From contig JBDKSB010000005.1 of the NCBI GenBank assembly GCA_039683095.1, positions 1 through 64,000 of the forward strand: a stretch of 64,000 bases of DNA, written 5' to 3'. Shown here piece by piece: positions 1 through 64,000 of this stretch. The number at the start of each line of letters is the position of its first letter. The stretch's first letter is position 1. A model generated the notes under the pieces. The model was not told the DNA's origin. It saw only the letters and a program-made list of their open reading frames with translations, and did no database searches. The translations under genes and the position numbers were made by a program. This DNA comes from Acidobacteriota bacterium. GTDB taxonomy: Bacteria; Acidobacteriota; Aminicenantia; Aminicenantales; Saccharicenantaceae.

Positions 1-1020
1 ATCGCCGTCGGGCTCGACCCGGTCAACGAGTTCTACGAGAAGGCCCGCGAGTTCGGCCTGACGGCCTTCGCCGCCGGCGACGCCGAGGAGATCGCCGAGG
101 CCTCGGCGGCCATCTTCTCTGGCAAGAGCCGCGGCCTCGAGGTGGCCCGGGCCCGCGGCCGCGCCGTCGGCGACATCTCCCCCGACTGGTACCGGACCGC
201 GGACATCCTGAAATCGAAGCCGGGGACAGTCGTCCCCGAGAGGACGCCCGAGGAGGCGGCCGCGGTCTTCCCGGTCCTCCACTGCAACCAGGAGATCCCC
301 TGCGATCCGTGCACGGCCGTCTGCCCCAATGACCTCATCGAGATGGACGAGACGGACATCCGCCGCCTGCCCTCCTTTGCCGGCGAGAAGGGCGGCAAGG
401 GCTGCTCCGGGTGCGAGAAGTGCGTGGCCATCTGCCCGGGCTTGGCCATCACCCTGGTCGACTACCGCAAGGACGCCGAGTTCCCGACCGTGGCCATTCC
501 CTTCGAGTTTCCCAAGGATCGCCTGAAGCCCGGCGACCGGGCCGTCGTCGAGGACACGGAAGGCCAGCCCCTGGGCGAGGTCGAGATCGGCGCGGTCAAG
601 GCCATCAATGCCAATGACCGGACGGTCATCGTCAAGGTCCGGGCCCCCCGGGCCTATGCCAGGAAGATCGCCGGCCTCCGGATCCAGCCGGCCGGGACGG
701 CCGAGCCCCTGGACCGCTATGTCGAGCGGACCGCGGACGACACGATCATCTGCCGCTGCGAGCGGGTGACGGCCGGCGAGATCCGCCGGCTCATCCGCGA
801 AGGCGTCCGGGACATCAACGAGATCAAGGCCGTGACCCGGGCCAGCATGGGCTCGTGCGGGGCCAAGACCTGCACGCCCCTCATCCACCGGTTGTTCCGG
901 GAGGAGGGCGTGCCCGACGCCGAGGTCGTCGACCAGCCAAAGCGTCCGCTGTTCATGGAGGTCCCGCTGGGGACCCTGGCCGGACTCGGCAGAAAGGATG
1001 ACGGCCATGACAGCGACTAG
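1..1020 (+). CDS. FAD/NAD(P)-dependent oxidoreductase with two [4Fe-4S] clusters and a BFD-like [2Fe-2S] domain (5' end outside window)
   Basis: Frame 1 is open from the first base, so the gene starts upstream; 339 residues are visible. The first 45 or so look like the tail of a pyridine-nucleotide-disulfide oxidoreductase domain. A ferredoxin-like segment follows (Cys pattern C-x5-C-x2-C-x3-CP, then C-x2-C-x2-C-x3-CP), fit for two [4Fe-4S] clusters. Near the C-terminus CRC...SCGAKTC is the BFD-like [2Fe-2S] pattern. This arrangement is known from the alpha/A subunits of sarcosine oxidase, opine oxidase, HcnB-type and D-proline-type dehydrogenases. The adjacent DAO-family flavoprotein overlaps the end of this gene and is probably its catalytic partner. 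The substrate, an amino acid or N-substituted amine, cannot be told from sequence. Confidence 0.85.
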   Translation: MAVGLDPVNEFYEKAREFGLTAFAAGDAEEIAEASAAIFSGKSRGLEVARARGRAVGDISPDWYRTADILKSKPGTVVPERTPEEAAAVFPVLHCNQEIPCDPCTAVCPNDLIEMDETDIRRLPSFAGEKGGKGCSGCEKCVAICPGLAITLVDYRKDAEFPTVAIPFEFPKDRLKPGDRAVVEDTEGQPLGEVEIGAVKAINANDRTVIVKVRAPRAYARKIAGLRIQPAGTAEPLDRYVERTADDTIICRCERVTAGEIRRLIREGVRDINEIKAVTRASMGSCGAKTCTPLIHRLFREEGVPDAEVVDQPKRPLFMEVPLGTLAGLGRKDDGHDSD

Positions 1021-2167
1021 GAGCTTCGATGTCATCGTGGTCGGCGCCGGAAGCGTCGGCACTCCGGCCGCCCTGGCCCTGGCCGAGGCGGGCCTCCGGG
1101 TCCTCGTCATCGACAGGCTGCCGAGCGTCGGCCAGGGCTCCAACAAGAGGGCCATCGGCGGCCTGCGGGCCACCTTTTCCGACCCGGCCAAGATCCGCCT
1201 GTGCCTGCGGTCGCTCGAGATCTTCTCCACCTGGAAGGACCGCTTCGGGGACGATATCGAGTGGTACAAGGGCGGCTACAGCTACGTCGCCTACCGGCCC
1301 GAGGAGGAACGGACCCTCAAGGACCTCCTGGTCGGGCAGAAGGCCTCCGGACTCAACATAGATTGGCTCGACGCCCGGTGCCTGCTCGAGGTCATCCCGG
1401 ACCTCAATCCGAACGGGCTCCTGGGCGGGACGTTCTCGCCCGATGACGGCAACGCCTCTCCCCTCCTTTCCGCGCACGCGTTCTACGCCCGGGCCAGGAA
1501 GCTCGGCGCCCGCTTCCAGTTCGACGAGCGGGTCACGGGCCTGGTCGCCGCGGGCGGCCGGGTGGCCGGCGTGCGCACGGACAAGGGCGAATACGGCGCC
1601 CCGGTCGTGATCAACGCCGCCGGGGCCTGGGGCGCGGAGGTCGCCGCGATGGCCGGCCTGGACCTCCCGGTCCGGCCGGACTCCCACGAAGGCGCGGTGA
1701 CCGAGGCCGTGGCCAGGTTCCTCGGCCCCATGGTCGTCGATATCCGGCCGGTGGCCGGCTCGGCCAATTATTACTTCTATCAGCACGCCACGGGGCAGGT
1801 CATCTTCTGCATCACCCCGAGCCCGAGCATCTGGGGCACGGACGTCCGCGAGACGAGCTCGTTCCTGCCCATGGTCGCCGGCCGCATGGTCGAGCTCATG
1901 CCCCGGCTGAAAAACCTCCGCGTCAGGCGGACCTGGCGCGGCCTCTACCCCATGACCCCCGACGGCTTCCCGATCATCGGCTGGGCCGGCGAGCTCGAGG
2001 GCTATCTGCTGGCCGCGGGGATGTGCGGCCAGGGCTTCATGCTCGGCCCCGGCGTCGGAGAGCTCATCGCCCGGCTTGTCCAGGGAACGGCCACGGCGGA
2101 TGACCGGGAAACGCTGACGTACGTCGACCCCCGCCGCGAATTCAAGGGCCAGGAGAAGCTGACCTAG
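1007..2167 (+). CDS. DAO-family FAD-dependent oxidoreductase (sarcosine oxidase beta / HcnC-like subunit)
   Basis: The protein has 386 residues. The N-terminus FDVIVVGAGSVG is the GxGxxG dinucleotide-binding fold of the D-amino-acid oxidase superfamily, and the C-terminal GMCGQGFMLGPGVG segment is the second FAD-contact motif. Two in-frame ATGs exist, 998 and 1007. The purine stretch AGAAAGG at 991-997 touches the first but sits a good distance from the second, so 1007 is preferred. Either start overlaps the upstream iron-sulfur gene, implying translational coupling and a heteromeric dehydrogenase. Members of this family oxidise secondary or primary amines of amino acids and pass electrons through the partner's clusters. 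No signal peptide, so cytoplasmic. Confidence 0.85.
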   Translation: MTATRSFDVIVVGAGSVGTPAALALAEAGLRVLVIDRLPSVGQGSNKRAIGGLRATFSDPAKIRLCLRSLEIFSTWKDRFGDDIEWYKGGYSYVAYRPEEERTLKDLLVGQKASGLNIDWLDARCLLEVIPDLNPNGLLGGTFSPDDGNASPLLSAHAFYARARKLGARFQFDERVTGLVAAGGRVAGVRTDKGEYGAPVVINAAGAWGAEVAAMAGLDLPVRPDSHEGAVTEAVARFLGPMVVDIRPVAGSANYYFYQHATGQVIFCITPSPSIWGTDVRETSSFLPMVAGRMVELMPRLKNLRVRRTWRGLYPMTPDGFPIIGWAGELEGYLLAAGMCGQGFMLGPGVGELIARLVQGTATADDRETLTYVDPRREFKGQEKLT

Positions 2168-2170
2168 GCG

Positions 2171-2830
2171 TCAGGCCTTCCGCTTCTCCGCGATCCAGAC
2201 GCCCACTCGGACGATGACGGCGCAGGCCGCGAACAGGGTGACCGGCAGGCTGAGCGAAGGCAGGAACGGCTTGAAGCTCCGGAAGAACCTTATCCAGCTG
2301 GACCCCTTGAGCAGCGCGGCATGGGCGGCGGCCAGGATGAGCCCCGCATATCCGGCGTAACGCAGGAACTTCCGCCGCGTCCGCCCTCCCATCCGCTCCC
2401 GGGCCTGGGCGTTCGAGGCCAGGGCCATCAGGGCGAAGAGGACCAGGGCGACGAGGCCCAGCGCCCCGGCCGGCCCGGCCTCGGCGCCGCTCTCGGCGTG
2501 CAGGCCCGCGGCCCGCAGCAGCATGTGGTCGACGAGGCCGTGCGCCAGGCCGATCCAGAATCCCAGCAGCCCGCAGGGCTTGCGCCAGGCCAGGGCCTTC
2601 GATGAGCGCCGGGAAAAATAGGAGAACCCGGTCAGGGCCATCGACAGGGCGATCAGGAAAAGCGAAGCGACCGCGAGCGATTTATCGACGAGCGTCAGGT
2701 CGAAGCGCCAGACGCCGTCCTTCAGGAATTGGCGGACGAAGTAATAGCCGCAGCCGAACGCGACGGCGGCCAGCCCCCAGGCCAGCGCGCGCCCCCAAAG
2801 CCGGCCGGCTTGACCAGGCTCGTTGCTCAT
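2171..2830 (-). CDS. Ferric-reductase-like transmembrane protein (YedZ/MsrQ-type heme membrane domain)
   Basis: The protein has 219 residues with about six hydrophobic segments. The start is ATG at 2830, preceded by GGGAGGAGGG, in preference to far-upstream starts in the same frame that would run through the CBM9 gene. Histidines lie inside or next to predicted helices (GLAHGLVDH, and AAAHAALLKG further on), as in the heme-ligating helices of ferric-reductase-like domains; the RRKFLRYAGYAG loop-helix pattern also fits. It is the last gene of a minus-strand cluster after the CBM9 gene, 17 bp away. Family assignment rests on hydropathy and His placement only, so it could be another polytopic membrane family. 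Confidence 0.55.
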   Translation of the reverse strand: MSNEPGQAGRLWGRALAWGLAAVAFGCGYYFVRQFLKDGVWRFDLTLVDKSLAVASLFLIALSMALTGFSYFSRRSSKALAWRKPCGLLGFWIGLAHGLVDHMLLRAAGLHAESGAEAGPAGALGLVALVLFALMALASNAQARERMGGRTRRKFLRYAGYAGLILAAAHAALLKGSSWIRFFRSFKPFLPSLSLPVTLFAACAVIVRVGVWIAEKRKA

Positions 2831-2847
2831 CGGGACCCTCCTCCCTT

Positions 2848-3510
2848 TCATTCCGGGCCAAAGACAAGCTCGCCGAAGAACTCCGGCCGGTGGAAGTCCG
2901 GCTTCGGCGTCCCGACCGGGCTCCAGGCCCCGTAATGCGGCAGGGCCGTCTCGTCGCCGCACTTGTAGAAGTTGGCCGCGGCCAGATGGCCGGCGACGAT
3001 GGCTTCCCCATAGAGCTTCCGGAAGAGCTCGAGCGGGACGTTGTACCAGACCGTCCAGTTGTCGCCGGCCCCGGGCCAGGCCTCGGCGCCGGCGTGGACG
3101 GACATGCCAGCCAGGTCCTCCGGCCAAAGGGGGCTCCGATGATCCCGATCGGGTCCGAAAGCGGCCAGAAGGGCCCCGGCCGAGTTCATCTCGAAGTTGA
3201 CGTAGCCGAGCTTCTTTTCGGGAAAGGCGTCGATGAAGAACTCGACGCAGCTGTCCTTGTAGACCGGGTCCTGGAACTTGGCATAGCGCACCGGGGCCGG
3301 CTTTTCCGCGACGCGGAAATGAACATAGAGGAACCGGTCCGACCAGCCCAATTGGGCCTCGACCCGCGGCCGGCAACCGTTCGTCAGCCAGAGATAATGC
3401 TCGACTCGAAGCCACGGAAGACGGTCCCAGGGCTCCCCCGCCGGTTCGTCGTAGCCAAAGTCTTCCACCCGCCGGACCGTGTAGGACGGGCGCCCGGCCT
3501 GGCCCGTCAC
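2848..3510 (-). CDS. Carbohydrate-binding family 9-like protein (cytoplasmic, no signal peptide)
   Basis: The protein has 220 residues and a GTG start at 3510 overlapping the stop of the upstream hexosaminidase gene (GTGA), with GGAGG in front. The core, YVHFRVAEKP...YKDSCVEFFIDAFPEKKLGYVNFEMN, is the beta-sandwich signature of the CBM9-like/DOMON-type domain found in many Acidobacteriota and Bacteroidota. No export signal is visible, which is odd for a protein coupled to a secreted GH20 enzyme; it may bind or process sugar intermediates inside the cell. No catalytic residues are recognisable. Confidence 0.75.
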   Translation of the reverse strand: MTGQAGRPSYTVRRVEDFGYDEPAGEPWDRLPWLRVEHYLWLTNGCRPRVEAQLGWSDRFLYVHFRVAEKPAPVRYAKFQDPVYKDSCVEFFIDAFPEKKLGYVNFEMNSAGALLAAFGPDRDHRSPLWPEDLAGMSVHAGAEAWPGAGDNWTVWYNVPLELFRKLYGEAIVAGHLAAANFYKCGDETALPHYGAWSPVGTPKPDFHRPEFFGELVFGPE

Positions 3511-5603
3511 TTGGACGTTCCTCCGCAGGCCTGGACGAGCTTGGCGATGGCCTTGACAACGACCAGCTCGGCGTGGGCGGCCGGCTTGGCGGCGTCGGCC
3601 AGCGTCCCGGCGCTCTCCTCGACCCAGGCGGCGGGTTGCCCCTCGCCCCTCATGAGATGGCCGAGGGCCTCGAGCCCAAGGCCGCAGGCTTTGGCCAAGC
3701 CGAAGGAAAGCGGCTCGATCTCCCGCAACGCCGGCGAGGCGCCCAGGAGCGGAAGCATCAAGGCGTGGTTATCCTTCCAGGCGGTCATCGTGTCGCGGAG
3801 CGAGGCGGCCGTGACCGGGTCCCGCCCGGCCAGGAAGCGATCGACCGCCGCGCCGAACCGCCGGGCCGGCATTGACTCGGGGGCGCAGGCATCGACGAAG
3901 CGGGTGAAAGGCGACAGGCTGGTGTAGTCGGCCTGGCCGTGCCGGGCGTAGCCCTCGAGAGGCTCGACGGCTTCGGCCAAGACCTTCAGGGGCGAGACAT
4001 CCGGCCCGCCGGCCAGGCGCCGCAGGAGCATGTCCGCGTTCTTCAGGTGGAGGAGCCCGAGCTCTTCTAGGGCCAGGGATACGACCGGCAGGCGCCGGTA
4101 CATGTCCTCGACGTTCCGGACTGAGGCCGGGGACCAGAACCGTTCGGCGATGGCCGCCGTCCGCGGCCAGATCCTCGAGTCGATGGTCTCGGGCGTGACC
4201 AGCTCGGCCCACATGGTCGCCTCGCCGCCCAGGACGAGGGCCTTCTGCCCGTCGTCGAGCGGCGAGTCCGCGGGCAGCGGATCGTTGAGATAATGGAATT
4301 CGGCCGGCTGGCAGAGGTCGATATAGTAGCCGTTGGACAGGATGCCCCGATAGCCCTTTTGGGCCGCCTCGACGAGGGACTTGGGGCCGCGCCAGGACTG
4401 GATGACGATGTCGGCCGGCATGCCCGGCTGCAGGATCTCGTCCCAGCCGACCATCTTCTTGCCGTGCCGGGTCACGAGGGCCAGCAGCCGCCGGTTGAAA
4501 TAGGCCTGCAGCGCGTTGTTGTCGGTGAAGCCGTGTTTCTTTTTAAAAGCCTGGATGGCCGGGTTGGCGTCCCATTGGCGGCCTTCGACCTCGTCCCCCC
4601 CGATATGGAGGTAGGGATCGGGGAAGAGCCCGGCCATCTCCTTGAAGAAGGCGTCGAAGAACGGGTAGATCCTCTCGTTGGCCGGGTTGAAGGCCGGGCC
4701 GAAGACGCCGAACCTCCGCTCGATCGCGTACGAGCCCGGCGCGCTCGAGAATTCGGGATAGGCGGCGAACCAGCTGGTCGAGTGGCCGGGCAGATCGAAT
4801 TCGGGCATGACCCGGATGCCGCGGTCGCCGGCGTAATCGACCAGGTCCCGGATCTGGGCTTGGGTGAAATACATGCCGTCCGAACCGAGCTCCTGGAGCC
4901 TGGGGAAGACCTTCGATTCCACCCGGAAGCCCTGGTCCTCGGTCAGGTGCAGATGAAGGACGTTCATCTTGACGGCGGCCATGGCATCGAGGTTCCGCTT
5001 GATGACTTCGACCGGCTGGAAATGGCGGCCGACGTCTATCATCAGGCCGCGCCAGGCGAAGCGGGGCCGGTCCTTGACGGTCAGGCAGGGAAAATAATAG
5101 CCCTTCTCGTCGGCGCTCAGCAGTTGAAGCAGCGTCTCGAAGCCCCGCAGGACGCCGAGGTCGGTCGGAGCGTCGAGCGCGATCCCCGAAGGCTCGACCG
5201 TCAGCTGGTAGGATTCGTCCTCTCCGGGCAGGAGCTCACCGGCCCGAACGAAGGAATAGCGGATGCCCCCGGCCGCAGCCGGGAACTGGGAGGCCAGGAA
5301 ATCCTGCTTGATGAACAGGCCGGTCCGTCCGGCCAGGCGCGACATGAACCGGGCCGCGGCCTTGAAAGCCCGGTCCGCTGGCGCCGCCTTGGCCGGCGGG
5401 GCGGCGGCCCGGCCGACGGCCAGGGCTTCGTCGACACGGAAGCGGCCGTCCCGGACGGTCACGCTTTCCGGGACCGGCAGGAGGTCGAGCCAAGCCTCCC
5501 CCGGCGCTCGTCCCGCGGCCGAAGCGGCCAGGGCCGGCATGGCGGCAAGGACGCTCAGGACGAGACAGAGGCTGGCGAGGGGCCTCGAGGCGCGACTGAT
5601 CAT
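3507..5603 (-). CDS. Secreted beta-N-acetylhexosaminidase, glycoside hydrolase family 20
   Basis: The protein has 698 residues with an N-terminal signal peptide (LASLCLVLSVLAAMPALA). An N-terminal GH20b-like domain is followed by the TIM barrel: WRGLMIDVGRHF, NVLHLHLTEDQGFR, VMPEFDLPGHS, and the catalytic Asp-Glu pair in HIGGDEVEG near residue 335. GH20 enzymes release terminal GlcNAc/GalNAc by substrate-assisted catalysis, here in the periplasm or outside the cell, from chitin, glycans or peptidoglycan fragments. The C-terminal 200 residues are helical and not assigned. It heads a coupled minus-strand run with the CBM9 and membrane genes. Confidence 0.93.
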   Translation of the reverse strand: MISRASRPLASLCLVLSVLAAMPALAASAAGRAPGEAWLDLLPVPESVTVRDGRFRVDEALAVGRAAAPPAKAAPADRAFKAAARFMSRLAGRTGLFIKQDFLASQFPAAAGGIRYSFVRAGELLPGEDESYQLTVEPSGIALDAPTDLGVLRGFETLLQLLSADEKGYYFPCLTVKDRPRFAWRGLMIDVGRHFQPVEVIKRNLDAMAAVKMNVLHLHLTEDQGFRVESKVFPRLQELGSDGMYFTQAQIRDLVDYAGDRGIRVMPEFDLPGHSTSWFAAYPEFSSAPGSYAIERRFGVFGPAFNPANERIYPFFDAFFKEMAGLFPDPYLHIGGDEVEGRQWDANPAIQAFKKKHGFTDNNALQAYFNRRLLALVTRHGKKMVGWDEILQPGMPADIVIQSWRGPKSLVEAAQKGYRGILSNGYYIDLCQPAEFHYLNDPLPADSPLDDGQKALVLGGEATMWAELVTPETIDSRIWPRTAAIAERFWSPASVRNVEDMYRRLPVVSLALEELGLLHLKNADMLLRRLAGGPDVSPLKVLAEAVEPLEGYARHGQADYTSLSPFTRFVDACAPESMPARRFGAAVDRFLAGRDPVTAASLRDTMTAWKDNHALMLPLLGASPALREIEPLSFGLAKACGLGLEALGHLMRGEGQPAAWVEESAGTLADAAKPAAHAELVVVKAIAKLVQACGGTSK

Positions 5604-5638
5604 AGGAGTCTCCTCTCCGTTCGGGCTCCGACGCCCCT

Positions 5639-5666
5639 CTTATAGCACAGAGAGGAAGCGGGGCAA
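5639..5666 (-). promoter_or_regulatory. Sigma70-like promoter with extended -10, upstream of the GH20 gene
   Basis: Read on the minus strand: TTGCCC at 5666-5661, a 16-base spacer, then TATAAG at 5644-5639 preceded directly by TGC (extended -10). It lies about 35 bases upstream of the GH20 start codon. Confidence 0.5.
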
Positions 5667-5682
5667 AGGCCGGACGCGGGGA

Positions 5683-5949
5683 TCAGTCGCCGATCTTTTC
5701 GACGACGATGGTCATGTTCGAGGCCAGGGCGGCGATGCCGCCGACCGCGGCCAGGATGGGCGCCGCGATGGCTCCGACGACCCCGACCGTCAGGGGGATC
5801 TCCATGAACGTCTTGCCGTGCTCGTCCTTGAAGATGATGCGCCGGACGTTCCCTTCGTGGATGATCTCCTTGACCTTGCTCAGGACCTCGCCGCCGCTGA
5901 CCCGGAATTCCTCGAACCTGGCCTTGGAGTCCTTCTTTTCTTCCGTCAT
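5683..5949 (-). CDS. DUF4342 domain protein
   Basis: The protein has 88 residues. The start is ATG at 5949 with GGGAGG seven bases ahead; a start 24 bases further upstream lacks a ribosome site and would sit close to the -10 box. Sequence GGEVLSKVKEIIHEGNVRRIIF followed by EIPLTVGVVGAIAAP matches the short DUF4342 family: a small ubiquitin-associated-like N-terminal helical part and one C-terminal hydrophobic segment. Function unknown in the family. Monocistronic, with its own extended -10 promoter. Confidence 0.8.
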   Translation of the reverse strand: MTEEKKDSKARFEEFRVSGGEVLSKVKEIIHEGNVRRIIFKDEHGKTFMEIPLTVGVVGAIAAPILAAVGGIAALASNMTIVVEKIGD

Positions 5950-5972
5950 GTCGGGCCTCCCTTTGTTCTCCA

Positions 5973-5981
5973 ATTATAGCA
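5973..5981 (-). promoter_or_regulatory. Extended -10 promoter of the DUF4342 gene
   Basis: On the minus strand a perfect TATAAT (5978-5973) is preceded directly by TGC (5981-5979). No good -35 hexamer is visible at 16-18 bases, which extended -10 promoters tolerate. Confidence 0.5.
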
Positions 5982-6016
5982 GATGCCGCGGCCGGCCGGG
6001 GAACGTCCGCCGCCCC

Positions 6017-7900
6017 TCATCCGGCCCCTCCGCCGCCTCCCCCGCCGCCGCCTCCCCCGCCGCCGCTGAATCCGCCGCCTCCGCCGGAGGAATAATGGGC
6101 CGCCGAGGTGCTGGCCTGGTTGATGGACGCGGCCGCGTGCTGGAGGCTGGAAACCATGTGCTCGACCGCGGAGACGTCCATTCCCCCCGGCCGGCCGATG
6201 CCCGCGTACCAGGCCGGGGCAACGGCCCGCTCGTCCTTGAGGATCAGGGGCAGCATCTTCAGTATCTTCCTGGCGTGGCCGAAAAGGACGCCGAAGACGA
6301 GGTACTGTTCCCAGAGCTTGTAAGCCTCCGGCGGGATCTCCTTGAAATCGGAGAAGTCGCGGAGGAAACGGTCCAGCCCCTTCCAGGCCTCGTTCTCCCG
6401 GGCCCAGAACATCGTCCGCCGCATGAGCGTCGGGATCAGGGCCAGGGCCAGGATGAACAGGACCGGGCTGAAGGTCAGGATGGCCACGGGCAGGGTATAA
6501 ATATAGAAGCGATTTCGGGCCTTGACGCTCTCGGGCTCGAGGAAGCCGAGCGGCTTGCACTCGTCCTTGACCGCCCTGGTCCAGTCCCGGTACCAGGACT
6601 GGAACTTCTGTGGGTGCTTCTTCAGGTAATTCTCGAACGCGTCGATGGTGATGGAGGCCCCCGGCGCCATCCGGCCGGCCTGCTCCTCATAGACGAAGCC
6701 CAGAAGCGACCGCTCGAAGGGACGCAGGCCGGTCTCGCCCCGTTCCGGGTCCTTTTTAAGGGTCAGGACCGTCTCGACGGCCGCCTTCGAGCCGAACAGG
6801 GTCTTCCTGGAGACATTCCGGTCCTCTATCTCGATAACGCCGCGGCGGGCCAGGTCGAACAGCGTCGCCATGAAAGCGGACGTGTTCACGGTCCTCCCCT
6901 CGCGCATGAGCGACTGAACCACGGCCGGAGAACGCGCGGCCGGCGGCTCATGGACATAGTCGGGCAGGCCCTCGAAGCGATAGTCCTTGCCGACGGACGA
7001 CCAGGCCCGGAAAAAGAAGGCCAGCCAGATGAGCGGCCCGGCGATCTGCCAGAGGCCCCAGGCGCCCAAGCCCTTCAGCAGCCGGCGCTCGATCACGGAC
7101 TTGCGCTCGCGGCGGGCCGCCTCGTCCGCCTGGGCCCGGCGGACCCGGGCGATGGTGTCCTGGACGAAGCCGTCCTCCTCGGCCTTGATTGCGCCCAGGG
7201 TCAGCCGGTCGGACGGGACCCCGGCCACGAGGCCGGCCGGCCAGACGACCCGGACCTCGAAGTATTGGCGGGCGGCCAGCTCGGGCGCCGAGAAACGGGC
7301 TGTCCGCTCGTCGACGATCTCGGCCCAGCCGGCCAGGGGCCCGTGCCCCCAGACCAGGAGGTCCGACCTCGAGGCCGCCGGCCCGGGCAGGGTCACGGTG
7401 GCCCGGACGTTCTGGGCCGGCTTGTCCCAGCCGTCGCCGATGATCTTCCAGTAGAGCTCGGTGACATCGGGATAGCTGGTGATGCCGTACGTGACCCGGT
7501 AGTGGATGTGGAAGGTCCGCCTCTCGTCCCGGGCCCGAAACGACCAGCGGGCCGTGATCTCGCCGCCCCGCTCGCTGATCTCGGTCCCGAGAGGCAGGCC
7601 CTGTTCGTCCGTCACGGTCAGGCCGGAGATGCCGACGTCGCGGCCGGCCCCGGCGTGCTCCATCCGCCGGGGGATGACGATGTAGGCATAGCTGAAGCTG
7701 CCCCGGAAGTCGAAGGTCCGGAACTCGTCGACCGTGAACGAACCGTCCCGCGCGACGGCCACCTCCACCCGGACCTCCGGGAAATGATAATCCTTGTCCG
7801 CCGCCGCGGCTGCGGCGGGCGCGAGGACGGCGGCCGGGGCCGCGGTCAGAAAGGCCAGGACGGGGAGAAGGAAACGGGCTCGTCGGCCGTGTCTGTTCAT
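6017..7900 (-). CDS. DUF2207 domain membrane protein with glycine-rich C-terminus
   Basis: The protein has 627 residues. The start is ATG at 7900 (MNRHGRRARFLLPVLAF), where the signal peptide begins. The N-terminal extracytoplasmic part (DYHFPEVRVEVAVARDGSFTV) is the start of the DUF2207 fold, followed by a membrane helix, a cytoplasmic region, two more helices in the middle (IYTLPVAILTFSPVLFILAL) and a C-terminal run of glycines after HYSSGGGGG, a hallmark of this family (GGGFSGGGG). The family is widespread but uncharacterised. The window gives no functional clue; it has its own promoter. Confidence 0.85.
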   Translation of the reverse strand: MNRHGRRARFLLPVLAFLTAAPAAVLAPAAAAAADKDYHFPEVRVEVAVARDGSFTVDEFRTFDFRGSFSYAYIVIPRRMEHAGAGRDVGISGLTVTDEQGLPLGTEISERGGEITARWSFRARDERRTFHIHYRVTYGITSYPDVTELYWKIIGDGWDKPAQNVRATVTLPGPAASRSDLLVWGHGPLAGWAEIVDERTARFSAPELAARQYFEVRVVWPAGLVAGVPSDRLTLGAIKAEEDGFVQDTIARVRRAQADEAARRERKSVIERRLLKGLGAWGLWQIAGPLIWLAFFFRAWSSVGKDYRFEGLPDYVHEPPAARSPAVVQSLMREGRTVNTSAFMATLFDLARRGVIEIEDRNVSRKTLFGSKAAVETVLTLKKDPERGETGLRPFERSLLGFVYEEQAGRMAPGASITIDAFENYLKKHPQKFQSWYRDWTRAVKDECKPLGFLEPESVKARNRFYIYTLPVAILTFSPVLFILALALIPTLMRRTMFWARENEAWKGLDRFLRDFSDFKEIPPEAYKLWEQYLVFGVLFGHARKILKMLPLILKDERAVAPAWYAGIGRPGGMDVSAVEHMVSSLQHAAASINQASTSAAHYSSGGGGGFSGGGGGGGGGGGGGAG

Positions 7901-7983
7901 GCGCCTTCCCGTCGACGCCCTAATTGAAACCGGGTCTCGCTCCGCCAACTCATCCGGGAGGTCCTTTCGGCCTAAGTCCCCCT

Positions 7984-8013
7984 TTTATAGCCCGAGAACG
8001 GGGGAGAATGCAA
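7984..8013 (-). promoter_or_regulatory. Promoter upstream of the DUF2207 gene
   Basis: On the minus strand TTGCAT (8013-8008) is separated by 18 bases from TATAAA (7989-7984). The predicted start site gives a leader of about 75 bases. Confidence 0.45.
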
Positions 8014-8026
8014 GCGGCGGGAGGCG

Positions 8027-8389
8027 TCAGGCCGGGGGCTCGCCCCGGCCCCCGAAAATATGGTCCATCAGTGCGAATTCCGTGTCGGGATCCAGGCCGA
8101 CGAACTGGAGCCCGGCCTCGAAGACCTCGCCGTCGTAGAGGTCGCGGACCCAGCGGACCTCCGCCACGGCCCTGACGCGCCGGCGGGAGCGGCCCAGGGT
8201 GATCTCCAGCCGGACCCTGGCCCCGGCCTCGAGGCGGGCCCCGGTCATGATCCGCAGCCCGCCCATGGAGATGTCCCGGGTCAGGGAATGGAAGACGACC
8301 GGGGCGCCCGGCCGCACCTCGCCTGTCATCAGCGAGACCACGACCTTGTTCTCTTCGACCAGGCGGACGTCGCGGCGCCGTTCCTTCAT
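8027..8389 (-). CDS. PilZ domain protein (probable cyclic-di-GMP receptor)
   Basis: The protein has 120 residues, a single domain. The two c-di-GMP contact motifs of PilZ are present: an N-terminal RxxxR-type arginine cluster (ERRRDVR) and DISMGGLRI (D/N-x-S-x-x-G). The remaining beta-barrel strands (VRLEITLG, VRWVRD, EAGLQFVG) match the family. Such stand-alone PilZ proteins tune motility, adhesion or exopolysaccharide output; the target cannot be named from the neighbours. Confidence 0.85.
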   Translation of the reverse strand: MKERRRDVRLVEENKVVVSLMTGEVRPGAPVVFHSLTRDISMGGLRIMTGARLEAGARVRLEITLGRSRRRVRAVAEVRWVRDLYDGEVFEAGLQFVGLDPDTEFALMDHIFGGRGEPPA

Positions 8390-8508
8390 CGGCCTGCCCG
8401 CGCCTTCGCCTTTCCCGGATCCAGGATCAACGCCCTCTCCCTCATGAAGACAGTCCGGGGCGCTTCAGCCCGTAAGTTTAGTCGATCCGGGCCCCTGGAC
8501 GATGAACT

Positions 8509-8538
8509 TTGACATCTTCCCCTTCCGGGACGTAGGAT
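8509..8538 (+). promoter_or_regulatory. Promoter of the acyl-CoA synthetase gene
   Basis: TTGACA at 8509-8514, an 18-base spacer, TAGGAT at 8533-8538. Transcription would begin near 8545, which excludes an upstream ATG at 8502 and supports the start at 8571. Confidence 0.55.
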
Positions 8539-8570
8539 GGGTGCCACTCAACCGCCTGAGGAGGTCGCTC

Positions 8571-10490
8571 ATGGCCGAACGGACACTGCCCGGACTCTTC
8601 GAGGAGAGCGTCCGCGCCTATCCCGCCAACGTCCTGATCTGGGAGAAACGATCCGGCCGGTACGAGCCCACGACCTATGCCGGGATGAGAGACCTGGTCC
8701 ACGCCTTCGCCGCCGGCCTCCTGGCCCTCGGCCTGCGGCCGGGCGACCGGGCCGCGCTCATCGCCGAGGGCCGCCGGGACTGGATCACGGCCGAGCTCGG
8801 CATCCTGGCCGTCGGCGCCATCAACGTCCCCATCTCGATCAAGATCGAGGAGCTGAGCGACCTCAAGTTCCGCCTGGCCCACTCCGGCTGCCGGATGGCC
8901 GTCGTCTCGCGGTCCCAGCTGGCCAAGCTGCGCCAGGTCCGCGCCGACCTGCCCGATCTCGTCACCACCGTCGTGCTCAACGGCGAGGACGGACTGGGGC
9001 CGGAGGAGTCCGCCTTCGAGGACGTGCTGCGGCGGGGCCGGGACCTGCTCGACGCCTCGCCGTCCGCGGTCGAGGCGGCGCTGGCCGGCCTCCGCGAAAA
9101 CGATCCGGCCAATATCTGCTACACCTCCGGGACAACGGCCGATCCCAAGGGCATCATCCTGACGCACCGCAACTACACGGCCAACATCGAGCACTCCCGG
9201 TCCCTGGTCGATTGCCCCGAGCACTACGTCTCCCTGCTGATCCTGCCCTGGGACCACAGCTTCTGCCACACCTGCGGCATCTACACGATGATCAAGAGCG
9301 GCGCGGCCCTGGCCGCCGTCGAAGCCGGGCGGACGGGCCTGGAGACCCTCCGCAACATCCCGGGCAACATCCGCGAGATCCGGCCGCACTTCCTCCTGAG
9401 CGTCCCGTCGCTGGCCAAGAGCTTCCGCAAGAACATCGAGAAGGGCGTGCGCGACAAGGGGCCCAGGGTCGAGGCCCTGTTCCAGCGGGCCCTGGCCCTG
9501 GCCATCGACTACAACGCCGAGGGCTGGAACAAGGGCCGCGGGCTGAAGAAGCTCAGGAAGCCCCTGGTGTCGCTTTACGACAAGCTGCTGTTCCGCAGGA
9601 TCCGGGAGAACTTCGGCGGCCGCCTTGAGTTCTTCGTCGGCGGCGGCGCCCTGCTCGACATCGAGATGCAGCGCTTCTTCTACGCCCTCGGCATTCCGAT
9701 GTTCCAGGGCTACGGGCTGAGCGAGGCCTCCCCGGTCATCGCCGCCAACAGCCGGAAGGCCCATAAGCTCGGCTCCTCGGGACGGGTCGCTCCGGCTATC
9801 GAGCTGCGCATCTGCGACGACCAGGGCCGGGCCCTGCCGGCCGGACAGACCGGCGAGATCGTCATCCGGGGCGAGAACGTCATGGCCGGCTACTGGAAGA
9901 ACGACCGGGCGACCCGCGAAACGATCCGCGACGGCTGGCTTTACACGGGCGACCTGGGCTACCTCGACGCCGACGGCTTCCTCTACGTCCTCGGCCGGAT
10001 GAAGAGCCTGCTCATCGCCGGCGACGGCGAGAAGTACAGCCCGGAGACGATCGAAGAGGCCCTGACCGAGGCCTCGCCCTACATCGACCAGGTCATGCTC
10101 TACAACAACCAGTCGCCGTACACGGTGGCCCTCCTCGTGCCCAACAAGGAGGCCGTGCTGCGCTGGCTCAGGGAGAAGGGACTGAGCCCCCACGCGCCCG
10201 AGGGCCAGGAGGCGGCCCTGAGGCTGATCCAGGCGGAGATCGACGCCTACCGCGAAGGCGGCCGGCAGGCCGGCCAGTTCCCGGCCCGGTGGCTGCCCGC
10301 GGCCGTGGCCGTCCTCGGCGAGGGCTTCACCGAGCAGAACCACCTGCTCAACTCGACCATGAAGATGGTCCGGGGCAAGATCACCGAGGCCTACGCGGCG
10401 CGCCTCGAGCGCCTGTTCGCGCCCGAAGCCAAGGATATCGCCAACGCCCAGAACCGGAGGATAATTTCCCGCCTCGGCGACGCCGCCTGA
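8571..10490 (+). CDS. Long-chain fatty-acid-CoA ligase (AMP-forming)
   Basis: The protein has 639 residues. The start is ATG at 8571 with GAGGAGG seven bases ahead. It has the AMP-binding P-loop YTSGTTADPKG at about residue 183, GYGLSEASPVI, the ATP-contact motif GWLYTGDLGYLD near 455 and GRMKSLLIAGDGEKYSP at the hinge to the C-terminal lid. Length and the insert between core motifs are typical of the long-chain (FadD15-like) branch. It activates fatty acids to acyl-CoA for beta-oxidation or lipid synthesis, in the cytoplasm or at the inner membrane. Single-gene unit with its own promoter. Confidence 0.9.
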   Translation: MAERTLPGLFEESVRAYPANVLIWEKRSGRYEPTTYAGMRDLVHAFAAGLLALGLRPGDRAALIAEGRRDWITAELGILAVGAINVPISIKIEELSDLKFRLAHSGCRMAVVSRSQLAKLRQVRADLPDLVTTVVLNGEDGLGPEESAFEDVLRRGRDLLDASPSAVEAALAGLRENDPANICYTSGTTADPKGIILTHRNYTANIEHSRSLVDCPEHYVSLLILPWDHSFCHTCGIYTMIKSGAALAAVEAGRTGLETLRNIPGNIREIRPHFLLSVPSLAKSFRKNIEKGVRDKGPRVEALFQRALALAIDYNAEGWNKGRGLKKLRKPLVSLYDKLLFRRIRENFGGRLEFFVGGGALLDIEMQRFFYALGIPMFQGYGLSEASPVIAANSRKAHKLGSSGRVAPAIELRICDDQGRALPAGQTGEIVIRGENVMAGYWKNDRATRETIRDGWLYTGDLGYLDADGFLYVLGRMKSLLIAGDGEKYSPETIEEALTEASPYIDQVMLYNNQSPYTVALLVPNKEAVLRWLREKGLSPHAPEGQEAALRLIQAEIDAYREGGRQAGQFPARWLPAAVAVLGEGFTEQNHLLNSTMKMVRGKITEAYAARLERLFAPEAKDIANAQNRRIISRLGDAA

Positions 10491-10493
10491 AAA

Positions 10494-10523
10494 TTGACAA
10501 CCCTCGGCGACTTGCGATATGTA
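10494..10523 (+). promoter_or_regulatory. Promoter of the Gfo/Idh - DUF1080 - MFS operon
   Basis: A consensus TTGACA (10494-10499) lies 18 bases from TATGTA (10518-10523). The leader to the ATG at 10609 is about 80 bases and contains an inverted GCCCCGCGGGC, then AAAAGGAG as ribosome site. Confidence 0.5.
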
Positions 10524-10608
10524 GAAACCTAAAAAAGAGAGGCCTGCCCCGCGGGCCCGCAGGAGATTCGTTCTCCTGCTCCACGACCTAGAAAAGGAGA
10601 TATCCGCC

Positions 10609-11865
10609 ATGACCAGAAAACCGGCGACCCTCGGGGTCGGCATCATCGGCGGCGGGTTCATCGCCCGCTTCCACATCCGTTCCTGGATCGGCGTCCGCGA
10701 CGCCGACATCCTGGGCGTTTTCGACCTGGACGCCAAGCGCGCCCGGGAGGCCTGCGCCCTGGCCAAGTCCCTCGCCGTCGGCGACGCCAGGCCTTACGGC
10801 TCGATCGCCGAGATGGCCGCCGACCCGCGCATCGGGGCCCTCTGGATCTGCGCCCCCAACTTCACCCGGCTCGAGGTCATGGAGGAGATCGCCCAGGCCG
10901 TCGTCAGCGGCAAGGCCGAGCTCGCCGGCGTGGCCTGCGAGAAGCCCCTCGGCCGCAACGCCCGCGAGGCCCGGAAGATGCTCGAGCTGGTCACCAAGGC
11001 CGGACTGCTCGACGGCTACCTCGAGAACCAGGTCTTCTCCCCGGCCGTCGTCCGGGGCAAGGAGATCGTCTGGGCCCGCGGCGCGGCCCTGTCCGGGCCG
11101 CCTTACCTGGCCCGGGCGGCCGAGGAGCACAGCGGCCCGCACATGCCCTGGTTCTGGGAAGGCACGCTCCAGGGCGGCGGCGTCCTCAACGACATGATGT
11201 GCCACTCCGTCGAGGAGGCCCGCTTCATGCTCACGCCGCCGGGCGCCCCGCGGGACGTCCTGACCCCGGTCAGCGTCACCGCCTACACCAATTGCCTCAA
11301 GTGGCAGGAACCCAAGTACGCCGCCAGGCTGGCCAAGGCGAGCGGCGGCAAGACCGATTATCTCGAGCGCCCGTCGGAGGACTTCGCCCGGTCCCTGCTG
11401 GAGTACAAGGACAGATCGGGCAAGACCCTGGTCGTCGAGACGACGACGAGCTGGTGCTACGTGGGCGCCGGCCTGCGCCTGAGCATGGAGCTCCTCGGCC
11501 CCGAGTACTCCATGCAGGTCAACACGCTCGACACCGGCCTCAAGGTCTTCTTCAGCCGCGAGGTCCGGGGCCGGGCCGGCGAGGACCTGGTCGAGAAGCA
11601 GAACGCCGAGATCGGGCTCATGCCCGTCGTGTCCGACGAGGCCGGCGAGTACGGCTACACCGCCGAGAACCGCCACATGGTCCGCTCGTTCCTGGCCGGG
11701 CGGCGGCCGGAGGAGAGCTTCGCCGACGGCGTCGCCGTGGCCGAGCTGCTCATGGCCGCCTACAAGAGCGCCGAGCTCGGCAAGACCATCCCCTTCCCCT
11801 TCAGGGGCCTGGAGAGCTACGTGCCTCCGGTCGCCCTGGGCAAGTGGAACCCCAAAGCCAAGTAA
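10609..11865 (+). CDS. Gfo/Idh/MocA-family NAD(P)-dependent oxidoreductase
   Basis: The protein has 418 residues and lacks a signal peptide. A Rossmann motif GVGIIGGGFIARFH opens the protein; CEKPLGRNAREA is the conserved EKP catalytic-lysine motif, and the C-terminal alpha/beta domain follows. Family members oxidise or reduce sugars and cyclitols, often at C3. It is followed 17 bp later by a secreted TIM-barrel/DUF1080 protein and an MFS carrier, so a role in 3-keto-sugar metabolism is the likeliest reading. Start set by AAAAGGAGATATCCGCC before the ATG. Confidence 0.88.
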   Translation: MTRKPATLGVGIIGGGFIARFHIRSWIGVRDADILGVFDLDAKRAREACALAKSLAVGDARPYGSIAEMAADPRIGALWICAPNFTRLEVMEEIAQAVVSGKAELAGVACEKPLGRNAREARKMLELVTKAGLLDGYLENQVFSPAVVRGKEIVWARGAALSGPPYLARAAEEHSGPHMPWFWEGTLQGGGVLNDMMCHSVEEARFMLTPPGAPRDVLTPVSVTAYTNCLKWQEPKYAARLAKASGGKTDYLERPSEDFARSLLEYKDRSGKTLVVETTTSWCYVGAGLRLSMELLGPEYSMQVNTLDTGLKVFFSREVRGRAGEDLVEKQNAEIGLMPVVSDEAGEYGYTAENRHMVRSFLAGRRPEESFADGVAVAELLMAAYKSAELGKTIPFPFRGLESYVPPVALGKWNPKAK

Positions 11866-11882
11866 CTTCCGAGGAGGACCAA

Positions 11883-13352
11883 ATGACACGCGCCATTTCC
11901 GCGATCGCCCTGGCGATCTTCGTCGCGGCGGCCGCCGTTCCGGCCTGCGCCGGGCCGGTCCAGATCCGCCACATCTCCCCCGAGCTCCAGAAAGCCGTCG
12001 CCGCGGCGGACTACGCCGCCGTCCGCATCAAGCCCTTTCCCTTCGCCTCGGAGGCCTGGACCTTCCGCAAGTTCACCTTCGCCGAAACGCTGAAGAAGCT
12101 CAAGGAGCTCGGCGTCGGCGCCATCGAGGCCTTCCCCGGCCAGGCCCTGGCCGCCGAGTTCCCCGGGGCCAAGTTCGACGAGAACATGACCGACGAGCAG
12201 GTCGCCTTCGCCAAGAAGGCCCTGGAAGCGGCCGGCGTCACGCTCTACGGCTACGGCGTCTGCGACATCGGCACGACCGAGGCCAGCATGCGCCGGATGT
12301 TCGACTTCGCCCGTAAGATGGGCATCCGCATCCTCGTCTGCGAGCCGGCCGACGACGACTTCACCCTGCTCGAGAAGCTGGTCGGGGAATACAACATCAA
12401 GATCGCCATCCATAACCATCCGGCCCCGGCCAAGTACAACCTGCCGGAGACCGTCTTCAGCCACGTCGACGGCAAGGACCAGCGCATCGGCTCGTGCGCC
12501 GACAGCGGCCACTGGATGCGGGGCCTGAACGATCCCCGCGAAGCCTTCAAGCTGCTGGCCGGGCGCATCCTCGACGTCCATCTCAAGGACCGCAGCGACT
12601 TCGGGACGGCCAAGGGCGTCGACGACGTCGCCTGGGGCTCCGGCAAGGGCTGCCTGCGGGACCTCCTGGCCGAGCTGACCCTGCAGGACTACGACGGCTA
12701 CCTGACCATGGAGTACGAGAACGAGTCCGAGGTCGGCGACCCGGTGCCGGCCTTCCGCAAGAGCATCGCCTACGTCAGGAGCGTCACCTATTACGAGGGC
12801 TACGCCCAGATCCTGCGGCGCGGCGGCGGCGGCTACGAGAAGTACGGCTGGAACCATTATGGCCCGGGCTACTTCGAGTGCGACCCGAAGACGGGCGTTC
12901 TCAAGGGCCAGGGCGGCATGGGCCTGCTCTGGTACGGGAAGAAGGTCAGGGACTTCGTCCTCGAGTGCGAGTTCAAGTGCTCGACGCCGACGACGAACTC
13001 CGGCATCTTCCTGCGCGTCCCGGACGTGCCGGCGAGCGACGACTACATCTACCACTCGATCGAGATCCAGATCGACGACGCCTCGACCGGCATCCATCAC
13101 ACCGGGGCCGCTTACGACATCGAGGCGCCCAAGGCCATGGCCTCCGCCCCGACGGGCGAATGGAACCACATCCGGATCGAGTTCAAGGGGATGCGCCTCA
13201 AGGTCGACCTCAACGGCAAGACGGTGCTGGACTGGCAGGCCCGGCCGGGCGGCAAGGTCCGCGACCTCGCGCCGGAAGGCTATATCGGCCTCCAGAACCA
13301 CGACAGCCAGTCGCCGCCGTTTTTCCGCAACGTCTTCCTCAAGGAGCTTTGA
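11883..13352 (+). CDS. Secreted fusion: sugar phosphate isomerase/epimerase-type TIM barrel + DUF1080 (3-keto-disaccharide hydrolase family)
   Basis: The protein has 489 residues and a signal peptide (AIALAIFVAAAAVPACAG). Residues from about 35 to 300 are an AP-endonuclease-2/xylose-isomerase-like barrel (IEAFPG, HNHPAPAKYN, DSGHWMRG, DVHLKD, MEYENE carry metal-binding-type His/Glu/Asp). Residues from about 310 to the end are the DUF1080 lectin-like sandwich (DFVLECEFKC, NSGIFLRVP, EIQIDD, GEWNHIRIEFKG). DUF1080 proteins hydrolyse 3-keto-glucosides; fused isomerase and hydrolase could act in sequence in the periplasm. GAGGAGG precedes the ATG. Confidence 0.85.
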   Translation: MTRAISAIALAIFVAAAAVPACAGPVQIRHISPELQKAVAAADYAAVRIKPFPFASEAWTFRKFTFAETLKKLKELGVGAIEAFPGQALAAEFPGAKFDENMTDEQVAFAKKALEAAGVTLYGYGVCDIGTTEASMRRMFDFARKMGIRILVCEPADDDFTLLEKLVGEYNIKIAIHNHPAPAKYNLPETVFSHVDGKDQRIGSCADSGHWMRGLNDPREAFKLLAGRILDVHLKDRSDFGTAKGVDDVAWGSGKGCLRDLLAELTLQDYDGYLTMEYENESEVGDPVPAFRKSIAYVRSVTYYEGYAQILRRGGGGYEKYGWNHYGPGYFECDPKTGVLKGQGGMGLLWYGKKVRDFVLECEFKCSTPTTNSGIFLRVPDVPASDDYIYHSIEIQIDDASTGIHHTGAAYDIEAPKAMASAPTGEWNHIRIEFKGMRLKVDLNGKTVLDWQARPGGKVRDLAPEGYIGLQNHDSQSPPFFRNVFLKEL

Positions 13353-13399
13353 TCGCCGCGCCGGCCCGCGGGATCAGCTGAACCCAAGGAGAATCGCGC

Positions 13400-14734
13400 A
13401 TGACCGAGACCCGCAATCCGCGCAACAGACTGTTCCTGATGATGGTCCTGGAGTTCTTCATCTGGGGCGCCTGGCTGCCCCTGATCTACGCTTACCTGCC
13501 CAGCCTCGGGTTCACGCCCGTCCAGCAGGCCTGGATCCTGAACGCCTTCCCCATCGCCGCCATCATCGGCATGTTCTTCGGCAACCAGTTCGCCGACCGT
13601 CATTTCGCCGCCGAGAAGTTCCTCGGCTTCAGCCACCTCGTCGGCGGCCTGGCCATGCTCGGCCTGGGCTTCAGCCGCGGCTTCTGGCCGTTCCTGATCC
13701 TGATGTGGCTGCACTGCCTGTTCTATGTCCCGACGAACTCGATCGCCAACTCGATCGCCTTCGCCAACATGAAGGACCCGCAGAAGGAGTTCGGCCTCAT
13801 CCGCATGGGCGGCACCCTGGGCTGGATCCTGGCCGCCTGGCCGTTCACCTTCATCCTGGTCGACTGGGCCCGGGTCAGGGCCGCCGCGCCACGGGGCGCG
13901 GTCGCCTGGATCGGCACGGTCCTGGGCTCCGGGCTCACCGGCCAGGCGCTGAGGCAGGCCACGCGCTGGACCTTCATCGTGGCCGGCGTCGCCTCTCTGG
14001 CCCTGGCCGCCTTCAGCCTCCTCCTGCCCCACACCCCGCCGAAGAAAAAGAGCGCCGGCGCGGCTAACGGGACGGAGCGCTTCGCCTGGCTGGAGGCCTT
14101 CAAGCTCCTCAAGAGGCCCTTCGTCCTGATCCTGTGGCTCATCGCCTTTATCGACGCCTTCGTCCACAACCTTTACTTCAACTGGACCGGGACCTTCCTC
14201 GGCTCGGCCCGGGCGGCCGGCGGCGTGGGCATCCCCGGCAACTGGATCATGCCGGTCATGAGCCTGGGCCAGGTCTCCGAGCTCCTGACCATGCTCGTCC
14301 TGGGCCTGGTGCTGAAGAAGCTGGGCTGGCGTTTCACGATGCTCATCGGCATCCTGGGACATGCCGCCCGGTTCGCGGTCTACGCCTTCTTCCCCTCCCA
14401 GCCCTGGATGATCGTGGCCATTCAGATCCTGCACGGCATCTGCTACGCCTTCTTCTTCGCCACGGTCTATATCTTCGTCGACACCTATTTCCCCAAGGAC
14501 GTCCGCTCCAGCGCCCAGGGCCTGTTCAACGTGATGATCCTCGGCCTGGGCGTCCTGGCGGCCAATTCCCTGGGGCCTTGGCTGCTCCAGTCGGTCTTCA
14601 CCTCCGCCGGGGTGACCAACTTCAGGACTATGTTCCTGATCCCCTGCCTGACCGCGCTAGGCGCCGCGGTCCTGCTGGCCGTGGCCTTCCGGCCCCCGGC
14701 CGTTCCGGCGCCGGCGGAAGAACCCGGGAAATAG
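13400..14734 (+). CDS. MFS transporter, nucleoside:H+ symporter-like family
   Basis: The protein has 444 residues and about 12 hydrophobic helices. The N-terminus RNRLFLMMVLEFFIWGAWLP and the spacing to SLGFTPVQQAWILNAFPIAAIIGMFFGNQFADR match the NupG/YegT-like branch of the major facilitator superfamily, whose relatives in Acidobacteriota and Planctomycetota often sit beside Gfo/Idh and DUF1080 genes. It probably imports the sugar or keto-sugar handled by the two upstream genes. AAGGAG lies before the ATG. Confidence 0.85.
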   Translation: MTETRNPRNRLFLMMVLEFFIWGAWLPLIYAYLPSLGFTPVQQAWILNAFPIAAIIGMFFGNQFADRHFAAEKFLGFSHLVGGLAMLGLGFSRGFWPFLILMWLHCLFYVPTNSIANSIAFANMKDPQKEFGLIRMGGTLGWILAAWPFTFILVDWARVRAAAPRGAVAWIGTVLGSGLTGQALRQATRWTFIVAGVASLALAAFSLLLPHTPPKKKSAGAANGTERFAWLEAFKLLKRPFVLILWLIAFIDAFVHNLYFNWTGTFLGSARAAGGVGIPGNWIMPVMSLGQVSELLTMLVLGLVLKKLGWRFTMLIGILGHAARFAVYAFFPSQPWMIVAIQILHGICYAFFFATVYIFVDTYFPKDVRSSAQGLFNVMILGLGVLAANSLGPWLLQSVFTSAGVTNFRTMFLIPCLTALGAAVLLAVAFRPPAVPAPAEEPGK

Positions 14735-14751
14735 GACGGTGGCGGATCCGC

Positions 14752-14792
14752 AAAAAAGCAACGGCGGGGCCACCCGGGTGGGTGGCCCCGCC
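14752..14792 (-). terminator. Intrinsic terminator between convergent genes
   Basis: A 13-bp perfect inverted repeat, GGCGGGGCCACCC (14763-14775) and its complement (14780-14792), has a 4-base loop. On the minus strand it is followed after five bases by six T (14757-14752), so it best terminates the large minus-strand gene; it can also stop the MFS operon from the other side. Confidence 0.7.
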
Positions 14793-14815
14793 GATCGATA
14801 GGTCCGCGCTCTCTT

Positions 14816-17800
14816 TTAGAACCCGGGACTGATGCTCAGCTGAAGGTGCCAGCCGCGCACCGGCCGGTCCATGGGATAGACGTAGTTCAGGCCGAGGACG
14901 AGTACGCCGAAGAGATTGGTCCGGACGCCGACGCCGTAGCTCCGCACGGGCTTGCGGTCCCCGCCCGCGAACCAGGGCTTGACCAGCTTGGGATCCTCTC
15001 CGATCACGTTCCCGGCGCTGTCGTAGACGTAGCCGCCCCACCAGTAGTTCGGAGCCGAGGCGTAGGCGATGCCCCAGTCGAAGAAGCCGAAGGCCTCGAG
15101 CGGCCAGGCGCCGTAGTAGCCCTTGCCCAGATGAAAGAGCCCGAGCAGGGGGAAGCGCACCTCGACGTTGGCCACCATCATCCGGCTGCCGTAGAGCCGG
15201 CTGAAATCGAAGGCTTTGGTCGGATCGCTGTTGTAGGTGGACAGCTCGGCGGTGGAGATCGAATCGTAGCCGCGGACGAGGTCCCAGTAACCGATGTAGA
15301 GCGGGTAGAACCGGGTGTCCTCGGAATCCTTGCCGTACCGGCCGTAATGCATGGCCCGGAAGGCCAGGGTGAAGGGCCTGACCGGCATGATATACTTCCG
15401 GAAATCCGCCAGGGCAGTCATGAACGTCACCCCGCCGACGGCCGGCGACAGCTGGACGCCGAGGTTCTGCCCCAGGATCGGGCTGGTCGCGCCGAATATG
15501 CCGGTGTCGTAGAAATAGCTGCCGGTCAGATAGCCGTAGCCCAGGCTCGCCGGCATGTCGTTCGGGTGGGTCTTGCGATAGTCGACGAGGTAGCCGCTCA
15601 GGTCATAGATCCTCTCGTAGACCGAATGCTGGAAATCCTCGAGCCGGCCTCCGGCGCTGAGCTGGAAGCGGCTGACCTGGCTGAGCGGGTAGGAGCCGAA
15701 CACGGAGGCGTCGTAGTTGATCAGCCGGTAGACGTCCTCGACCTCGTGGTAATAGCCGTCCCCTCCCGCGGCCGGGTCGCTGTACATGAAATAATAATAG
15801 GAATAGGGATAGACGATCCGCTGGAGGGCCGAGCCCCAGTTGAGCCGGCTGCGGTTGTTTAGGTAGGCCACGACGCCCGAAGTGTCGACGAGCCGCGTGC
15901 CGGTGAAGGCGGTGGTCACGACCGTGTGGTACCCGAGCATGTCGCTCCAATAGGCGGCCACGCCGCCCGCCCCGTAGGTCCCGTAGCGGTCCACGCCGAT
16001 GGCGATGCTCGGCGGCATGACGTAGTCGAGGCTGAGCTTGGGCTTATAGGGGACGACGGCGAACGCGGTATCCTTGGGCAGGCCGAAGAGCGGGTTCTTG
16101 AGCAGGCCCAGCAGCGAGCCCTCGGGCTCCTTGCGCGGGGCGAGGACGGCCGGGTTGCGCTCGAACTGGGCCAGGAAGGTCTGGCCCTCGAGGACGGCCG
16201 GATCATCGACCGCGTAGACCGTGTAATAGCCCCCCTGGTAGCCGGAGAAGACCAGCCGGCCCGTGTTCAGGGCGACGGAGATGGACGGGCTGAGATCGGT
16301 GATCCCGGAGACGCCGGTGTAGAGGTTGGAGACCTGGACGATCTTGGCCGAGGCGACGTCGATCTTGTAGAGATCGGTCTTGCCGCTCTGGTCCGAGAGG
16401 AAATAGAGCGCCCGGGAATCGGCCGTCCACTGGGGGTTGATATTCTTGCCCGAGGGGAAGGCCAGGAGCTTCTGGACGCGGCCAGACTCGACGTCGAGAA
16501 GGGCCAGCTCGTACCGGCCGACGTCGACCCAATCGAGGTTGCTGGAGAAACGCTCGGTGACGAAGGCGATCGTCTTGCCGTCCGGGGACCAGACTGGCTG
16601 GAGGTCGCCGTAGATGTCCCGGGTCATCTGCTTGAGGATGTTGTCCTGAAGGTCGTAGATGAAGATGTCCGACACGCCCCCGGCCAGCCCGGTGAAGCAG
16701 ACGTAGCGGCCGTCGGGCGACCAGGCCGGGCTGAGGATCTCGGCCAGCTCGTTGAAGCGGATCTCCCGCTCGATCTTGTCCCTCTTCATGTCGATGATGG
16801 TCAGGACCGGGCGGCCGTTGGTCACGCCGCCGAAGACGAACTTGTCGCCCTGGAAGTCCCAGGACCCGGCCGACTTGATGAACTGGATGCTCTCGAAATG
16901 GGGGTCGACGGCGGTCGAGACGATCTTCCTCCGGACCTTGCCGCTGTCGGCGTCGGCCAGGTAGAGATCGACCGAGAACAGGTCCCGGCTGGACAGGAAG
17001 ACGATGGACTTGCCGTCGGGGCTGATGGACGGGGCGATGTTATAGGGGTTGCTCTCGGTGCCTTTGAACAGGGGCTTGCCGAACTTGTCCGGGGCCTGCG
17101 TCTTGTCCCCCAGAGGGTCATAGGCGGCCTGCATGGACTTGTGCCAGTCGTCGGAGAGCGTCTTGATCTTGACCCCGAGGACGCTCTCCAGGATGACCTC
17201 GTAGTCACCCGAGCGCCCGACCGACTTCATCATCTTGCCGATGACCTCGTCGCCCCAGCGGCCGGCGATGTAGGCCCAGACGGCCTGGCCCCAGCGATAG
17301 GGGAAGTACTTGTAGGAGTTGTCGAGCTTCTTGAGCGCGGGCAGGTCCTTGCGGCGGACGGCGTCGCGCATCCACATCGAGGTATTGGGGTCGACCGGGC
17401 CGATGGAAAGGTACTCGGCCATGCCCTCGATGAACCAGAGGGGGATGCGCAGCGAGGCGTCGTTGCCCCGGGCCTGGTCGGAGTGGCCCTGGGCCATGAT
17501 GTCGTACTGAAAGGCGTGGACGAGTTCGTGGCCGATGACGTGATCGGTCTCGGCCAGGGAAGCCCCGTAGGGCAGGACGACGCGCCGCTTGAAGGATTCG
17601 GTGACGCCGCCGGTGCCCTCCCCCAGGAGCTCGGGGATGACCGTGGTCTGCTGGAACTCCGGGCTGCTGGCATAGAGGACGAGCGGCTGGCGGCCCTTGA
17701 GCTCGTGGTTGAACATCCGGGACAGGCGCGCGTACCAGCGCTCGGCCATCAGGCCCGCCATCTTGACCGTCTCCTCGTCCTGGAGGTAGAAGTAGACGTC

Positions 17801-17956
17801 GAAGTGACGGGTCTTCATGATCTTGAAGTTGAACTTGTTGTATTGGACCTTGTTCCGGCCGTACCACTGGGCGTGCAGCCCCGTAGCCCCGTTCCCGGCC
17901 AGGATACCGGCCAGGATCAGGCCGGCCAGCGTTTTCGTCAGGCGGCATTTCCGCAT
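14816..17956 (-). CDS. Large secreted protein: gluzincin-type metallopeptidase (peptidase MA-like) + PD40/TolB propeller + C-terminal outer-membrane beta-barrel
   Basis: The protein has 1046 residues. The start at 17956 (MRKCRLTKTLAGLILAGILAG) begins a signal peptide and has GGAG ahead; an in-frame ATG at 18043 would add a 29-residue extension. HELVH at residues 143-147 with WFIEGMAEY 30 residues later is the HExxH...E zinc site of peptidase MA. From about 290 to 580 come WD40-like PD40 blades (SISPDGKSIVF, SPAWSPDGRYV, QPVWSPDGKTIAF). The rest is rich in Tyr/Gly strands and ends ...LSISPGF, the terminal aromatic of barrel proteins recognised by BAM. Probably a surface-anchored protease or processing protein; substrate unknown. 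Confidence 0.8.
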   Translation of the reverse strand: MRKCRLTKTLAGLILAGILAGNGATGLHAQWYGRNKVQYNKFNFKIMKTRHFDVYFYLQDEETVKMAGLMAERWYARLSRMFNHELKGRQPLVLYASSPEFQQTTVIPELLGEGTGGVTESFKRRVVLPYGASLAETDHVIGHELVHAFQYDIMAQGHSDQARGNDASLRIPLWFIEGMAEYLSIGPVDPNTSMWMRDAVRRKDLPALKKLDNSYKYFPYRWGQAVWAYIAGRWGDEVIGKMMKSVGRSGDYEVILESVLGVKIKTLSDDWHKSMQAAYDPLGDKTQAPDKFGKPLFKGTESNPYNIAPSISPDGKSIVFLSSRDLFSVDLYLADADSGKVRRKIVSTAVDPHFESIQFIKSAGSWDFQGDKFVFGGVTNGRPVLTIIDMKRDKIEREIRFNELAEILSPAWSPDGRYVCFTGLAGGVSDIFIYDLQDNILKQMTRDIYGDLQPVWSPDGKTIAFVTERFSSNLDWVDVGRYELALLDVESGRVQKLLAFPSGKNINPQWTADSRALYFLSDQSGKTDLYKIDVASAKIVQVSNLYTGVSGITDLSPSISVALNTGRLVFSGYQGGYYTVYAVDDPAVLEGQTFLAQFERNPAVLAPRKEPEGSLLGLLKNPLFGLPKDTAFAVVPYKPKLSLDYVMPPSIAIGVDRYGTYGAGGVAAYWSDMLGYHTVVTTAFTGTRLVDTSGVVAYLNNRSRLNWGSALQRIVYPYSYYYFMYSDPAAGGDGYYHEVEDVYRLINYDASVFGSYPLSQVSRFQLSAGGRLEDFQHSVYERIYDLSGYLVDYRKTHPNDMPASLGYGYLTGSYFYDTGIFGATSPILGQNLGVQLSPAVGGVTFMTALADFRKYIMPVRPFTLAFRAMHYGRYGKDSEDTRFYPLYIGYWDLVRGYDSISTAELSTYNSDPTKAFDFSRLYGSRMMVANVEVRFPLLGLFHLGKGYYGAWPLEAFGFFDWGIAYASAPNYWWGGYVYDSAGNVIGEDPKLVKPWFAGGDRKPVRSYGVGVRTNLFGVLVLGLNYVYPMDRPVRGWHLQLSISPGF

Positions 17957-18012
17957 GGGAGGTCTCCTTCGCTGAACGGATTCCGAGGGAAGATGCGACT
18001 CATTGCTTATAC

Positions 18013-18064
18013 CCTCCCGGACGGGAGGCCGTGGTCCGCGCATAGGTCGAAACTCCTTTCGACC
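18013..18064 (-). promoter_or_regulatory. Structured 5' leader of the metallopeptidase-barrel gene (two hairpins)
   Basis: Two perfect inverted repeats lie in the predicted transcript: GGTCGAAA/TTTCGACC (18045-18052 with 18057-18064, 8-bp stem, 4-base loop) and CCTCCCG/CGGGAGG (18013-18019 with 18022-18028). The loop of the first, read on the minus strand, is GGAG, a Shine-Dalgarno-like element nine bases before an in-frame ATG at 18043. Confidence 0.45.
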
Positions 18065-18077
18065 CCTTTCCGCCGAT

Positions 18078-18106
18078 ATCTTAGCAATAATGACGATGCC
18101 TGTCTA
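18078..18106 (-). promoter_or_regulatory. Extended -10 promoter of the metallopeptidase-barrel gene
   Basis: On the minus strand TAGACA (18106-18101), 17-base spacer, TAAGAT (18083-18078) preceded by TGC. It predicts a leader of about 115 bases holding the two hairpins. Confidence 0.45.
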
Positions 18107-18178
18107 TATGGTCCAAACGCGCCCGCCCCGGCCCGCGTTGCGGGACCGGCCGAACCGTCGGGCGGATATTCGAGGCAG

Positions 18179-18208
18179 TTGACCGGGCCGCGGGAATTCC
18201 TGTAAGAT
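18179..18208 (+). promoter_or_regulatory. Promoter of the permease - peptidase operon
   Basis: TTGACC (18179-18184), 18-base spacer, TAAGAT (18203-18208). Transcription would start near 18215, only about six bases before the permease ATG, so the message is leaderless or nearly so; no Shine-Dalgarno sequence is visible. Confidence 0.5.
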
Positions 18209-18220
18209 GCGGGACTGAGC

Positions 18221-19528
18221 ATGACGATACAGATCCTGGCGATACTGGCGATCATGATCGCGGCCTACGCCGCGGCCAAGGCGGCCAAGCTGTCCGTCGA
18301 GATCGGCATGTTCGCCGCCGCCCTGGCCGGCGGGCTGGCCGGGGCCTTCCTGAAAACGCCGCCGATCGGCCAGCTGGGCCGCCACCTCGTCGAGGGATCG
18401 ATCACCTACCTCGACGTCATGCTCGTCTTCTTCACGGCGACTTTCTTCATGGCCGTCGTCAACGAATCTGGCGGCGTCGTCTACGCCGTCCGGGCCACCC
18501 TGCGCGCCTTCGGCCGGCAGAGGGTCCTGGCCCTCCTGGCCCTGATGATCATCGTCCTCATCCCCGGGGCCCTGACCGGAGCGGGCAGCGTCTCGCTCCT
18601 CGTCGTCGGGGCGCCCGTGGCCATGGCCCTCGGCCGCCTGGGCATCCCGCCCAAGCGCGTGGCCGCCATCCTGTTCATCTGGGCCGGGCTGAGCGCGGCG
18701 GCCCCGCCGGTCAACATCTGGGCCATGATCCTCTGCGCCGGCACGGCCATTCCCTACGTCGGGTTCGAATTCACCCTGGGCATCCCGGTCCTCATCCTGG
18801 GCGCCTTCACCGCGCTCGTCCTGGGCCTGAAAAAGGACCCGGCCGCCGCGGCCGGCCCGGCCGAGCTGCCCGAGGCGCCCGCGGGCATGACCTGGTGGCG
18901 CGTGCTCGTCCCCTTCCTCGTCTTTTTCGGCCTGGTCGCGGCCTACCGGATCTGGCCCTTCGGGACGCCCATCTTCGGCCTGGCCCTCGAGTTCGTCCTG
19001 TCGGCCATGGCCGCCATCCTGGTCAGCCCGAGGCGGCTCGACGTCCTGGGGCTGGCCCGCGACACCGCCAAGAGGCTCCTGCCGCTCCTGGCGACCACCG
19101 CCGTCGTCGGCATTCTCCAGCAGATCATGACCGCGACCGGGGTCCGCGGCCTGGTGTCGTTCGCCGTGATCTCGACCCCGCTCGTGCTCCTGTTCTTCCT
19201 CCTGCCGATCATCATCCCCTACTCCGAGGGCGTCCTGACCTACGGCGCGGCGGCCATCATCGGCATACCGCTCATCTGGTTCCTGGATTCGATCGGCTAC
19301 CATGCCACGGTCGTCATCGCCGGGCTCAGCCTGCTCTGGCCGCTCGGCGACGGCCTGCCGCCGACCGCCCTGATCGGCCGGCTCAGCACGATGGTTTCCG
19401 GCTACAAAGGCTCTTACCGGGACTTCCTGAAGGCCGCCTGGCTGCCCTGGGCGGTCATCACGGCCGCGGCCATGGCCATGATCATCTTCAGCTCGAAGCT
19501 GGCTTTCCTGGTCAAGTGGAGCATGTAG
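18221..19528 (+). CDS. TRAP-type (DctM-like) large permease, ion-transporter superfamily
   Basis: The protein has 435 residues, 11-12 hydrophobic helices and two inverted halves. The motif region LIPGALTGAGSVSLLVVG ... AGLSAAAPPVNIWAMIL resembles the re-entrant substrate/sodium loops of DctM-type permeases (G-x-P-P pattern). No DctP binding protein or DctQ subunit is adjacent, which is unusual for a TRAP system. It heads an operon with a tiny membrane protein, an M14-like zinc hydrolase and two C69 dipeptidases, so an organic acid, amino acid or peptide-derived substrate is likely. Family call is moderate. Confidence 0.65.
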   Translation: MTIQILAILAIMIAAYAAAKAAKLSVEIGMFAAALAGGLAGAFLKTPPIGQLGRHLVEGSITYLDVMLVFFTATFFMAVVNESGGVVYAVRATLRAFGRQRVLALLALMIIVLIPGALTGAGSVSLLVVGAPVAMALGRLGIPPKRVAAILFIWAGLSAAAPPVNIWAMILCAGTAIPYVGFEFTLGIPVLILGAFTALVLGLKKDPAAAAGPAELPEAPAGMTWWRVLVPFLVFFGLVAAYRIWPFGTPIFGLALEFVLSAMAAILVSPRRLDVLGLARDTAKRLLPLLATTAVVGILQQIMTATGVRGLVSFAVISTPLVLLFFLLPIIIPYSEGVLTYGAAAIIGIPLIWFLDSIGYHATVVIAGLSLLWPLGDGLPPTALIGRLSTMVSGYKGSYRDFLKAAWLPWAVITAAAMAMIIFSSKLAFLVKWSM

Positions 19529-19544
19529 GAGCGAGGCAACGCCG

Positions 19545-19697
19545 ATGATCATCATGATCGCCTACTATCTCCTGACGGCCTTCCTCCTGGCCATGGTCGT
19601 CTGGAACTTCGTCAGGGAGAAGGAACGCCGCCAGGACCTGGTCTTGTACGTGCTCGTGATGATCCCCCTGATCCTGCGGCTGCTCCGGTGGAAATGA
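19545..19697 (+). CDS. 50-residue two-helix membrane protein
   Basis: The start is ATG at 19545 with GAGG nine bases ahead; the stop TGA overlaps the ATG of the next gene (ATGA at 19694-19697), a classic coupled junction. The sequence has a first helix (MIIMIAYYLLTAFLLAMVVW), a charged turn REKERRQD and a second helix (VLYVLVMIPLILRLL). It is too short for the usual DctQ subunit (about 160 residues), but its place right after a DctM-like permease suggests an accessory subunit. Not recognised as a known family. Confidence 0.65.
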   Translation: MIIMIAYYLLTAFLLAMVVWNFVREKERRQDLVLYVLVMIPLILRLLRWK

Positions 19698-20872
19698 GCG
19701 AGGACGGCATGACGAAGGACGCAAGGATCAAATCGGCCCTGGCCGCCGCCGCGGCCGCCCTCGTCGTCTGGGGCGGCCTGCCCCTCGTCCGTCACCGGCA
19801 TTTCGACGTGCCCGTCGTCAAGGGCCCCGGCGTCACCGCGGTCCGCCGGCTGAGCGAGTTCTCCCCCGGCCTCAAGGGAACGGCGGCCGACACGAACGTC
19901 TATGTTCTCGAAGGCCGGGCCCCCGGCGGCAAGGCCCTGCTCATCGGCGATACGCATTCGAACGAACCCGAGGGCATGCTGACGGCCGTCATCTTCGTCG
20001 AGAACGCCGTGGTCGAAAAGGGCACCCTTTACGTCATCCCCTTCTTCAACAACAGCGGCAGCCGCAACACCCGGGCCGGCGACGGCTACCCCCTGTACTT
20101 CGACGTCGCCACGGACTGGGGCGCCCAGCGCTTCCGCTTCGGCAACCGCGACGCCTCGCCGCTCGACCAGTGGCCCGACCCGGACGTCTACATCCATTAT
20201 CCGGAGCGCCAGCTCCTGTCCTACATCGACGTCCGCAACACCAACCGGACCTGGCCCGGCCGGGCCCGCGGCCCGCTGATGGAGCGGGTGACCTTCGGGG
20301 CCATGGAGATGATGCGGCGCGAGAAGATCGACGTGGCCGTCGACATCCACGGGGCCGAGACCATGTTCCCCGTGACCAACTGCATCGTCGCCCCGGAGAG
20401 ATCGGTCAAGATCGCCACCCTGGCCTCCCTGACCGTCAAGGCCGCGGAGGGCTTCGACAACCACGTCGAGCCTTCGCCCGCCGGCTTCCGCGGCCTGTCC
20501 CACCGGGAGATCGGCGACTACAGTTCGACCCTGCCGTTTCTCCTGGAGGCGCCCATCCCCTTCCTCGACCAGCCGACCGGGCCGAAGACGGTCAAGCTCC
20601 TCCTCGACGGCAGGGACCCGTTCCTGCTGCGCCTGTCGAAGCAGAAGAGGCTGTTCGTCCCCTACGACGAGAGCGGCTGGCCGCTGGAGAAGAGGGTCGG
20701 GCAGAACCTGTCCGTGACCCTCGAGATATTCCGCCAGTTCTCGAAGAAATCCGCCGACCGGCCGATCGCGGTCCGCGGCGTCCCCCGCTACGCCGACGTG
20801 GTCAAGGCCGGGGTCGGGCATTTCCTGGCCGACCCCGCCAAGGCCCCGGCCGGCGGGGTGGTCCTGAATTGA
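19694..20872 (+). CDS. M14/M99-like zinc hydrolase (succinylglutamate desuccinylase/aspartoacylase superfamily), membrane-anchored
   Basis: The protein has 392 residues. The start at 19694 overlaps the upstream stop; another ATG at 19709 is possible. One N-terminal helix (SALAAAAAALVVWGGLPLV) probably anchors or exports it. GDTHSNEPEG supplies the H-x-x-E zinc ligands, and DIHGAE the third-ligand region; FNNSGSRNTRAGDG is the arginine/asparagine-rich substrate loop of carboxypeptidase-like folds. It would cleave an acyl-amino-acid or C-terminal peptide bond outside the cytoplasm, feeding the neighbouring permease. Exact substrate unknown. Confidence 0.7.
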   Translation: MSEDGMTKDARIKSALAAAAAALVVWGGLPLVRHRHFDVPVVKGPGVTAVRRLSEFSPGLKGTAADTNVYVLEGRAPGGKALLIGDTHSNEPEGMLTAVIFVENAVVEKGTLYVIPFFNNSGSRNTRAGDGYPLYFDVATDWGAQRFRFGNRDASPLDQWPDPDVYIHYPERQLLSYIDVRNTNRTWPGRARGPLMERVTFGAMEMMRREKIDVAVDIHGAETMFPVTNCIVAPERSVKIATLASLTVKAAEGFDNHVEPSPAGFRGLSHREIGDYSSTLPFLLEAPIPFLDQPTGPKTVKLLLDGRDPFLLRLSKQKRLFVPYDESGWPLEKRVGQNLSVTLEIFRQFSKKSADRPIAVRGVPRYADVVKAGVGHFLADPAKAPAGGVVLN

Positions 20873-20910
20873 TCGGGCCGGCCCCGCGGGCCGCCCTGGA
20901 GGTATCCGTC

Positions 20911-22638
20911 ATGTTCAGCAAGCGAACGCTCCCCGCCCTGCTCGCCGTGGCCGCGGTTCTCCTCGCCGCGGGCGGCCTGTCCCTCGAACGCTCCCGCGCC
21001 CAGGCCGTTCCGAACGCCGTCGACCCCGCCTCCGAGGCCTGCACCGTCATCATGGTCGGCAAGGACGCCTCGACGGACGGCTCGGTCATGAGCACCCACG
21101 CCGCCGACTGCGGCGTCTGCGACTTCACCTGGCGCCATGTCCCGGCGGCCGACCACAAGCCGGGCGAGATGAGGCGGCTCTACAACATCGACCAGATCCG
21201 GACCTGGCCGCCGTCCGAGGGGGGCAAGTGGGCCGCGGTCCTCAAGGACCCGACCGCCGTCGAGATCCCCCAGCCCGCCCGCACCTACGCCTACCATCAC
21301 TCGATCTTCGGCTACATGAACGACCAGCAGCTGGCCATCGGCGAGTCGACCATCGGCAACGTCCGCAAGATCGGCAACCCGACGCCGACGCCGGCCACCA
21401 ACATCTCCATGCTGACCCTCCTGGCCATGGAGCGCTGCCGGACGGCCCGCGAGGCCATCCAGCTCATGGGCTCGCTGGCCGAGAAGCACGGCTACGGCTA
21501 CCATGACGGCGGCGAGATGCTGGCCGTCTCGGATCCGAAGGAGATCTGGGTCTTCGAGATCATGCCCGTCGGCCCGCTCTGGACGCCCGAGAGCGGCAAG
21601 CCCGGCGCCGTCTGGGCCGCCCAGCGCGTCCCCGACGATCACGTCGCGGTCTGCACCAACGAGTCGATCATCGGAGAGCTCGACCTCAAGGACCGCGACT
21701 ACTTCATGGCTTCGGCCCAGGTCGAGTCCTACGCCGTCGAGGCCGGCCTCTACGATCCCAAGTCGGGCAAGCCCTTCAGCTGGAAGAAGGCCTATTCGCC
21801 GACCGAGGGCAGCGCCGCCAGCACCGGCGGCCGCCGCTCGCGGACCTGGCGCTTCTACGATCTGGTCGCCCCGTCGCGGTATTTCAAGCCCGAGACGCCC
21901 AACATGGACTTCCCCTTTTCGGTCAAGCCGGACAGGAAGCTCTCGGCCCAGGACGTTATGGCCCTGACCCGGGACAAGTCCGAGGGCTCGGTCTTCGACC
22001 CCGTCCTCGGCCTGCGCGGCGGCCCGTTCAAGAACCCGAATTACTACAAGGGCACGCGGCTCATCAGCGTTTCCAACGTCGAATACACGACCCTGACCCA
22101 ATGCCGGTCCTGGCTGCCGGCCCCGATCGGCGGGCTGGTTTGGGTGGCCCTGGGCGCCCAGGACACGTCCTGCTACATCCCCCTCTACGCCGGGGCCGCC
22201 GCCGTCCCGGCCTCGTTCACGTTCGGCGACCATTTCGTGCTCGACCGCCGCTCGGCCCGCTGGGCCTTCGACTACGTCGATTTCCATGCCCAGGTGGCCT
22301 ACAACGCGGCCATCCAGGACGTCAGGGTTGCCCGCAAGACCTGGGAGGACGGGGCCTTCGCCAAGGTCGCCGAAACCGACACCCGGGCCGCCGAGATCTA
22401 CAAGCGCAGCCCCAAAGAAGCCCTGAAATACGTCACCGGCTTCACCCTCAACAACGCCCAGAGCGTCGTCGACGCCTGGTGGAAGCTCGGCGACGACCTG
22501 TGGGTCAAGTACAATCACCTGGCCCTCTACGACGCGGAGAAGCGGCGCAGCGGCCGCATCCCGACGGCCAGCCCGGAATGGTGGAACAAGGCCGTCCGGG
22601 CCTTCGACGTCCTGAGCGAGCCCGAGGTCCAGAGATAG
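20911..22638 (+). CDS. C69-family dipeptidase (secreted), copy 1
   Basis: The protein has 575 residues. The start is ATG at 20911 with GGAGG. A signal peptide is followed by EACTVIMVGKDASTDGSV, where Cys44 is the expected N-terminal nucleophile of the Ntn-hydrolase fold and DGS is the family signature. YGFHD-like HGYGYHDGGEMLAVSD, IWVFEIM and NNAQSVVDAWWKLGDDL are conserved with the next gene. C69 enzymes (PepD family) cut dipeptides of broad sequence. It is probably matured by removal of the leader up to the Cys. In operon with a close paralogue 28 bp downstream. Confidence 0.9.
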   Translation: MFSKRTLPALLAVAAVLLAAGGLSLERSRAQAVPNAVDPASEACTVIMVGKDASTDGSVMSTHAADCGVCDFTWRHVPAADHKPGEMRRLYNIDQIRTWPPSEGGKWAAVLKDPTAVEIPQPARTYAYHHSIFGYMNDQQLAIGESTIGNVRKIGNPTPTPATNISMLTLLAMERCRTAREAIQLMGSLAEKHGYGYHDGGEMLAVSDPKEIWVFEIMPVGPLWTPESGKPGAVWAAQRVPDDHVAVCTNESIIGELDLKDRDYFMASAQVESYAVEAGLYDPKSGKPFSWKKAYSPTEGSAASTGGRRSRTWRFYDLVAPSRYFKPETPNMDFPFSVKPDRKLSAQDVMALTRDKSEGSVFDPVLGLRGGPFKNPNYYKGTRLISVSNVEYTTLTQCRSWLPAPIGGLVWVALGAQDTSCYIPLYAGAAAVPASFTFGDHFVLDRRSARWAFDYVDFHAQVAYNAAIQDVRVARKTWEDGAFAKVAETDTRAAEIYKRSPKEALKYVTGFTLNNAQSVVDAWWKLGDDLWVKYNHLALYDAEKRRSGRIPTASPEWWNKAVRAFDVLSEPEVQR

Positions 22639-22666
22639 CCCTCTGGCGGGCAGAAAGGAGCGCACC

Positions 22667-24397
22667 ATGAAGACGAAACATCTGGCGGCCGTAAGCCTGG
22701 CCCTGGTCCTGGCCTTCGCCCTGACCGGCCGTACGGCGCCGGCCCGGGAGCGGGAGGCGGCCGACACGGGCATCGCGGCCGGCGCCGGCGAGGGTTGCAC
22801 GGTCATCATCGTCGGCAAGGAGGCCTCGACCGACGGCTCGGTCATCACCACCCACACCTGCGATTGCGGCATCTGCGACTGGACCTTCCGCCGCGTCCCC
22901 TCTGCCGACCACAAGCCCGGCTCGACCCGGAAGCTCTACCACGTCTCCCAGTACCGGACCTGGCCGCCGGCCGAGGGCCTCAAGTGGGACCTCATCAAGA
23001 AGGACTACGCCGGGATCGACATCCCCGAGGCGCCCCACACCTACGGCTACATCCATGGCAGCTTCGGCTACATGAACGACAAGCAGGTGGCCATCGGCGA
23101 ATCGACGATCGGCTGCCAGGCCAAAATGGTCAACCCGACCCCGGCCGCTAAGCTCGACCTGACCATGCTGACGCTCCTGGGCATGGAGCGCGGCGGCACG
23201 GCCCGCGAGGCCGTCCAGGTCATGGGCCAGCTCGCCGAGAAGTACGGCTACGGCTTCCATGACGACGGCGAGATGCTGGCCGTGGCCGACCCGAAAGAGG
23301 TCTGGATCTTCGAGATCATGCCCGTCGGCCCGCTGTGGACCCCCGAGAGCGGCAAGCCCGGCGCCGTCTGGTGCGCCCAGCGCGTGCCCGACGACGAGGT
23401 CAGCGTCTGCCCGAACGAGTCCCGCATCGGCGAGATCGACCTGGCGAACAAGGATTTCTTCATGGCCTCGCCGAACGTCGTCTCGTACGCAGTCGAGAAC
23501 CGCTACTACGATCCCAAGAGCGGCAAGCCCTTCAGCTGGAAGCGGGCTTACTCCCCCGTCGAGGGCAGCGCGGTCAGCACCAACGGCGGCATCCAGCGCC
23601 TGTGGCGCTTCTTCGACCTGGTCGCGCCGTCCAAGAAGATCAAGCCCGACACGCCGAACATGGACCTGCCGTTCTCGGTCAAGCCGGACAGGAAGCTGTC
23701 GGTCCAGGACGTCATGGACATGACCCGCGACCGGAGCTACGGCACGCCGTGGGACCCGCTCAAGGGCATCCGGGGCGGACCGTTCAGGAACCCCAATTAC
23801 TACAACCGCCGGGCGCCGCGGGTCATCGACGACGGCCGGGCCGAGTACACGACCGTCACCCAGAGCCGGGCCGGCCTGCCGGACCCGATCGGCGGCCTGG
23901 TCTGGATCTCATTCGGCTCCCAGGACACGGCCTGCTACATGCCCTTCTACGCCGGGGTGACGGAGATCCCCAGGTCGTTCAGCGTGGGCGATCACTGGAC
24001 CTTCAGCCGGGATTCGGCCCGCTGGGCCTTCGACTACACCGACTTCCATGTCCAGGTGGCCTATTCCGAGGCCGTCAAGGACGTCCAGGCGGCCCAGGCC
24101 AAGTACGAGCGCGATCTCGTCGCCCGGATAGGCGAGATCGACCAGCAGGCCCTGGCCCTGTACAAGAAGAAGCCGGCCGACGCGGTCAGGTTCCTGACCG
24201 GCTTCTCGCTCAACAACGCCCAGACGGTCGTCAACGCCTGGTGGAAGCTCGGCGACGACCTTCTCGTCAAGTACAACCGGCTCTACCTCTACGACACCGA
24301 GAAGCGGAACTATGATCGGAGCAAGCCGGCCCTGCCCGAGTGGTGGAAGAAGGCCGTCCGGGCCATGGATATCCTGATGGAGCCGGACAAGAAGTAA
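22667..24397 (+). CDS. C69-family dipeptidase (secreted), copy 2
   Basis: The protein has 576 residues, colinear with the preceding gene along its whole length, and again has its nucleophile at Cys44 (EGCTVIIVGKEASTDGSV). The region THTCDCGICDW carries extra cysteines shared in part with copy 1. A signal peptide (LAAVSLALVLAFALTG) and AAAGGAG before the ATG support the start. Tandem duplication followed by divergence suggests two dipeptide specificities. Confidence 0.9.
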   Translation: MKTKHLAAVSLALVLAFALTGRTAPAREREAADTGIAAGAGEGCTVIIVGKEASTDGSVITTHTCDCGICDWTFRRVPSADHKPGSTRKLYHVSQYRTWPPAEGLKWDLIKKDYAGIDIPEAPHTYGYIHGSFGYMNDKQVAIGESTIGCQAKMVNPTPAAKLDLTMLTLLGMERGGTAREAVQVMGQLAEKYGYGFHDDGEMLAVADPKEVWIFEIMPVGPLWTPESGKPGAVWCAQRVPDDEVSVCPNESRIGEIDLANKDFFMASPNVVSYAVENRYYDPKSGKPFSWKRAYSPVEGSAVSTNGGIQRLWRFFDLVAPSKKIKPDTPNMDLPFSVKPDRKLSVQDVMDMTRDRSYGTPWDPLKGIRGGPFRNPNYYNRRAPRVIDDGRAEYTTVTQSRAGLPDPIGGLVWISFGSQDTACYMPFYAGVTEIPRSFSVGDHWTFSRDSARWAFDYTDFHVQVAYSEAVKDVQAAQAKYERDLVARIGEIDQQALALYKKKPADAVRFLTGFSLNNAQTVVNAWWKLGDDLLVKYNRLYLYDTEKRNYDRSKPALPEWWKKAVRAMDILMEPDKK

Positions 24398-24421
24398 GCC
24401 GGAAAAAAAAGGAGACCTGTC

Positions 24422-25075
24422 ATGAACAAGAGATTTTTATTCGGCCTGGTCGCCGCGGCGATCCTGGCCGTTTCGATCCCCGCCGCCGGTCAGACCGCCG
24501 TGCCCAAGGTCGGGTTGCCCGTCCTGACCACCTCGGCCGGCCAAAGCACGGCCGTGACCACCCTCAACATCGTCCTGGACGAGGCCGGCGTGCCCTACGA
24601 CTACTGCGACGTCCCCACGGCCGAGATGGTGGCCGACGGCGTCGGCCTGGGCGGCCGCGAGTCGGGCCCCGGCTTCCACATCGAGAGCACGATCGACCAG
24701 GCCAGGATCCCGGCCCGCACGCCCTACAAGGCCGTCATCTTCGCCATCGGGGCCAGCCTCAAGGGCATGGGCGCCTCCGGCCTGACCCTGGACAGCGAAG
24801 AAGCGCGGCTGAAGAAGGTCATCGAGTCCTGCAAGCAGAAAAAGATATTCGTCCTGGCCGTGCACATCAGCGGCGAGTCCGGCCGCGGCCCGGCCGGCAG
24901 CGACAACGAGCGGATGATCGACGCCGTCGCTCCCTTCGCCGACTACATCGTCGTGACCAAGGACAGCAATAAGGACGGGCGCTTCACCAAGATCGCCCAG
25001 GCCAAGAAGATCCCGATCAGCGAGATCGACTACGCCCTGGGGCTCGTGGACATCGTCAAAAATATGTTCCAATAA
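24422..25075 (+). CDS. Small periplasmic protein, DUF6305-like
   Basis: The protein has 217 residues and a signal peptide (FLFGLVAAAILAVSIPAAG). The mature part begins VGLPVLTTSAGQS, resembling the DUF6305 family, an alpha/beta domain of unknown role; later FAIGASLKGMGASG and FVLAVHISGESGRGPAGSDN look like loop motifs of a flavodoxin- or PfpI-like fold. It follows the C69 pair by 24 bp with AAAAAGGAG before the ATG and closes the operon. Possibly a binding or processing partner of the dipeptidases; no catalytic residues are identified. Confidence 0.55.
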   Translation: MNKRFLFGLVAAAILAVSIPAAGQTAVPKVGLPVLTTSAGQSTAVTTLNIVLDEAGVPYDYCDVPTAEMVADGVGLGGRESGPGFHIESTIDQARIPARTPYKAVIFAIGASLKGMGASGLTLDSEEARLKKVIESCKQKKIFVLAVHISGESGRGPAGSDNERMIDAVAPFADYIVVTKDSNKDGRFTKIAQAKKIPISEIDYALGLVDIVKNMFQ

Positions 25076-25082
25076 GGCCGCC

Positions 25083-25120
25083 TGACCGGGGGGAGGCTCT
25101 CCTTCCCCGGCCCGGCCGGG
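25083..25120. terminator. Possible GC-rich hairpin between convergent genes
   Basis: CCGGGGGGAGG-CTCT-CCTTCCCCGG forms a stem with one G-T pair, followed by a second short CCCCGGCC/GGCCGGGG dyad. No T-tract is present on either strand, so function as a terminator is uncertain. Confidence 0.3.
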
Positions 25121-25124
25121 GTTC

Positions 25125-26093
25125 TCAGCGGACCATGCCCAGTGCGGCGGCGGCCGAGCCTCCGAGCCCGATAAGCAGGCGCGATCCCGACGGCGCGAAA
25201 GCGATGTATTTGCCTTTGCCGTCACGGTAGACGGCCGCGGGGCCGGCCGCCTCGAAGCGGTCCGTCGAATCGAGGGAGGCCTTCAGTTCGGTCCAGGCCG
25301 CCGCGCAGGCTTCTTTCGCGGCATATTCCAGGGCGATCAGGGATGATCCGTTCTCGTAGTCTCCCTTGACGCCTTCCTTGAAGGCCAGGCCGCGCGCCGT
25401 ATACAGGGAATAGACGTTGTTGAGGCCCAGGAGCCCCCTTATGTACTTGACGCTTCCGGGCTTGAGGCCAGCGGGCGGCAGGGCCGCGACGATCGCGGGA
25501 GGATCGGCCTTGTCCGCGATCCCGGCGTCGACGGCCCCGGCCAGGGCCTGAAGGCCGGCCAGCGTCCCGGGCGCTTCGTCGAAACCGGTCAGGGTCACCA
25601 GCGAGCGGCCCTTCCAGAAGTTCAGGTAGTAATCCTCTAGGTCGCCGCCCGCGCCGAGGGGGACGCTCTTCCCCTTGCCCGACCGCTTGAACGTGTAGAT
25701 GCCGAAGGCCGCGGCCGGGTCCGACATTTCGAAGATCTCGAGGGAGACGGACTTGCCCGCGGCGTCCCTGTAATCCTGGACGACGACCCGGCGGAAGCCG
25801 TATTCCTGATAGATCTCGGCGCCTCCGTCGATGTAGGTGTAAAGGTCCTCGCCGGCGAATTCCTGGGGGTCGCCGTCCCGGTTCCAGCCCGGGACCGCCC
25901 CGCTCGCCGGGAGGAGCGCCCGAAGGGTTTCCTGACCGCCCGAGCCGGTCAGGGCGCCGCCGGCAACGAGCGCTCTCCGTCCGGTCTCAGCCCCTGACAG
26001 GGCCGCGGCGGCGCCAAGCAGAAGGACCAGGGCCGCCGGGCCGAGACGTCGCTTTGACGAACGGGCTCTTTCCGGCCTCGCGCCCTCAGGCAT
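25125..26093 (-). CDS. Secreted DUF6599-like protein
   Basis: The protein has 322 residues. ATG at 26093 overlaps the stop of the upstream DUF362 gene (TGATG). A signal peptide (LGPAALVLLLGAAAALSG) is followed by LYTYIDGGAEIYQEYGF, the characteristic motif of DUF6599, then FEMSDPAAAFGIYTF and a C-terminal GKYIAFAPSGSRLLIGLGG. The family is recurrent in Acidobacteriota and lacks a known biochemical function. Translational coupling with the DUF362 protein suggests a shared task. Confidence 0.7.
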   Translation of the reverse strand: MPEGARPERARSSKRRLGPAALVLLLGAAAALSGAETGRRALVAGGALTGSGGQETLRALLPASGAVPGWNRDGDPQEFAGEDLYTYIDGGAEIYQEYGFRRVVVQDYRDAAGKSVSLEIFEMSDPAAAFGIYTFKRSGKGKSVPLGAGGDLEDYYLNFWKGRSLVTLTGFDEAPGTLAGLQALAGAVDAGIADKADPPAIVAALPPAGLKPGSVKYIRGLLGLNNVYSLYTARGLAFKEGVKGDYENGSSLIALEYAAKEACAAAWTELKASLDSTDRFEAAGPAAVYRDGKGKYIAFAPSGSRLLIGLGGSAAAALGMVR

Positions 26094-27019
26094 CAGACCC
26101 GGGCCTCCCTGATCCCTTTCTTGCCCGGCTCGATCCGGCCCAGCCCCTGTTCCGCCCCGCGCCTGATGTGGACGATGTCCGCGGGCTTGAGCCCCCAGAG
26201 CGAGGCGCAGTACGCGTCGACGGCCACCCGGTCGGCGCCGGCCACGACCTTGTGCGGCTTGATCATCTCGCCGGGGCCGAAGGGGCCGTTGGTGACGATG
26301 AACTCGGTCGCGTCGACGATGTTGAGGGCCGGCTTGACCGCCTTGTTCAGATCGACGATGCATTGGTCGAGGTGAGCGATGTCGTCGGGATCGGTCTTCC
26401 AGTTGGGCTTGTGGAAGGTCCTGTTGCACCCCGGCGAATTCAGGCCCATGAGGTTCTTCATCGTACCGGTGAACTTGTTGCCGGCATGGTCCTTGGCGAT
26501 CGGCATGTTGATGAGGACGTCGTGGTCGTAAAGGACGGCCAAAATGCGGGCCTCCTTGAGGGCCACGCCTCCCGGGACCGGGACCGGGTTGAAAAGGGAC
26601 TCGTCCTTCCCGAATATCTTCAGTCCGGCGCCCTCGGCGTCCAGGACGGCCTTGAGCCCGGCGTCGTCCCACTGCTTGACCGTTTGCCAGCTCAGGCAAT
26701 CGACCTCCGCAGCGCCGGCCCGGCGGCAGAGCCGGATGACCTCGCGCAGGATCTCGGGCTTGGTGAACGAGCCCGGGTGACGGCTCTGGACGTTCGGCAG
26801 CAGGGCCACTTTCGCTCCCTTGGGCACGAACTTCCCGATGCCGCCCAGGAGGTCGACGGCCTTGGCGGCCGCTTTCCCGAAATCGTCTCCGGCGGCCACG
26901 CCGACGACCGGCGCCGTCCGCCCGCCGCCCGCCGCGAGGGCTCCCAGCGGCTTCCCCAGCGCCAGCGCCAGGCCCGCCCCGGCCTTGAAGAACTCGCGTC
27001 GTCCGATCGTCCGGCTCAT
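26093..27019 (-). CDS. DUF362 domain protein with Tat signal
   Basis: The protein has 308 residues. The start is ATG at 27019 behind GAGGAGG. The N-terminus SRTIGRREFFKAGAGLALALG carries the twin-arginine motif RREFF, implying folded export, usually with a cofactor. The body (VALLPNVQSRHPGSFTKPEIL, LINMPIAKDHAGNKFTGTMKNLMG, DRVAVDAYCASLWG) is DUF362, a family that often accompanies ferredoxin domains; here no Cys cluster is present, so this is the cofactor-poor form. Function unknown. Confidence 0.85.
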   Translation of the reverse strand: MSRTIGRREFFKAGAGLALALGKPLGALAAGGGRTAPVVGVAAGDDFGKAAAKAVDLLGGIGKFVPKGAKVALLPNVQSRHPGSFTKPEILREVIRLCRRAGAAEVDCLSWQTVKQWDDAGLKAVLDAEGAGLKIFGKDESLFNPVPVPGGVALKEARILAVLYDHDVLINMPIAKDHAGNKFTGTMKNLMGLNSPGCNRTFHKPNWKTDPDDIAHLDQCIVDLNKAVKPALNIVDATEFIVTNGPFGPGEMIKPHKVVAGADRVAVDAYCASLWGLKPADIVHIRRGAEQGLGRIEPGKKGIREARV

Positions 27020-27171
27020 GTCGCCTCCTCGTTGGTCTTTGTCGGAAGCAGGCATTCTCTCATACCGCCGGCCGGCGCGCAACGGGGCCCGCCCCGGTCA
27101 CGGGACGAGGGCCAGGGCCGCTGGCTTCGCCCGGCCGAGTGTGATAGAAGAAGCTCGTCAGGAGGACTCCG

Positions 27172-29496
27172 ATGAAAGACCGCCCGTCCCGCCGTTGCCG
27201 GCTTCAGGTCACGACCGCCGCCGCCCTGCTCGTCCTGCTGGCCCTCGCCCCGGCGCTCCGGGCCGCGCCCCGCGGCCGCTACCTGGCCTACGCCCGGGCT
27301 TCCGCCGACTGGACCTTCGCCCACAAGGCCGATATCCTGGAACAGTGGCGCAAGTCCTTCGATCCGCTCAACGTCTTCGGCTACCGGGCCCCGGGCGGGC
27401 TCCTGGAGATGGCCGTGATCTACGCTTATCTCTACGAGACCGAGAAGAAGCCCGAATACGCCGCCCGGGCCAAGGAGGTCCTCCTGACCTACGGCGATTA
27501 CCGGTCCGCCTATCCAGAATCGTCGGTCCGGCTCCGCTCGGACTACGCGGACGGCGTCCCGGCCTTGTCGGATTTCTTCACGGTCATGCGCTACATCCGG
27601 GCCTACGACGCGCTGCGCCGCCTCGGGCGCCTCTCCCCGGCCGAGGACAGGACGGCGGCCGGCCTCATAGCCGGTAGCATGCGCTACCTGCTCCGGACCG
27701 CCGAATGGGGCCCGATGAACCGGTCGGCCCTGCGGGCCGAGTCCCTGGCCTGGGCCGTCCGGGCCCTGCCGGACCACCCGGACAGGCCGCTTTGGGAGAT
27801 GCAGCGCCGGGCCCTGGGCGACGACAACTGGGGGAACTGGGAGATCGAGGACGCCACGATCTATAACGGCGTCTGGCTCTATTCCCTGATGGGATACGCG
27901 GACGCCCTGAACAGGATGAAGGACCTTTTCGCCACGCCCGAGATGTACTATTACGCGTCCTATTATCTCAATCTCCTCTCGCCGGCCGGCCTCGTGCCCG
28001 ATTTCGGCGACGCCAACTGGACCTCGAACTGGGCCCACTTCCTCGTTTATTTCGAGGCTGCGGCCGCCGCCCTGAAGGACCCCGGCCTCAAGTGGGCGGC
28101 GGAGACCATCGCGGCCAGGTTCGTCGATCTCTCCAAGCCGACCAGCGCCGGGCTCGGGGCCATGCTCCTCGACGCCTATCGCTGGGGCACGGATGCGGTC
28201 AAGCCGGCCGCGCCGACGGCCCTGTCCATGGAGGTCCTGGAAGACGTCCAGGGCAAGAAGATCGTCTTCCGCAACGGCTGGTCGCCCGCGTCGAGCTATG
28301 CCCTCCTCAATTACCGCGACGAGGGCGACGGCGGACTGAACTTCCGCGACTACCTGCGGGACACCATCCCGGTCGAGGAAGAGAAGATGACCCATGGCCA
28401 CGCCGACGAGAACAGCCTCGTCCTGCTCATGTCCGGAGGCTCGGTCCTGCTTCACGACGGCGGCTATCGCGATTACATGCCGTCGGGGCCGTACGGCGCC
28501 TACCGCCAGGACTACTTCCACAACCGCCTCTGCGTCCGGCCGGAGAAGATCTTCTGGGGCCAGAAGCAGGGCGAGTTCCGCTACAGCGTCCGGGACGCCG
28601 TGGCCGGCCAGCCGCTCCTCGAGTTCATGCGCGACGCCGGCACGTACCGCCAGGTCCGGACCCGGAAGGTCGATTTCCTGACCTTCGACGACTTCGACTA
28701 CAGCCGGACCCGTCTCATCGACGACGGCTGGGGCTACCAGGCCGACCGGGTCGTCGTTTACGTCAAGGACCCCGAATGCTACGTCGTCTTCGACATCTTC
28801 AGGGCCCTGCGCGAGGGCGCCTTCACCCTGGCGGCCCTCTGGCACACCCGCCAGGTCTACGCCCAGGGCGAGCATTGGTACGACACGGGCTATGACCGGA
28901 TCCAGGCGGCCGTGCTGCCCCAGGACAAGCGGCTGCTCGTGATCTTCCCCGCGGCGGAACCGAGGATGGAAGGGGTCGAGGCGGAGAAGCGCCACTACCA
29001 GGACGAATGGCTCATCCACCAGTCCTGGGCCCAGCACTTCGAGCTCGGCGGGACTTGCGCCCTCGTCAGCGTCCTCGTGCCCCACGCCGCGGCCGAGGAC
29101 CCGAAGTCCTGGCTCGAGCGGGTCTCCATCGCCCCGGCCGGGCCGGCCGGGGCCGCGACCGGCGTCGTGATCAAGGCCGGCGGCCGGGAGATCCTGGTCG
29201 GGGTCAAGAACGACCTGCGCCGGGACATCAGCCGCGACTACCGGAGGCCGCGCTACACCTACGAGGCCGGGCGGATCGACGTCGCCGGCCTGGAGACCGA
29301 CGGCGACTTCGTCTTTGCCACGGTCCGCGGCGGCGACCTGGATTACACGGTCGTCAACCTGACCAAGGCCCTCTACCGCGGCCGGACGCTGGTCGAGGCC
29401 GGCGAGGGCCAACACGGCCTGGGCTTTGACGCCAGGCCGGACCGGGGCGGGTTGGGCAAGATGAGGTACTGGCGGGACCGCAGCGCCGCCCGCTGA
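27172..29496 (+). CDS. Secreted polysaccharide lyase-like protein (alginate-lyase-like toroid + heparinase II/III beta domain)
   Basis: The protein has 774 residues with a signal peptide ending near APALRAAP. The N-terminal half is helical ((alpha/alpha)6 toroid: GGLLEMAVIYAYLY, YYYASYYLNLLSPAGLVPDFGD), and the C-terminal half contains MTHGHADENSLVLL and GSVLLHDGGYRDY, the His-containing signature of heparinase II/III-like proteins. Such enzymes cleave uronate-containing glycans by beta-elimination, typically in the periplasm. AGGAGG precedes the ATG and a GATAGAA -10-like box lies 30 bases upstream. Glycan target not predictable. Confidence 0.75.
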   Translation: MKDRPSRRCRLQVTTAAALLVLLALAPALRAAPRGRYLAYARASADWTFAHKADILEQWRKSFDPLNVFGYRAPGGLLEMAVIYAYLYETEKKPEYAARAKEVLLTYGDYRSAYPESSVRLRSDYADGVPALSDFFTVMRYIRAYDALRRLGRLSPAEDRTAAGLIAGSMRYLLRTAEWGPMNRSALRAESLAWAVRALPDHPDRPLWEMQRRALGDDNWGNWEIEDATIYNGVWLYSLMGYADALNRMKDLFATPEMYYYASYYLNLLSPAGLVPDFGDANWTSNWAHFLVYFEAAAAALKDPGLKWAAETIAARFVDLSKPTSAGLGAMLLDAYRWGTDAVKPAAPTALSMEVLEDVQGKKIVFRNGWSPASSYALLNYRDEGDGGLNFRDYLRDTIPVEEEKMTHGHADENSLVLLMSGGSVLLHDGGYRDYMPSGPYGAYRQDYFHNRLCVRPEKIFWGQKQGEFRYSVRDAVAGQPLLEFMRDAGTYRQVRTRKVDFLTFDDFDYSRTRLIDDGWGYQADRVVVYVKDPECYVVFDIFRALREGAFTLAALWHTRQVYAQGEHWYDTGYDRIQAAVLPQDKRLLVIFPAAEPRMEGVEAEKRHYQDEWLIHQSWAQHFELGGTCALVSVLVPHAAAEDPKSWLERVSIAPAGPAGAATGVVIKAGGREILVGVKNDLRRDISRDYRRPRYTYEAGRIDVAGLETDGDFVFATVRGGDLDYTVVNLTKALYRGRTLVEAGEGQHGLGFDARPDRGGLGKMRYWRDRSAAR

Positions 29497-29503
29497 AGCG
29501 GGC

Positions 29504-30025
29504 TCAGATAGGCAGGCCCTGCTGCTTGCGCTGGGCCGTCTTCTGCAGCTCCTGGCCTTCCGCCACGAGCCCGGCCAGCCGGTCGAGGGCCATGCGGATC
29601 TTGATGTTGGCCAGCTTCCGCTTGCCCGAGCGCTGGGTCTCGAAATGGTCAGAGAGGTAGGCCTCGATCTCCCCGGGGCCCATCATGGTCGTGAGGAAAT
29701 CGTCGGCCGTGAGCTCGCGCAGGAGCTCATCGCGGGTCTGCCCCTGGACGACGATCTTGTTCTCCACCAGGACCTGGGAGCGCCACGTCTCGAAATCCTT
29801 GGCGGCGTAGATCGGTACGGGCCCGAGGAGCTTCTTGGCGTCCAGGAGGCTCTGGTCGTAGAAGGCCTTGCCTTCCTTGAGCAGGTTCCGGGCCCGGTAA
29901 TATTCGGGCGAAGCCGCGGCGATCTGCGGCTCGAGGTAGGACCTGAAAGCCCGGATGGCGTCGGTCAGGATGGCGAACGATCGCGAAGCCCGGATATATA
30001 TTTCGCGCTCGATCTGGACCTGCAT
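29504..30025 (-). CDS. Helical protein of unknown function (173 residues)
   Basis: ATG at 30025 is chosen because the upstream candidate at 30049 lies inside the -10 box of a strong promoter; AGGA lies nine bases ahead of 30025. The sequence is charged, predicted mostly helical, with no signal peptide or membrane segment (EREIYIRASRSFAILTDAIRAF, TADDFLTTMMGPGEIEAYLSDHFE). Not recognised. It is convergent with the lyase gene and precedes the serine hydrolase gene on the same strand. Confidence 0.65.
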   Translation of the reverse strand: MQVQIEREIYIRASRSFAILTDAIRAFRSYLEPQIAAASPEYYRARNLLKEGKAFYDQSLLDAKKLLGPVPIYAAKDFETWRSQVLVENKIVVQGQTRDELLRELTADDFLTTMMGPGEIEAYLSDHFETQRSGKRKLANIKIRMALDRLAGLVAEGQELQKTAQRKQQGLPI

Positions 30026-30044
30026 GCCCCTCAGTCCTGCCGGA

Positions 30045-30073
30045 ACCATAACATGGGACCGGCCCTATGTCAA
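30045..30073 (-). promoter_or_regulatory. Strong sigma70-like promoter of the 173-residue protein
   Basis: On the minus strand a perfect TTGACA (30073-30068), exactly 17 bases, then TATGGT (30050-30045). It lies just inside the 3' end region of the upstream serine hydrolase gene. Confidence 0.6.
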
Positions 30074-30076
30074 AGG

Positions 30077-31285
30077 CTATTTCGTCCGGATCGCGGCGGC
30101 CACGACGTTGGCCACCTTGCTCCTCATGGCGATGATGTCCCCCTTGTCGTCCGGGTGGACCCGGTTGGTCAGGAAGACGACCGACGTGCCCGTTTCCGGG
30201 TCGATCCAGATCGATGTCCCGGTATAGCCGGAATGGCCGTAGGACCGCGGGCCGAAGAGGTCGCCGCGGACGGTGGCGTAGTCGGTGTCGACGTCCCAGC
30301 CGAGCCCGCGGCCGGCCGAGGCGAGCCTGGGGTAGATCTCCGTCATGCGCTCGACCGCCAGGCGGCTGAGGACGCGGACCCCGTTCCACTCCCCGCCGTC
30401 GAGCAGCATCTGGGCGAAGACGGCCATGTCGTCGGCCGTCGAGAACAGCCCGGCGTTGCCCGAGACCCCGCCCTGGAGGCGGGCCAGCGGGTCGTGGACG
30501 ACTCCCCTCAGGGGGCGGCCGTCGACGACCTCGGTCGGCACGCACTGATCGACGAGCTCGGCCGGCGGCCGGTAGAACGTCCGGGTCATCCCCAGGGGCT
30601 TGAAGATCGCCTCGGCGGCGAATTCGTCGATCGGCTTGCCGGAGACCTTTTGGACGATGCCGGCCAGGGTGATGTAGTTGAGACAGCTGTAGACGAACTC
30701 CGTCCCGACGGGCAGCTCCTTGGGGATGGCGGCGATGTACCTGACCAGGTCGGCCGTGCTGCAGGGATCGCCGAGCTTCCTGGCCGCTTCCTTCGCGTCC
30801 GTGTAGGGCGGCAGGCCGGATGTGTGCGTCAGAAGGTTGTAGAGCCGGGCCTCCTCGCCGGGGAGCCCCTTCTCGCCGTACCAGATCGAGAACTCGGGCA
30901 CGTAGAGGCGGACCCGGTCCCAGAGCCGGATGTCGCCGCGCTCGACGAGGATCATGATCGACGTGGCCGTGGCCACGGGCTTGGTGACCGAGGCCAGGTC
31001 GAAGATCATGTCGGCGGTCATGGGCCGGGGTTCGGGCAGCCACTGGGACATCCCGAAGGCCTTGCGGTAAACGACCTTGCCCTGCCTGGCGACGAGCAGG
31101 ACGGCCCCGGGGAAGTCCTTGCGGGCCAGGGCCGCCGTCATCAGGCCGTCGAGACGGGCCAGCTGCTGAGAGGACATGCCCGCGGCTTCCGGCCTGGCGG
31201 CCGGCAGGGCCGCCCCCGCGGCCGGCAGGACGGAACCGGACATGACGAAAAGAGCGACGAACGACGGGATCAGGAACCTGCGCAT
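30077..31285 (-). CDS. Secreted serine hydrolase, beta-lactamase/class C (S12) family
   Basis: The protein has 402 residues with a signal peptide (LIPSFVALFVMSGSVLPAAG). The S-x-x-K catalytic motif is in DLASVTKPVA, the Y-x-N motif in FVYSCLNYITL, and the late GHSGYTG replaces the H/K-x-G box. These penicillin-binding-protein-like enzymes act as D-aminopeptidases, esterases or peptidoglycan hydrolases; beta-lactam resistance cannot be claimed. GGGGAGGA lies before the ATG at 31285. It is 20 bp downstream of the CBM9 gene. Confidence 0.88.
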   Translation of the reverse strand: MRRFLIPSFVALFVMSGSVLPAAGAALPAARPEAAGMSSQQLARLDGLMTAALARKDFPGAVLLVARQGKVVYRKAFGMSQWLPEPRPMTADMIFDLASVTKPVATATSIMILVERGDIRLWDRVRLYVPEFSIWYGEKGLPGEEARLYNLLTHTSGLPPYTDAKEAARKLGDPCSTADLVRYIAAIPKELPVGTEFVYSCLNYITLAGIVQKVSGKPIDEFAAEAIFKPLGMTRTFYRPPAELVDQCVPTEVVDGRPLRGVVHDPLARLQGGVSGNAGLFSTADDMAVFAQMLLDGGEWNGVRVLSRLAVERMTEIYPRLASAGRGLGWDVDTDYATVRGDLFGPRSYGHSGYTGTSIWIDPETGTSVVFLTNRVHPDDKGDIIAMRSKVANVVAAAIRTK

Positions 31286-31305
31286 GACGTCCTCCCCTCT
31301 TCCGC

Positions 31306-32457
31306 CTACTTGGCCGCCGGCTCGGGCGGCGCGTCCTTCCAGACCAGGCCGTCCTGGCGGATGCGCCAGATCTCCCCAGTCTTGGCCGCGTAGCACGCTT
31401 CGAACAGGCTGGCCGTCGTCTGGATGGCCGGCGGATAGGACCAGCCTTTGACCCGCAGGGCCGCGTTGTTCCTGAGGTTCAGGGCCCCGAGGTCGGCGCT
31501 GAACGCCCCTTTGGCCGATTGCAGGGCCCGCTCGGCGTAATAGATCTTGCGCAGGGCCCATTTCACCTTCTCCTCCGGCCGCTCGACGAATCTCTCCTTG
31601 CCCTGGCCGGGGAGCTTCGACGAGAACTGGACATAGCTCCACATCTCCGGATAGTGGATGTTGATGACCCCCTGCGGCGCCCAGGTCCAATTGTCCTCGG
31701 GCAGGGCCCGTCCGGTGCCGGCGTCCCTGGCCTTGACATAGGCCCCGTTCTCGACGTCGAGATGATACTCGACCCGCGAGAAATTGACCCGCCACTGGTC
31801 CCCGGGGGCGGGCCGTTCCGGCTTGCCGGGGATGCACTCGCGCAGCACGGCGAAGGGCATGGCTATCTCGACCGTCCAGGCCTTGTCGCGGTCCGAGGGA
31901 TCGTTGAGCGTGCCCATGACGTGAACGGCCGTCTTGAGGCCCTGGATGTCCCAGGCGTGGACGGCCGGGCCGCCGTCGCGGTAGGGCCGGACGAGGAGCA
32001 GGTCCCAGACCGTGTTCAGGGCGTTCATTTCCAGCTCGTAGTAGTCGTGGGTGTCGCCGTCGGGATCGATGAAGACCTCGAAATCGTTGTCCTGGTAGAT
32101 GATGGAGTCCCGGGACGTCAGGGTGGCCCAGACGTGCGGTTCCTCGAGATAGGCCCCGATGTACAGGTACTGGTCGTCCCAGAGCATCTGGGCCCGGGTC
32201 CGGAAGCGCGGCGCGGGCTTGGCCGGGCCCTCGATGTCTCCGAAGACCTCGGTCCAATCGGCGTCGGCCCAGGCGGCGTCGTCGAGCTTGCCGTCGATCC
32301 TGATCGGGCCGGGCGCCCGGCGGCAGACGTATTCGAACGGGCCGAAGGCGGTCTTGGGCTCCGTGATCTGAAAGCGGGGCAGCTGCGCGAAAGCCCCCGC
32401 GGCCGCGAGCAGGCCGGCAGCCGCCAGGCAGCCGCGAAGCGCGAACGTCCTTTTCAT
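31306..32457 (-). CDS. Secreted carbohydrate-binding family 9-like protein
   Basis: The protein has 383 residues with a signal peptide (LRGCLAAAGLLAAAGAFA). The domain PIRIDGKLDDAAWADADW...AQMLWDDQYLYIGAYLEEP...DNDFEVFIDPDGDTHDYYELEMN is the CBM9-like fold seen in many secreted proteins of this phylum group. A C-terminal part of about 120 residues holds a helical linker. Binding to glycans or a scaffold role is likely; no hydrolase motif is seen. Second CBM9-type protein of the window, but unlike the first it is exported. Confidence 0.85.
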   Translation of the reverse strand: MKRTFALRGCLAAAGLLAAAGAFAQLPRFQITEPKTAFGPFEYVCRRAPGPIRIDGKLDDAAWADADWTEVFGDIEGPAKPAPRFRTRAQMLWDDQYLYIGAYLEEPHVWATLTSRDSIIYQDNDFEVFIDPDGDTHDYYELEMNALNTVWDLLLVRPYRDGGPAVHAWDIQGLKTAVHVMGTLNDPSDRDKAWTVEIAMPFAVLRECIPGKPERPAPGDQWRVNFSRVEYHLDVENGAYVKARDAGTGRALPEDNWTWAPQGVINIHYPEMWSYVQFSSKLPGQGKERFVERPEEKVKWALRKIYYAERALQSAKGAFSADLGALNLRNNAALRVKGWSYPPAIQTTASLFEACYAAKTGEIWRIRQDGLVWKDAPPEPAAK

Positions 32458-32471
32458 GAAACCTCCGGTGA

Positions 32472-32969
32472 TCAGAGCTCCAGCCAGCGGACGGCATTGC
32501 CCCGCCAGGCCAGGAACTTCTCGAAATCGGCGAGCGAGATCTCGAGCGTCGCCGTGTTGACGTTGGGATGGAAGCCCAGGGTCTGGCCGGACCTGAGGGC
32601 GGCGTCGCAGACGACCCGGACCTCCCGGGCCTCGTCGTTGATCAGGCCGAAGGGCGAGACCGAGCCGGGCTCGACGCCGAGCCGGCGCTTCAGCCGTTCG
32701 GCCGAGGCGAAGCTCAACCGGTCCTCGCCGAGATCGGCGGTCAGCCGCTTGAGGTCGATGCCCCGGGTGACCGGCGCGATGACCAGGTAATGATGGTTGC
32801 CCTTGTAGTTTCGCAGGAACAGGTTCTTGCAGTGCGCGCCCCTGAGACCGCCCCAGTGCTTCTCGGCCGCCTCGACCGTCGCGACCGGCGGGTGTTCGTG
32901 GCGGACATAAGGGATGCCCAGCCCGTCCAGGGCTTCGAGGACCCTGCGCTCGATCTCGGCGACGGCCAC
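32472..32969 (-). CDS. Prolyl-tRNA deacylase, YbaK/ProX family (trans-editing)
   Basis: The protein has 165 residues and a GTG start at 32969 with GAGGAGG seven bases ahead. The conserved core YVRHEHPPVATVEAAEK, CKNLFLRNYKGNHHYLVI and VEPGSVSPFGLIND is that of the ProX/PrdX group, which hydrolyses Ala-tRNA(Pro) mischarged by prolyl-tRNA synthetase. The K in KNLFL is the usual catalytic or substrate-contact lysine. It is a housekeeping proofreading gene unrelated to its carbohydrate neighbours. Confidence 0.88.
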   Translation of the reverse strand: MAVAEIERRVLEALDGLGIPYVRHEHPPVATVEAAEKHWGGLRGAHCKNLFLRNYKGNHHYLVIAPVTRGIDLKRLTADLGEDRLSFASAERLKRRLGVEPGSVSPFGLINDEAREVRVVCDAALRSGQTLGFHPNVNTATLEISLADFEKFLAWRGNAVRWLEL

Positions 32970-33039
32970 GAACTTCCTCCTCTCGTTCGCTCAGCAGTCA
33001 CAATAGACCAAAGGCTGGCGGGGCGCAAGCCGGTTCGGC

Positions 33040-33045
33040 TAGAAT
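33040..33045 (+). promoter_or_regulatory. -10 box TAGAAT six bases before the Old Yellow Enzyme start codon
   Basis: TAGAAT is followed by six bases and the ATG at 33052. With normal -10 to +1 spacing, transcription begins at or next to the start codon, giving a leaderless message. No -35 consensus is visible. Confidence 0.45.
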
Positions 33046-33051
33046 GGAGCC

Positions 33052-34140
33052 ATGAGCATCCTCTTCACCCCCGTCAGGATCGGGACGATCGTCGTCCCCA
33101 ACCGCTTCGTCCGCTCGGCGACCCACGACTACCTGGCCGACGAAGAGGGCCGCGTTACGGACGCCCAGGCTGCTCTCTTCTCCCGCCTGGCCGAGGGCGA
33201 GACCGGCCTCATCATCACCGGGCATGCCTTTGTCCAGCCGTCGGGCCAGGCCAGCCCGCGGCAGATCGCGGCCTATGACGACAGCTTCGTCGAGGGCCTG
33301 GCCCGCATCCCCGCGGCCGTTCACCGCTTCCCCTCCAAGGTCTTCCTCCAGATCGCCCATGCCGGGCGCCAGACCAAGCCGAAGCTCTGCGGCTGCGTCC
33401 CGGTTTCGCCTTCAGCGGTCTACGATCCCGTCTCGAAGGTCATGCCCCGGGAGCTCAGGGCGGACGAGATCCGGACCGTCGTCGCGGACTTCGTCGCCGC
33501 GGCCGGCCGGGCCCGGCGGGCCGGGTTCGACGGGGTCCAGCTCCACGCTGCCCACGGCTATCTCATATCGAGCTTCCTGTCGCCCCACACGAACCGGCGG
33601 ACAGACGAATGGGGCGGGCCGGTCGAGAACCGGGCCCGGGCCCTCCTCGAGATCCTGGCCGGCGTCAAGGCCGCCTGCGGTCCCGGCTTCCCGGTCATCG
33701 TCAAGCTCAATTCGACGGACCTCATGGAAGGCGGCCTGACCCTCGACGACGCAATCGCCGTCGCACGTCTGCTCGACGCGAACGGCATCGACGGGATCGA
33801 GGCGAGCGGCGGCATGGCCGAAGCCGGCCTGGGATCGATGTGGCCGGGCCTGCGGAGCGAAGAGGACGAGGGCTATTTCGTCGGGAACGCGGCGGAGATC
33901 CGGAAGGCGGTCCGCGTCCCCGTCTTCGGCCTCGGCGGCATCCGGACGCTGGCCGCGGCCGAGCGCATGGTCGCGGACGGCCGGGTCGACCTTGTTTCCC
34001 TGAGCCGGCCGCTCATCCGGGATCCCTTTTTGGTCAGGAATTTCCGCGAGGGCCGGGCGGCCAGGTCGGAATGCGTCTCCTGCAACAGATGCCACAGCCT
34101 GCGCGGCATCCGCTGCGCCGATCTGGCCAAGGGCCGCTGA
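33052..34140 (+). CDS. NADH:flavin oxidoreductase, Old Yellow Enzyme family
   Basis: The protein has 362 residues and no signal peptide. TIM-barrel motifs of the family: PNRFVRSATHDYLAD (FMN phosphate side), QIAHAGRQTKP, GFDGVQLHAAHGYLISSFLSPHTNRRTDEWGG (the H-A-A-H-G-Y-L catalytic signature) and VFGLGGIRT. It ends with a CVSCNRC-type cysteine group, reminiscent of the start of the iron-sulfur site of larger 2,4-dienoyl-CoA reductase-type members, but the extra domains are absent. It reduces an activated C=C bond; substrate unknown. Confidence 0.9.
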   Translation: MSILFTPVRIGTIVVPNRFVRSATHDYLADEEGRVTDAQAALFSRLAEGETGLIITGHAFVQPSGQASPRQIAAYDDSFVEGLARIPAAVHRFPSKVFLQIAHAGRQTKPKLCGCVPVSPSAVYDPVSKVMPRELRADEIRTVVADFVAAAGRARRAGFDGVQLHAAHGYLISSFLSPHTNRRTDEWGGPVENRARALLEILAGVKAACGPGFPVIVKLNSTDLMEGGLTLDDAIAVARLLDANGIDGIEASGGMAEAGLGSMWPGLRSEEDEGYFVGNAAEIRKAVRVPVFGLGGIRTLAAAERMVADGRVDLVSLSRPLIRDPFLVRNFREGRAARSECVSCNRCHSLRGIRCADLAKGR

Positions 34141-34161
34141 CGGGAGACGGCCTTCGGCCGG

Positions 34162-34461
34162 CTAGCGGCGGTTCAGGAAGAAAGCCAGGGCCAGCACGAC
34201 GAGGACCAGCAGCAGCGTATAGAACGCCCGCCGCCGTCTCGCGGCGATGAAATCCACGGCCGTGCTCTCGTCGATGTAGAAGGTCTCCGGCCGGGGCCCC
34301 GGCCGGAAAACATCCTTGTCGGCCATTCGCCGGAAGATCCGGTCGGGCCTGACGCCGAGCTCGGCCAGCGGCCGGGCTCTAGCCGGATCCACCGCCCCGC
34401 CGCGACGGAATTTCTTCAGATATTCGTTCTGCTTGATGATGATGTAAGCTTCGCTGCTCAT
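34162..34461 (-). CDS. Tail-anchored small membrane protein of unknown function (99 residues)
   Basis: The start is ATG at 34461 with GGAGA six bases ahead. Residues 1-75 are soluble and charged (SSEAYIIIKQNEYLKKFR, LGVRPDRIFRRMADKDVF, ETFYIDESTAVDFIAARRR), and the last 20 form a membrane helix ending FFLNRR. No family recognised. Divergent from the DUF4838 gene with a -10 box for each; possibly a membrane-tethered adaptor. Confidence 0.65.
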   Translation of the reverse strand: MSSEAYIIIKQNEYLKKFRRGGAVDPARARPLAELGVRPDRIFRRMADKDVFRPGPRPETFYIDESTAVDFIAARRRRAFYTLLLVLVVLALAFFLNRR

Positions 34462-34498
34462 GCGTCTCTCCACGATCACGGTTTTGCGGGAATGCCCC

Positions 34499-34504
34499 AT
34501 TATA
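34499..34504 (-). promoter_or_regulatory. -10 box TATAAT of the tail-anchored protein gene
   Basis: A perfect TATAAT on the minus strand lies about 38 bases ahead of the start codon. No clear -35 is seen. It faces away from the TAGAAT box at 34556. Confidence 0.4.
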
Positions 34505-34555
34505 CGCCGGATGGCCGAAACGGTTCGATCCCGTCCAAAGGGCCGGGCTCTATGC

Positions 34556-34561
34556 TAGAAT
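34556..34561 (+). promoter_or_regulatory. -10 box TAGAAT six bases before the DUF4838 start codon
   Basis: TAGAAT, six bases, then ATG at 34568: the same spacing as at 33040. No Shine-Dalgarno sequence, so a leaderless message is likely. Confidence 0.45.
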
Positions 34562-34567
34562 GCGCCC

Positions 34568-36379
34568 ATGCGCATTCATACGAGGTCCGGTCGCCGGACA
34601 AGCCCGATCATCATCCCTTTCCTGCTTCTCGTCCTGGCCGCCGGGGCGATGCCTCTCTCCGCCTCGCTGAGGATCGCCAGGCACGGGCAGGCCCGGGCCC
34701 GGATCGTCGTGGCCGCGGGCGCCCCGGAGACGGAGCGCTTCGCCGCCGACGAGCTGGCGCTCTTCCTGCATATCGTCACGGGGGCGACTTTCCCCGTGGC
34801 CGAGGACGCCGGCCGCCCGGGCGGCCGGCTGCTCGTCGGCCTGGCCGCCGCGACCGTCGCGGCGCCCGACCTGGCCTCGGCCGGCCTGGCCCCCGAGGAG
34901 ATCGTCGTCCGCTCGGTCGGCGATGACCTGGTGCTGGCCGGCGGCAGCCCGCGCGGGACCCTCTATGCCGTCTACCAGTTCCTCGAGGACGTCGTCGGTT
35001 GCCGCTGGTGGACGTCCACGGCCAGCCGCATGCCCCGGCGTCCGTCCCTGTCCGTGGGGACGGTCTCGATCCGCTTCAAGCCGCCTTTCGAATACCGCGA
35101 GCCCTACTGGTATGTCGCCTTCGATCCCGTCTGGGCGGCCCGCAACAAGGCCAACGGGATCCAGGTCGGCGGCGACGCCCAGCGCGGCGGCCGCCAGTCC
35201 TACGAGGGCTTCGTCCACACCTTCTACCGCCTCATCCCGCCCGACAAGTACTTCGCCCGGCACCCGGAATGGTTCAGCGAGATCGACGGCAAGCGCACCG
35301 CGGAGAACGCCCAGCTCTGCCTGTCGAACGAGGAGATGCGCCGGGAGCTGGTCAAGAACCTGCGGGCCCAGCTTCGGGCCCACCCCGAGGCCACGATCGC
35401 CTCGGTTTCCCAGAACGACTGCGCCGGACGCTGCACCTGCCCGCTCTGCCGGGCCGCCGACGCCGAGGAGGGCGGTCCGGCCGGATCGCTCCTCCGTTTC
35501 GTAAACGCCGTCGCCGCCGACATCGAGGCCGAGTTCCCGAACGTGGCCATCGACACGCTGGCCTATCAATACACCCGCAAGCCGCCCCGCCTCGTCCGGC
35601 CGCGGCCGAACGTCATCGTCCGCCTCTGCAGCATCGAATGCTCGTTCGCCAAGCCTCTCGACGATCCGGCCAACAAGGCCTTCTTCGACGACCTCGAGAG
35701 CTGGTCGAGGATCGCGGGCCGGCTCTATGTCTGGGACTATACGACGAACTTCGCCCATTACGTCCAGCCCCATCCCAACTACGCGGTCCTGGCCCCGAAC
35801 ATCCGCCTGTTCGCCGCCCGGAACGTCCGCGGCGTCTTCGAGCAGGGCGCCTACCAGTCCTGGGGTTCGGAGATGGCGGAGATGCGGGCCTGGATCCTGG
35901 CCAAGCTGCTCTGGGACCCCCGTCTCGACCAGCAGAAGCTGCGCGATGAGTTCCTGGCCGGGTATTTCGGACCGGCGGCCGGCGCCATGGACGATTACCT
36001 CGAAGGGCTCGAGAGCGCCCTGGCCGGGGCGGGCGATTACCTGAACTGCAATTCGCCGTCCGACGCCAAGTTCCTGTCGCTCGACACCCTGATCCGCTCC
36101 CGGAAGGCGCTTGGAGCGGCCCGCCGGGAAGCCGCCCGTTCGGCCGAATACTCGCGGCGGGTCGGGCTGGCCGGCCTGCCCCTGACCTATGTCGTGCTTG
36201 CCGAGTGGGACGCGCTCAGGGAAGAGGCCCGGCGCTCCGGAAAGCGCTGGCCCTGGCCCGGGACGCGGGAGGCCCTGCTCGCCTCGTTCCTCGAGGCCGC
36301 GCGCGCCGGGCGCGTCACCATGATCTCGGAATGGCAGACGCTCGCCGACTGGGCCGCCAAGGGCGGCCGGCGAAAGTAG
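34568..36379 (+). CDS. Secreted DUF4838 protein (glycosidase-like, with alpha-glucuronidase/GH20-type N-domain)
   Basis: The protein has 603 residues with a signal peptide (SPIIIPFLLLVLAAGAMPLSA). Residues to about 150 form an N-terminal hexosaminidase/glucuronidase-like domain (AADELALFLHIVTGATFPV, LAGGSPRGTLYAVYQFLEDVVGCRWW). The barrel after it is DUF4838 (FVHTFYRLIPPDKYFARHPEWFSE, SQNDCAGRCTCP, VRLCSIECSFAKPL). DUF4838 proteins are putative glycosidases of polysaccharide loci. Convergent with the GH2 lipoprotein gene, so glycan breakdown is the local theme. Confidence 0.85.
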   Translation: MRIHTRSGRRTSPIIIPFLLLVLAAGAMPLSASLRIARHGQARARIVVAAGAPETERFAADELALFLHIVTGATFPVAEDAGRPGGRLLVGLAAATVAAPDLASAGLAPEEIVVRSVGDDLVLAGGSPRGTLYAVYQFLEDVVGCRWWTSTASRMPRRPSLSVGTVSIRFKPPFEYREPYWYVAFDPVWAARNKANGIQVGGDAQRGGRQSYEGFVHTFYRLIPPDKYFARHPEWFSEIDGKRTAENAQLCLSNEEMRRELVKNLRAQLRAHPEATIASVSQNDCAGRCTCPLCRAADAEEGGPAGSLLRFVNAVAADIEAEFPNVAIDTLAYQYTRKPPRLVRPRPNVIVRLCSIECSFAKPLDDPANKAFFDDLESWSRIAGRLYVWDYTTNFAHYVQPHPNYAVLAPNIRLFAARNVRGVFEQGAYQSWGSEMAEMRAWILAKLLWDPRLDQQKLRDEFLAGYFGPAAGAMDDYLEGLESALAGAGDYLNCNSPSDAKFLSLDTLIRSRKALGAARREAARSAEYSRRVGLAGLPLTYVVLAEWDALREEARRSGKRWPWPGTREALLASFLEAARAGRVTMISEWQTLADWAAKGGRRK

Positions 36380-36385
36380 GCGGCG

Positions 36386-38869
36386 TCAGCGTCTGAAGGC
36401 GGAGGCCGGGACCGGGGCCGTGGGGAATCCCGGGCCGCTCCACGACAAGTCGAGGCTCATGTCGCCGTCGCCCTGGAAGTAGTCGATCTCGATGGCATGC
36501 CATCCGGCCGCCAGGGCGATCTCGCTCTTTTCCGTCGACAGGCCGTGGCTGCCGTCGTTGTCGACGAGCGTCTTGCCGCCGATCGACAGCCGGCTGCCGT
36601 CGTCCGAGGCCAGGTAAAAGATATAGATGCCGGTTCGGGGGGCGCGGATATAGCCCCGGAAACGCAGGGCGAAGTTCTCGCTCTTCTTCGCCGCCGCGGG
36701 GTCTGGCCGCGCCGACGTTCCCGTATGGGAGACCGCCAGGGCCGAGAAATCCGGCAGGACGTTGAAATGGCCATCGTAGGAATCCCAGGCCAGGCCGCCG
36801 GCCGCCGGCGCGGCGGCGGACGCGACGACCGGTTCGGCCGGCTTGAACGTCCGGCTCTCGACCGGGCTGGCCAGGCCGTCGGGCCAGAAGGCCCGGGCCT
36901 TGACCGTCGTTTCGCCGGTGATGACGATGGGCTTGTCGTAGAGGGCCGATCCGGGCCCGGGCTCCGAGCCGTCAACCGTCCAGCGGATGGTCGCGCCAGG
37001 CCGGACGGCCAGCTCGACCGGGAACGACGGCCCCACGAATATCGTCTGATCGGACACGAAGCGGGGCGGGAGGAAGCCGCGGTTGACGGGCGCGAACCGG
37101 GCCGGATCGAGCTTGATGACCTCGCGGTCGTAGGTCATCAGGCCGTTGACCTCGACCTCGCAGTCCGAGGTCTGGGTGTAGACCGCCGCGGCCAGGCCCT
37201 TGTCCACCAGGGGGTAAAGGGCCCGGAAAAGCTCGACGTAGCGGGCCTCGAAGGCCCCGGTGTCGTCGAAATTGCGATAGCCCCAATTCCCCTCGGCCTG
37301 CCAGAGGTGGCCCGTGAGCGGCAGGCCCAGGCCGCCGAACTCGCCCAGGACGGAGGCCCGTTTCTCCTCGAGCGGGGGCATGTCCGGGCCGGGATAGCGG
37401 TGGATGTCGCTGACGTCGCCGGCCCCCTTGTCGGTCCAGCCGCTGGCGTTGTTGACCAGGCGGGTCGGGTCATGCTGCTTGGTCCAGGCCGCGATCCGTT
37501 CGGTATCGTACTGGCCCCAGCCTTCGTTGAAGGGCACCCACATGACGATGGAGGGATGGTTGACAAGGGCGTCCATGATGGCCCGCCACTCGCCCTCGAA
37601 CCGGGCGTCCCGGGCGGCCCGGACGCCGGCCGGGAGCTCGTCCCGCTTGTACAGGGCGCTGGGCATATCCTGCCAGACGAGCAGGCCCAGCTTGTCGCAC
37701 CAGTAATACAGGCGGTCGGGCTCGACCTTGACGTGCTTGCGGAGCATGTTCAGGCCCAGGGCCTTGATCGTCTCTATATCGGACCGCAGGGCGGCGTCGG
37801 TCGGCGCCGTGTACAGGCCGTCCGGCCACCAGCCCTGGTCGAGGGGCCCGATCTCGAAGAGCGGCGCGTTGTTGAGGAAGAGCCGGTTGAGGCCGCGGTC
37901 ATCCCTGGCCACGGCGATCTTGCGCATCCCGGCGTAGGCCGCCACCTCGTCGAGCGTCTCACGCCCCTTTTTCAGGCGGGCCTGGATGTCGTAAAGCACC
38001 GGCCGGTCCGGCGACCAGAGCTCGGGCTGGGCGACGGGAATGACCAGAGGCTCGGCCGCCGGGCCCGAGGCCTCGGCGACCTTGGCGCCCCTGAGGCTGA
38101 CCGTGACCGCCAGCGTCTTGCCGGCGGCGTCACCGGCGATCGAGGGGGCGACCGTCAGGGTCCCGGCGTCGATATCCGGGGTGATCCGGAGCCGTTCGAG
38201 GGAGACTTTGGGCACGGGCTCGAGCCAGACTGTCTGCCAGATGCCGGTCACGGCCGTATAGAAGATGCCGTGCGGTTTCATGACCTGCTTGCCGCGGGCA
38301 ATGCCGGCGTTGCCCTCGTCGGTCGGGTCGAGAACGCGGACGACGATCTCCTGCCTGGCCCCGCGCTTCAGGGCGCCGCCGATGTCGCAGCTGAAGGGAT
38401 CGTAGCCGCCGCGGTGAGAGCCGACCTCCTTCCCGTTGACCCAGACGGTGCTCTCCCAATCGACGGCCCCGAAGTGGAGAAGCAGCCGGCCCTTCCGCCA
38501 GCCGCGCGGCACCTCGATCTCGCGCTTGTACCAGAGGGCCTGGGCCGCGCCGACCGGCTGGCCGACGCCGGACAGGGCGGACTCGACAGCGAACGGGACC
38601 AGGATCCGTCCGTCCCACTTTTCGGGCCGCGGGGCGTCCTTGGCGGCGATGGCATAATCCCACATGCCGTTGAGGCTGAGCCATTTTCCGCGGACCATCT
38701 GCGGCCGGGGATATTCAGGCAGGGCCCCGGCCGGATCGACCTGGGCGGCCCAGCGGGTCATGATGCGGCCGGACACGGGCTTCCAGCCGACAGGCGCGCC
38801 GCGCTTGCAGGCGCCCGACAGGCCCAGAGTCAGGATGACGGCCAGGATCGTCGCGGGGGTTCTCTTCAT
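36386..38869 (-). CDS. GH2-family glycosidase lipoprotein with CHB_HEX_C-like and PA14 domains
   Basis: The protein has 827 residues. LGLSGAC near residue 20 is a lipobox, so the protein is probably lipid-anchored. The sugar-binding domain (LLLHFGAVDWESTVWVNGKE) and immunoglobulin-like domain precede the barrel, with WVPFNEGWGQYD holding the acid/base Glu and VLGEFGGLG the nucleophile Glu of family 2. From about 640 come ATIRWTVDGSEPGPGS (chitobiase-type C-terminal domain) and a PA14 domain (RGYIRAPRTGIYIFYLASDDGSRL). It most resembles beta-galactosidase/beta-glucuronidase relatives. No obvious promoter seen. Confidence 0.9.
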   Translation of the reverse strand: MKRTPATILAVILTLGLSGACKRGAPVGWKPVSGRIMTRWAAQVDPAGALPEYPRPQMVRGKWLSLNGMWDYAIAAKDAPRPEKWDGRILVPFAVESALSGVGQPVGAAQALWYKREIEVPRGWRKGRLLLHFGAVDWESTVWVNGKEVGSHRGGYDPFSCDIGGALKRGARQEIVVRVLDPTDEGNAGIARGKQVMKPHGIFYTAVTGIWQTVWLEPVPKVSLERLRITPDIDAGTLTVAPSIAGDAAGKTLAVTVSLRGAKVAEASGPAAEPLVIPVAQPELWSPDRPVLYDIQARLKKGRETLDEVAAYAGMRKIAVARDDRGLNRLFLNNAPLFEIGPLDQGWWPDGLYTAPTDAALRSDIETIKALGLNMLRKHVKVEPDRLYYWCDKLGLLVWQDMPSALYKRDELPAGVRAARDARFEGEWRAIMDALVNHPSIVMWVPFNEGWGQYDTERIAAWTKQHDPTRLVNNASGWTDKGAGDVSDIHRYPGPDMPPLEEKRASVLGEFGGLGLPLTGHLWQAEGNWGYRNFDDTGAFEARYVELFRALYPLVDKGLAAAVYTQTSDCEVEVNGLMTYDREVIKLDPARFAPVNRGFLPPRFVSDQTIFVGPSFPVELAVRPGATIRWTVDGSEPGPGSALYDKPIVITGETTVKARAFWPDGLASPVESRTFKPAEPVVASAAAPAAGGLAWDSYDGHFNVLPDFSALAVSHTGTSARPDPAAAKKSENFALRFRGYIRAPRTGIYIFYLASDDGSRLSIGGKTLVDNDGSHGLSTEKSEIALAAGWHAIEIDYFQGDGDMSLDLSWSGPGFPTAPVPASAFRR

Positions 38870-38951
38870 GATGCTCTCCTCTTCCCCGCATTAGTAATTC
38901 ATCCCCCGCGCCTCTGTCAAACTCTTCCGTCCCTGATTTTCGGCCAAAGGG

Positions 38952-38980
38952 TTGAACTGAGGCCGCAAAAAACCTAGAAT
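38952..38980 (+). promoter_or_regulatory. Promoter of the S9 peptidase gene
   Basis: TTGAAC (38952-38957), exactly 17 bases, TAGAAT (38975-38980). Transcription would begin near 38987, about 100 bases ahead of the start codon. Confidence 0.6.
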
Positions 38981-39085
38981 GGACGTTCTCTGATCATCAT
39001 GAGACCTGTCAAGGACCCCCTGGCCACCTTCCGCGGCATCGGCTTGCGCGCGAGAAGATGTTCCGCACCGATAAGGAGATCAGTA

Positions 39086-41314
39086 ATGAGAAGAGCTTCG
39101 AGATCAGCCGCGTTCCTCAGCCTGATGCTGGCCGTCCTGTTCGTCGGCCAGGCCTTCCCCCAAGCTCAACAGCCTCAGCAGCGGCTCATCGGCAGGGCCC
39201 TCTACGAGAAGCTTCAGCGAGAGGGCCGCCGCATGATGGGCGGGGGCCCCGGCGGCTTCGGCGGGGGCGCGATGTGGACGCCCGACGGCAAGGCCACCTA
39301 TGCCTTCGAGGACGGCACCTTCAAACGGACCGACCTCGCAACCGGCGAAAAGGCGCCACTTTTCGACGACGCGAAGATCCTGGCCGCGGTCAACGCCATG
39401 ACCGGCCGCCAGGAGGTCAAGCTCTTTTTTAACCGCTTCCAATACGTCAACGACGGCCGGGCGATCCAGTTCCAGGCCTTCAACAAGGTCTTTCTCTATG
39501 ACCTGGGCTCGGCCAAGCTCGCGGCCTATGAGCCCGAACGGTCCGTCACCGGGGTCCGGGGCCGGGCCTACGGCGACGTCCTCTCTCCCGACCTCAAGTA
39601 CCGGGCCTTCACCCGAAATTACAACCTTTACGTCAAGGACATGGACGGCAACGAAACGGCCCTGACCACGGACGGCAACGAGGACCTGCGCAACGGCTAT
39701 CCCGACTGGGTCTACCCCGAGGAGCTCGGCCAGTACCAGGCTTTCTGGTGGTCGCCCGACTCGAAGAGAATCGCCTTCATGCAGTTCGACGAGAGCCCGG
39801 TCTTCAAGTATCCGATCGTCCACGACATCGCCGCCATGCCCCGCTACGAGCTCCAGGGCTACCCGGTGCCGGGCGCGAACAACCCCATCGTCCGGCTGTT
39901 CATCGCCGACGTCGCGGCGAAGAAGCTCGTCCGCCTGGAGACCGGCGACGACCTGGACGTCTATCTCTACCGGGGCCAGTGGACGGCCGACGGCAGGGAG
40001 TTCACCTACCACCGCCTCAACCGGCTCCAGAACAAGGTCGAGCTCTTCGCCGCCGACCCGGCCAGCGGCAAGACCCGCCTGTTCCTGACCGACACCGACC
40101 CCTGCTACATCGACGAGCAGACGGACCTCGTTTTCCTCAAGGACGGCAAGCGCTTCCTCTGGACCTCCGAACGGAGCGGCTGGCGCGAGATCTACCTCTA
40201 CGACCTGGCCGCGGGCCGGCTCCTCAAGCAGCTGACCAACGCCAAGCTCCCCGTCCGCGGCATCCAGGGCGTCGACGAGGCCCGCGGCGTCGTTTACTTC
40301 GCCGGCTACGAGGCCAACGGCACCGAGAGCCATCTCTACCGGGTCAAGCTCGACGGCACCGGCTTCGCCAAGATGACCAGGGAGCCGGGCACGCACGCGG
40401 CCAGCCTGTCCCCGGCCTTCGACTACTACACGGATTCCTTCTCGAGCTACGACCAGCCGATGAAGTCGACCCTCTGCCGCGCCGACGGCACGGTGGTCAG
40501 GGTCCTGGCGGCCGGCGAGGTCAGCAAGGAGTTCCAGGACCTCCGGCTGATCAAGCCCGAGCATTTCCTGTTCAAGTCCGCCGACGGCCAGTACGACCTC
40601 GACGGCCTGCTCTATTTCCCGGCCCACTTCGACCCCAACGACAAGTATCCGCTCATCCTCTCGGTCTACGGCGGCCCGGGCTCCAAGGGAGTCACCAACT
40701 CGTACAAGATGGCCGACGGCAGCCAGGCCCTGGCCCAGCTGGGATTCCTGGTCGCCGTCTGCGACTACCGCGGCGTCTCCGGGCGCGGCAAGGCCTTCCA
40801 GAACCTTCACTACATGAAGCTCGGCCAGGTCGAGCTCGAGGACCATGTCGCCTTCGTCAAGGCCCTGGGCCAGCGGCCCTACGTCGACACGACCAGGGTC
40901 GGCATCACCGGCCACTCCTACGGCGGCTACTTCACCTGCCTCTGCCTGCTCAAGGCCCCCGACGTCTTCCAGGTGGGCGTCGCCGGCGCCCCGGTCACCG
41001 ATTGGCGGAACTACGATTCGATCTACACCGAGCGCTACATGCGCCGGCCCCAGGACAACCCCGACGGCTACGAGAAGGGCTCCTGCCTGACCTACGCCAA
41101 GAACCTCAAGGGCAAGCTCTTCATCCATCACGGCACGGTCGACGACAACGTCCACCCGGCCAACACGATCCAGCTCGTCCAGGCCCTGCTCAAGGAGAAC
41201 AAAAAGTTCGACCTGATGATGTACCCCGAGCAGCAGCACGGCATCGGCTTCCAGCGCTACCCGGAATCGAGGGTCGAGTATTTCATCGAGAACCTGAAGC
41301 CGGTCGTCAAGTAG
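39086..41314 (+). CDS. Dipeptidyl peptidase IV-like serine peptidase (S9B)
   Basis: The protein has 742 residues. The start is ATG at 39086 (RRASRSAAFLSLMLAVLFVG begins the signal peptide) with AAGGAG ahead; an in-frame ATG at 38999 would put 29 residues before the signal. An N-terminal eight-bladed propeller contains the DPP-IV landmarks DWVYPEELG and WSPDSKRIAFMQFDE. The alpha/beta-hydrolase triad is Ser611 (GHSYGGY), Asp686 (VDDNVHP) and His718 (EQQHGIGF). It releases X-Pro or X-Ala dipeptides in the periplasm. Next gene is an aminotransferase homologue. Confidence 0.93.
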   Translation: MRRASRSAAFLSLMLAVLFVGQAFPQAQQPQQRLIGRALYEKLQREGRRMMGGGPGGFGGGAMWTPDGKATYAFEDGTFKRTDLATGEKAPLFDDAKILAAVNAMTGRQEVKLFFNRFQYVNDGRAIQFQAFNKVFLYDLGSAKLAAYEPERSVTGVRGRAYGDVLSPDLKYRAFTRNYNLYVKDMDGNETALTTDGNEDLRNGYPDWVYPEELGQYQAFWWSPDSKRIAFMQFDESPVFKYPIVHDIAAMPRYELQGYPVPGANNPIVRLFIADVAAKKLVRLETGDDLDVYLYRGQWTADGREFTYHRLNRLQNKVELFAADPASGKTRLFLTDTDPCYIDEQTDLVFLKDGKRFLWTSERSGWREIYLYDLAAGRLLKQLTNAKLPVRGIQGVDEARGVVYFAGYEANGTESHLYRVKLDGTGFAKMTREPGTHAASLSPAFDYYTDSFSSYDQPMKSTLCRADGTVVRVLAAGEVSKEFQDLRLIKPEHFLFKSADGQYDLDGLLYFPAHFDPNDKYPLILSVYGGPGSKGVTNSYKMADGSQALAQLGFLVAVCDYRGVSGRGKAFQNLHYMKLGQVELEDHVAFVKALGQRPYVDTTRVGITGHSYGGYFTCLCLLKAPDVFQVGVAGAPVTDWRNYDSIYTERYMRRPQDNPDGYEKGSCLTYAKNLKGKLFIHHGTVDDNVHPANTIQLVQALLKENKKFDLMMYPEQQHGIGFQRYPESRVEYFIENLKPVVK

Positions 41315-41342
41315 GCGGCCGCCCAGGGAAAGGAGCATTCCG

Positions 41343-42431
41343 ATGGCCAAGTTCGAAGGCGTGAAATGGGCCCCGCGGCAGATGCGCTATCTCCTGCCCG
41401 GGAAGCAGTTCGCCCTCCTCGAACCCGACGCCAAGGTCTACGGCGTCAACAAATCGATCTTCTACGCGACGTTCCTCTGCTTCGAGGGCGTGCGTTTCTT
41501 CGTCAAGAAGGGCGCCGCCGGGCATCTCGAGGTCAATTTCCTCAACTGGCACAAGAACCTCGAGCGGCTGAGGCGGGGCATGGCCTTCAACCTCAGCAAG
41601 GCCCAGGCCGAGATCATCCCCACGGTCGAGGATCTCGAGGGACTGATCATCCACCAGTTCTTCAAGGCCCCGGAGATCCGGGCCTTCCTCGAGGGCATGG
41701 CCGAGAAGGGACTCCAGGGCTACCTCCGGCCGTTCACCGTGGACGAGGAACAGTCCATGGGCGTGACCTTCCCCGCCCAGCCGGCCTTGCGGGCCGTCTT
41801 CTGCAGCTACGACAATTATCTCGGCGAGCCGTTCACCGGCGTCGTCATCCCCCATCTCGTCCGGGCCGTCGGCCTGAACAGGACGGGCTGCCTCAAGCTC
41901 GGGATCAACTACGTCATGAGCCTGAAGGCCCTCGAGGCGGCCAAGGAGGTCGATCCGAAGGCCGCCGCCGCCCTGTTCCTCGACGACCGGACCCACCTGC
42001 CGCTGGCCGAGCGGCACATCACCGAGTGGGACTCCTCGTGCTGCCTGTTCGGGCTGAGGGACGGGACGGTCGTCAAGATCCCGGAGAGCGAGCTCATCCT
42101 GCCCTCGGTCACCATCCAGGGCATGGTCGCCGTCCTGAAGGACATGGGCGTCAAGGTCGAGGAGCGGCACGTCGCCTACGGCGAGCTGGTCAAGTGGGTC
42201 AAGGCCAAGGATCTCGTCGTCATCGCCAGCATCGGCACGGCCGGCATCATGAACCGCTGCCAGAAGCTGCTGTGCGTCGACGAGAAGAACGCGGTCGCGG
42301 CCACCCACGCGCCCGACACCGGCCACCCGCTCTACGCCAAGCTGGCCGAAGCCAAGGCCACTTACTGGGACATCTACAAGGAAAAGGCCAAGCTCCCGGC
42401 CGGAATGAACCTCTACAAGTACTCGCTGTAA
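41343..42431 (+). CDS. Class IV aminotransferase, divergent branched-chain aminotransferase-like
   Basis: The protein has 362 residues, cytoplasmic. CFEGVRFFVKKG and NWHKNLERLRRGMAFN match the N-terminal EGxRxY and H-x-x-RL motifs of BCATs; LKLGINYVMSLKALEAAK holds the PLP lysine (Lys185); SELILPSVTIQGM and VKVEERHV match the ILPGVTR segment and what follows. The usual glycine-rich E-x-x-x-x-N motif and the second GTG loop are altered (SIGTAGIMN). It could transaminate Val/Leu/Ile released by the upstream peptidase, or be a D-amino-acid or 4-amino-4-deoxychorismate relative. AAAGGAG precedes the ATG. Confidence 0.7.
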   Translation: MAKFEGVKWAPRQMRYLLPGKQFALLEPDAKVYGVNKSIFYATFLCFEGVRFFVKKGAAGHLEVNFLNWHKNLERLRRGMAFNLSKAQAEIIPTVEDLEGLIIHQFFKAPEIRAFLEGMAEKGLQGYLRPFTVDEEQSMGVTFPAQPALRAVFCSYDNYLGEPFTGVVIPHLVRAVGLNRTGCLKLGINYVMSLKALEAAKEVDPKAAAALFLDDRTHLPLAERHITEWDSSCCLFGLRDGTVVKIPESELILPSVTIQGMVAVLKDMGVKVEERHVAYGELVKWVKAKDLVVIASIGTAGIMNRCQKLLCVDEKNAVAATHAPDTGHPLYAKLAEAKATYWDIYKEKAKLPAGMNLYKYSL

Positions 42432-42434
42432 ATC

Positions 42435-42477
42435 AAAAGGGGGGCGCGTCCCGGAAGGGCGCGCCCCCCTTTCTTTG
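42435..42477 (+). terminator. Rho-independent terminator
   Basis: GGGGGGCGCG (42439-42448) pairs with CGCGCCCCCC (42460-42469); the stem can be extended by flanking A/T pairs, and TTTCTTT follows. It ends the S9 peptidase-aminotransferase unit. Confidence 0.85.
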
Positions 42478-42516
42478 TCCGCTCCCGGGGACACGACGCG
42501 CGTGTCCCCGATCCGC

Positions 42517-44208
42517 TTACAGGGACATGGCGATCAGCATCCAGAACTTGTCGCCGAGCTCCAGGTACTTCTGAACGGCCGCCCGGGCCATGTCGTTCGT
42601 GTACTTGGTCAGGTAGCGCTCGACCGTGAACGGCTCCTTGTCCGGGGCCTTGCTGGCCAGTATCTCCTGGACCTTCTTCTCGATCCCCGGCAGGTCCGCG
42701 AAGGCCTTGTCCTCGAACTCCGCGATGACGCCGTCGATCGTCTTGCGGGTCTGCCCCCACTTCAGCGTCGCTAGGCGATTGGCCCGGCGGAAGGCCCAGG
42801 CCGCCGAATCCAGTCGGAAGTTGTGCTGGGCGCAGATCTCGTAGGAAGGAGGCAGCTCCGTCGTGCCGGCGAAGATGGGGATGCGGACGCTCATGGCCGG
42901 GTTGTCGAAGCTGAACCAGCAGATCGCGCCGACGGCGGGCGGCAGCCAGCCGCGGACCTGGAGGACGGTGGCGTAGGCGCAGCCGGAGATGGGGATGGTC
43001 CGCTGCGGTACGATCGTGCCCGGCTTGAGGCTGTTGACGATGGCCATGATATCCCGGGGCATCCAGGCGCTGACGATGTTGCTCGGGACGTTCTTCGCCG
43101 GGGCGGCCGGCTGCGCCGGCGGGGCCTCGCCCGGCCGGCGGCGCTGCATCTGCGGGAAGAGGGGCATGTTCTTCGTCATATCGAGGTCCGTGCCCTCATA
43201 GGGATTCCGGTAGAGGGCCAGGACGTCGCGGACCGAGAGCTTCTTCTCGGGTTTGACCGAGAAGGGCAGCTCGGGCATGTCCATGCTCAGCTTGAGCGAG
43301 GGGGCCAGGGTGCTGAGGACGAAGAACTCGCGGGTCGAGAACGGCCGGCGCCCGTTGTAGGCCTCCCAGAACTTGAACGGCTTGCCGCCCTTGGGGTCCC
43401 ACCAGCCCATGTCCTGGGCCAGCTGGAAGACGTTCTCCGAGGCCATGTAGCGGTCGGGGTTCTTCAGGTCGATCTCGGCGATGCGGGGGATGTTGGCCGA
43501 GATGCCGACGTGGTCGTCCGGGATGCGGACGGCCGCCCAGACGGCGCCCTTCTCGAGCGGCCCGGCGCCCATGATCTCGAGCTGCCAGACCTCCTTGCCG
43601 TCGGCGATAGTGATGCACTCGCCGTCGTCGCCGTAGCCGTACTGCTTGGCCAGCTCGCCGATGAGCTTGATGGCCTCCCGGGCCGTCCGGCAGCGCTCGA
43701 GGGCGATCCGCTCGAGTTCCTCGATCATGAAGATGCCTTCGTTGTTGACCAGCTCGCGGCGGCCGCCGATGGTCGTTTCGCCGATGGCCAGGCCCATCTC
43801 GTTGAGCGAAGGATAGGCCGTGTTCAGGAAGCGATAGGTCTCGGGGACCTGGGGGATCTCGCCCGTCTGGACGATGCCCTGCAGGTCGGCCGGCGTCTCG
43901 GTGTGCATCTTGCCGGAGTAGATCTTGTTCATGGTCTTGTCCGGCCAGGTCTGGCGGGGCACGATGTTGACCCACTGCCGATAGCCGCCGTCGCACGTAT
44001 GGCAGGTGATGACCGAGCCGTCGACCGTGGCCAGCCGTCCGACCTGGATCGACGTGCAGCCGTCCGGCTCCTCGATCCGGGCCTGGGCGGCCGGGACGAG
44101 CGGCGCCTCGGGCTTCTGGGCGATGGCCGACGCCATGAGGCCCAAAAGAACGACCGAGAGCATGAGCCCGCGGCCTATGATCCGCTGGAAACGCGTTTTC
44201 CTCAACAT
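42517..44208 (-). CDS. C69-family dipeptidase (secreted), copy 3
   Basis: The protein has 563 residues with a signal peptide (LMLSVVLLGLMASAIA). The nucleophile is expected at Cys51 in DGCTSIQVGRLATVDGSVI. Compared with the two tandem copies at 20.9-24.4 kb it is diverged, with an Ala/Pro-rich insertion near the middle (RRRPGEAPPAQPAAPA). It keeps YGYGDDGECITIADG and VWQLEIMG. GAGGAGG precedes the ATG, and a near-consensus promoter lies upstream. It sits beside the S9 peptidase, so both peptidase loci pair C69 with another exopeptidase type. Confidence 0.9.
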   Translation of the reverse strand: MLRKTRFQRIIGRGLMLSVVLLGLMASAIAQKPEAPLVPAAQARIEEPDGCTSIQVGRLATVDGSVITCHTCDGGYRQWVNIVPRQTWPDKTMNKIYSGKMHTETPADLQGIVQTGEIPQVPETYRFLNTAYPSLNEMGLAIGETTIGGRRELVNNEGIFMIEELERIALERCRTAREAIKLIGELAKQYGYGDDGECITIADGKEVWQLEIMGAGPLEKGAVWAAVRIPDDHVGISANIPRIAEIDLKNPDRYMASENVFQLAQDMGWWDPKGGKPFKFWEAYNGRRPFSTREFFVLSTLAPSLKLSMDMPELPFSVKPEKKLSVRDVLALYRNPYEGTDLDMTKNMPLFPQMQRRRPGEAPPAQPAAPAKNVPSNIVSAWMPRDIMAIVNSLKPGTIVPQRTIPISGCAYATVLQVRGWLPPAVGAICWFSFDNPAMSVRIPIFAGTTELPPSYEICAQHNFRLDSAAWAFRRANRLATLKWGQTRKTIDGVIAEFEDKAFADLPGIEKKVQEILASKAPDKEPFTVERYLTKYTNDMARAAVQKYLELGDKFWMLIAMSL

Positions 44209-44256
44209 TGCCTCCTCGAAAAATAAGAATTCGCGGCGCTCGGGAGCCGGCTTATG

Positions 44257-44286
44257 AATTTAGGGGAACAGCGCCGTGCCTGTCAA
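44257..44286 (-). promoter_or_regulatory. Promoter of C69 dipeptidase copy 3
   Basis: On the minus strand TTGACA (44286-44281), 18 bases, TAAATT (44262-44257). The predicted leader is about 40 bases. Confidence 0.6.
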
Positions 44287-44302
44287 CCGGAATTATCTTC
44301 TC

Positions 44303-44941
44303 TCACGGCGCGCCGGCGGCCAGGGCCCGGTGCATCTCCGCGGCGCTCGTAGAGGCAGCGACCGCGATCGTCAGCGCCGGCACTCCCCTGCCGCGATAAA
44401 AAGCGATGAGGGGCGCGGTCCGTTCGTGGAAGATCTCCAGGCGCCGGCTCACGGCCCCGAGGCCGTCATCGGTCCGGCCGGCCCTGTCCCGGCCGGGATC
44501 GAGACGGAGCCTCTCGCGGATGACCGCCGCGTCCGCCTCGAGCGAAACGACGAGCTCGACGGCGACGAGACCGGCCAGGGCCTCGGCCTGGCCCGGATGC
44601 CGCGGCAGGCCGTTGAGGACAAGGAGATCGCCGGGCGCCCTCAGGCGCTCCGCCGCGAACCGCCTCAGGATCCTGACGATCATCGGCAGGTCCCGGTCCT
44701 CGAACAACGCGCCCGTGGCCAGCGAATCACGAACGGCCGCCGCTTCCCGGGAGGTCAGGCCGCTCTCCCCGTCCGGCTGATCGGCCAGGGCCCTGAGCCG
44801 GGCCCCGAAATCGAAATGGGCGCACCGCCGGCCCCGGAAGCCCCGCCGCTCGAGTTCGTCGCCGAGAGGCGTCTTGCCCGCGCCGGTCGGGCCGACCAGC
44901 ACCAGGGCCGGCCAGGGCCCGGGCGGTGCGGCGGGCGGCAT
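44303..44941 (-). CDS. Adenylate-kinase-like P-loop nucleotide kinase
   Basis: The protein has 212 residues. ATG at 44941 overlaps the stop of the antiporter gene (TGATG), so the two are coupled. A P-loop GPTGAGKTPLGDEL and LLVLNGLPRHPGQAEAL (the GFPR-type substrate motif) place it near adenylate kinases; there is no Cys-type zinc lid. C-terminal RRLEIFHERTAPLIAFYRGRG matches the AK core. It could phosphorylate AMP or another NMP. Coupling to a K+/H+ antiporter is unusual. Confidence 0.7.
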   Translation of the reverse strand: MPPAAPPGPWPALVLVGPTGAGKTPLGDELERRGFRGRRCAHFDFGARLRALADQPDGESGLTSREAAAVRDSLATGALFEDRDLPMIVRILRRFAAERLRAPGDLLVLNGLPRHPGQAEALAGLVAVELVVSLEADAAVIRERLRLDPGRDRAGRTDDGLGAVSRRLEIFHERTAPLIAFYRGRGVPALTIAVAASTSAAEMHRALAAGAP

Positions 44942-46956
44942 CAAGCGCGCCCGCCCGTCACGGCGGAGGGCCCGCCCGGGACCCCGGCCGCCAGGTAGGC
45001 GAAGGCCCGGTCGATATCCTGGTGGCTGGCCACGAGAACGAGCGTGTCCTGCTCGAGGATCTCGAAATCGGCCCCAGGACTGGTGAACGATTCTTCTCCC
45101 CGGACGACGGCCAGGACCGTGGCCCCGGTCTGGCTCCGCAGGTCGATGGCCTTAAGCGTCTTCCCGGCCGGCCAGGACCCGCTGCCGACAAAATAGGTTT
45201 CGGCCGTGCCCGCGGCGAGAAGGTCCGATATCCTCTCGGCCACCGGCCGGACGGCGCTGCAGGCGCCCCGCAGCATGCCGTAGCATTCGCCGCGCAGGAC
45301 CTTGACCTGGGCCTCGACGATGTTGCGGGGAACGTGGTACTTCTCGAGCACCCGGGTGAAGATCTCGATCGAGGTCTCGAACTCCTCGGGGATGACGTCG
45401 TCCGCGCCGAGCTTCAGGAGATCATCGATCTCCGCCGCGTAGCGCGTCCGGACGATGATGAACATATCGGGGTTGAGCGCCCGGGCCGCGTTGACGCCGT
45501 GGCGGGTCACGTTGGGGTCGGAGATGGCGAAGACGATCCCCCGGGCCCGCCGGGCTCCCGCCTCCCCGAGGATGGTCGGGCTCGAGACGTCGCCGAAGAG
45601 GACCTTCTCGCCGGCGCCGCCGGCTTCACGGACCGTCACGGGGTTGAGCTCGATGATGACGTAGCCGACCCCGGCCTCCTTGAGGACATGGGCCAGGTTC
45701 CGGCCGTTGAGGCCGTAGCCGGCGATGATGACGTGGCCAGCCAGGCCGCGGCCAGGCCCGGCCGCTTCGTTGACGGCCCGCCGCTTCCAGCACAGCGCCT
45801 TCTCCCCCCGCCCGGCCAGCAGCGGGCCGGCCTGGATGAGGAACGGCGTCGCCATGATGGTCAGGATGGACGACGCGACGAAGGCCTGGTAGGCGTCGCC
45901 GGCGAGAAGGCCGTTGGCCCGGCCGACCCCGGCCAGAACGAACGAGAACTCCCCGACCTGGGCCAGCGCCAGGCCCGTCAGCACGGCGATCCGGGAGCCG
46001 TAGCCGAGAAGGCCGACGGTCAGGACGACGACGGCGAACTTGACGGCCAAGACGGCCGCGACCAGGACGAGGACGAGCGTCCTGAACCTCCAGGCCGCGC
46101 CGACGTCGAGCAGCATGCCGACGGAGATGAAGAACAGGCTGTTGAACAGGATCTTGAAGGGCAGGATGTCGGAGACGACCTGGTGGCTGTAATCCGATTC
46201 GGCCAGGATGACGCCGGCCAGGAACGCGCCGAGCGCGAGCGACAGGCCGAGCGACGAGGTCAGCCAGGCCATGCCGAGGACGATGACCAGCGTCGCCAGC
46301 AGGAAGACCTCGTGGCTGCGCAGGCGGACGATGAGCTGAAGGAGGCCGGGCATGAGGAAGCGGGCCAGCCCGAAGGCCGCCGCGATGGCCAGGCCGCTCA
46401 GGCCGAGGCGCAGGCCGATGGCGCCGAGCGATACCCGGCCGGCGTTGGCCAGGACAGGCACCATGGCGATCATGGGCACGACGGCCAGGTCCTGGAAGAT
46501 CAGGACGCCGAGCGAGATCCGGCCCTGCGGCGAGTCGGTCTCACCGCGATCGGCCAGGATCTTCAGGGCCACGGCCGTGCTGCTCAGGGAGATCAGGAAG
46601 CCGTAGAAGACGGCCTCCCGGACCGGCACCCGGAGCAGGGCCAGGATGACGACCGCGGCCATCGTGGTCAGAGAAACCTGGAGCCCGCCCCCGAACCAGA
46701 AATCCCGCTGTATCCGCTTGAGCCGGGCCGGCTCGAACTCGAGGCCGACCGTGAACAGGAGCATGACGACGCCGATCTCGGCCAGGACGTCGACGGTCGC
46801 GGTGTTCTTCACGAGCGAGAAGCCGCCCGGGCCGATGAGGACGCCGGTCAGGAGCAGGCCGACGACCGGCGGCAGCCGCAGCTTCTGCGACAGGGTGATG
46901 ATCAGGACCGACGCGGCCAGGACGATGACGAATTCGCCGAAAACATAGAGCGACAT
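44941..46956 (-). CDS. Monovalent cation:proton antiporter, CPA2/KefB type, with TrkA-N and TrkA-C domains
   Basis: The protein has 671 residues. About 12 membrane helices occupy residues 1-375 (LPPVVGLLLTGVLIGPGG, MLLFTVGLEFEPARLKRI, LSLALGAFLAGVILAESDY are family landmarks). HVIIAGYGLNGRNLAHVL near 405 begins the TrkA-N nucleotide-binding domain, and a TrkA-C domain ends the protein. It exchanges K+ or Na+ for H+ across the inner membrane, gated by NAD(H) or another nucleotide. It is the upstream gene of the coupled pair with the kinase-like gene. Confidence 0.92.
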   Translation of the reverse strand: MSLYVFGEFVIVLAASVLIITLSQKLRLPPVVGLLLTGVLIGPGGFSLVKNTATVDVLAEIGVVMLLFTVGLEFEPARLKRIQRDFWFGGGLQVSLTTMAAVVILALLRVPVREAVFYGFLISLSSTAVALKILADRGETDSPQGRISLGVLIFQDLAVVPMIAMVPVLANAGRVSLGAIGLRLGLSGLAIAAAFGLARFLMPGLLQLIVRLRSHEVFLLATLVIVLGMAWLTSSLGLSLALGAFLAGVILAESDYSHQVVSDILPFKILFNSLFFISVGMLLDVGAAWRFRTLVLVLVAAVLAVKFAVVVLTVGLLGYGSRIAVLTGLALAQVGEFSFVLAGVGRANGLLAGDAYQAFVASSILTIMATPFLIQAGPLLAGRGEKALCWKRRAVNEAAGPGRGLAGHVIIAGYGLNGRNLAHVLKEAGVGYVIIELNPVTVREAGGAGEKVLFGDVSSPTILGEAGARRARGIVFAISDPNVTRHGVNAARALNPDMFIIVRTRYAAEIDDLLKLGADDVIPEEFETSIEIFTRVLEKYHVPRNIVEAQVKVLRGECYGMLRGACSAVRPVAERISDLLAAGTAETYFVGSGSWPAGKTLKAIDLRSQTGATVLAVVRGEESFTSPGADFEILEQDTLVLVASHQDIDRAFAYLAAGVPGGPSAVTGGRA

Positions 46957-46975
46957 GATCCCGATCCCGCTTCGT

Positions 46976-47005
46976 CTTATAGCATGGCCCGGCGAAAACG
47001 GTCAA
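46976..47005 (-). promoter_or_regulatory. Promoter with extended -10 for the antiporter operon
   Basis: On the minus strand TTGACC (47005-47000), 18 bases, TATAAG (46981-46976) preceded by TGC. The leader to the antiporter ATG is short, about 15 bases. Confidence 0.6.
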
Positions 47006-47158
47006 CCGCGCCCTCCCCTTCCCCGGTGAGGCGGGCGCCGGCAATATCACCCCCGATAACCCCCAAGTCGGGGATGGCCGCCGCGCCGGCTCGCGATAGA
47101 CTGGGGGCCGGCCGCCGGACGGGCGGCGAAGCTATCGATGTTGATTTAGGAGGCTTAA

Positions 47159-47779
47159 ATGAAGAAGTCCCTGATCGCTTGCCTGGCCGCCCTGTGCCTG
47201 GCCGCCGTTCTGCCCCAGACCCTGTCCGCCGGCATCGGCTTCAAGGGCGGGCTGTCGCTCGCCAAGTGCGCCATCGAACCCGTGGACAGCGTTCCCTTCC
47301 CGATCCAGAACCTGACCGGCCCGGTCGGCGGCGTCTTCTTCGGCGCCGGGCTCGGGCCGCTGTCCTTCCAGACGGAGATCCTCTACGCCCGGATGGGCAT
47401 GAAGGGCGAGTACTCGGGGGCCACGATCGAGTACCGCGCCGACTACATCCAGGTGCCCCTGCTGCTCAAGGTCCGGGTCATCCCGGCCGGCCCCGTGCGG
47501 CCCATCGTCTACGCGGGCGGCTACGGGTCCTACCTGCTCAAGGCCAAGGGAATCATGACCTCTCCCACGGCCTCGGACTCCGAGGACATCACCGACACGT
47601 TCCAGAGGTATGACTACGGCGTCGTCGGCGGCGCCGGTCTCGAGTTCAAGCTCCCCGGCATCATGCTGTCGCTCGAAGGCCGCTACAATTACGGCCTGGC
47701 CAATATCATCAAGGATCCCGGCGAAAGCGATTCGGCCAAGAACCGGTCCATGATGGTCCTGGTCGGCATCGGCTTCTGA
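47159..47779 (+). CDS. Small outer-membrane beta-barrel protein (PorT-like), copy 1
   Basis: The protein has 206 residues with a signal peptide ending LPQTLSA. The mature part shows alternating strands (GIGFKGGLSLAK, LSFQTEILYARMGMKG, YIQVPLLLKVRV, IMLSLEGRYNYGLANI) and terminates with Phe (LVGIGF), as expected for an outer-membrane barrel of the PorT/OMP_b-brl type. TAGGAGG precedes the ATG. Function unknown. Followed by a strong terminator and a paralogue. Confidence 0.8.
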   Translation: MKKSLIACLAALCLAAVLPQTLSAGIGFKGGLSLAKCAIEPVDSVPFPIQNLTGPVGGVFFGAGLGPLSFQTEILYARMGMKGEYSGATIEYRADYIQVPLLLKVRVIPAGPVRPIVYAGGYGSYLLKAKGIMTSPTASDSEDITDTFQRYDYGVVGGAGLEFKLPGIMLSLEGRYNYGLANIIKDPGESDSAKNRSMMVLVGIGF

Positions 47780-47810
47780 CCCCTTCGGACCCAATAGCGT
47801 CGATCCAGAG

Positions 47811-47841
47811 GCCCCGTCCCCCGCGGGACGGGGCTTTTTTT
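47811..47841 (+). terminator. Rho-independent terminator
   Basis: A perfect 10-bp stem GCCCCGTCCC/GGGACGGGGC (47811-47820, 47825-47834) with a 4-base loop is followed by seven T. It separates the two paralogous barrel genes. Confidence 0.92.
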
Positions 47842-48032
47842 GGCTCTTCTCCAGATTCCGAGGAACATCTCTCTGCGGCTTTGCCCGGGATCTGCCTCTT
47901 GCTCCCCGGCCCCCCGGAAACCAGTCGTCCGGTTCCCCCCGCTACGAGGGTCCCCTCTCCACGGACGGGGATCATCGAGGCACCATCCCTCGCTGCCTCG
48001 AGAGGGGAGAAGATCTCTTTTGCGCCGTCTAG

Positions 48033-48041
48033 TGGTAAAAT
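48033..48041 (+). promoter_or_regulatory. Extended -10 promoter of the second barrel gene
   Basis: TGG-TAAAAT at 48033-48041 fits an extended -10 element; no clear -35. It lies about 34 bases before the ATG, giving the second copy its own transcript. Confidence 0.4.
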
Positions 48042-48074
48042 AGGGACGGGTTCGAAGCATTAGAGGAGGCTCCC

Positions 48075-48698
48075 ATGAGAAGATGGGTTTTCGTCTGCCT
48101 TGTCGCGGCCTTCTTAGGCACTTTCGTCCCCCAGAGCTTCGGCGCCGGGGTCGGCTTCAAGCTCGGGTTCTCCCTATCGAGACTCACCCAGACGGAGCCC
48201 GATTCTCCAGCCCTCGATTGGAACGGCATCCCCTTTGCCTCCGTCGGCCTGGCTTTCGAGCGCCGTTGGGGACATCTCTCGATCCAGCCCGAGGCTCTCT
48301 TCGTGCGCATGGGCGGCAAGTACGTCATCGACCCCGCCAACAGTCTCGAGAACCGGTTCGACTATATCCAGGTCCCCGCGCTTGTAAAATTCAGCGCCCT
48401 TCCCCGGGGGCACGTGGATCCGTTCGTCTGCGGCGGCGGCTACGGCTCTTTCCTGGTCAAGGCCCGGGGGGTCCTCGAGGTCGGCGGCGAGAAGACGAAG
48501 GCGGACGTGATCGACAATTACAGGCGGTTCGATTACGGCCTCGTCGCCGGCGCCGGGCTGACCTTCCGCTACCCGGGGCTGGCCGTCGCGCTTGAAGCCC
48601 GCTACTGCCATGGCTTGGCCAACATCATCAGGGACCCGGCCCCGGGAGACTCACTGAAGAACCGGACCCTGATGGCTCTCGTCACCATCGTCTACTGA
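48075..48698 (+). CDS. Small outer-membrane beta-barrel protein (PorT-like), copy 2
   Basis: The protein has 207 residues, colinear with the preceding barrel gene: signal peptide, then GVGFKLGFSLSRL, LSIQPEALFVRMGGKY, YIQVPALVKFSAL, GGGYGSFLVKARG, LEARYCHGLANIIRDP. It ends VTIVY, a terminal aromatic. AGAGGAGG lies ahead of the ATG. A tandem duplicate under separate control. Confidence 0.8.
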   Translation: MRRWVFVCLVAAFLGTFVPQSFGAGVGFKLGFSLSRLTQTEPDSPALDWNGIPFASVGLAFERRWGHLSIQPEALFVRMGGKYVIDPANSLENRFDYIQVPALVKFSALPRGHVDPFVCGGGYGSFLVKARGVLEVGGEKTKADVIDNYRRFDYGLVAGAGLTFRYPGLAVALEARYCHGLANIIRDPAPGDSLKNRTLMALVTIVY

Positions 48699-48755
48699 AC
48701 CCTTTACCCGGCCCGCCGCTTGGACTATCCTGTCGTCGGATCGCCGGAGGTCAAC

Positions 48756-49910
48756 ATGTCAACGATCAAGATCGGCCTTGTCGGGACGGGATATATCGGG
48801 CTCGTCCATCTTGAGATGCTGCGGCGCCTCGGCGGCGTCGAGGTCGTCGCGGTCGCCGACGCGAACAGAGACCTGGCGCGGGCGGCGGCGGAGAAGTTCT
48901 CGATCGCCAAGGTCTACGGCGGCGCCGACGAGCTGATCGCCGATCCGGCGGTCGAGGTCGTCCACGACTGCGCCCCGAACAACGTCCACTTCGACATCAA
49001 CGCCAAGGCCATCCGGGCCGGCAAGGAGGTCCTGTCGGAGAAGCCGCTGGCCCTCGACGCGCGGGAATCCGGCCGGCTCCTGGAGCTGGCGCAGGCGCAC
49101 GGCGCCCTGACCGGGATCGACTTCTGCTACCGGTATTATCCCGTCGTCCAGGAGGCGGCGGCCAGGGTCAGGCGCGGGGACCTGGGCGAGGTGCGGGCCT
49201 TCACCGGCCACTTCCTCCAGGATTGGCTCTTCTTCGAGACGGACTACACCTGGCGCCTCGACCCCGAGGTGGCGGGGAAGGCCAACGTCGTCGCCGACCT
49301 CGGCAGCCACTGGTTCGACCTCGTCCAGTTCATCACCGGGCAGAGGATAGTTGAGGTCATGGCCGAGCTCCACACCTGCCTGCCGAAGAGGCGCCGGCCC
49401 AAGGGCGGGGTCCTGTCGTTCGGGGCGGGCGCGGCCGGGGGATCCGAGGAGGTGGCCATCACGCTCGACGACTACGCCTCGGTCTTCCTCAGGCTGGCCA
49501 ACGGGGCCCGGGGGAACTTCACGACCTGCCAGGCCGCCGCCGGCCGCAAGGTCGATCTCGAGATCCAGGTCTTCGGATCGAAGGAATCCTGCGCCTGGAG
49601 CCATGTCCACCCCAACGCGCTCTGGATCGGCCATCGGGAGAAGGCCAACGAGATCTTCTACGAATCCGCGCAGATGCAGGCCGAGGAGACGCGCCGTTAC
49701 GCCCTCCTGCCGACGGGCCATCCCATCGGCTACCACGACGCGGTCTTCAACCTCTTCCGGGATTATTACGAGGCGCTGGCGGCCAAGCGCGAAGGGAAGG
49801 CGTACAAGGCGACCTTCCCCGATTTCCGGACGGGCCACGAGATGATGCGCGTCATCGACGCCACGGTCTCATCGAGCCAGGCCGGGCGCTGGGCCCGGGT
49901 CAAGGAGTAG
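48756..49910 (+). CDS. Gfo/Idh/MocA-family oxidoreductase, copy 2
   Basis: The protein has 384 residues, cytoplasmic. The start is ATG at 48756 with GGAGG five bases ahead. KIGLVGTGYIGLVHLEML is the Rossmann motif, VLSEKPLALDARESG the catalytic EKP motif and DLGSHWFDLVQFITG the His-containing substrate-side motif, which is better conserved here than in the gene at 10.6 kb. It oxidises a sugar or cyclitol; no transporter or hydrolase is beside it. Confidence 0.9.
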   Translation: MSTIKIGLVGTGYIGLVHLEMLRRLGGVEVVAVADANRDLARAAAEKFSIAKVYGGADELIADPAVEVVHDCAPNNVHFDINAKAIRAGKEVLSEKPLALDARESGRLLELAQAHGALTGIDFCYRYYPVVQEAAARVRRGDLGEVRAFTGHFLQDWLFFETDYTWRLDPEVAGKANVVADLGSHWFDLVQFITGQRIVEVMAELHTCLPKRRRPKGGVLSFGAGAAGGSEEVAITLDDYASVFLRLANGARGNFTTCQAAAGRKVDLEIQVFGSKESCAWSHVHPNALWIGHREKANEIFYESAQMQAEETRRYALLPTGHPIGYHDAVFNLFRDYYEALAAKREGKAYKATFPDFRTGHEMMRVIDATVSSSQAGRWARVKE

Positions 49911-49925
49911 AGCCGGGGGCTCCGG

Positions 49926-50354
49926 TCATTCCTGGGGCTTGGCCGGGGCGGGGGCCTTCTCGGCCTTGGGCTCTTCGGGCTTTTTCTTGGGGGCCTTGCC
50001 TTCGCCCTTGCCCTCGCCCTTGGCGCTTTCGGCTTTCGGCTTCTTGGCCTTGCCCTCCGCCGGAGCGGCCTTGGGCTTGGCGGCCTTGCCGCCCTCTTCC
50101 TTTTCCTTCTTCGGGGCGGCGGCCCTCTCGGCCTTGGTACGGGCCATCTCTTCCGTTCTCTTGTCGATCTCGGCGATCCGGGCCAGCCGCTTTTTGAGGG
50201 CCTTGATCTCGGCCTTCAGGTTCTTGGCGATGGGATCCCGGTCGATCTTGGGAGCGTTGATGCCTTTGCCGGCCAGAAGAGCCAGCCGGTCCTTCAGTCT
50301 CTGTTCGAACGCCGCCTTCTGGCGGGTGACGATCTCTTTCCTCTTGTTGCCCAT
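49926..50354 (-). CDS. Lys/Ala/Pro-rich low-complexity protein with coiled-coil N-terminus
   Basis: The protein has 142 residues. ATG at 50354 with GGAGG six bases ahead. The first 80 residues are predicted helical and coiled-coil (GNKRKEIVTRQKAAFEQRL, IKALKKRLARIAEID). The rest is a run of K, A, P and E (PKAAPAEGKAKKPKAE type) like bacterial histone-H1-like tails. Could bind nucleic acid or ribosomes; there is no firm family. Confidence 0.6.
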   Translation of the reverse strand: MGNKRKEIVTRQKAAFEQRLKDRLALLAGKGINAPKIDRDPIAKNLKAEIKALKKRLARIAEIDKRTEEMARTKAERAAAPKKEKEEGGKAAKPKAAPAEGKAKKPKAESAKGEGKGEGKAPKKKPEEPKAEKAPAPAKPQE

Positions 50355-50419
50355 TGTATCCTCCGTGAAGAACTCTTCGGGGCCGATCGGACGGTTCACG
50401 CGCCGGCGGCCGACGCTCC

Positions 50420-50428
50420 TTTATAGCA
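50420..50428 (-). promoter_or_regulatory. Extended -10 promoter of the Lys/Ala-rich protein
   Basis: On the minus strand TGC-TATAAA (50428-50420). No convincing -35. Confidence 0.4.
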
Positions 50429-50583
50429 GGATTCCGGCCAAAAAGCCATCGGCGGCCGCGCCGGAAAAGAACGGAATGGATTTCATCTCGACGGCCTTCG
50501 AGCGACTAAAGTAAAGTCTTTGGAGACATTAGCTATGGCCCTTCGGGGATATGTCTTACCACGCGAGATGCATCTTTCGGCAT

Positions 50584-50638
50584 TTGACAACGGACAGAGC
50601 TATCGAATAAAGTGTCACCCGATTCTCATTCGAGAATC
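50584..50638 (+). promoter_or_regulatory. Promoter and 5'-end hairpin of the barrel gene at 50673
   Basis: TTGACA (50584-50589), 18 bases, TAAAGT (50608-50613); transcription would start near 50620. The transcript would then open with GATTCTC-attc-GAGAATC (50621-50638), a 7-bp perfect hairpin, followed by an AT-rich stretch and the AAGGAG ribosome site. The 50355-50672 interval holds no other gene that I can see. Confidence 0.5.
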
Positions 50639-50672
50639 ATAATTTATCAACATATTTTAAGGAGTCATTCAT

Positions 50673-51656
50673 ATGAAAAGGATCTTCGGGATCGCGTGTA
50701 TCTTGGCCCTGATCCTGAGCCTGCCCGCCGCGGCCGCGGCTCAGGGAACTAAATTCACCATCGATCTCTCCGGGGCCTTCCTGACCCGTGCGGCGGGATC
50801 GTCCATCCCCCTGGTTTCGTCGGATTACAATAATCCGGGGACCGGCGACATCTTCACGTCAGACAGCGTCGCCCTCGACGCCTGGAAAGCGGGCGGCGAC
50901 CTCAGGCTGGGATATGCCTGGGGCAAGCTCGGAGTGGAGGTCCGGGGCTTCCTGCTGGCCAAACCGAGCGCATCCTCCGTCTACGCCAATAATAGCGGGG
51001 ACTGGATGGACATCGCCGTCGAATTCAAATCGGCCGACAGCTATGGCCTGCCTGACGGATCCGTTTTGACGGCGGCGGCTCAGGACGACAAGCCGCTCAT
51101 GGGTCTCGAGGCCAATGCGACCTACGCCCTGACGCCCAAGATCCAGCTGTACGGCGGCTTCCGCTATTTCCAGCTCAACCAATCCTACGCTCTGCTCGGC
51201 CAGTTCAGTTCCGACGTAAATGATTACGAGATCGACGGCTGGAACGTGAAGAACAAGATGTTCGGCGGCCAGGTCGGCGCGCGCGTCGATATCCTGCGCC
51301 CGGCCGAGGGGACGGAGCAGGGCTTCACGGCCCAGGGCCACGGCGCCTTCATCCTTCTCAGCAACAAGGCCGATGTCGTTTTCCAATCGTATTATGGCGG
51401 CGAGCCAAATTGGGCCGCGGCGACCGGCTCGGCCAGCAAGATCGCGCCCGGCGTCGACGCGGGCTTTCAGTTCGGCTACCGCCTCAATCGCCTGATCGAG
51501 TTCCACGTCGGCTACGATCTGCTTTGGCTGAGCGGCGTGGGCGAGGCGGTCCGTCAGACTGACTCGATGGACGATTATTCCGACACGACCGCCGATCCCC
51601 AGTTCAAGAGCTTCGCCGTCCACGGCGCGAAGGCCGGCGTGACCGTCCGGTTCTGA
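50673..51656 (+). CDS. Outer-membrane beta-barrel protein (Lpg1974/BBP7-like)
   Basis: The protein has 327 residues with a signal peptide (IACILALILSLPAAAAA). Strand-rich mature sequence: WKAGGDLRLGYAWGKLGVEV, IQLYGGFRYFQLNQSY, VDAGFQFGYRLNRLIEFHVGYDLLWLSG, and the last residues AKAGVTVRF end in Phe, a BAM-recognition terminus. The pattern resembles the Lpg1974-type porins. Its strong promoter, 5' hairpin and terminator suggest an abundant protein. Transport role only inferred. Confidence 0.75.
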   Translation: MKRIFGIACILALILSLPAAAAAQGTKFTIDLSGAFLTRAAGSSIPLVSSDYNNPGTGDIFTSDSVALDAWKAGGDLRLGYAWGKLGVEVRGFLLAKPSASSVYANNSGDWMDIAVEFKSADSYGLPDGSVLTAAAQDDKPLMGLEANATYALTPKIQLYGGFRYFQLNQSYALLGQFSSDVNDYEIDGWNVKNKMFGGQVGARVDILRPAEGTEQGFTAQGHGAFILLSNKADVVFQSYYGGEPNWAAATGSASKIAPGVDAGFQFGYRLNRLIEFHVGYDLLWLSGVGEAVRQTDSMDDYSDTTADPQFKSFAVHGAKAGVTVRF

Positions 51657-51728
51657 CGTCCAGGGGCGCGCGCCGTCGGGATCATCCGGACGGATGAGAT
51701 CCGGCGCGCAAATAGGGATCGATCCTTC

Positions 51729-51773
51729 GAGCCGGGAGGATCGGGGCTTCGGCTTCGGTCCTCCCGGGCTTTT
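51729..51773 (+). terminator. Rho-independent terminator of the barrel gene
   Basis: AGCCGGGAGGATCGG pairs with CGGTCCTCCCGGGCT (one wobble and a mismatch) around a GGCTTCGGCTT loop region, followed by TTTT at 51770-51773. Confidence 0.75.
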
Positions 51774-51823
51774 CCCCTCCGCCTCCCCTGCTTATACCCA
51801 AGCGCAGGCCCGGGTCTTAGCCG

Positions 51824-52372
51824 CTATTCCCGCGGGTCTCCGGCTTCCGTTCGGATGAGCCTGCGCCGGAGACGGTAATACGGCCCGATGATGAAGATGA
51901 TCATGATGACCAGCGTCGGAAGATAAAGCCGGTTGACCCCGGCGCCGATCCGATGGGCCAGAAGGATCAGGCTCGTCTGGAGATGGATGAAGATCAGGTT
52001 GAAGAAGATCAGGGCCAGATAGGCCACTTCTTTCTTCAGAGCGAGCAGACGCGCGGCCTTTTCCGGGTCCGAAGGCCGGCCTTCCCTTTCGGGCTTGGGT
52101 TCCTTGATGAAAAAGATCCTGGCCAAGGTCAAAAGGACAACGAAGAAGACCGCCTGGGAAACGGGATATATGAAAAAAGCCAGGGACTTCCCGGCCCAGG
52201 CCTGACCGCCCTTCCAGAGGCAAAGCCACGACGGGATCTCCCGGGGGAGTCGGCCATAGGCCATGACCGATACGACCCAGACGACGGCAAGAAGGAGCAG
52301 GTTGGCGACGAACAGGAATCCTGTTGCCAGGGATCTCTGCCGGGGGCCCCTGATCCGCGGGAGACGATCCAT
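51824..52372 (-). CDS. Four-helix inner-membrane protein of unknown function (182 residues)
   Basis: ATG at 52372. The four hydrophobic segments are FLFVANLLLLAVVWVVSVM, FFIYPVSQAVFFVVLLTLA, LALIFFNLIFIHLQTSLILL and LPTLVIMIIFIIGPYY. A region PREIPSWLCLW between helices one and two resembles DUF1648-type proteins (small membrane proteins with P-x-x-x-W loops), but I cannot confirm it. It is divergent from the 175-residue protein across a shared region with a palindrome. A perfect -10 box lies only seven bases before the ATG. Confidence 0.65.
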   Translation of the reverse strand: MDRLPRIRGPRQRSLATGFLFVANLLLLAVVWVVSVMAYGRLPREIPSWLCLWKGGQAWAGKSLAFFIYPVSQAVFFVVLLTLARIFFIKEPKPEREGRPSDPEKAARLLALKKEVAYLALIFFNLIFIHLQTSLILLAHRIGAGVNRLYLPTLVIMIIFIIGPYYRLRRRLIRTEAGDPRE

Positions 52373-52379
52373 ACCTTCA

Positions 52380-52404
52380 ATTATAGGCTCATTGTCTTGA
52401 CAAT
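52380..52404. promoter_or_regulatory. Divergent control region: TATAAT box and ATTGTC-TT-GACAAT palindrome
   Basis: On the minus strand TATAAT at 52385-52380, seven bases before the ATG at 52372. Just upstream a perfect 6+6 inverted repeat ATTGTC-N2-GACAAT (52391-52404) overlaps the -35 area of both divergent genes and contains a plus-strand TTGACA. A plausible operator. Confidence 0.4.
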
Positions 52405-52447
52405 TTCGCCCCGGGGCGTACCTATGATGTTTGGAGGGGGAAGAGCC

Positions 52448-52975
52448 ATGAAGCGGAACATCGGCGGATTTGCGGCGGCCGTCCTGCCTTCCCTGATGCT
52501 TGTCCTTCCCGGGAGCCTTTCCGCCAGGGAAAGGCGCGGGGCCGCCATCGTCATCACTTTTAAGGACGGACAGTCCGTCTCCGGAGAATTGAAAGCCGTC
52601 AAGCCGGATTCGCTGCTGCTTTTTGTCGGGAAGGACGAGACCGTGGACCTGGCCGGGATCAGAAGCGTCAGGATCGTCCGGAGATCCAGGGCCCTGCTGG
52701 GAGCAGTCTGCGGTTTTGTTGCCGGCGTGGCGGGAACGGTCATCTATGCCTCGGCCCAAAAGGAAGTCGAAGATCCATGGACAGGCCTTTGGCAAGGCAT
52801 CGGAGTGATCGGGGCGGGGGTGGTGTTCATCGGCTCCGGCACAGGCGTGGGGATCGGAGCAGGCCTGCTGGCGGGCAAGGACAAGACGATCCGACTCGAA
52901 GGGAGATCCGAACCGGAGGTCGCCAGGGCCCTGGCCTATCTGCGCCGCAAAGCCCGCATCCGCGATATCAAGTGA
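52448..52975 (+). CDS. Exported or membrane protein of unknown function (175 residues)
   Basis: ATG at 52448 with GGAGGGGG ahead. A signal peptide or first helix (GGFAAAVLPSLMLVLPGSLSA) is followed by a small beta domain (AAIVITFKDGQSVSGELKAV, DETVDLAGIRSVRIVRRS) that looks like an Sm/Hfq-like or PRC-type fold, then two hydrophobic, glycine-rich segments (LLGAVCGFVAGVAGTVIYAS, GVIGAGVVFIGSGTGVGIGAG). Similar layouts occur in lipoprotein-like 'DUF' proteins of Acidobacteriota. Function unknown. Confidence 0.65.
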   Translation: MKRNIGGFAAAVLPSLMLVLPGSLSARERRGAAIVITFKDGQSVSGELKAVKPDSLLLFVGKDETVDLAGIRSVRIVRRSRALLGAVCGFVAGVAGTVIYASAQKEVEDPWTGLWQGIGVIGAGVVFIGSGTGVGIGAGLLAGKDKTIRLEGRSEPEVARALAYLRRKARIRDIK

Positions 52976-53132
52976 GCGCGCAAGGGGCTGTCCCGGCGTT
53001 CCGCAACGGACCGGATGCCGCGGCGGCGCTGCGCCAAGGTCGGCGGCGGTATTGTATCGAAGGCGATGACCGAGTCAGCCGCCTGTACAGAATACGGAGC
53101 GACGATAACCTGATTAAACGGGGAATAAAGAG
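52976..53132. other. Intergenic segment left of the integrated element
   Basis: No credible gene. It holds no terminator and no tRNA; it is probably the host sequence that lay downstream of the tRNA-Arg gene before integration. Confidence 0.4.
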
Positions 53133-53178
53133 AGCGCGCCCGGGGTGACTCGAACACCCGACCTGCTGATTCGTAGTC
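53133..53178 (-). repeat. attL: 46-bp direct repeat, 3' part of tRNA-Arg(ACG)
   Basis: Identical to 63014-63059. On the minus strand it reads from two anticodon-stem bases through loop CTACGAA (anticodon ACG), the 3' anticodon stem, variable loop, T-arm (GGGTG-TTCGAGT-CACCC) and acceptor strand CGGGCGC plus G. The sequence that should give the D-arm and 5' acceptor (53179 onward) is not tRNA-like. Confidence 0.85.
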
Positions 53179-53379
53179 CGCTCTCGTCTCCCCTGTAAAA
53201 CGCTGAATATGAGGGGAAGCCGTATCCCTGAGTGACCCGGAGTGACCCCGAAACGCACGCCAACACGTCGCAAAAGTCGACAGGGCAGAAAGGCCGGGCC
53301 GGAGGGGAAGGCGCCCCTCCGGCCCTTTGGGCTTCTTCATCTCGCAGAAAATCAGCCGCATCACTCGCGACTGGCCTTT
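53179..53379. other. Gene-free left end of the element with 10-bp tandem repeats
   Basis: No gene. GAGTGACCCG/GAGTGACCCC occur back to back at 53230-53249, and the att core next to them contains GGGGTGACTC. They may be arm-type integrase sites. Confidence 0.35.
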
Positions 53380-53742
53380 TCAACGCTGGAGGGCGGCCCG
53401 GATCTTCTCGCGGACCTCGGGCGTGACCTGGTCGATCGGCTGCTCGTGCCCGTCCATGATGACCATGACGTCGCCGCTCGCGCGCCGCTCGACGACGAGG
53501 CCCGGCTCAACCGTGACTGAGTTCTGAAGGAAGATCCCGAGAAGGTCTGCCAGCGGCGCCGCGGCCGCCGTTCCGATCGGCTCGCCCGCCAAGACGTTCC
53601 CAATCGCCTGGTCGATCTTCCGTTTATACGCCTGCTCGTTGACGTAGGCGTCGGGTGAGACGAGCTCGTTGCCTGGGTCGGCCGCGGCGGGCCGCGGGAT
53701 CAAGGGATTGTCCCGGGGATCGGTCAGGTCGATGCCGCTCAC
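53380..53742 (-). CDS. Unknown element protein (120 residues)
   Basis: GTG start at 53742 overlapping the upstream stop (GTGA). No signal peptide, no membrane helix. The sequence begins with a proline-rich low-complexity part (DLTDPRDNPLIPRPAAADPG), then a helix NEQAYKRKIDQAIGNVLAG and a mixed C-terminus (VVERRASGDVMVIMDGHEQPI). Not recognised. It is the last gene of the minus-strand block; a place where phages put tail or baseplate accessory or lysis genes. Confidence 0.6.
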   Translation of the reverse strand: MSGIDLTDPRDNPLIPRPAAADPGNELVSPDAYVNEQAYKRKIDQAIGNVLAGEPIGTAAAAPLADLLGIFLQNSVTVEPGLVVERRASGDVMVIMDGHEQPIDQVTPEVREKIRAALQR

Positions 53743-54461
53743 TTCAGCTCCTCGATCGTCATGCCGCTGACCGTCCGCCGCTGGTCGATCTGATACGTGA
53801 TCGTCAGCGCGGCCCGGATCCCGCCGTTATAGCGCGCCTTGACGTCGACCTTGCCGCCCGTGCCGGCGATCTCGCTGATCGCCTGGGAGAGCTCGGGCAG
53901 CCAGGCCTCGAGGATCTGAGGGTCGAAGCGGAGCTCGCGCAGGGCCGCCTCGTCCAGCCCTTCAAGCCAGATGGCGCCGCCGAGCCCGTCATCGTTCGCA
54001 CGATGGAGCTTGTCCTTGGCATCTTCGAGCTGCGCCCGGACGAGAGGCCAGCCGCCGGCGAAAACCTCCGCCCCGTCCGGGCCGTAGCCGATCCCGGCGA
54101 TCCGGCGCTCCGCCGACTTGACGAATTCCTTGAGGGCTTCGATCCAGCAGAGGGCAGGGGCCTGGAGGAGATAGACGAGCTCGTTCTCCGCCTTCAGGGC
54201 CTCGACGTCCGCCTCGAGCACGGCCCTGGCCTTCTCCCGGACCTGGCGCAGGAGCCCGATGTCGTTCCCTGCCGCGGCCGCGCGAGCCTTGAGGGCATCG
54301 ACCTCGGCCCGAAGCCGGCCGGCCTTTTCCTTTGCCTCCGCGGTCTGGTTCTCCCAGCTCTTCCTCTTCGGGGCGAGCTCGGCCTCGAGGGCAGCCGCCC
54401 TTGCCTTGATGGCCGCCTCCTCTTCGCGGAGAAGCTCGAGCGTCGGCTTATTGCTTTTCAT
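53739..54461 (-). CDS. Coiled-coil element protein (240 residues)
   Basis: ATG at 54461 with GAGG six bases ahead. Residues to about 95 are coiled-coil (LELLREEEAAIKARAAALEAE, AEVDALKARAAAAGNDIG). The remainder mixes helices (ENELVYLLQAPALCWIEAL) and a C-terminal beta part (GKVDVKARYNGGIRAALTIT). Not recognised; possibly a structural or tail-fibre-associated protein. Overlaps the next small gene's 3' end upstream by 14 bp and couples to the downstream gene. Confidence 0.65.
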   Translation of the reverse strand: MKSNKPTLELLREEEAAIKARAAALEAELAPKRKSWENQTAEAKEKAGRLRAEVDALKARAAAAGNDIGLLRQVREKARAVLEADVEALKAENELVYLLQAPALCWIEALKEFVKSAERRIAGIGYGPDGAEVFAGGWPLVRAQLEDAKDKLHRANDDGLGGAIWLEGLDEAALRELRFDPQILEAWLPELSQAISEIAGTGGKVDVKARYNGGIRAALTITYQIDQRRTVSGMTIEELK

Positions 54462-54636
54462 TGCTGACCTCGGGCTCGGCCTTCTCGCCCTTGCGGCGGA
54501 ACGTGCCGTCGGGCAGCCGCTCGATGTCGGCCGTCGTGATACGGTCGATCCCGCGCGCCCTCTTGCTTTCATGCGGCCGGCCGTCGTTCGTCGTGATGAC
54601 ATCGGCCCCCGTCACCGGGTTTTTGTAGCGGATCAT
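54448..54636 (-). CDS. Unknown small element protein (62 residues)
   Basis: ATG at 54636 behind a perfect AGGAGG. Basic and charged (IRYKNPVTGADVITTNDGRP, TFRRKGEKAEPEV), no hydrophobic helix. It overlaps the following gene by 14 bp. Not recognised. Confidence 0.6.
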   Translation of the reverse strand: MIRYKNPVTGADVITTNDGRPHESKRARGIDRITTADIERLPDGTFRRKGEKAEPEVSNEKQ

Positions 54637-54656
54637 AATAACCTCCTGAAAGTGAT

Positions 54657-55157
54657 CTATTCAGACTCGTCGACGTCTGTTATCTTGACCTTTAGGCCCC
54701 CTGTCTCGGGGCCAGCATTGGACTCGTGCTCCGTTTCTGGAAGGAACGCCTCCGTGACCTCGTAGATCAGGCCGCGGCCGGCCAAGTTCATCTCGAGTGC
54801 CCGGATCCGCGCTTCGAACTCGTCCTGTTCCAGGGTCCGAAAACCAAACTCGAGGATCGTCGTGGCGGCCAGTCGGGCATCGGCTAGATCGTCGGATTTC
54901 ATGATGGCGATGAGCCGTTCGACGGCCTTCCCGGACGCGGCCCTGAGCTGGCCCGTGGCCTCCGCGAAGATCTCCCGCCGGCCCGCTTCGAGCCTGGCCT
55001 TGAACGCCGGCAGCTGGGCCCAGCGATAGACCGACGACTTTCCGACGGCTAACTTTTTCGCGGCGTCGACGGCCGTGAGGCCCTGGACAAGGAGCACGAC
55101 GGCGTCGAGCTGCATCTTGGTCAGAGGCTTTTCCGTTTTGCGCTTACTTTTTCCCAC
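54657..55157 (-). CDS. Helix-turn-helix protein resembling phage terminase small subunits
   Basis: The protein has 166 residues and a GTG start at 55157 with GGAG seven bases ahead. The N-terminus LTKMQLDAVVLLVQGLTAVDAAKKLAVGKSSVYRW is an HTH_29/terS-type DNA-binding domain, followed by AFKARLEAGRREIF and a helical stretch with RLAATTILEFGF as in small terminase-like regulators. A large terminase is not nearby, so it could instead be a transcription regulator. Mostly on the same strand and coupled with its neighbours. Confidence 0.6.
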   Translation of the reverse strand: MGKSKRKTEKPLTKMQLDAVVLLVQGLTAVDAAKKLAVGKSSVYRWAQLPAFKARLEAGRREIFAEATGQLRAASGKAVERLIAIMKSDDLADARLAATTILEFGFRTLEQDEFEARIRALEMNLAGRGLIYEVTEAFLPETEHESNAGPETGGLKVKITDVDESE

Positions 55158-55509
55158 GTCTTCGCTCCAGCTCTGCGATCTCCCGACGCAGCCGGTCCCG
55201 CGTCTCTTTGAGGGTTTCTGCCGGCCGCGGCTTCGCCTTCGCCTTCCTGGGCTCTTTGGGAAGGGCGGCCACGCGTTCCCGTAGCCGATAGATGCCCCTC
55301 CGGACGAGTTCCAGCATGTTGGTAGTCAAGGCGTTCGGGTTTGGCCGGGGCTCTTCGAACGCGAGCGGGCCCAGGTCCGGGGCGGACATCCTGGCCAGAA
55401 GCTCCATCTCTTCCTCATCCGGCTCGCTGCCGTCCTGCACGATGAACGCCGAAGGAGAGACGACCCGCTTCTTGCCGGCCAGGGCCGCGAAGAGCTCGCT
55501 TGGATCCAT
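55144..55509 (-). CDS. Unknown element protein (121 residues)
   Basis: ATG at 55509 overlapping the upstream stop (TGATG). Acidic N-half (DGSEPDEEEMELLARM), then a basic coiled-coil C-terminus (ETLKETRDRLRREIAELERRRGKK). Overlaps the HTH gene by 14 bp. Not recognised. Confidence 0.6.
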   Translation of the reverse strand: MDPSELFAALAGKKRVVSPSAFIVQDGSEPDEEEMELLARMSAPDLGPLAFEEPRPNPNALTTNMLELVRRGIYRLRERVAALPKEPRKAKAKPRPAETLKETRDRLRREIAELERRRGKK

Positions 55510-55769
55510 CACGTGGCAGCCTCGCCGATCTCGGCTTCGAGCTCCTGCCGGCGCCGCTCAAGAACTTCGACCTCGGCGGCCAAGTCCTGGCCTTTGTCGC
55601 TCTGAGGTCGGCCCTCCTGGGCCCTCCCAGCCCCATCCTCGGGCCGTCCCGGGCCTTTGGGCGTCTTGACGACGATGATCTTAAGGACGGCTTCCTCGCC
55701 GTTCATCGGGCCCACGCCATAGCGGGCCTCGAGCCTGGCCAGGCGGCGAGCGTAGCGGCTCTTCAGCAT
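55509..55769 (-). CDS. Unknown small element protein (86 residues)
   Basis: ATG at 55769; ribosome site weak (AGGT). Basic start LKSRYARRLARLEARYGVGP, a short strand LKIIVVKTPKG and a C-terminal helix VEVLERRRQELEAEIG. Not recognised; resembles short proteins seen next to phage terminase or tail genes only in its composition. Confidence 0.55.
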   Translation of the reverse strand: MLKSRYARRLARLEARYGVGPMNGEEAVLKIIVVKTPKGPGRPEDGAGRAQEGRPQSDKGQDLAAEVEVLERRRQELEAEIGEAAT

Positions 55770-55827
55770 GTTCCGTCACCTTTCCCGACAGCCTGGCCTT
55801 CGATTCGAAGGTAAATGTCGGCCATCT

Positions 55828-56985
55828 CTACCTCCGCCCTCTGTCGCCCGTGATGCTCATCATCTCCTCGTAGAGGATGTTCCGGGCCTCCCGGACCGTC
55901 CGGCGATCAAGGCTCTGCACGTTGACCGTCTGGTGGATCGTGATCGTCGGCGCGGGCCCGGCAGCTGCCGCTCCGGCAAGCGCCGGGGTCATCATCCCGG
56001 ACGCCAGGCCCATGCCGGAGAGGGCGTCCCGGAAGACGGAGAGGAGCTTCTTCTCCGGGAGGTAATACTCGGTATCGTTCTCCGCGACCGTATGGGCCGG
56101 GAGCAGCGTCTTCTCTTCGAAGACCGCGCCCTCGTCGAACTTGAGGAGCTTCGAGAAAAGCTTGGAGACGACGGCGAAAGCGCCCGCCGCGAGCGGGATG
56201 GCCACGAACCAGGGGAACGACTTGAAGATCCCCGCGATCGCGTGGGCGACAGCTGCCATCTGCGCACTCATGATCTCTTTTATCGTCAACCGGGCGAGGT
56301 CCGCGATCATCCCGTCGACGACATTCCGAAGCGCCTCGCCCATCGACTCCGCGCCCCTAGCTATCGAAATGAAGCCGTCGGCCATGACACTGGCCATCTG
56401 CTCGCCGGTGGCGGTGAAGGACTGCATTTCCGCCCGGGCCTTTTCTGACGCCGCGGCGCTCAGGTCCGCTCCCTTTTGGGTGAATTCGTCGATGATGTCG
56501 AGACCCAAGGAGGCCTGCCCGGCGACTCCGCTCAGGTCCATTTCGATCGGAACCTCTATGATGTCGAGGGAATCGAGCTCAGAGGTCACGCGCTCGAGGT
56601 TGCCCGCGAGATCTAAGGAGCTCGAGCCGAGAGCGTCGAACTTTGCTTTCTCCACGGTAATGACTGAGCCCGCCCCGCTCAGCCCAGCCTTGAGCTCATC
56701 GAGAGCCTGGAAGAGCGCGTCGAAGGCGACGACGACCGAGGAGGCCTTCTCGATATTAGCGGCGCTCATCTGTGCGAAATTGGTCTGCTGGGCCCGGGCC
56801 ATCTCCGCGAAATTCATGAGGAACTCGTTCATCCCGGCCGTCATGTCCGTCTTCGTGCGGGTGCCGTTCTTGACGATCCACTCGGCGATGTCAGCCGTCG
56901 CGCCCTGCATCCAGCTCCAGGCCGATTGCACGGCCCCTTTTAGCGACGGCATGAGGACTATCAAGCCCTCGACCGCTTTCGCCAT
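55828..56985 (-). CDS. Tape-measure protein, C-terminal part (separated from the N-terminal part by an in-frame TGA)
   Basis: The protein has 385 residues from the first ATG (56985) after the TGA; the frame is the same as that of the N-terminal part, and the 19 codons between TGA and this ATG continue the protein sensibly. It has long amphipathic helices (NIEKASSVVVAFDALFQALDEL), a hydrophobic segment (FVAIPLAAGAFAVVSKLFSKLL) and an ITIHQTVNVQSLDRRTVREA C-terminal motif typical of tape-measure ends. It has no ribosome site of its own, so it may not be made unless the TGA is read through. Confidence 0.7.
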   Translation of the reverse strand: MAKAVEGLIVLMPSLKGAVQSAWSWMQGATADIAEWIVKNGTRTKTDMTAGMNEFLMNFAEMARAQQTNFAQMSAANIEKASSVVVAFDALFQALDELKAGLSGAGSVITVEKAKFDALGSSSLDLAGNLERVTSELDSLDIIEVPIEMDLSGVAGQASLGLDIIDEFTQKGADLSAAASEKARAEMQSFTATGEQMASVMADGFISIARGAESMGEALRNVVDGMIADLARLTIKEIMSAQMAAVAHAIAGIFKSFPWFVAIPLAAGAFAVVSKLFSKLLKFDEGAVFEEKTLLPAHTVAENDTEYYLPEKKLLSVFRDALSGMGLASGMMTPALAGAAAAGPAPTITIHQTVNVQSLDRRTVREARNILYEEMMSITGDRGRR

Positions 56986-57042
56986 GATCCTGAAGGCGCC
57001 AACGAAGACTTGGGCCGCGCCGAGGGCCCAATCCTGGAGCTT

Positions 57043-57861
57043 TCACGACGCGGCGAATTCGGCGATCTTGGACCGGAGGACAGCGAGTCCGTCCGTCATC
57101 CCTGAGACGAGGGACCTCGTGGCGGGAATAAGGGCAAGGGCGATATCGTTCCGGATCCCCGCGAAGGCGCCCTTGAGCTCGGCCAGGGAGTCGTTGAACA
57201 TGTCGCAGGCCTTGGCCGAATCCTTGGAGAAGACGAGCCCCAGCCGGGCCGCGGCGGCGGCCTCTTCCTCCAGGCCCTTGCTGCCGAGGTTGAGCAGCGG
57301 GATAAGCTCCATGCCGGAACGGCCGAAGACATCCTGGGCCAGCGCGGTCTTCATGGCCCCGTCCTCCAGCGCGGAGAACCGATCGGCCACGCCGAAGAGC
57401 ACGTCGTTGAGCGGGCGAAGCTTGCCCGTCGAGTCGACGATGTCGACGCCCAAGGACTTGAACATATCGGCCTGGGCCTTCCCGCCGGCAGCCGCGGTCT
57501 GCATATTCGAGGCGAGGCCCCTGAGACCTATGGCCAGGCCATCGATCGAGGCGCCGCTCTTCTCCGCGGCGAGCTTGAACGACGAGAGGATCTCCGTCGC
57601 GATCCCCGTCCGCTGGCTCATGTCATTGATCTCGTCGCCGGCATTCGCGGTCATCTTCACCGCAGCAGCGATCCCCGCAGCTGCAGCGGCACCGACGAGG
57701 GCAAGCTTCTTTCCTATATCGGCGAACTCACGGCCCAGCTTGGCAGCCTGGGTCCCGAGCTCCTTCACGTCCTTCTGGACGGATGAGATGCCCTGATTCC
57801 ATTCCGTCTTGTCCAGGCCGATGTGGCCGAGGATCGAACCAAGATCAAAGCCGCTCGCCAT
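57043..57861 (-). CDS. Phage tail tape-measure protein, N-terminal part (truncated by TGA)
   Basis: The protein has 272 residues. ATG at 57861 with GGAG seven bases ahead. LGSILGHIGLDKTEWNQGISSVQKDVKELG is the standard tape-measure start, followed by a hydrophobic helix (LALVGAAAAAGIAAAVKMTANAGDEINDMSQRTG family motif) and FGRSGMELIPLL. Its TGA stop at 57043-57045 is in frame with the following part. A tape measure sets tail length and passes DNA; the truncated form would likely be non-functional. Confidence 0.75.
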   Translation of the reverse strand: MASGFDLGSILGHIGLDKTEWNQGISSVQKDVKELGTQAAKLGREFADIGKKLALVGAAAAAGIAAAVKMTANAGDEINDMSQRTGIATEILSSFKLAAEKSGASIDGLAIGLRGLASNMQTAAAGGKAQADMFKSLGVDIVDSTGKLRPLNDVLFGVADRFSALEDGAMKTALAQDVFGRSGMELIPLLNLGSKGLEEEAAAAARLGLVFSKDSAKACDMFNDSLAELKGAFAGIRNDIALALIPATRSLVSGMTDGLAVLRSKIAEFAAS

Positions 57862-58180
57862 TGCCTTTCTCCTTCTCGGTGAATTCCCTGATGAGCTCGT
57901 TGATCGTGTCGCCGAGCTTCTTAAGCTTGCGGAGGCGCCCGGGCATCCACCCGCCGCCGATCCAGCCGGCCACGATGCCCTCCATCTTCTCCGGCGTGAG
58001 GCCCGGGTCCTCGTCGACGGCAAAGAGCCACAGATAGCGCGCTATGAGACGGAGGCCCTTCTCTTCCTTGATCGCCCCGATCGCCGAGGGAAGTGCCCGG
58101 CCGCCGTAGACGGACTGCAATCGCTTAAGTGCGTAGGGCGTGATACGCAGATCCCGCGGCCGGTCGAGGTTTATCTTCAT
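57845..58180 (-). CDS. Probable tail assembly chaperone (111 residues)
   Basis: It sits directly ahead of the tape-measure gene and overlaps its start by 17 bp, the usual place of the G/GT-type chaperone. N-terminal NLDRPRDLRITPYALKRLQSVYGG and a helical C-terminus (MPGRLRKLKKLGDTINELIREF) fit the class of small chaperones that link phage tail subunits. The sequence itself is not diagnostic, so the call rests on position and size. Confidence 0.6.
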   Translation of the reverse strand: MKINLDRPRDLRITPYALKRLQSVYGGRALPSAIGAIKEEKGLRLIARYLWLFAVDEDPGLTPEKMEGIVAGWIGGGWMPGRLRKLKKLGDTINELIREFTEKEKGNGERL

Positions 58181-58626
58181 TTGCCGCTCCCTTTGAAATT
58201 CTGGCCCAGCTTCTCGCGGATGTAGTCGACGGCAATCTGCATGAAGTGCCGGCTGTGACCCGCCATCTTCTTTTCGAGAAACTTCGAGCCCGGGCCGGGG
58301 ACGCGGGTACGGGTATAATTCTTGATCGGGTAGCTCCCGTCCTCCCGGTGCCCTTCATGCTGGACGGCCGCATAGGGCGAGTTGTAGCCGAAGGAGACAG
58401 AGATCTTGTCGCCGGAGATCTCGGGCTCCTTGACCAGGCGCGAGGCCCGGAGGTCGCCGTGGAGGTAGGGGGTCTGGGGGATCTCGTCGTCGGAGGCCTT
58501 GAGGACTGCCTGGGCGGCCGTGAAGAGGCCCTGGGCGGCGAGCTTGGTGCCCGCCTGCTCACAGAACTCCCGGAACTTCTTGTCGAAGTCGGAGGTCTCG
58601 AAGTAGAACCCCTTCTTGCTGGCCAT
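58177..58626 (-). CDS. HK97-gp10-like head-tail/minor structural protein
   Basis: The protein has 149 residues from ATG 58626 (GAGG spacing favours it over the adjacent ATG at 58629). FSFGYNSPYAAVQHEGHRED and VPGPGSKFLEKKM are the diagnostic gp10 motifs (YA-x-x-QHEG then K-FLE). This protein joins tail tube to head in HK97-type siphophages. Its 3' end overlaps the chaperone-like gene (ATGA). Confidence 0.75.
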   Translation of the reverse strand: MASKKGFYFETSDFDKKFREFCEQAGTKLAAQGLFTAAQAVLKASDDEIPQTPYLHGDLRASRLVKEPEISGDKISVSFGYNSPYAAVQHEGHREDGSYPIKNYTRTRVPGPGSKFLEKKMAGHSRHFMQIAVDYIREKLGQNFKGSGK

Positions 58627-58711
58627 CATACGCCTCGATTCCCGCCAAGGACAGGGGCCGGCCAGGGCGGGGCTGCTGAAGCGGTATCGAGTGGGCGGGG
58701 ATGCCGGAGCA

Positions 58712-59356
58712 TCATGAGACGTCCTTGATTCGCTGATTGAAGCCCTGGCGTCTGCGCTCGAGGCCTTCGGGGCTGATGCGATCAGGCCCGTCTTGGCGCT
58801 TGCCCTGTTCGATCATCCTGGCCAGCCGCCTGATCTCGGCCCTTTCGTTGACGAGCGGATCCCTGAGCTCGAAGGGCAAGCCCTTCGGGATCGGCAAGAG
58901 CCCGTCTTTATCTGTCCCGTCTTTGTCCGGACATTTTCGGACGGGGGGGGACGCCTCTCCCTCTCCTTCTTCGTTTTTCTTGTCTTCGCCTGAAGAGGGG
59001 GAATGGGGGGGATGATGAAGACGGTAGAGGCGTTTCCTTTCCGCCTCCGCTTCTCGGAGGGATCGCGCTCGGTAGACCTGGTAGTTGATGAGCTCGAAGC
59101 CGCCATCGACCCGGCGAAGCCGCCGGCCTTCGTCATTCGTCGACCTCGATTCCGGATCCGGCGCCTCGAGTCGGACGATCGCAGCCCTGACCACATCAAG
59201 GGAGAGGCGAGCGACCGAGGAGATATAGACGGCCGAAACCGGCGCGATGCCGTCGCTATCACAGGCTGCCAGCAAAACGACCCAGATCTTGAAGGTGTCG
59301 CTGTCCTCGGCCATAATCGAGGACTGCAAGATCCCGCGATCTAGTTTCGTGAACAT
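58712..59356 (-). CDS. Phage replication-type winged-helix protein
   Basis: The protein has 214 residues; the start at 59356 overlaps the upstream stop (TGATG). TKLDRGILQSSIMAEDSDTFKIW, VSAVYISSVARLSLDVVRAAI and PDPESRSTNDEGRRLRRVDGGF match the N-terminal domain of phage replisome organiser/O-like proteins, which bind origin DNA. A linker rich in charged residues and a basic C-terminus follow. No helicase loader partner is seen next to it. Confidence 0.65.
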   Translation of the reverse strand: MFTKLDRGILQSSIMAEDSDTFKIWVVLLAACDSDGIAPVSAVYISSVARLSLDVVRAAIVRLEAPDPESRSTNDEGRRLRRVDGGFELINYQVYRARSLREAEAERKRLYRLHHPPHSPSSGEDKKNEEGEGEASPPVRKCPDKDGTDKDGLLPIPKGLPFELRDPLVNERAEIRRLARMIEQGKRQDGPDRISPEGLERRRQGFNQRIKDVS

Positions 59357-59547
59357 CACCGGCCCGTCTTCGCCAGCTGCGCGTCCAGGCGCCGCTCGAG
59401 CTCACGACCATCGACGCGGACGGTCCGACCGAGATGGACGGCCGGGATCTCGCCGCGGGAGATCATCTTCCGGACGCCGGCGATACTGAGGCCCAGGAGC
59501 TCGGCGCACTCGCGCGTTGAGATCCATCGACGCGCCGGCACGGTCAC
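59356..59547 (-). CDS. MerR/excisionase-type helix-turn-helix protein
   Basis: The protein has 63 residues from GTG at 59547, overlapping the upstream stop (GTGA); ATG at 59568 is an alternative. WISTRECAELLGLSIAGVRKMISRGEIPAVHLGRTVRVDGREL is the helix-turn-helix plus wing of the excisionase family (HTH_17). Probably a DNA-bending regulator of the element's early genes or of excision. Confidence 0.7.
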   Translation of the reverse strand: MTVPARRWISTRECAELLGLSIAGVRKMISRGEIPAVHLGRTVRVDGRELERRLDAQLAKTGR

Positions 59548-59741
59548 TTCTCGACCTCGGGCGGGCACATGCCGAGGGCCTTCAGGATCCTCGTCTTTGC
59601 CGCGGCGACGGCTGGCGTGTCGCGGACCAGGTTGTGCTCGATGCGGCTGATGAGGCCCGGGTCAACCTCGGCAGCTTGGGCCACATCGACCTGGCGGAGA
59701 TCCCTTTGCCGCCGAAGAGCCCTGATGACCTGACCATTCAT
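59544..59741 (-). CDS. Cro/CI-type (XRE) helix-turn-helix regulator
   Basis: The protein has 65 residues. ATG at 59741 with a perfect AGGAGG ahead. IRALRRQRDLRQVDVAQAAEVDPGLISRIEHNL is the HTH_3 motif. It begins the minus-strand operon and is divergent from the 194-residue gene; a palindrome in the shared gap is probably its operator. Confidence 0.8.
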   Translation of the reverse strand: MNGQVIRALRRQRDLRQVDVAQAAEVDPGLISRIEHNLVRDTPAVAAAKTRILKALGMCPPEVEK

Positions 59742-59766
59742 TTGACTTCCTCCTGCTAAATCGTCA

Positions 59767-59776
59767 ACAATATTGT
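59767..59776. promoter_or_regulatory. Palindrome ACAATATTGT, candidate operator of the XRE regulator
   Basis: A perfect 10-bp palindrome lies midway between the divergent starts at 59741 and 59792, with TGAC-type flanks on either side. Position and symmetry suit a Cro/CI-like dimer. Confidence 0.45.
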
Positions 59777-59791
59777 CAGGCAGATTTGGCA

Positions 59792-60376
59792 ATGAGTCAT
59801 CGGCATAATGACCCGAGGAAAGTTCTGACAGCAGAGGCGGGACGAGTTCGCGCGCGCTATCTGAGGGCGAACAAAGACAGGCCCGGTCCTGAACCAGAGT
59901 TCGACAACTTTATGCTTGAGGCCGGCACGGGTCTGGGGCTTGATGTCTCAGGACGTATGGGCCCGAATGGTGAATGGAAAACGAGGTACGAGGTCTGGAA
60001 ACGTGGCGCGGGCTACCGTCGGATGAAGTACCTGGAGGGACTGGGCGGCGACCACATCCCGCACGTCATCGAGGGCCCCTTTGCGGAAATCGGCAACTTC
60101 GTTGTCCGAAACCCGCGTCGCGATGGTGGGCGATCAAGCATCACGCCAGCCTGCCCCTTCATGAAGGCCGTCTACGCCGTCATGGCTGCCCTCGAAAATG
60201 GTCCTGGCGGCCGACCGCCAAAGCCCATGCCTTCCGATCGCGAGCTGATGAGAATCTTCCGTCCGCCCGGGAAAAAGAACTGCACAGCGGCGGAACTGGC
60301 CCGGTACCGGCCCGTCATCAAGAAGCTGGCTAGAGAACTCGCCGCACGATCGCCGGGAACTGACGGAGATCTCTGA
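59792..60376 (+). CDS. Unknown element protein (194 residues)
   Basis: ATG at 59792 chosen over an upstream TTG at 59786; ribosome site weak. Basic, no membrane helix (RKVLTAEAGRVRARYLRANKD, WKRGAGYRRMKYLEGLGGD, CPFMKAVYAVMAALENG). Not recognised. Its divergent position to the XRE gene matches immunity-region or early-regulatory genes in prophages. Confidence 0.65.
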   Translation: MSHRHNDPRKVLTAEAGRVRARYLRANKDRPGPEPEFDNFMLEAGTGLGLDVSGRMGPNGEWKTRYEVWKRGAGYRRMKYLEGLGGDHIPHVIEGPFAEIGNFVVRNPRRDGGRSSITPACPFMKAVYAVMAALENGPGGRPPKPMPSDRELMRIFRPPGKKNCTAAELARYRPVIKKLARELAARSPGTDGDL

Positions 60377-60387
60377 GGTCTGGCCTA

Positions 60388-60567
60388 TTAATGGGCTATC
60401 TCTAGAGCGTCCTTGTCGAAGGCATACCAGGAAGGCTTCTCTGCCGCCAGGACAGGGAACCAAGTGCATTCGAGAGAACCATCATCCTGAATGATACTGG
60501 TAACGGTCATTTTAGGGCCGCCCGATTTGAGTCTCACGACGTCGCCCTTCTTGAACTGTTGATCCAT
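60388..60567 (-). CDS. DUF2158 (YodC-like) small protein
   Basis: The protein has 59 residues. ATG at 60567 with AGGAGG ahead, TAA at 60388-60390. DQQFKKGDVVRLKSGGPKMTV is the DUF2158 signature, and CTWF...FDKDAL ends the domain. Such proteins are small, of unknown role, and frequent in mobile elements. It is transcribed toward the 194-residue gene (convergent). Confidence 0.75.
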   Translation of the reverse strand: MDQQFKKGDVVRLKSGGPKMTVTSIIQDDGSLECTWFPVLAAEKPSWYAFDKDALEIAH

Positions 60568-60626
60568 CTGAACCTCCTATCGGACGAGTAATCCAGCGGT
60601 CTTCCCTTGGCCGGCCCCTGCCGGTG

Positions 60627-60818
60627 TCAAGATCGGCGCCGCTTTTGCTGCTGTTTCATCCGGTCCTCAAGCCAGCGGTCGATCAGGTCCACCCGGAATA
60701 GGACCCGGCGTCTGAGCTTCACGTGCGGGAGTCCTTCCTTCATCAGCCGGTCGACCGTCGCCGAGCTGATCTTCAGGTAGCCCTGTAGATCCTTCTTGTT
60801 CAGGTACTCCCTTTCCAT
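60627..60818 (-). CDS. Excisionase-like helix-turn-helix protein, left-facing
   Basis: The protein has 63 residues from ATG 60818. YLNKKDLQGYLKISSATVDRLMKEGLPHVKLRRRVLFRVDLIDRWL is the AlpA/Xis-type HTH. No strong ribosome site. Divergent from another HTH gene at 60919 across iterated GATACGT repeats; one of the two is probably the directionality factor of the integrase. Confidence 0.7.
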   Translation of the reverse strand: MEREYLNKKDLQGYLKISSATVDRLMKEGLPHVKLRRRVLFRVDLIDRWLEDRMKQQQKRRRS

Positions 60819-60857
60819 TTGCCCGAGGATAGCACGAAGAAGAACAGAAAAAAAGAC

Positions 60858-60901
60858 TTGACACGAATGATACGTTATGATTGATTAGGATACGTAAGGA
60901 T
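60858..60901. promoter_or_regulatory. Divergent control region with GATACGT direct repeats
   Basis: TTGACA at 60858-60863. Two repeats, GATACGTTATGAT at 60869 and GATACGTAAGGAT at 60889, agree at 11 of 13 bases and are exactly 20 bp apart, two helical turns. They lie between two HTH genes and suit cooperative binding by one of them. Confidence 0.5.
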
Positions 60902-60918
60902 GATTACAAGGAGGTACG

Positions 60919-61104
60919 ATGAACGATTACCTAACCGTCAACGAGGCAAGCGAGCTCCTCAGGTGCTCGCGTCTGACCGTCTGCCGCTGGATTAAAGCGA
61001 AGAAGCTCCGCGCGTTTAAGCTCGCTGGCGGGCGCAGCTGGAGGATCCGGCGCGCGGACTTCGAACGATTCACCAGCGGGGCCCCTGCCCGCAAAAATTC
61101 CTAA
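60919..61104 (+). CDS. Excisionase-like helix-turn-helix protein, right-facing
   Basis: The protein has 61 residues; AAGGAGG before the ATG. YLTVNEASELLRCSRLTVCRWIKAKKLRAFKLAGGRSWRIRRADFERF is a standard MerR-like excisionase domain. It starts the plus-strand group ending with the integrase, the usual place of a recombination directionality factor. Confidence 0.8.
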   Translation: MNDYLTVNEASELLRCSRLTVCRWIKAKKLRAFKLAGGRSWRIRRADFERFTSGAPARKNS

Positions 61105-61125
61105 AGTGAAAAGGAGGACGACTGT

Positions 61126-61572
61126 ATGAAAAAGACGAACGGGGGAAAGGTGCAGCTCAAGAAGGGCGCCGCGATGTGGATGGGCGGTGCTATCCGGCTC
61201 GTCCTGAAGCCGGACCTCTGCGCCGACCTGGCGGCGGGAAAGCAGATAACGATCGACTTCGGAACTCCGGGGACGTGTGAATGGAATGAGCTCGACCTTC
61301 AGGTCGAGGCGGGCCCGGAGAACAAGATCAAGGAGCTCTCGCCCTGGTTCGACCTGGACCAATCGCTCCTCGAGGTCAAGAACAGCGTCATCACGGACGG
61401 GCCGGAATATGTTCAGGACTACTTCGCCGTCTACCTTGAGGAGAGCGAGAATCGGAGCATGGGCTTTACGATCAACGGAAAGCAGGCGCGGGCCCTGGCC
61501 GATATGCTGCTCGCCTACTGCCGCGTCTGTGAATCTATCGAGGCGCTCGAGACCACGCCGACGACCGCCTGA
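61126..61572 (+). CDS. Unknown element protein (148 residues)
   Basis: AAAAGGAGG precedes the ATG at 61126. Acidic and mixed alpha/beta (GKVQLKKGAAMWMGGAIRLVL, TIDFGTPGTCEWNELDLQVE, LADMLLAYCRVCESIEALE). No signal peptide or membrane helix. Not recognised. Confidence 0.7.
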   Translation: MKKTNGGKVQLKKGAAMWMGGAIRLVLKPDLCADLAAGKQITIDFGTPGTCEWNELDLQVEAGPENKIKELSPWFDLDQSLLEVKNSVITDGPEYVQDYFAVYLEESENRSMGFTINGKQARALADMLLAYCRVCESIEALETTPTTA

Positions 61573-61628
61573 CCATTCCTCCGGCCCGGGGCGAGGTCCT
61601 GGGCCGGGTGAAAGGCCAGGAGGTCATC

Positions 61629-61859
61629 ATGAGCGAAGATCGACGCCGACCGTATCTATCGGACCGGCGCTGCGGCCGCTGCCTCATCCCGCTCGAAATC
61701 AGGGAACGGCGCGAGGACGGATGGCTGATCGTGACCTACCGCTGCCCGATCTGCGGCTTCAACCAGGCCATCACGTTTTCACCCCAGGAGCTCGAGGAGT
61801 GGGCCCGCCGGCATCCAGGGACCAGGACCGGGGAGATCGCCCCGCAGAAATGCGTCTGA
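61629..61859 (+). CDS. Zinc-ribbon small protein (76 residues)
   Basis: ATG at 61629 with AGGAGG five bases ahead; a GTG at 61608 is less likely. RRCGRCLIP and YRCPICGFN give two CxxC pairs 25-odd residues apart, a zinc ribbon. Possibly DNA- or protein-binding. Its TGA stop lies in the loop of a hairpin just before the integrase gene. Confidence 0.65.
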   Translation: MSEDRRRPYLSDRRCGRCLIPLEIRERREDGWLIVTYRCPICGFNQAITFSPQELEEWARRHPGTRTGEIAPQKCV

Positions 61860-61868
61860 CGCATTTTT
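61848..61868 (+). terminator. Small hairpin with T-run before the integrase gene
   Basis: AAATGCG-TCTGA-CGCATTT (61848-61866) is a 7-bp stem followed by two further T. The loop carries the stop codon of the zinc-ribbon gene. It could lower read-through into the integrase gene. Confidence 0.4.
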
Positions 61869-61901
61869 CGGGCCATCGTATAGCCAACCGGGGAGGAGAT
61901 C

Positions 61902-62999
61902 ATGAAGTCCAAGCCTGAGCGGAACCTGAGGCTCGTCGACGGGAAGTGGTACTTCGACTTCACATTCTCCGGGAAGCGGCGGCGCGGCTTCGCCGGCTAC
62001 ACGAAGGACCAGGCCCGTAATACCATCGTGAAGCTCAGGGCCGAGCTGCTCGACGTCGCCCGCGGATTCAAGAAGCCGGCGGCCGAGGACATCCTCTTCG
62101 AGGATTTCGCAGACAAGTTCCTGGAGAGCTATTCGAAGATCGAGAAGAGATCCTGGAAGTCCGACGAGCTGTCGATCGGGAACCTCAAGCGCTTCTTCAA
62201 GGGGAAGACGCTGAGCTCGATCACGGCCGAGGACGTCGAGCACTACCGCGCGGCCCGCAAGGTCGAGGCCCGCAAAAACTCGACGCTCGGCAAGCCGATC
62301 TCGCCGGCGACGGCCAACCGGGAGCTCGCCTGTCTCAAGTGCCTCTTCAACAGGGCCGTCGAGTGGGGCCGGATCGAGACGAGCCCCGCGGCCAGGGTGA
62401 AGCAGCTGAAGGAGCCGCCGGCCCGGGAGACGATCCTGACCGCCGACCAGGCCCGCCAGCTCCTCGAGGTCGCGGCGCCGGAGTACCGCCCCGTCTTCAT
62501 AGTCGCCCTCGGGACCGGCATGCGCCGCGGCGAGATCCTGTCGCTCAAGTGGACGGACCTGGACCTTGTCCGCGGGATCATCACCGTGACGAATTCGAAG
62601 TCCGGGAAGAGCCGGAAGATCCCGATGAGCGGTGCCGTCGGCGCGGCCCTGGGCGGTGTGCCTCACCGCGGAGAGTACGTCTTCTGGAACCCGGAGACCC
62701 GGACCAGGCTCAAGGATATAAAGAAGCCCTGGGCGGCCGCGTGCACGGTGGCGAAGATCTCGGGCGTCCGCTTCCACGACTGCCGACACACGGCCTTGAC
62801 TTGGATGCTCCAGAGCGGCGCGGACATCGTCTCCGTCTCCAAGATCGCCGGCCATGCCTCGATCGTCATGACGCAAAAGTACTGCCACGCCTCCCCCGAA
62901 ATGCAGCGCCTGGCCGTCAACAGCGTGGGCGAGATCCTGGAACCAACACGACAGAAAGTCGACACCCCCCGGGACGCCTCGGCGCACGTATCCTCATAA
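61902..62999 (+). CDS. Tyrosine recombinase (phage-type integrase)
   Basis: The protein has 365 residues; GGGGAGGAG before the ATG. An N-terminal arm-binding-type beta part (RLVDGKWYFDFTFSGKRRRGF) and a core-binding helical domain lead to the catalytic domain: Arg in GTGMRRGEILSLKW, HxxR in FHDCRHTALTWML, His in IAGHASI and the nucleophile Tyr in QKYCHAS. It inserts the element at the tRNA-Arg att core, which lies 15 bp past its stop. Confidence 0.92.
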   Translation: MKSKPERNLRLVDGKWYFDFTFSGKRRRGFAGYTKDQARNTIVKLRAELLDVARGFKKPAAEDILFEDFADKFLESYSKIEKRSWKSDELSIGNLKRFFKGKTLSSITAEDVEHYRAARKVEARKNSTLGKPISPATANRELACLKCLFNRAVEWGRIETSPAARVKQLKEPPARETILTADQARQLLEVAAPEYRPVFIVALGTGMRRGEILSLKWTDLDLVRGIITVTNSKSGKSRKIPMSGAVGAALGGVPHRGEYVFWNPETRTRLKDIKKPWAAACTVAKISGVRFHDCRHTALTWMLQSGADIVSVSKIAGHASIVMTQKYCHASPEMQRLAVNSVGEILEPTRQKVDTPRDASAHVSS

Positions 63000-63013
63000 G
63001 TGGTTGAAAAAGA

Positions 63014-63059
63014 AGCGCGCCCGGGGTGACTCGAACACCCGACCTGCTGATTCGTAGTC
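63014..63059 (-). repeat. attR: second copy of the 46-bp tRNA-Arg(ACG) 3' repeat
   Basis: Identical to 53133-53178. Bases to the right (63060 onward) that should continue the tRNA toward its 5' end are not tRNA-like and instead lead into a second integrase gene. So this copy is probably both attR of this element and attL of a neighbouring one. Confidence 0.85.
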
Positions 63060-63074
63060 GAAGGGAATCCCGGG

Positions 63075-64000
63075 CTAATTGTGTGATAACTCAACGGATG
63101 AGCGCTCCTCGTTTTTCCCCTGTGCCACATTTGTGCCAGTCGCCGGGCTAGCGGCGCGTCCGGGATCCTCGAAAAGCGCAGCCAGCGCGTTGACGGCCTT
63201 CCGCCTGTTCTCGTCGTTCGGGTTGATGTATCGCGTCGTCGTCCGGATGTCCCGGTGGCCGAGGATCTGCTGGACCGTCGTGAGCGGGATCCCGGCCGTG
63301 GCCATGTACGTGCCGGCGCAGTGCCGGAGGTCATGGAAGTGGAGCTCCGGGAGGCCCGCTTTCGCCCGCGCGGCCTCGAAGGCCTTCTTGCAGTCGACCA
63401 GGTGCCCCCTCCCCCATCGGCCCGCGAAGACGTAATCGCCCTTCCGCTCGATCGAGGCGAGGACGCTGAGCACCACGGAATTCATGGGCACCCGGAGGAA
63501 CTTCACGCTCTTCGTCCGTGCGAAGGAGATCACCCCATCCTCGAAGTTCACCTGGGACCAGCGGAGGCCCAGGATCTCACCGCGACGAAGGCCCGTGTTC
63601 AGCGCGATAAGAACGATCTTCCTGAGCGTATCGTCCGCGGCCTCGAGGAGCGCGGCAACCTGGTCCCTGTTCAGAATGTAGTCGCGCGACTGCTCGGCGT
63701 AGAACGAGACAGCCTTGACCGGGTTCTCTCCCCGGAGGCGGTGCTGCTTCAGGGCCACGTTGAACATGTTCTTGAGGACCGCGAGCTCACGATTGACGCT
63801 CGAGCCCTTCCTCTCCCGGGTCCTGGGCTTACCGTCGGCGCCGGCCTTGCAGGCAATCCGCTGCTTCATCCGCTTCTGTTTGTAGGCCTCGACCATCTCG
63901 GGCGTGATCTTCGAGAGCGGGATCTCGCCGAAGTGGCTGGCCAGGTGCTTGATGTAGCCCCGGACCGAGCGGATGGATCTGGTGCCGGCCCTAATCTGTT
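63075..64000 (-). CDS. Tyrosine recombinase of a second element (5' end outside window)
   Basis: The frame is open to the window edge; about 308 residues are visible and the N-terminus is missing. Catalytic residues: Arg in NTGLRRGEILGLRW, HxxR in LHFHDLRHCAGTYM, His in ILGHRDIRTT and Tyr in TRYINPN. Core-binding-domain sequence (HLASHFGEIPLSKITPEMVEAY) continues upstream. It differs clearly from the integrase at 61902. Placed next to the shared att repeat with its 3' end facing it. Confidence 0.9.
   Translation of the reverse strand, partial: QIRAGTRSIRSVRGYIKHLASHFGEIPLSKITPEMVEAYKQKRMKQRIACKAGADGKPRTRERKGSSVNRELAVLKNMFNVALKQHRLRGENPVKAVSFYAEQSRDYILNRDQVAALLEAADDTLRKIVLIALNTGLRRGEILGLRWSQVNFEDGVISFARTKSVKFLRVPMNSVVLSVLASIERKGDYVFAGRWGRGHLVDCKKAFEAARAKAGLPELHFHDLRHCAGTYMATAGIPLTTVQQILGHRDIRTTTRYINPNDENRRKAVNALAALFEDPGRAASPATGTNVAQGKNEERSSVELSHN

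Follow-up and report, generated by a model that had tools for sequence, protein, structure and literature searches.

At least three mobile elements in tandem, candidate phage satellites, at one tRNA-Arg(ACG) gene of an Aminicenantia bacterium

We report that at least three mobile elements almost certainly lie in tandem in a single tRNA-Arg(ACG) gene of an uncultured Acidobacteriota bacterium (genome G000; 3.29 Mb in 13 contigs). The best overall explanation of the locus, and one that we regard as very probable, is that three or more elements, most likely phage satellites, are arrayed in tandem. The stretch of DNA analysed, here called the window, is 64 kb long and corresponds to C5:1-64000 of a contig that ends at 84777; coordinates given without a contig name refer to it. 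The three units, E1, E2 and E3, measure 9.8 kb, 14.6 kb and at least 9.9 kb, and their order from the chromosome would be att1, E1, att2, E2, att3, E3 and the intact tRNA. An initial annotation of the window had proposed tandem integration at one tRNA-Arg(ACG) gene, with at least two elements in a row. The tandem is supported by the att copies, the integrases and an empty site in a close relative, and a third repeat copy at C5:77678-77723 raises the count to at least three.

Three tRNA fragments and one intact gene

The window contains a perfect 46-bp repeat in two copies, at 53133-53178 and 63014-63059. A chance origin can be ruled out, since only about 1e-19 exact 46-mer pairs are expected in 14 kb. 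As first annotated, both copies derive from the 3' half of a minus-strand tRNA-Arg(ACG). Each takes in the anticodon stem-loop, breaking off within the stem, and reaches 1-2 nt past the discriminator. It also held true that the D-arm and the 5' acceptor are missing beside both: there is no tRNA 5' half at either copy, and no complete tRNA in the 64-kb window.

A genome-wide search allowing up to two mismatches found four copies, these two and others at C5:77678-77723 and C10:83215-83260. The third matches at 44 of 46 bp, only the last two bases differing; it has no tRNA 5' half and is followed by unrelated sequence and by its own minus-strand integrase gene (C5:77733-78974). The fourth sits within an intact tRNA-Arg(ACG), C10:83183-83259, the only intact one found in the genome. 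The intact tRNA that had been predicted beyond the right edge of the window is thus present, but on another contig, and its link to the array across a gap is one that we infer below. A further repeat copy joined to a tRNA 5' half had also been anticipated: the copy that follows on C5 is unjoined, and it is the one on C10 that forms part of a whole tRNA.

The fragments att1, att2 and att3 are all 3' halves in the same orientation, and each ends in or just past the anticodon loop; a crossover in this loop is the class A site of the Islander database (PMC4383910). In all copies a T-rich tract immediately follows the tRNA 3' end (tctctttttcccc, ttctttttcaacc, tctctttattcccc and ttcctcttttctcc), so each element seems to restore both the tRNA end and a T-rich tail. 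Elsewhere in the genome, an isolated and slightly diverged tRNA-Arg(ACG) 3' fragment lies 1 kb from a tRNA-Gln gene (C6:25945-25995; L017:7945-7995). No integrase was seen beside it, and it is a relic of another integration or of a rearrangement.

The elements and their integrases

The features of the array that fall within the window are as follows.

53133-53178, minus strand: att1, the displaced original tRNA-Arg(ACG) 3' half, at the boundary between chromosome (low side) and E1; 46-bp perfect repeat
53179-63013: element E1, 9835 bp, bounded by att1 and att2, with its own integrase
53380-53742, minus strand: E1 hypothetical protein, 120 aa; open reading frame, no PHROG hit
53739-54461, minus strand: E1 hypothetical protein, 240 aa; open reading frame, no PHROG or PADLOC hit
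54657-55157, minus strand: E1 terminase-small-subunit-like protein (phrog_3218, E 5e-8)
55828-57861, minus strand: E1 tape-measure-like gene with one in-frame stop at 57043-57045 (N part phrog_8462, E 1e-39)
57845-58180, minus strand: E1 phage tail protein (phrog_2115, E 8e-6)
58177-58629, minus strand: E1 minor head/neck (gp10-like) protein (phrog_556, E 4e-13; phrog_5, E 4e-7)
58712-59359, minus strand: E1 215-aa protein; open reading frame, no PHROG hit
59356-59568, minus strand: E1 excisionase/MerR-like HTH protein (phrog_66, E 2e-8)
59544-59792, minus strand: E1 XRE-type repressor-like HTH protein (phrog_3, E 8e-5)
60919-61104, plus strand: E1 excisionase-like HTH protein (phrog_10045, E 2e-9; phrog_66, E 3e-9)
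61126-61572, plus strand: E1 148-aa protein in common with E2 (cluster 15; 70% DNA identity to C5:64265-64723)
61608-61859, plus strand: E1 83-aa protein in common with E3 (cluster 16; 79% DNA identity to C5:78959-79158)
61902-62999, plus strand: E1 tyrosine integrase (phrog_1, E 2e-74)
63014-63059, minus strand: att2, tRNA-Arg(ACG) 3' half at the E1/E2 boundary; 46-bp perfect repeat
63060-64000: part of element E2 in the window; E2 reaches C5:77677 (14618 bp), where the third att copy follows at C5:77678-77723
63075-64000 (to C5:64226), minus strand: E2 tyrosine integrase (phrog_1, E 2e-69)

Every unit has its own integrase gene with an adjoining att (C5:61902-62999, 63075-64226 and 77733-78974). 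The two that flank att2 converge on it: the E1 gene ends 14 bp before att2, and the 3' end of the E2 gene lies 15 bp after it. A second, unrelated integrase had been described as starting 15 bp past the right copy. An integrase is indeed there, but the gene ends rather than starts at that point. Nor are the two proteins unrelated; they share 33-34% identity and one PHROG family, which makes them distant relatives.

The 215-aa protein of E1 appears, by eye, to resemble phage replication-initiation proteins. The tape-measure frame comprises 678 codons that are open but for the one internal stop, which divides it into two ORFs, and its C part is 37% identical to the tape measure of a prophage resident on contig C12. 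E2 encodes an integrase, an AAA_25-type Rep, an excisionase-like HTH protein, a TerL, an HK97-type protease and a 670-aa tape-measure homologue. E3 has an integrase, an AAA_25-type Rep, an HTH protein and a TerL, and would span C5:77724-84777, the short contig-end repeat described below and C10:86093-83261 (at least 9887 bp). C10 extends 2.8 kb downstream of the tRNA before it ends, a stretch with a 250-aa ORF and a gene for the terminase large subunit. A conserved protein encoded between Rep and TerL gave an all-helical predicted model (mean pLDDT 70); this candidate small terminase had no significant structural match in the PDB. PADLOC detected no defence systems among ten element proteins, the only related signal being weak DnaG-like stretches in the primase of a further element, E4.

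An empty site in a relative and the probable join between contigs

In G002, the closest relative and a member of the same genus, the left-flank gene, an intact tRNA-Arg(ACG) (C8:224528-224604) and an alcohol-dehydrogenase-like (ADH) gene are contiguous within 2.2 kb. The left-flank gene of the window (52448-52972) has 73% amino acid identity to G002:C8:223611-224138, and the ADH-like gene preceding the C10 tRNA is 88% identical to G002:C8:224806-225807. In DNA alignments the left flank of the window and the C10 tRNA region fall on opposite sides of the empty site (76% and 83%), with the chromosomal side of att1 collinear with it. The ADH-like gene is likewise retained beside tRNA-Arg(ACG) in G003, G006, G007, G011 and G012. 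The empty site that the initial annotation had suggested looking for is therefore present, at G002:C8:223611-225807. This synteny implies that everything from C5:53133 to C10:83260 was inserted in a single tRNA gene, and it led us to reject the idea that the intact tRNA on C10 is unrelated to the site.

The contig ends bear on the same point. Exactly 127 terminal bases are common to the end of C5 and the start of C12, and another exact 127 to the end of C10 and the start of C11, implying that an assembly graph with k = 127 left one short two-copy repeat unresolved. An intact tRNA-Leu(CAA) lies on C12 at 6692-6778; its 3' part recurs at C11:4730-4792 as a 63-bp copy (97%), next to a tyrosine integrase. 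Because they hold this matching att pair, C12 and C11 belong together; they contain E4, a fourth related element, in tRNA-Leu(CAA) (C12:1-6686 plus C11:1-4792; L141 and L114), which has a 671-aa DnaG-type primase and an exact repeat in common with E3. With C12-C11 eliminated, the G002 synteny and the tRNA-Arg att pair argue that C5 joins C10. From the 127-bp ends, the att pairing and the synteny, this probable join would run across the gap from C5:84777 to C10:86093, and the side on which the fragments lie relative to the intact tRNA would follow from it.

It could be argued that the assembly should instead lead from C5 into C11, and that the intact tRNA on C10 stems from a different event. 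The identical terminal 127-mers of C5 and C12, and likewise of C10 and C11, do leave the graph alone indecisive. However, C12 and C11 hold the tRNA-Leu pair, and C5 and C10 a tRNA-Arg pair that is collinear with one contiguous region of G002, so that we consider a misjoin extremely improbable. It is also very unlikely that the block is one composite element, inserted in a single integration and containing internal tRNA fragments. The units do have small genes in common, the 148-aa gene of E1 and E2 (70% DNA identity) and the 83-aa gene of E1 and E3 (79%). Against this, every unit brings a separate integrase (26-34% identity between units) and an adjoining tRNA 3' fragment of its own; E2 and E3 each have a TerL, the two being 54% identical; and in relatives such elements stand singly, with one integrase and one TerL each.

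Successive insertion accounts for the tandem array in a simple way. Each element would use its own tyrosine integrase to insert at the anticodon loop. The gene would stay intact because the incoming element supplies a tRNA 3' half, and the earlier 3' half would remain as a fragment. Since the tRNA would be regenerated each time, the site would stay open and elements could accumulate. If every insertion took place in the regenerated tRNA, which is the simplest order, E1 would be the oldest. The in-frame stop in its tape-measure gene fits an older element, though it is no proof, and indicates that E1 at least may be decaying.

Phage satellites or decayed prophages

On balance, we favour the view that E1, E2 and E3 are phage satellites, with an integrase, HTH regulators, Rep and terminase, and in some cases a capsid protease and tape measure. 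Like satellites, E2 and E3 have their own integrase, regulator and replication genes (in E1 the Rep was recognized by eye only) and an incomplete virion gene set. PHROGs and HK97-type Pfam models, which very divergent versions could escape, detected no portal or capsid gene in any of the three. The elements thus have neither the portal and capsid of a complete temperate phage nor the major capsid protein of a capsid-forming PICI.

The only HK97-type portal and capsid in G000 occur at one site each, both within C12:226-230 kb. They belong to a resident prophage at about C12:215-243 kb that encodes a TerL-like protein, portal, protease, capsid and tape measure (its TerL, tail and boundaries were assigned by eye). 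The E2 protease is 58% identical to that of the prophage, and the E2 tape measure 33% identical over 654 aa. These similarities make the C12 prophage a candidate for the type of helper involved. Judged by gene similarity, the elements may depend on phages of this kind and would be packaged with their help.

The main alternative is that the elements are decayed full prophages, which we think unlikely. The stop in the E1 tape-measure gene is compatible with decay, as is the fact that E3 has little besides TerL, Rep and integrase, and tandem arrays frequently include decayed elements (PMC5704250). The operons are, however, compact, with overlapping ORFs. Moreover, similar sets without portal or capsid recur across families: G013, G036, G053 and G054 have compact elements that encode the conserved helical protein together with an integrase and a TerL, and small HTH genes, Rep or a tape measure accompany these in several of them. 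Independent decay should leave dissimilar remainders, and the recurrence of similar sets therefore counts against it. No HK97-type portal or capsid was found genome-wide in these four genomes or in G040.

A 16.4-kb element in a tRNA-Arg(CCG) gene of G009 (C4; L124:887-17336), with a 48-bp 3' copy, encodes a capsid protein and a TerL of the array's family. It is a capsid-bearing relative from the same genus.

Comparison with known islands and satellites

Tandem accretion at tRNA and tmRNA genes is established (PMC3146451, PMC5704250). In Islander, with its 3919 islands, 125 tandems consist of two or more islands and only 4 of three or more (PMC4383910); the G000 array is thus rare but of a known kind. 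With tandem tDNA islands it shares an intact, regenerated tRNA gene at one end, one fragment and one integrase per island, crossover in the anticodon loop and an empty site in a relative. Given the probable C5-C10 join, its fragments lie on the correct side, and they have the correct orientation, as in the Islander and Dehalococcoides tandem islands. The Dehalococcoides ssrA islands (PMC3146451) differ in having a serine recombinase, using the T-loop region and carrying reductive dehalogenase genes, whereas the array carries phage packaging genes. In the accretion of ICEs and IMEs (PMC5704250), a regenerated site is likewise used again and again by integrases of equal specificity that are only distant relatives, but the PHROG and Pfam hits here include phage genes and no relaxase or conjugation gene.

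PICIs and cfPICIs, which are described in a paper that also names the tycheposons (PMC11389934), resemble E1-E3 in having an integrase, HTH regulators, Rep, phage packaging genes and an incomplete virion set. cfPICIs produce their own capsids (PMC11389934). In contrast, E2 and E3 have a large terminase without a capsid gene, E1 and E2 have a tape measure, and the host phylum is another. The elements cannot be counted as cfPICIs because they contain no capsid gene. Tycheposons are small tRNA-integrating elements of marine bacteria, some of them proposed as satellites. To these E1-E3 can be likened, by description only, as small tRNA-integrating elements. Thus the array is of a known kind, and the element family is apparently undescribed.

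Relatives and opposite polarity

Among 94 genomes from the order, 13 encode TerLs of the E2/E3 family, frequently at tRNA-Arg genes. A contig scan with a tighter TerL alignment returned three Candidatus Aminicenantes contigs, and a viral contig scan with TerL gave seven matches, mostly short contigs. Three of the elements in G013, G036, G053 and G054 sit at tRNA-Arg genes. In G036 the site is a tRNA-Arg(TCG) with a 46-bp 3' copy; a third copy, of 33 bp, lies 1.2 kb further on and represents another tandem or a remnant. The G013 site, also a tRNA-Arg(TCG), has a 42-bp 5' copy (L121:1497-1571 and 15162-15203, 13.6 kb between copies).

The G054 element occupies the same ADH-tRNA-Arg(ACG) locus as the array, on the 5' side. 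The ADH gene is flanked by a 43-bp 5' fragment, with the intact tRNA at the opposite end of the element (L117:3751-3793 and 15899-15975). This element therefore restores the tRNA 5' half, whereas E1 restores the 3' half. The G054 integrase is nonetheless closest to that of E1 (57% identity; grouping support 94/96, slightly under the tool's own threshold). Because the anticodon stem-loop is nearly palindromic, related integrases can probably use either tRNA half. Islands of this 5' type are on record but infrequent, at 159 of the 3919 in Islander (PMC4383910); PMC6563490 refers for them to Zhao and Williams 2002, among others. By eye, the G054 element seemed to provide a promoter upstream of the tRNA that it restores, which a consensus scan did not support.

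We tentatively propose, as a possibility somewhat short of probable, an undescribed satellite family of Aminicenantes. Its members would favour tRNA-Arg anticodon loops, have their own TerL, sometimes with protease and tape measure, and borrow capsid and portal; E1 and the G054 element would take opposite polarities at tRNA-Arg(ACG) by way of the near-palindromic stem-loop. The locus provides a triple accretion at one tRNA gene, verified by an empty site, in an uncultured group. It points to a recurrent family of compact elements with a terminase and no capsid gene, found beside a candidate helper prophage, and the E1/G054 pair makes testable how an integrase acting at the anticodon stem-loop picks the tRNA half that is restored.

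Elsewhere in the genus, the tRNA-Arg(ACG) site shows further signs of use: a 1-kb interval between copies in G004 (C64:167680-168747; L111), and in G003 a copy of the tRNA that is decayed but nearly full-length (C2:141160-141201; L110). G000 itself has TerL loci at C1:127-137 kb (L112) and C12:308-316 kb (L113), where large serine recombinase genes overlap tRNA-Arg(TCT) and tRNA-Arg(CCG); both also hold tyrosine-integrase fragments and head proteases. Finally, an integrase immediately adjoins the 5' side of a tRNA-Arg(TCG) on C7 (C7:89122-89490; L019), and a 3' fragment of this tRNA lies at C1:444122-444185 (L018), suggesting that the gene may bear elements on both sides.
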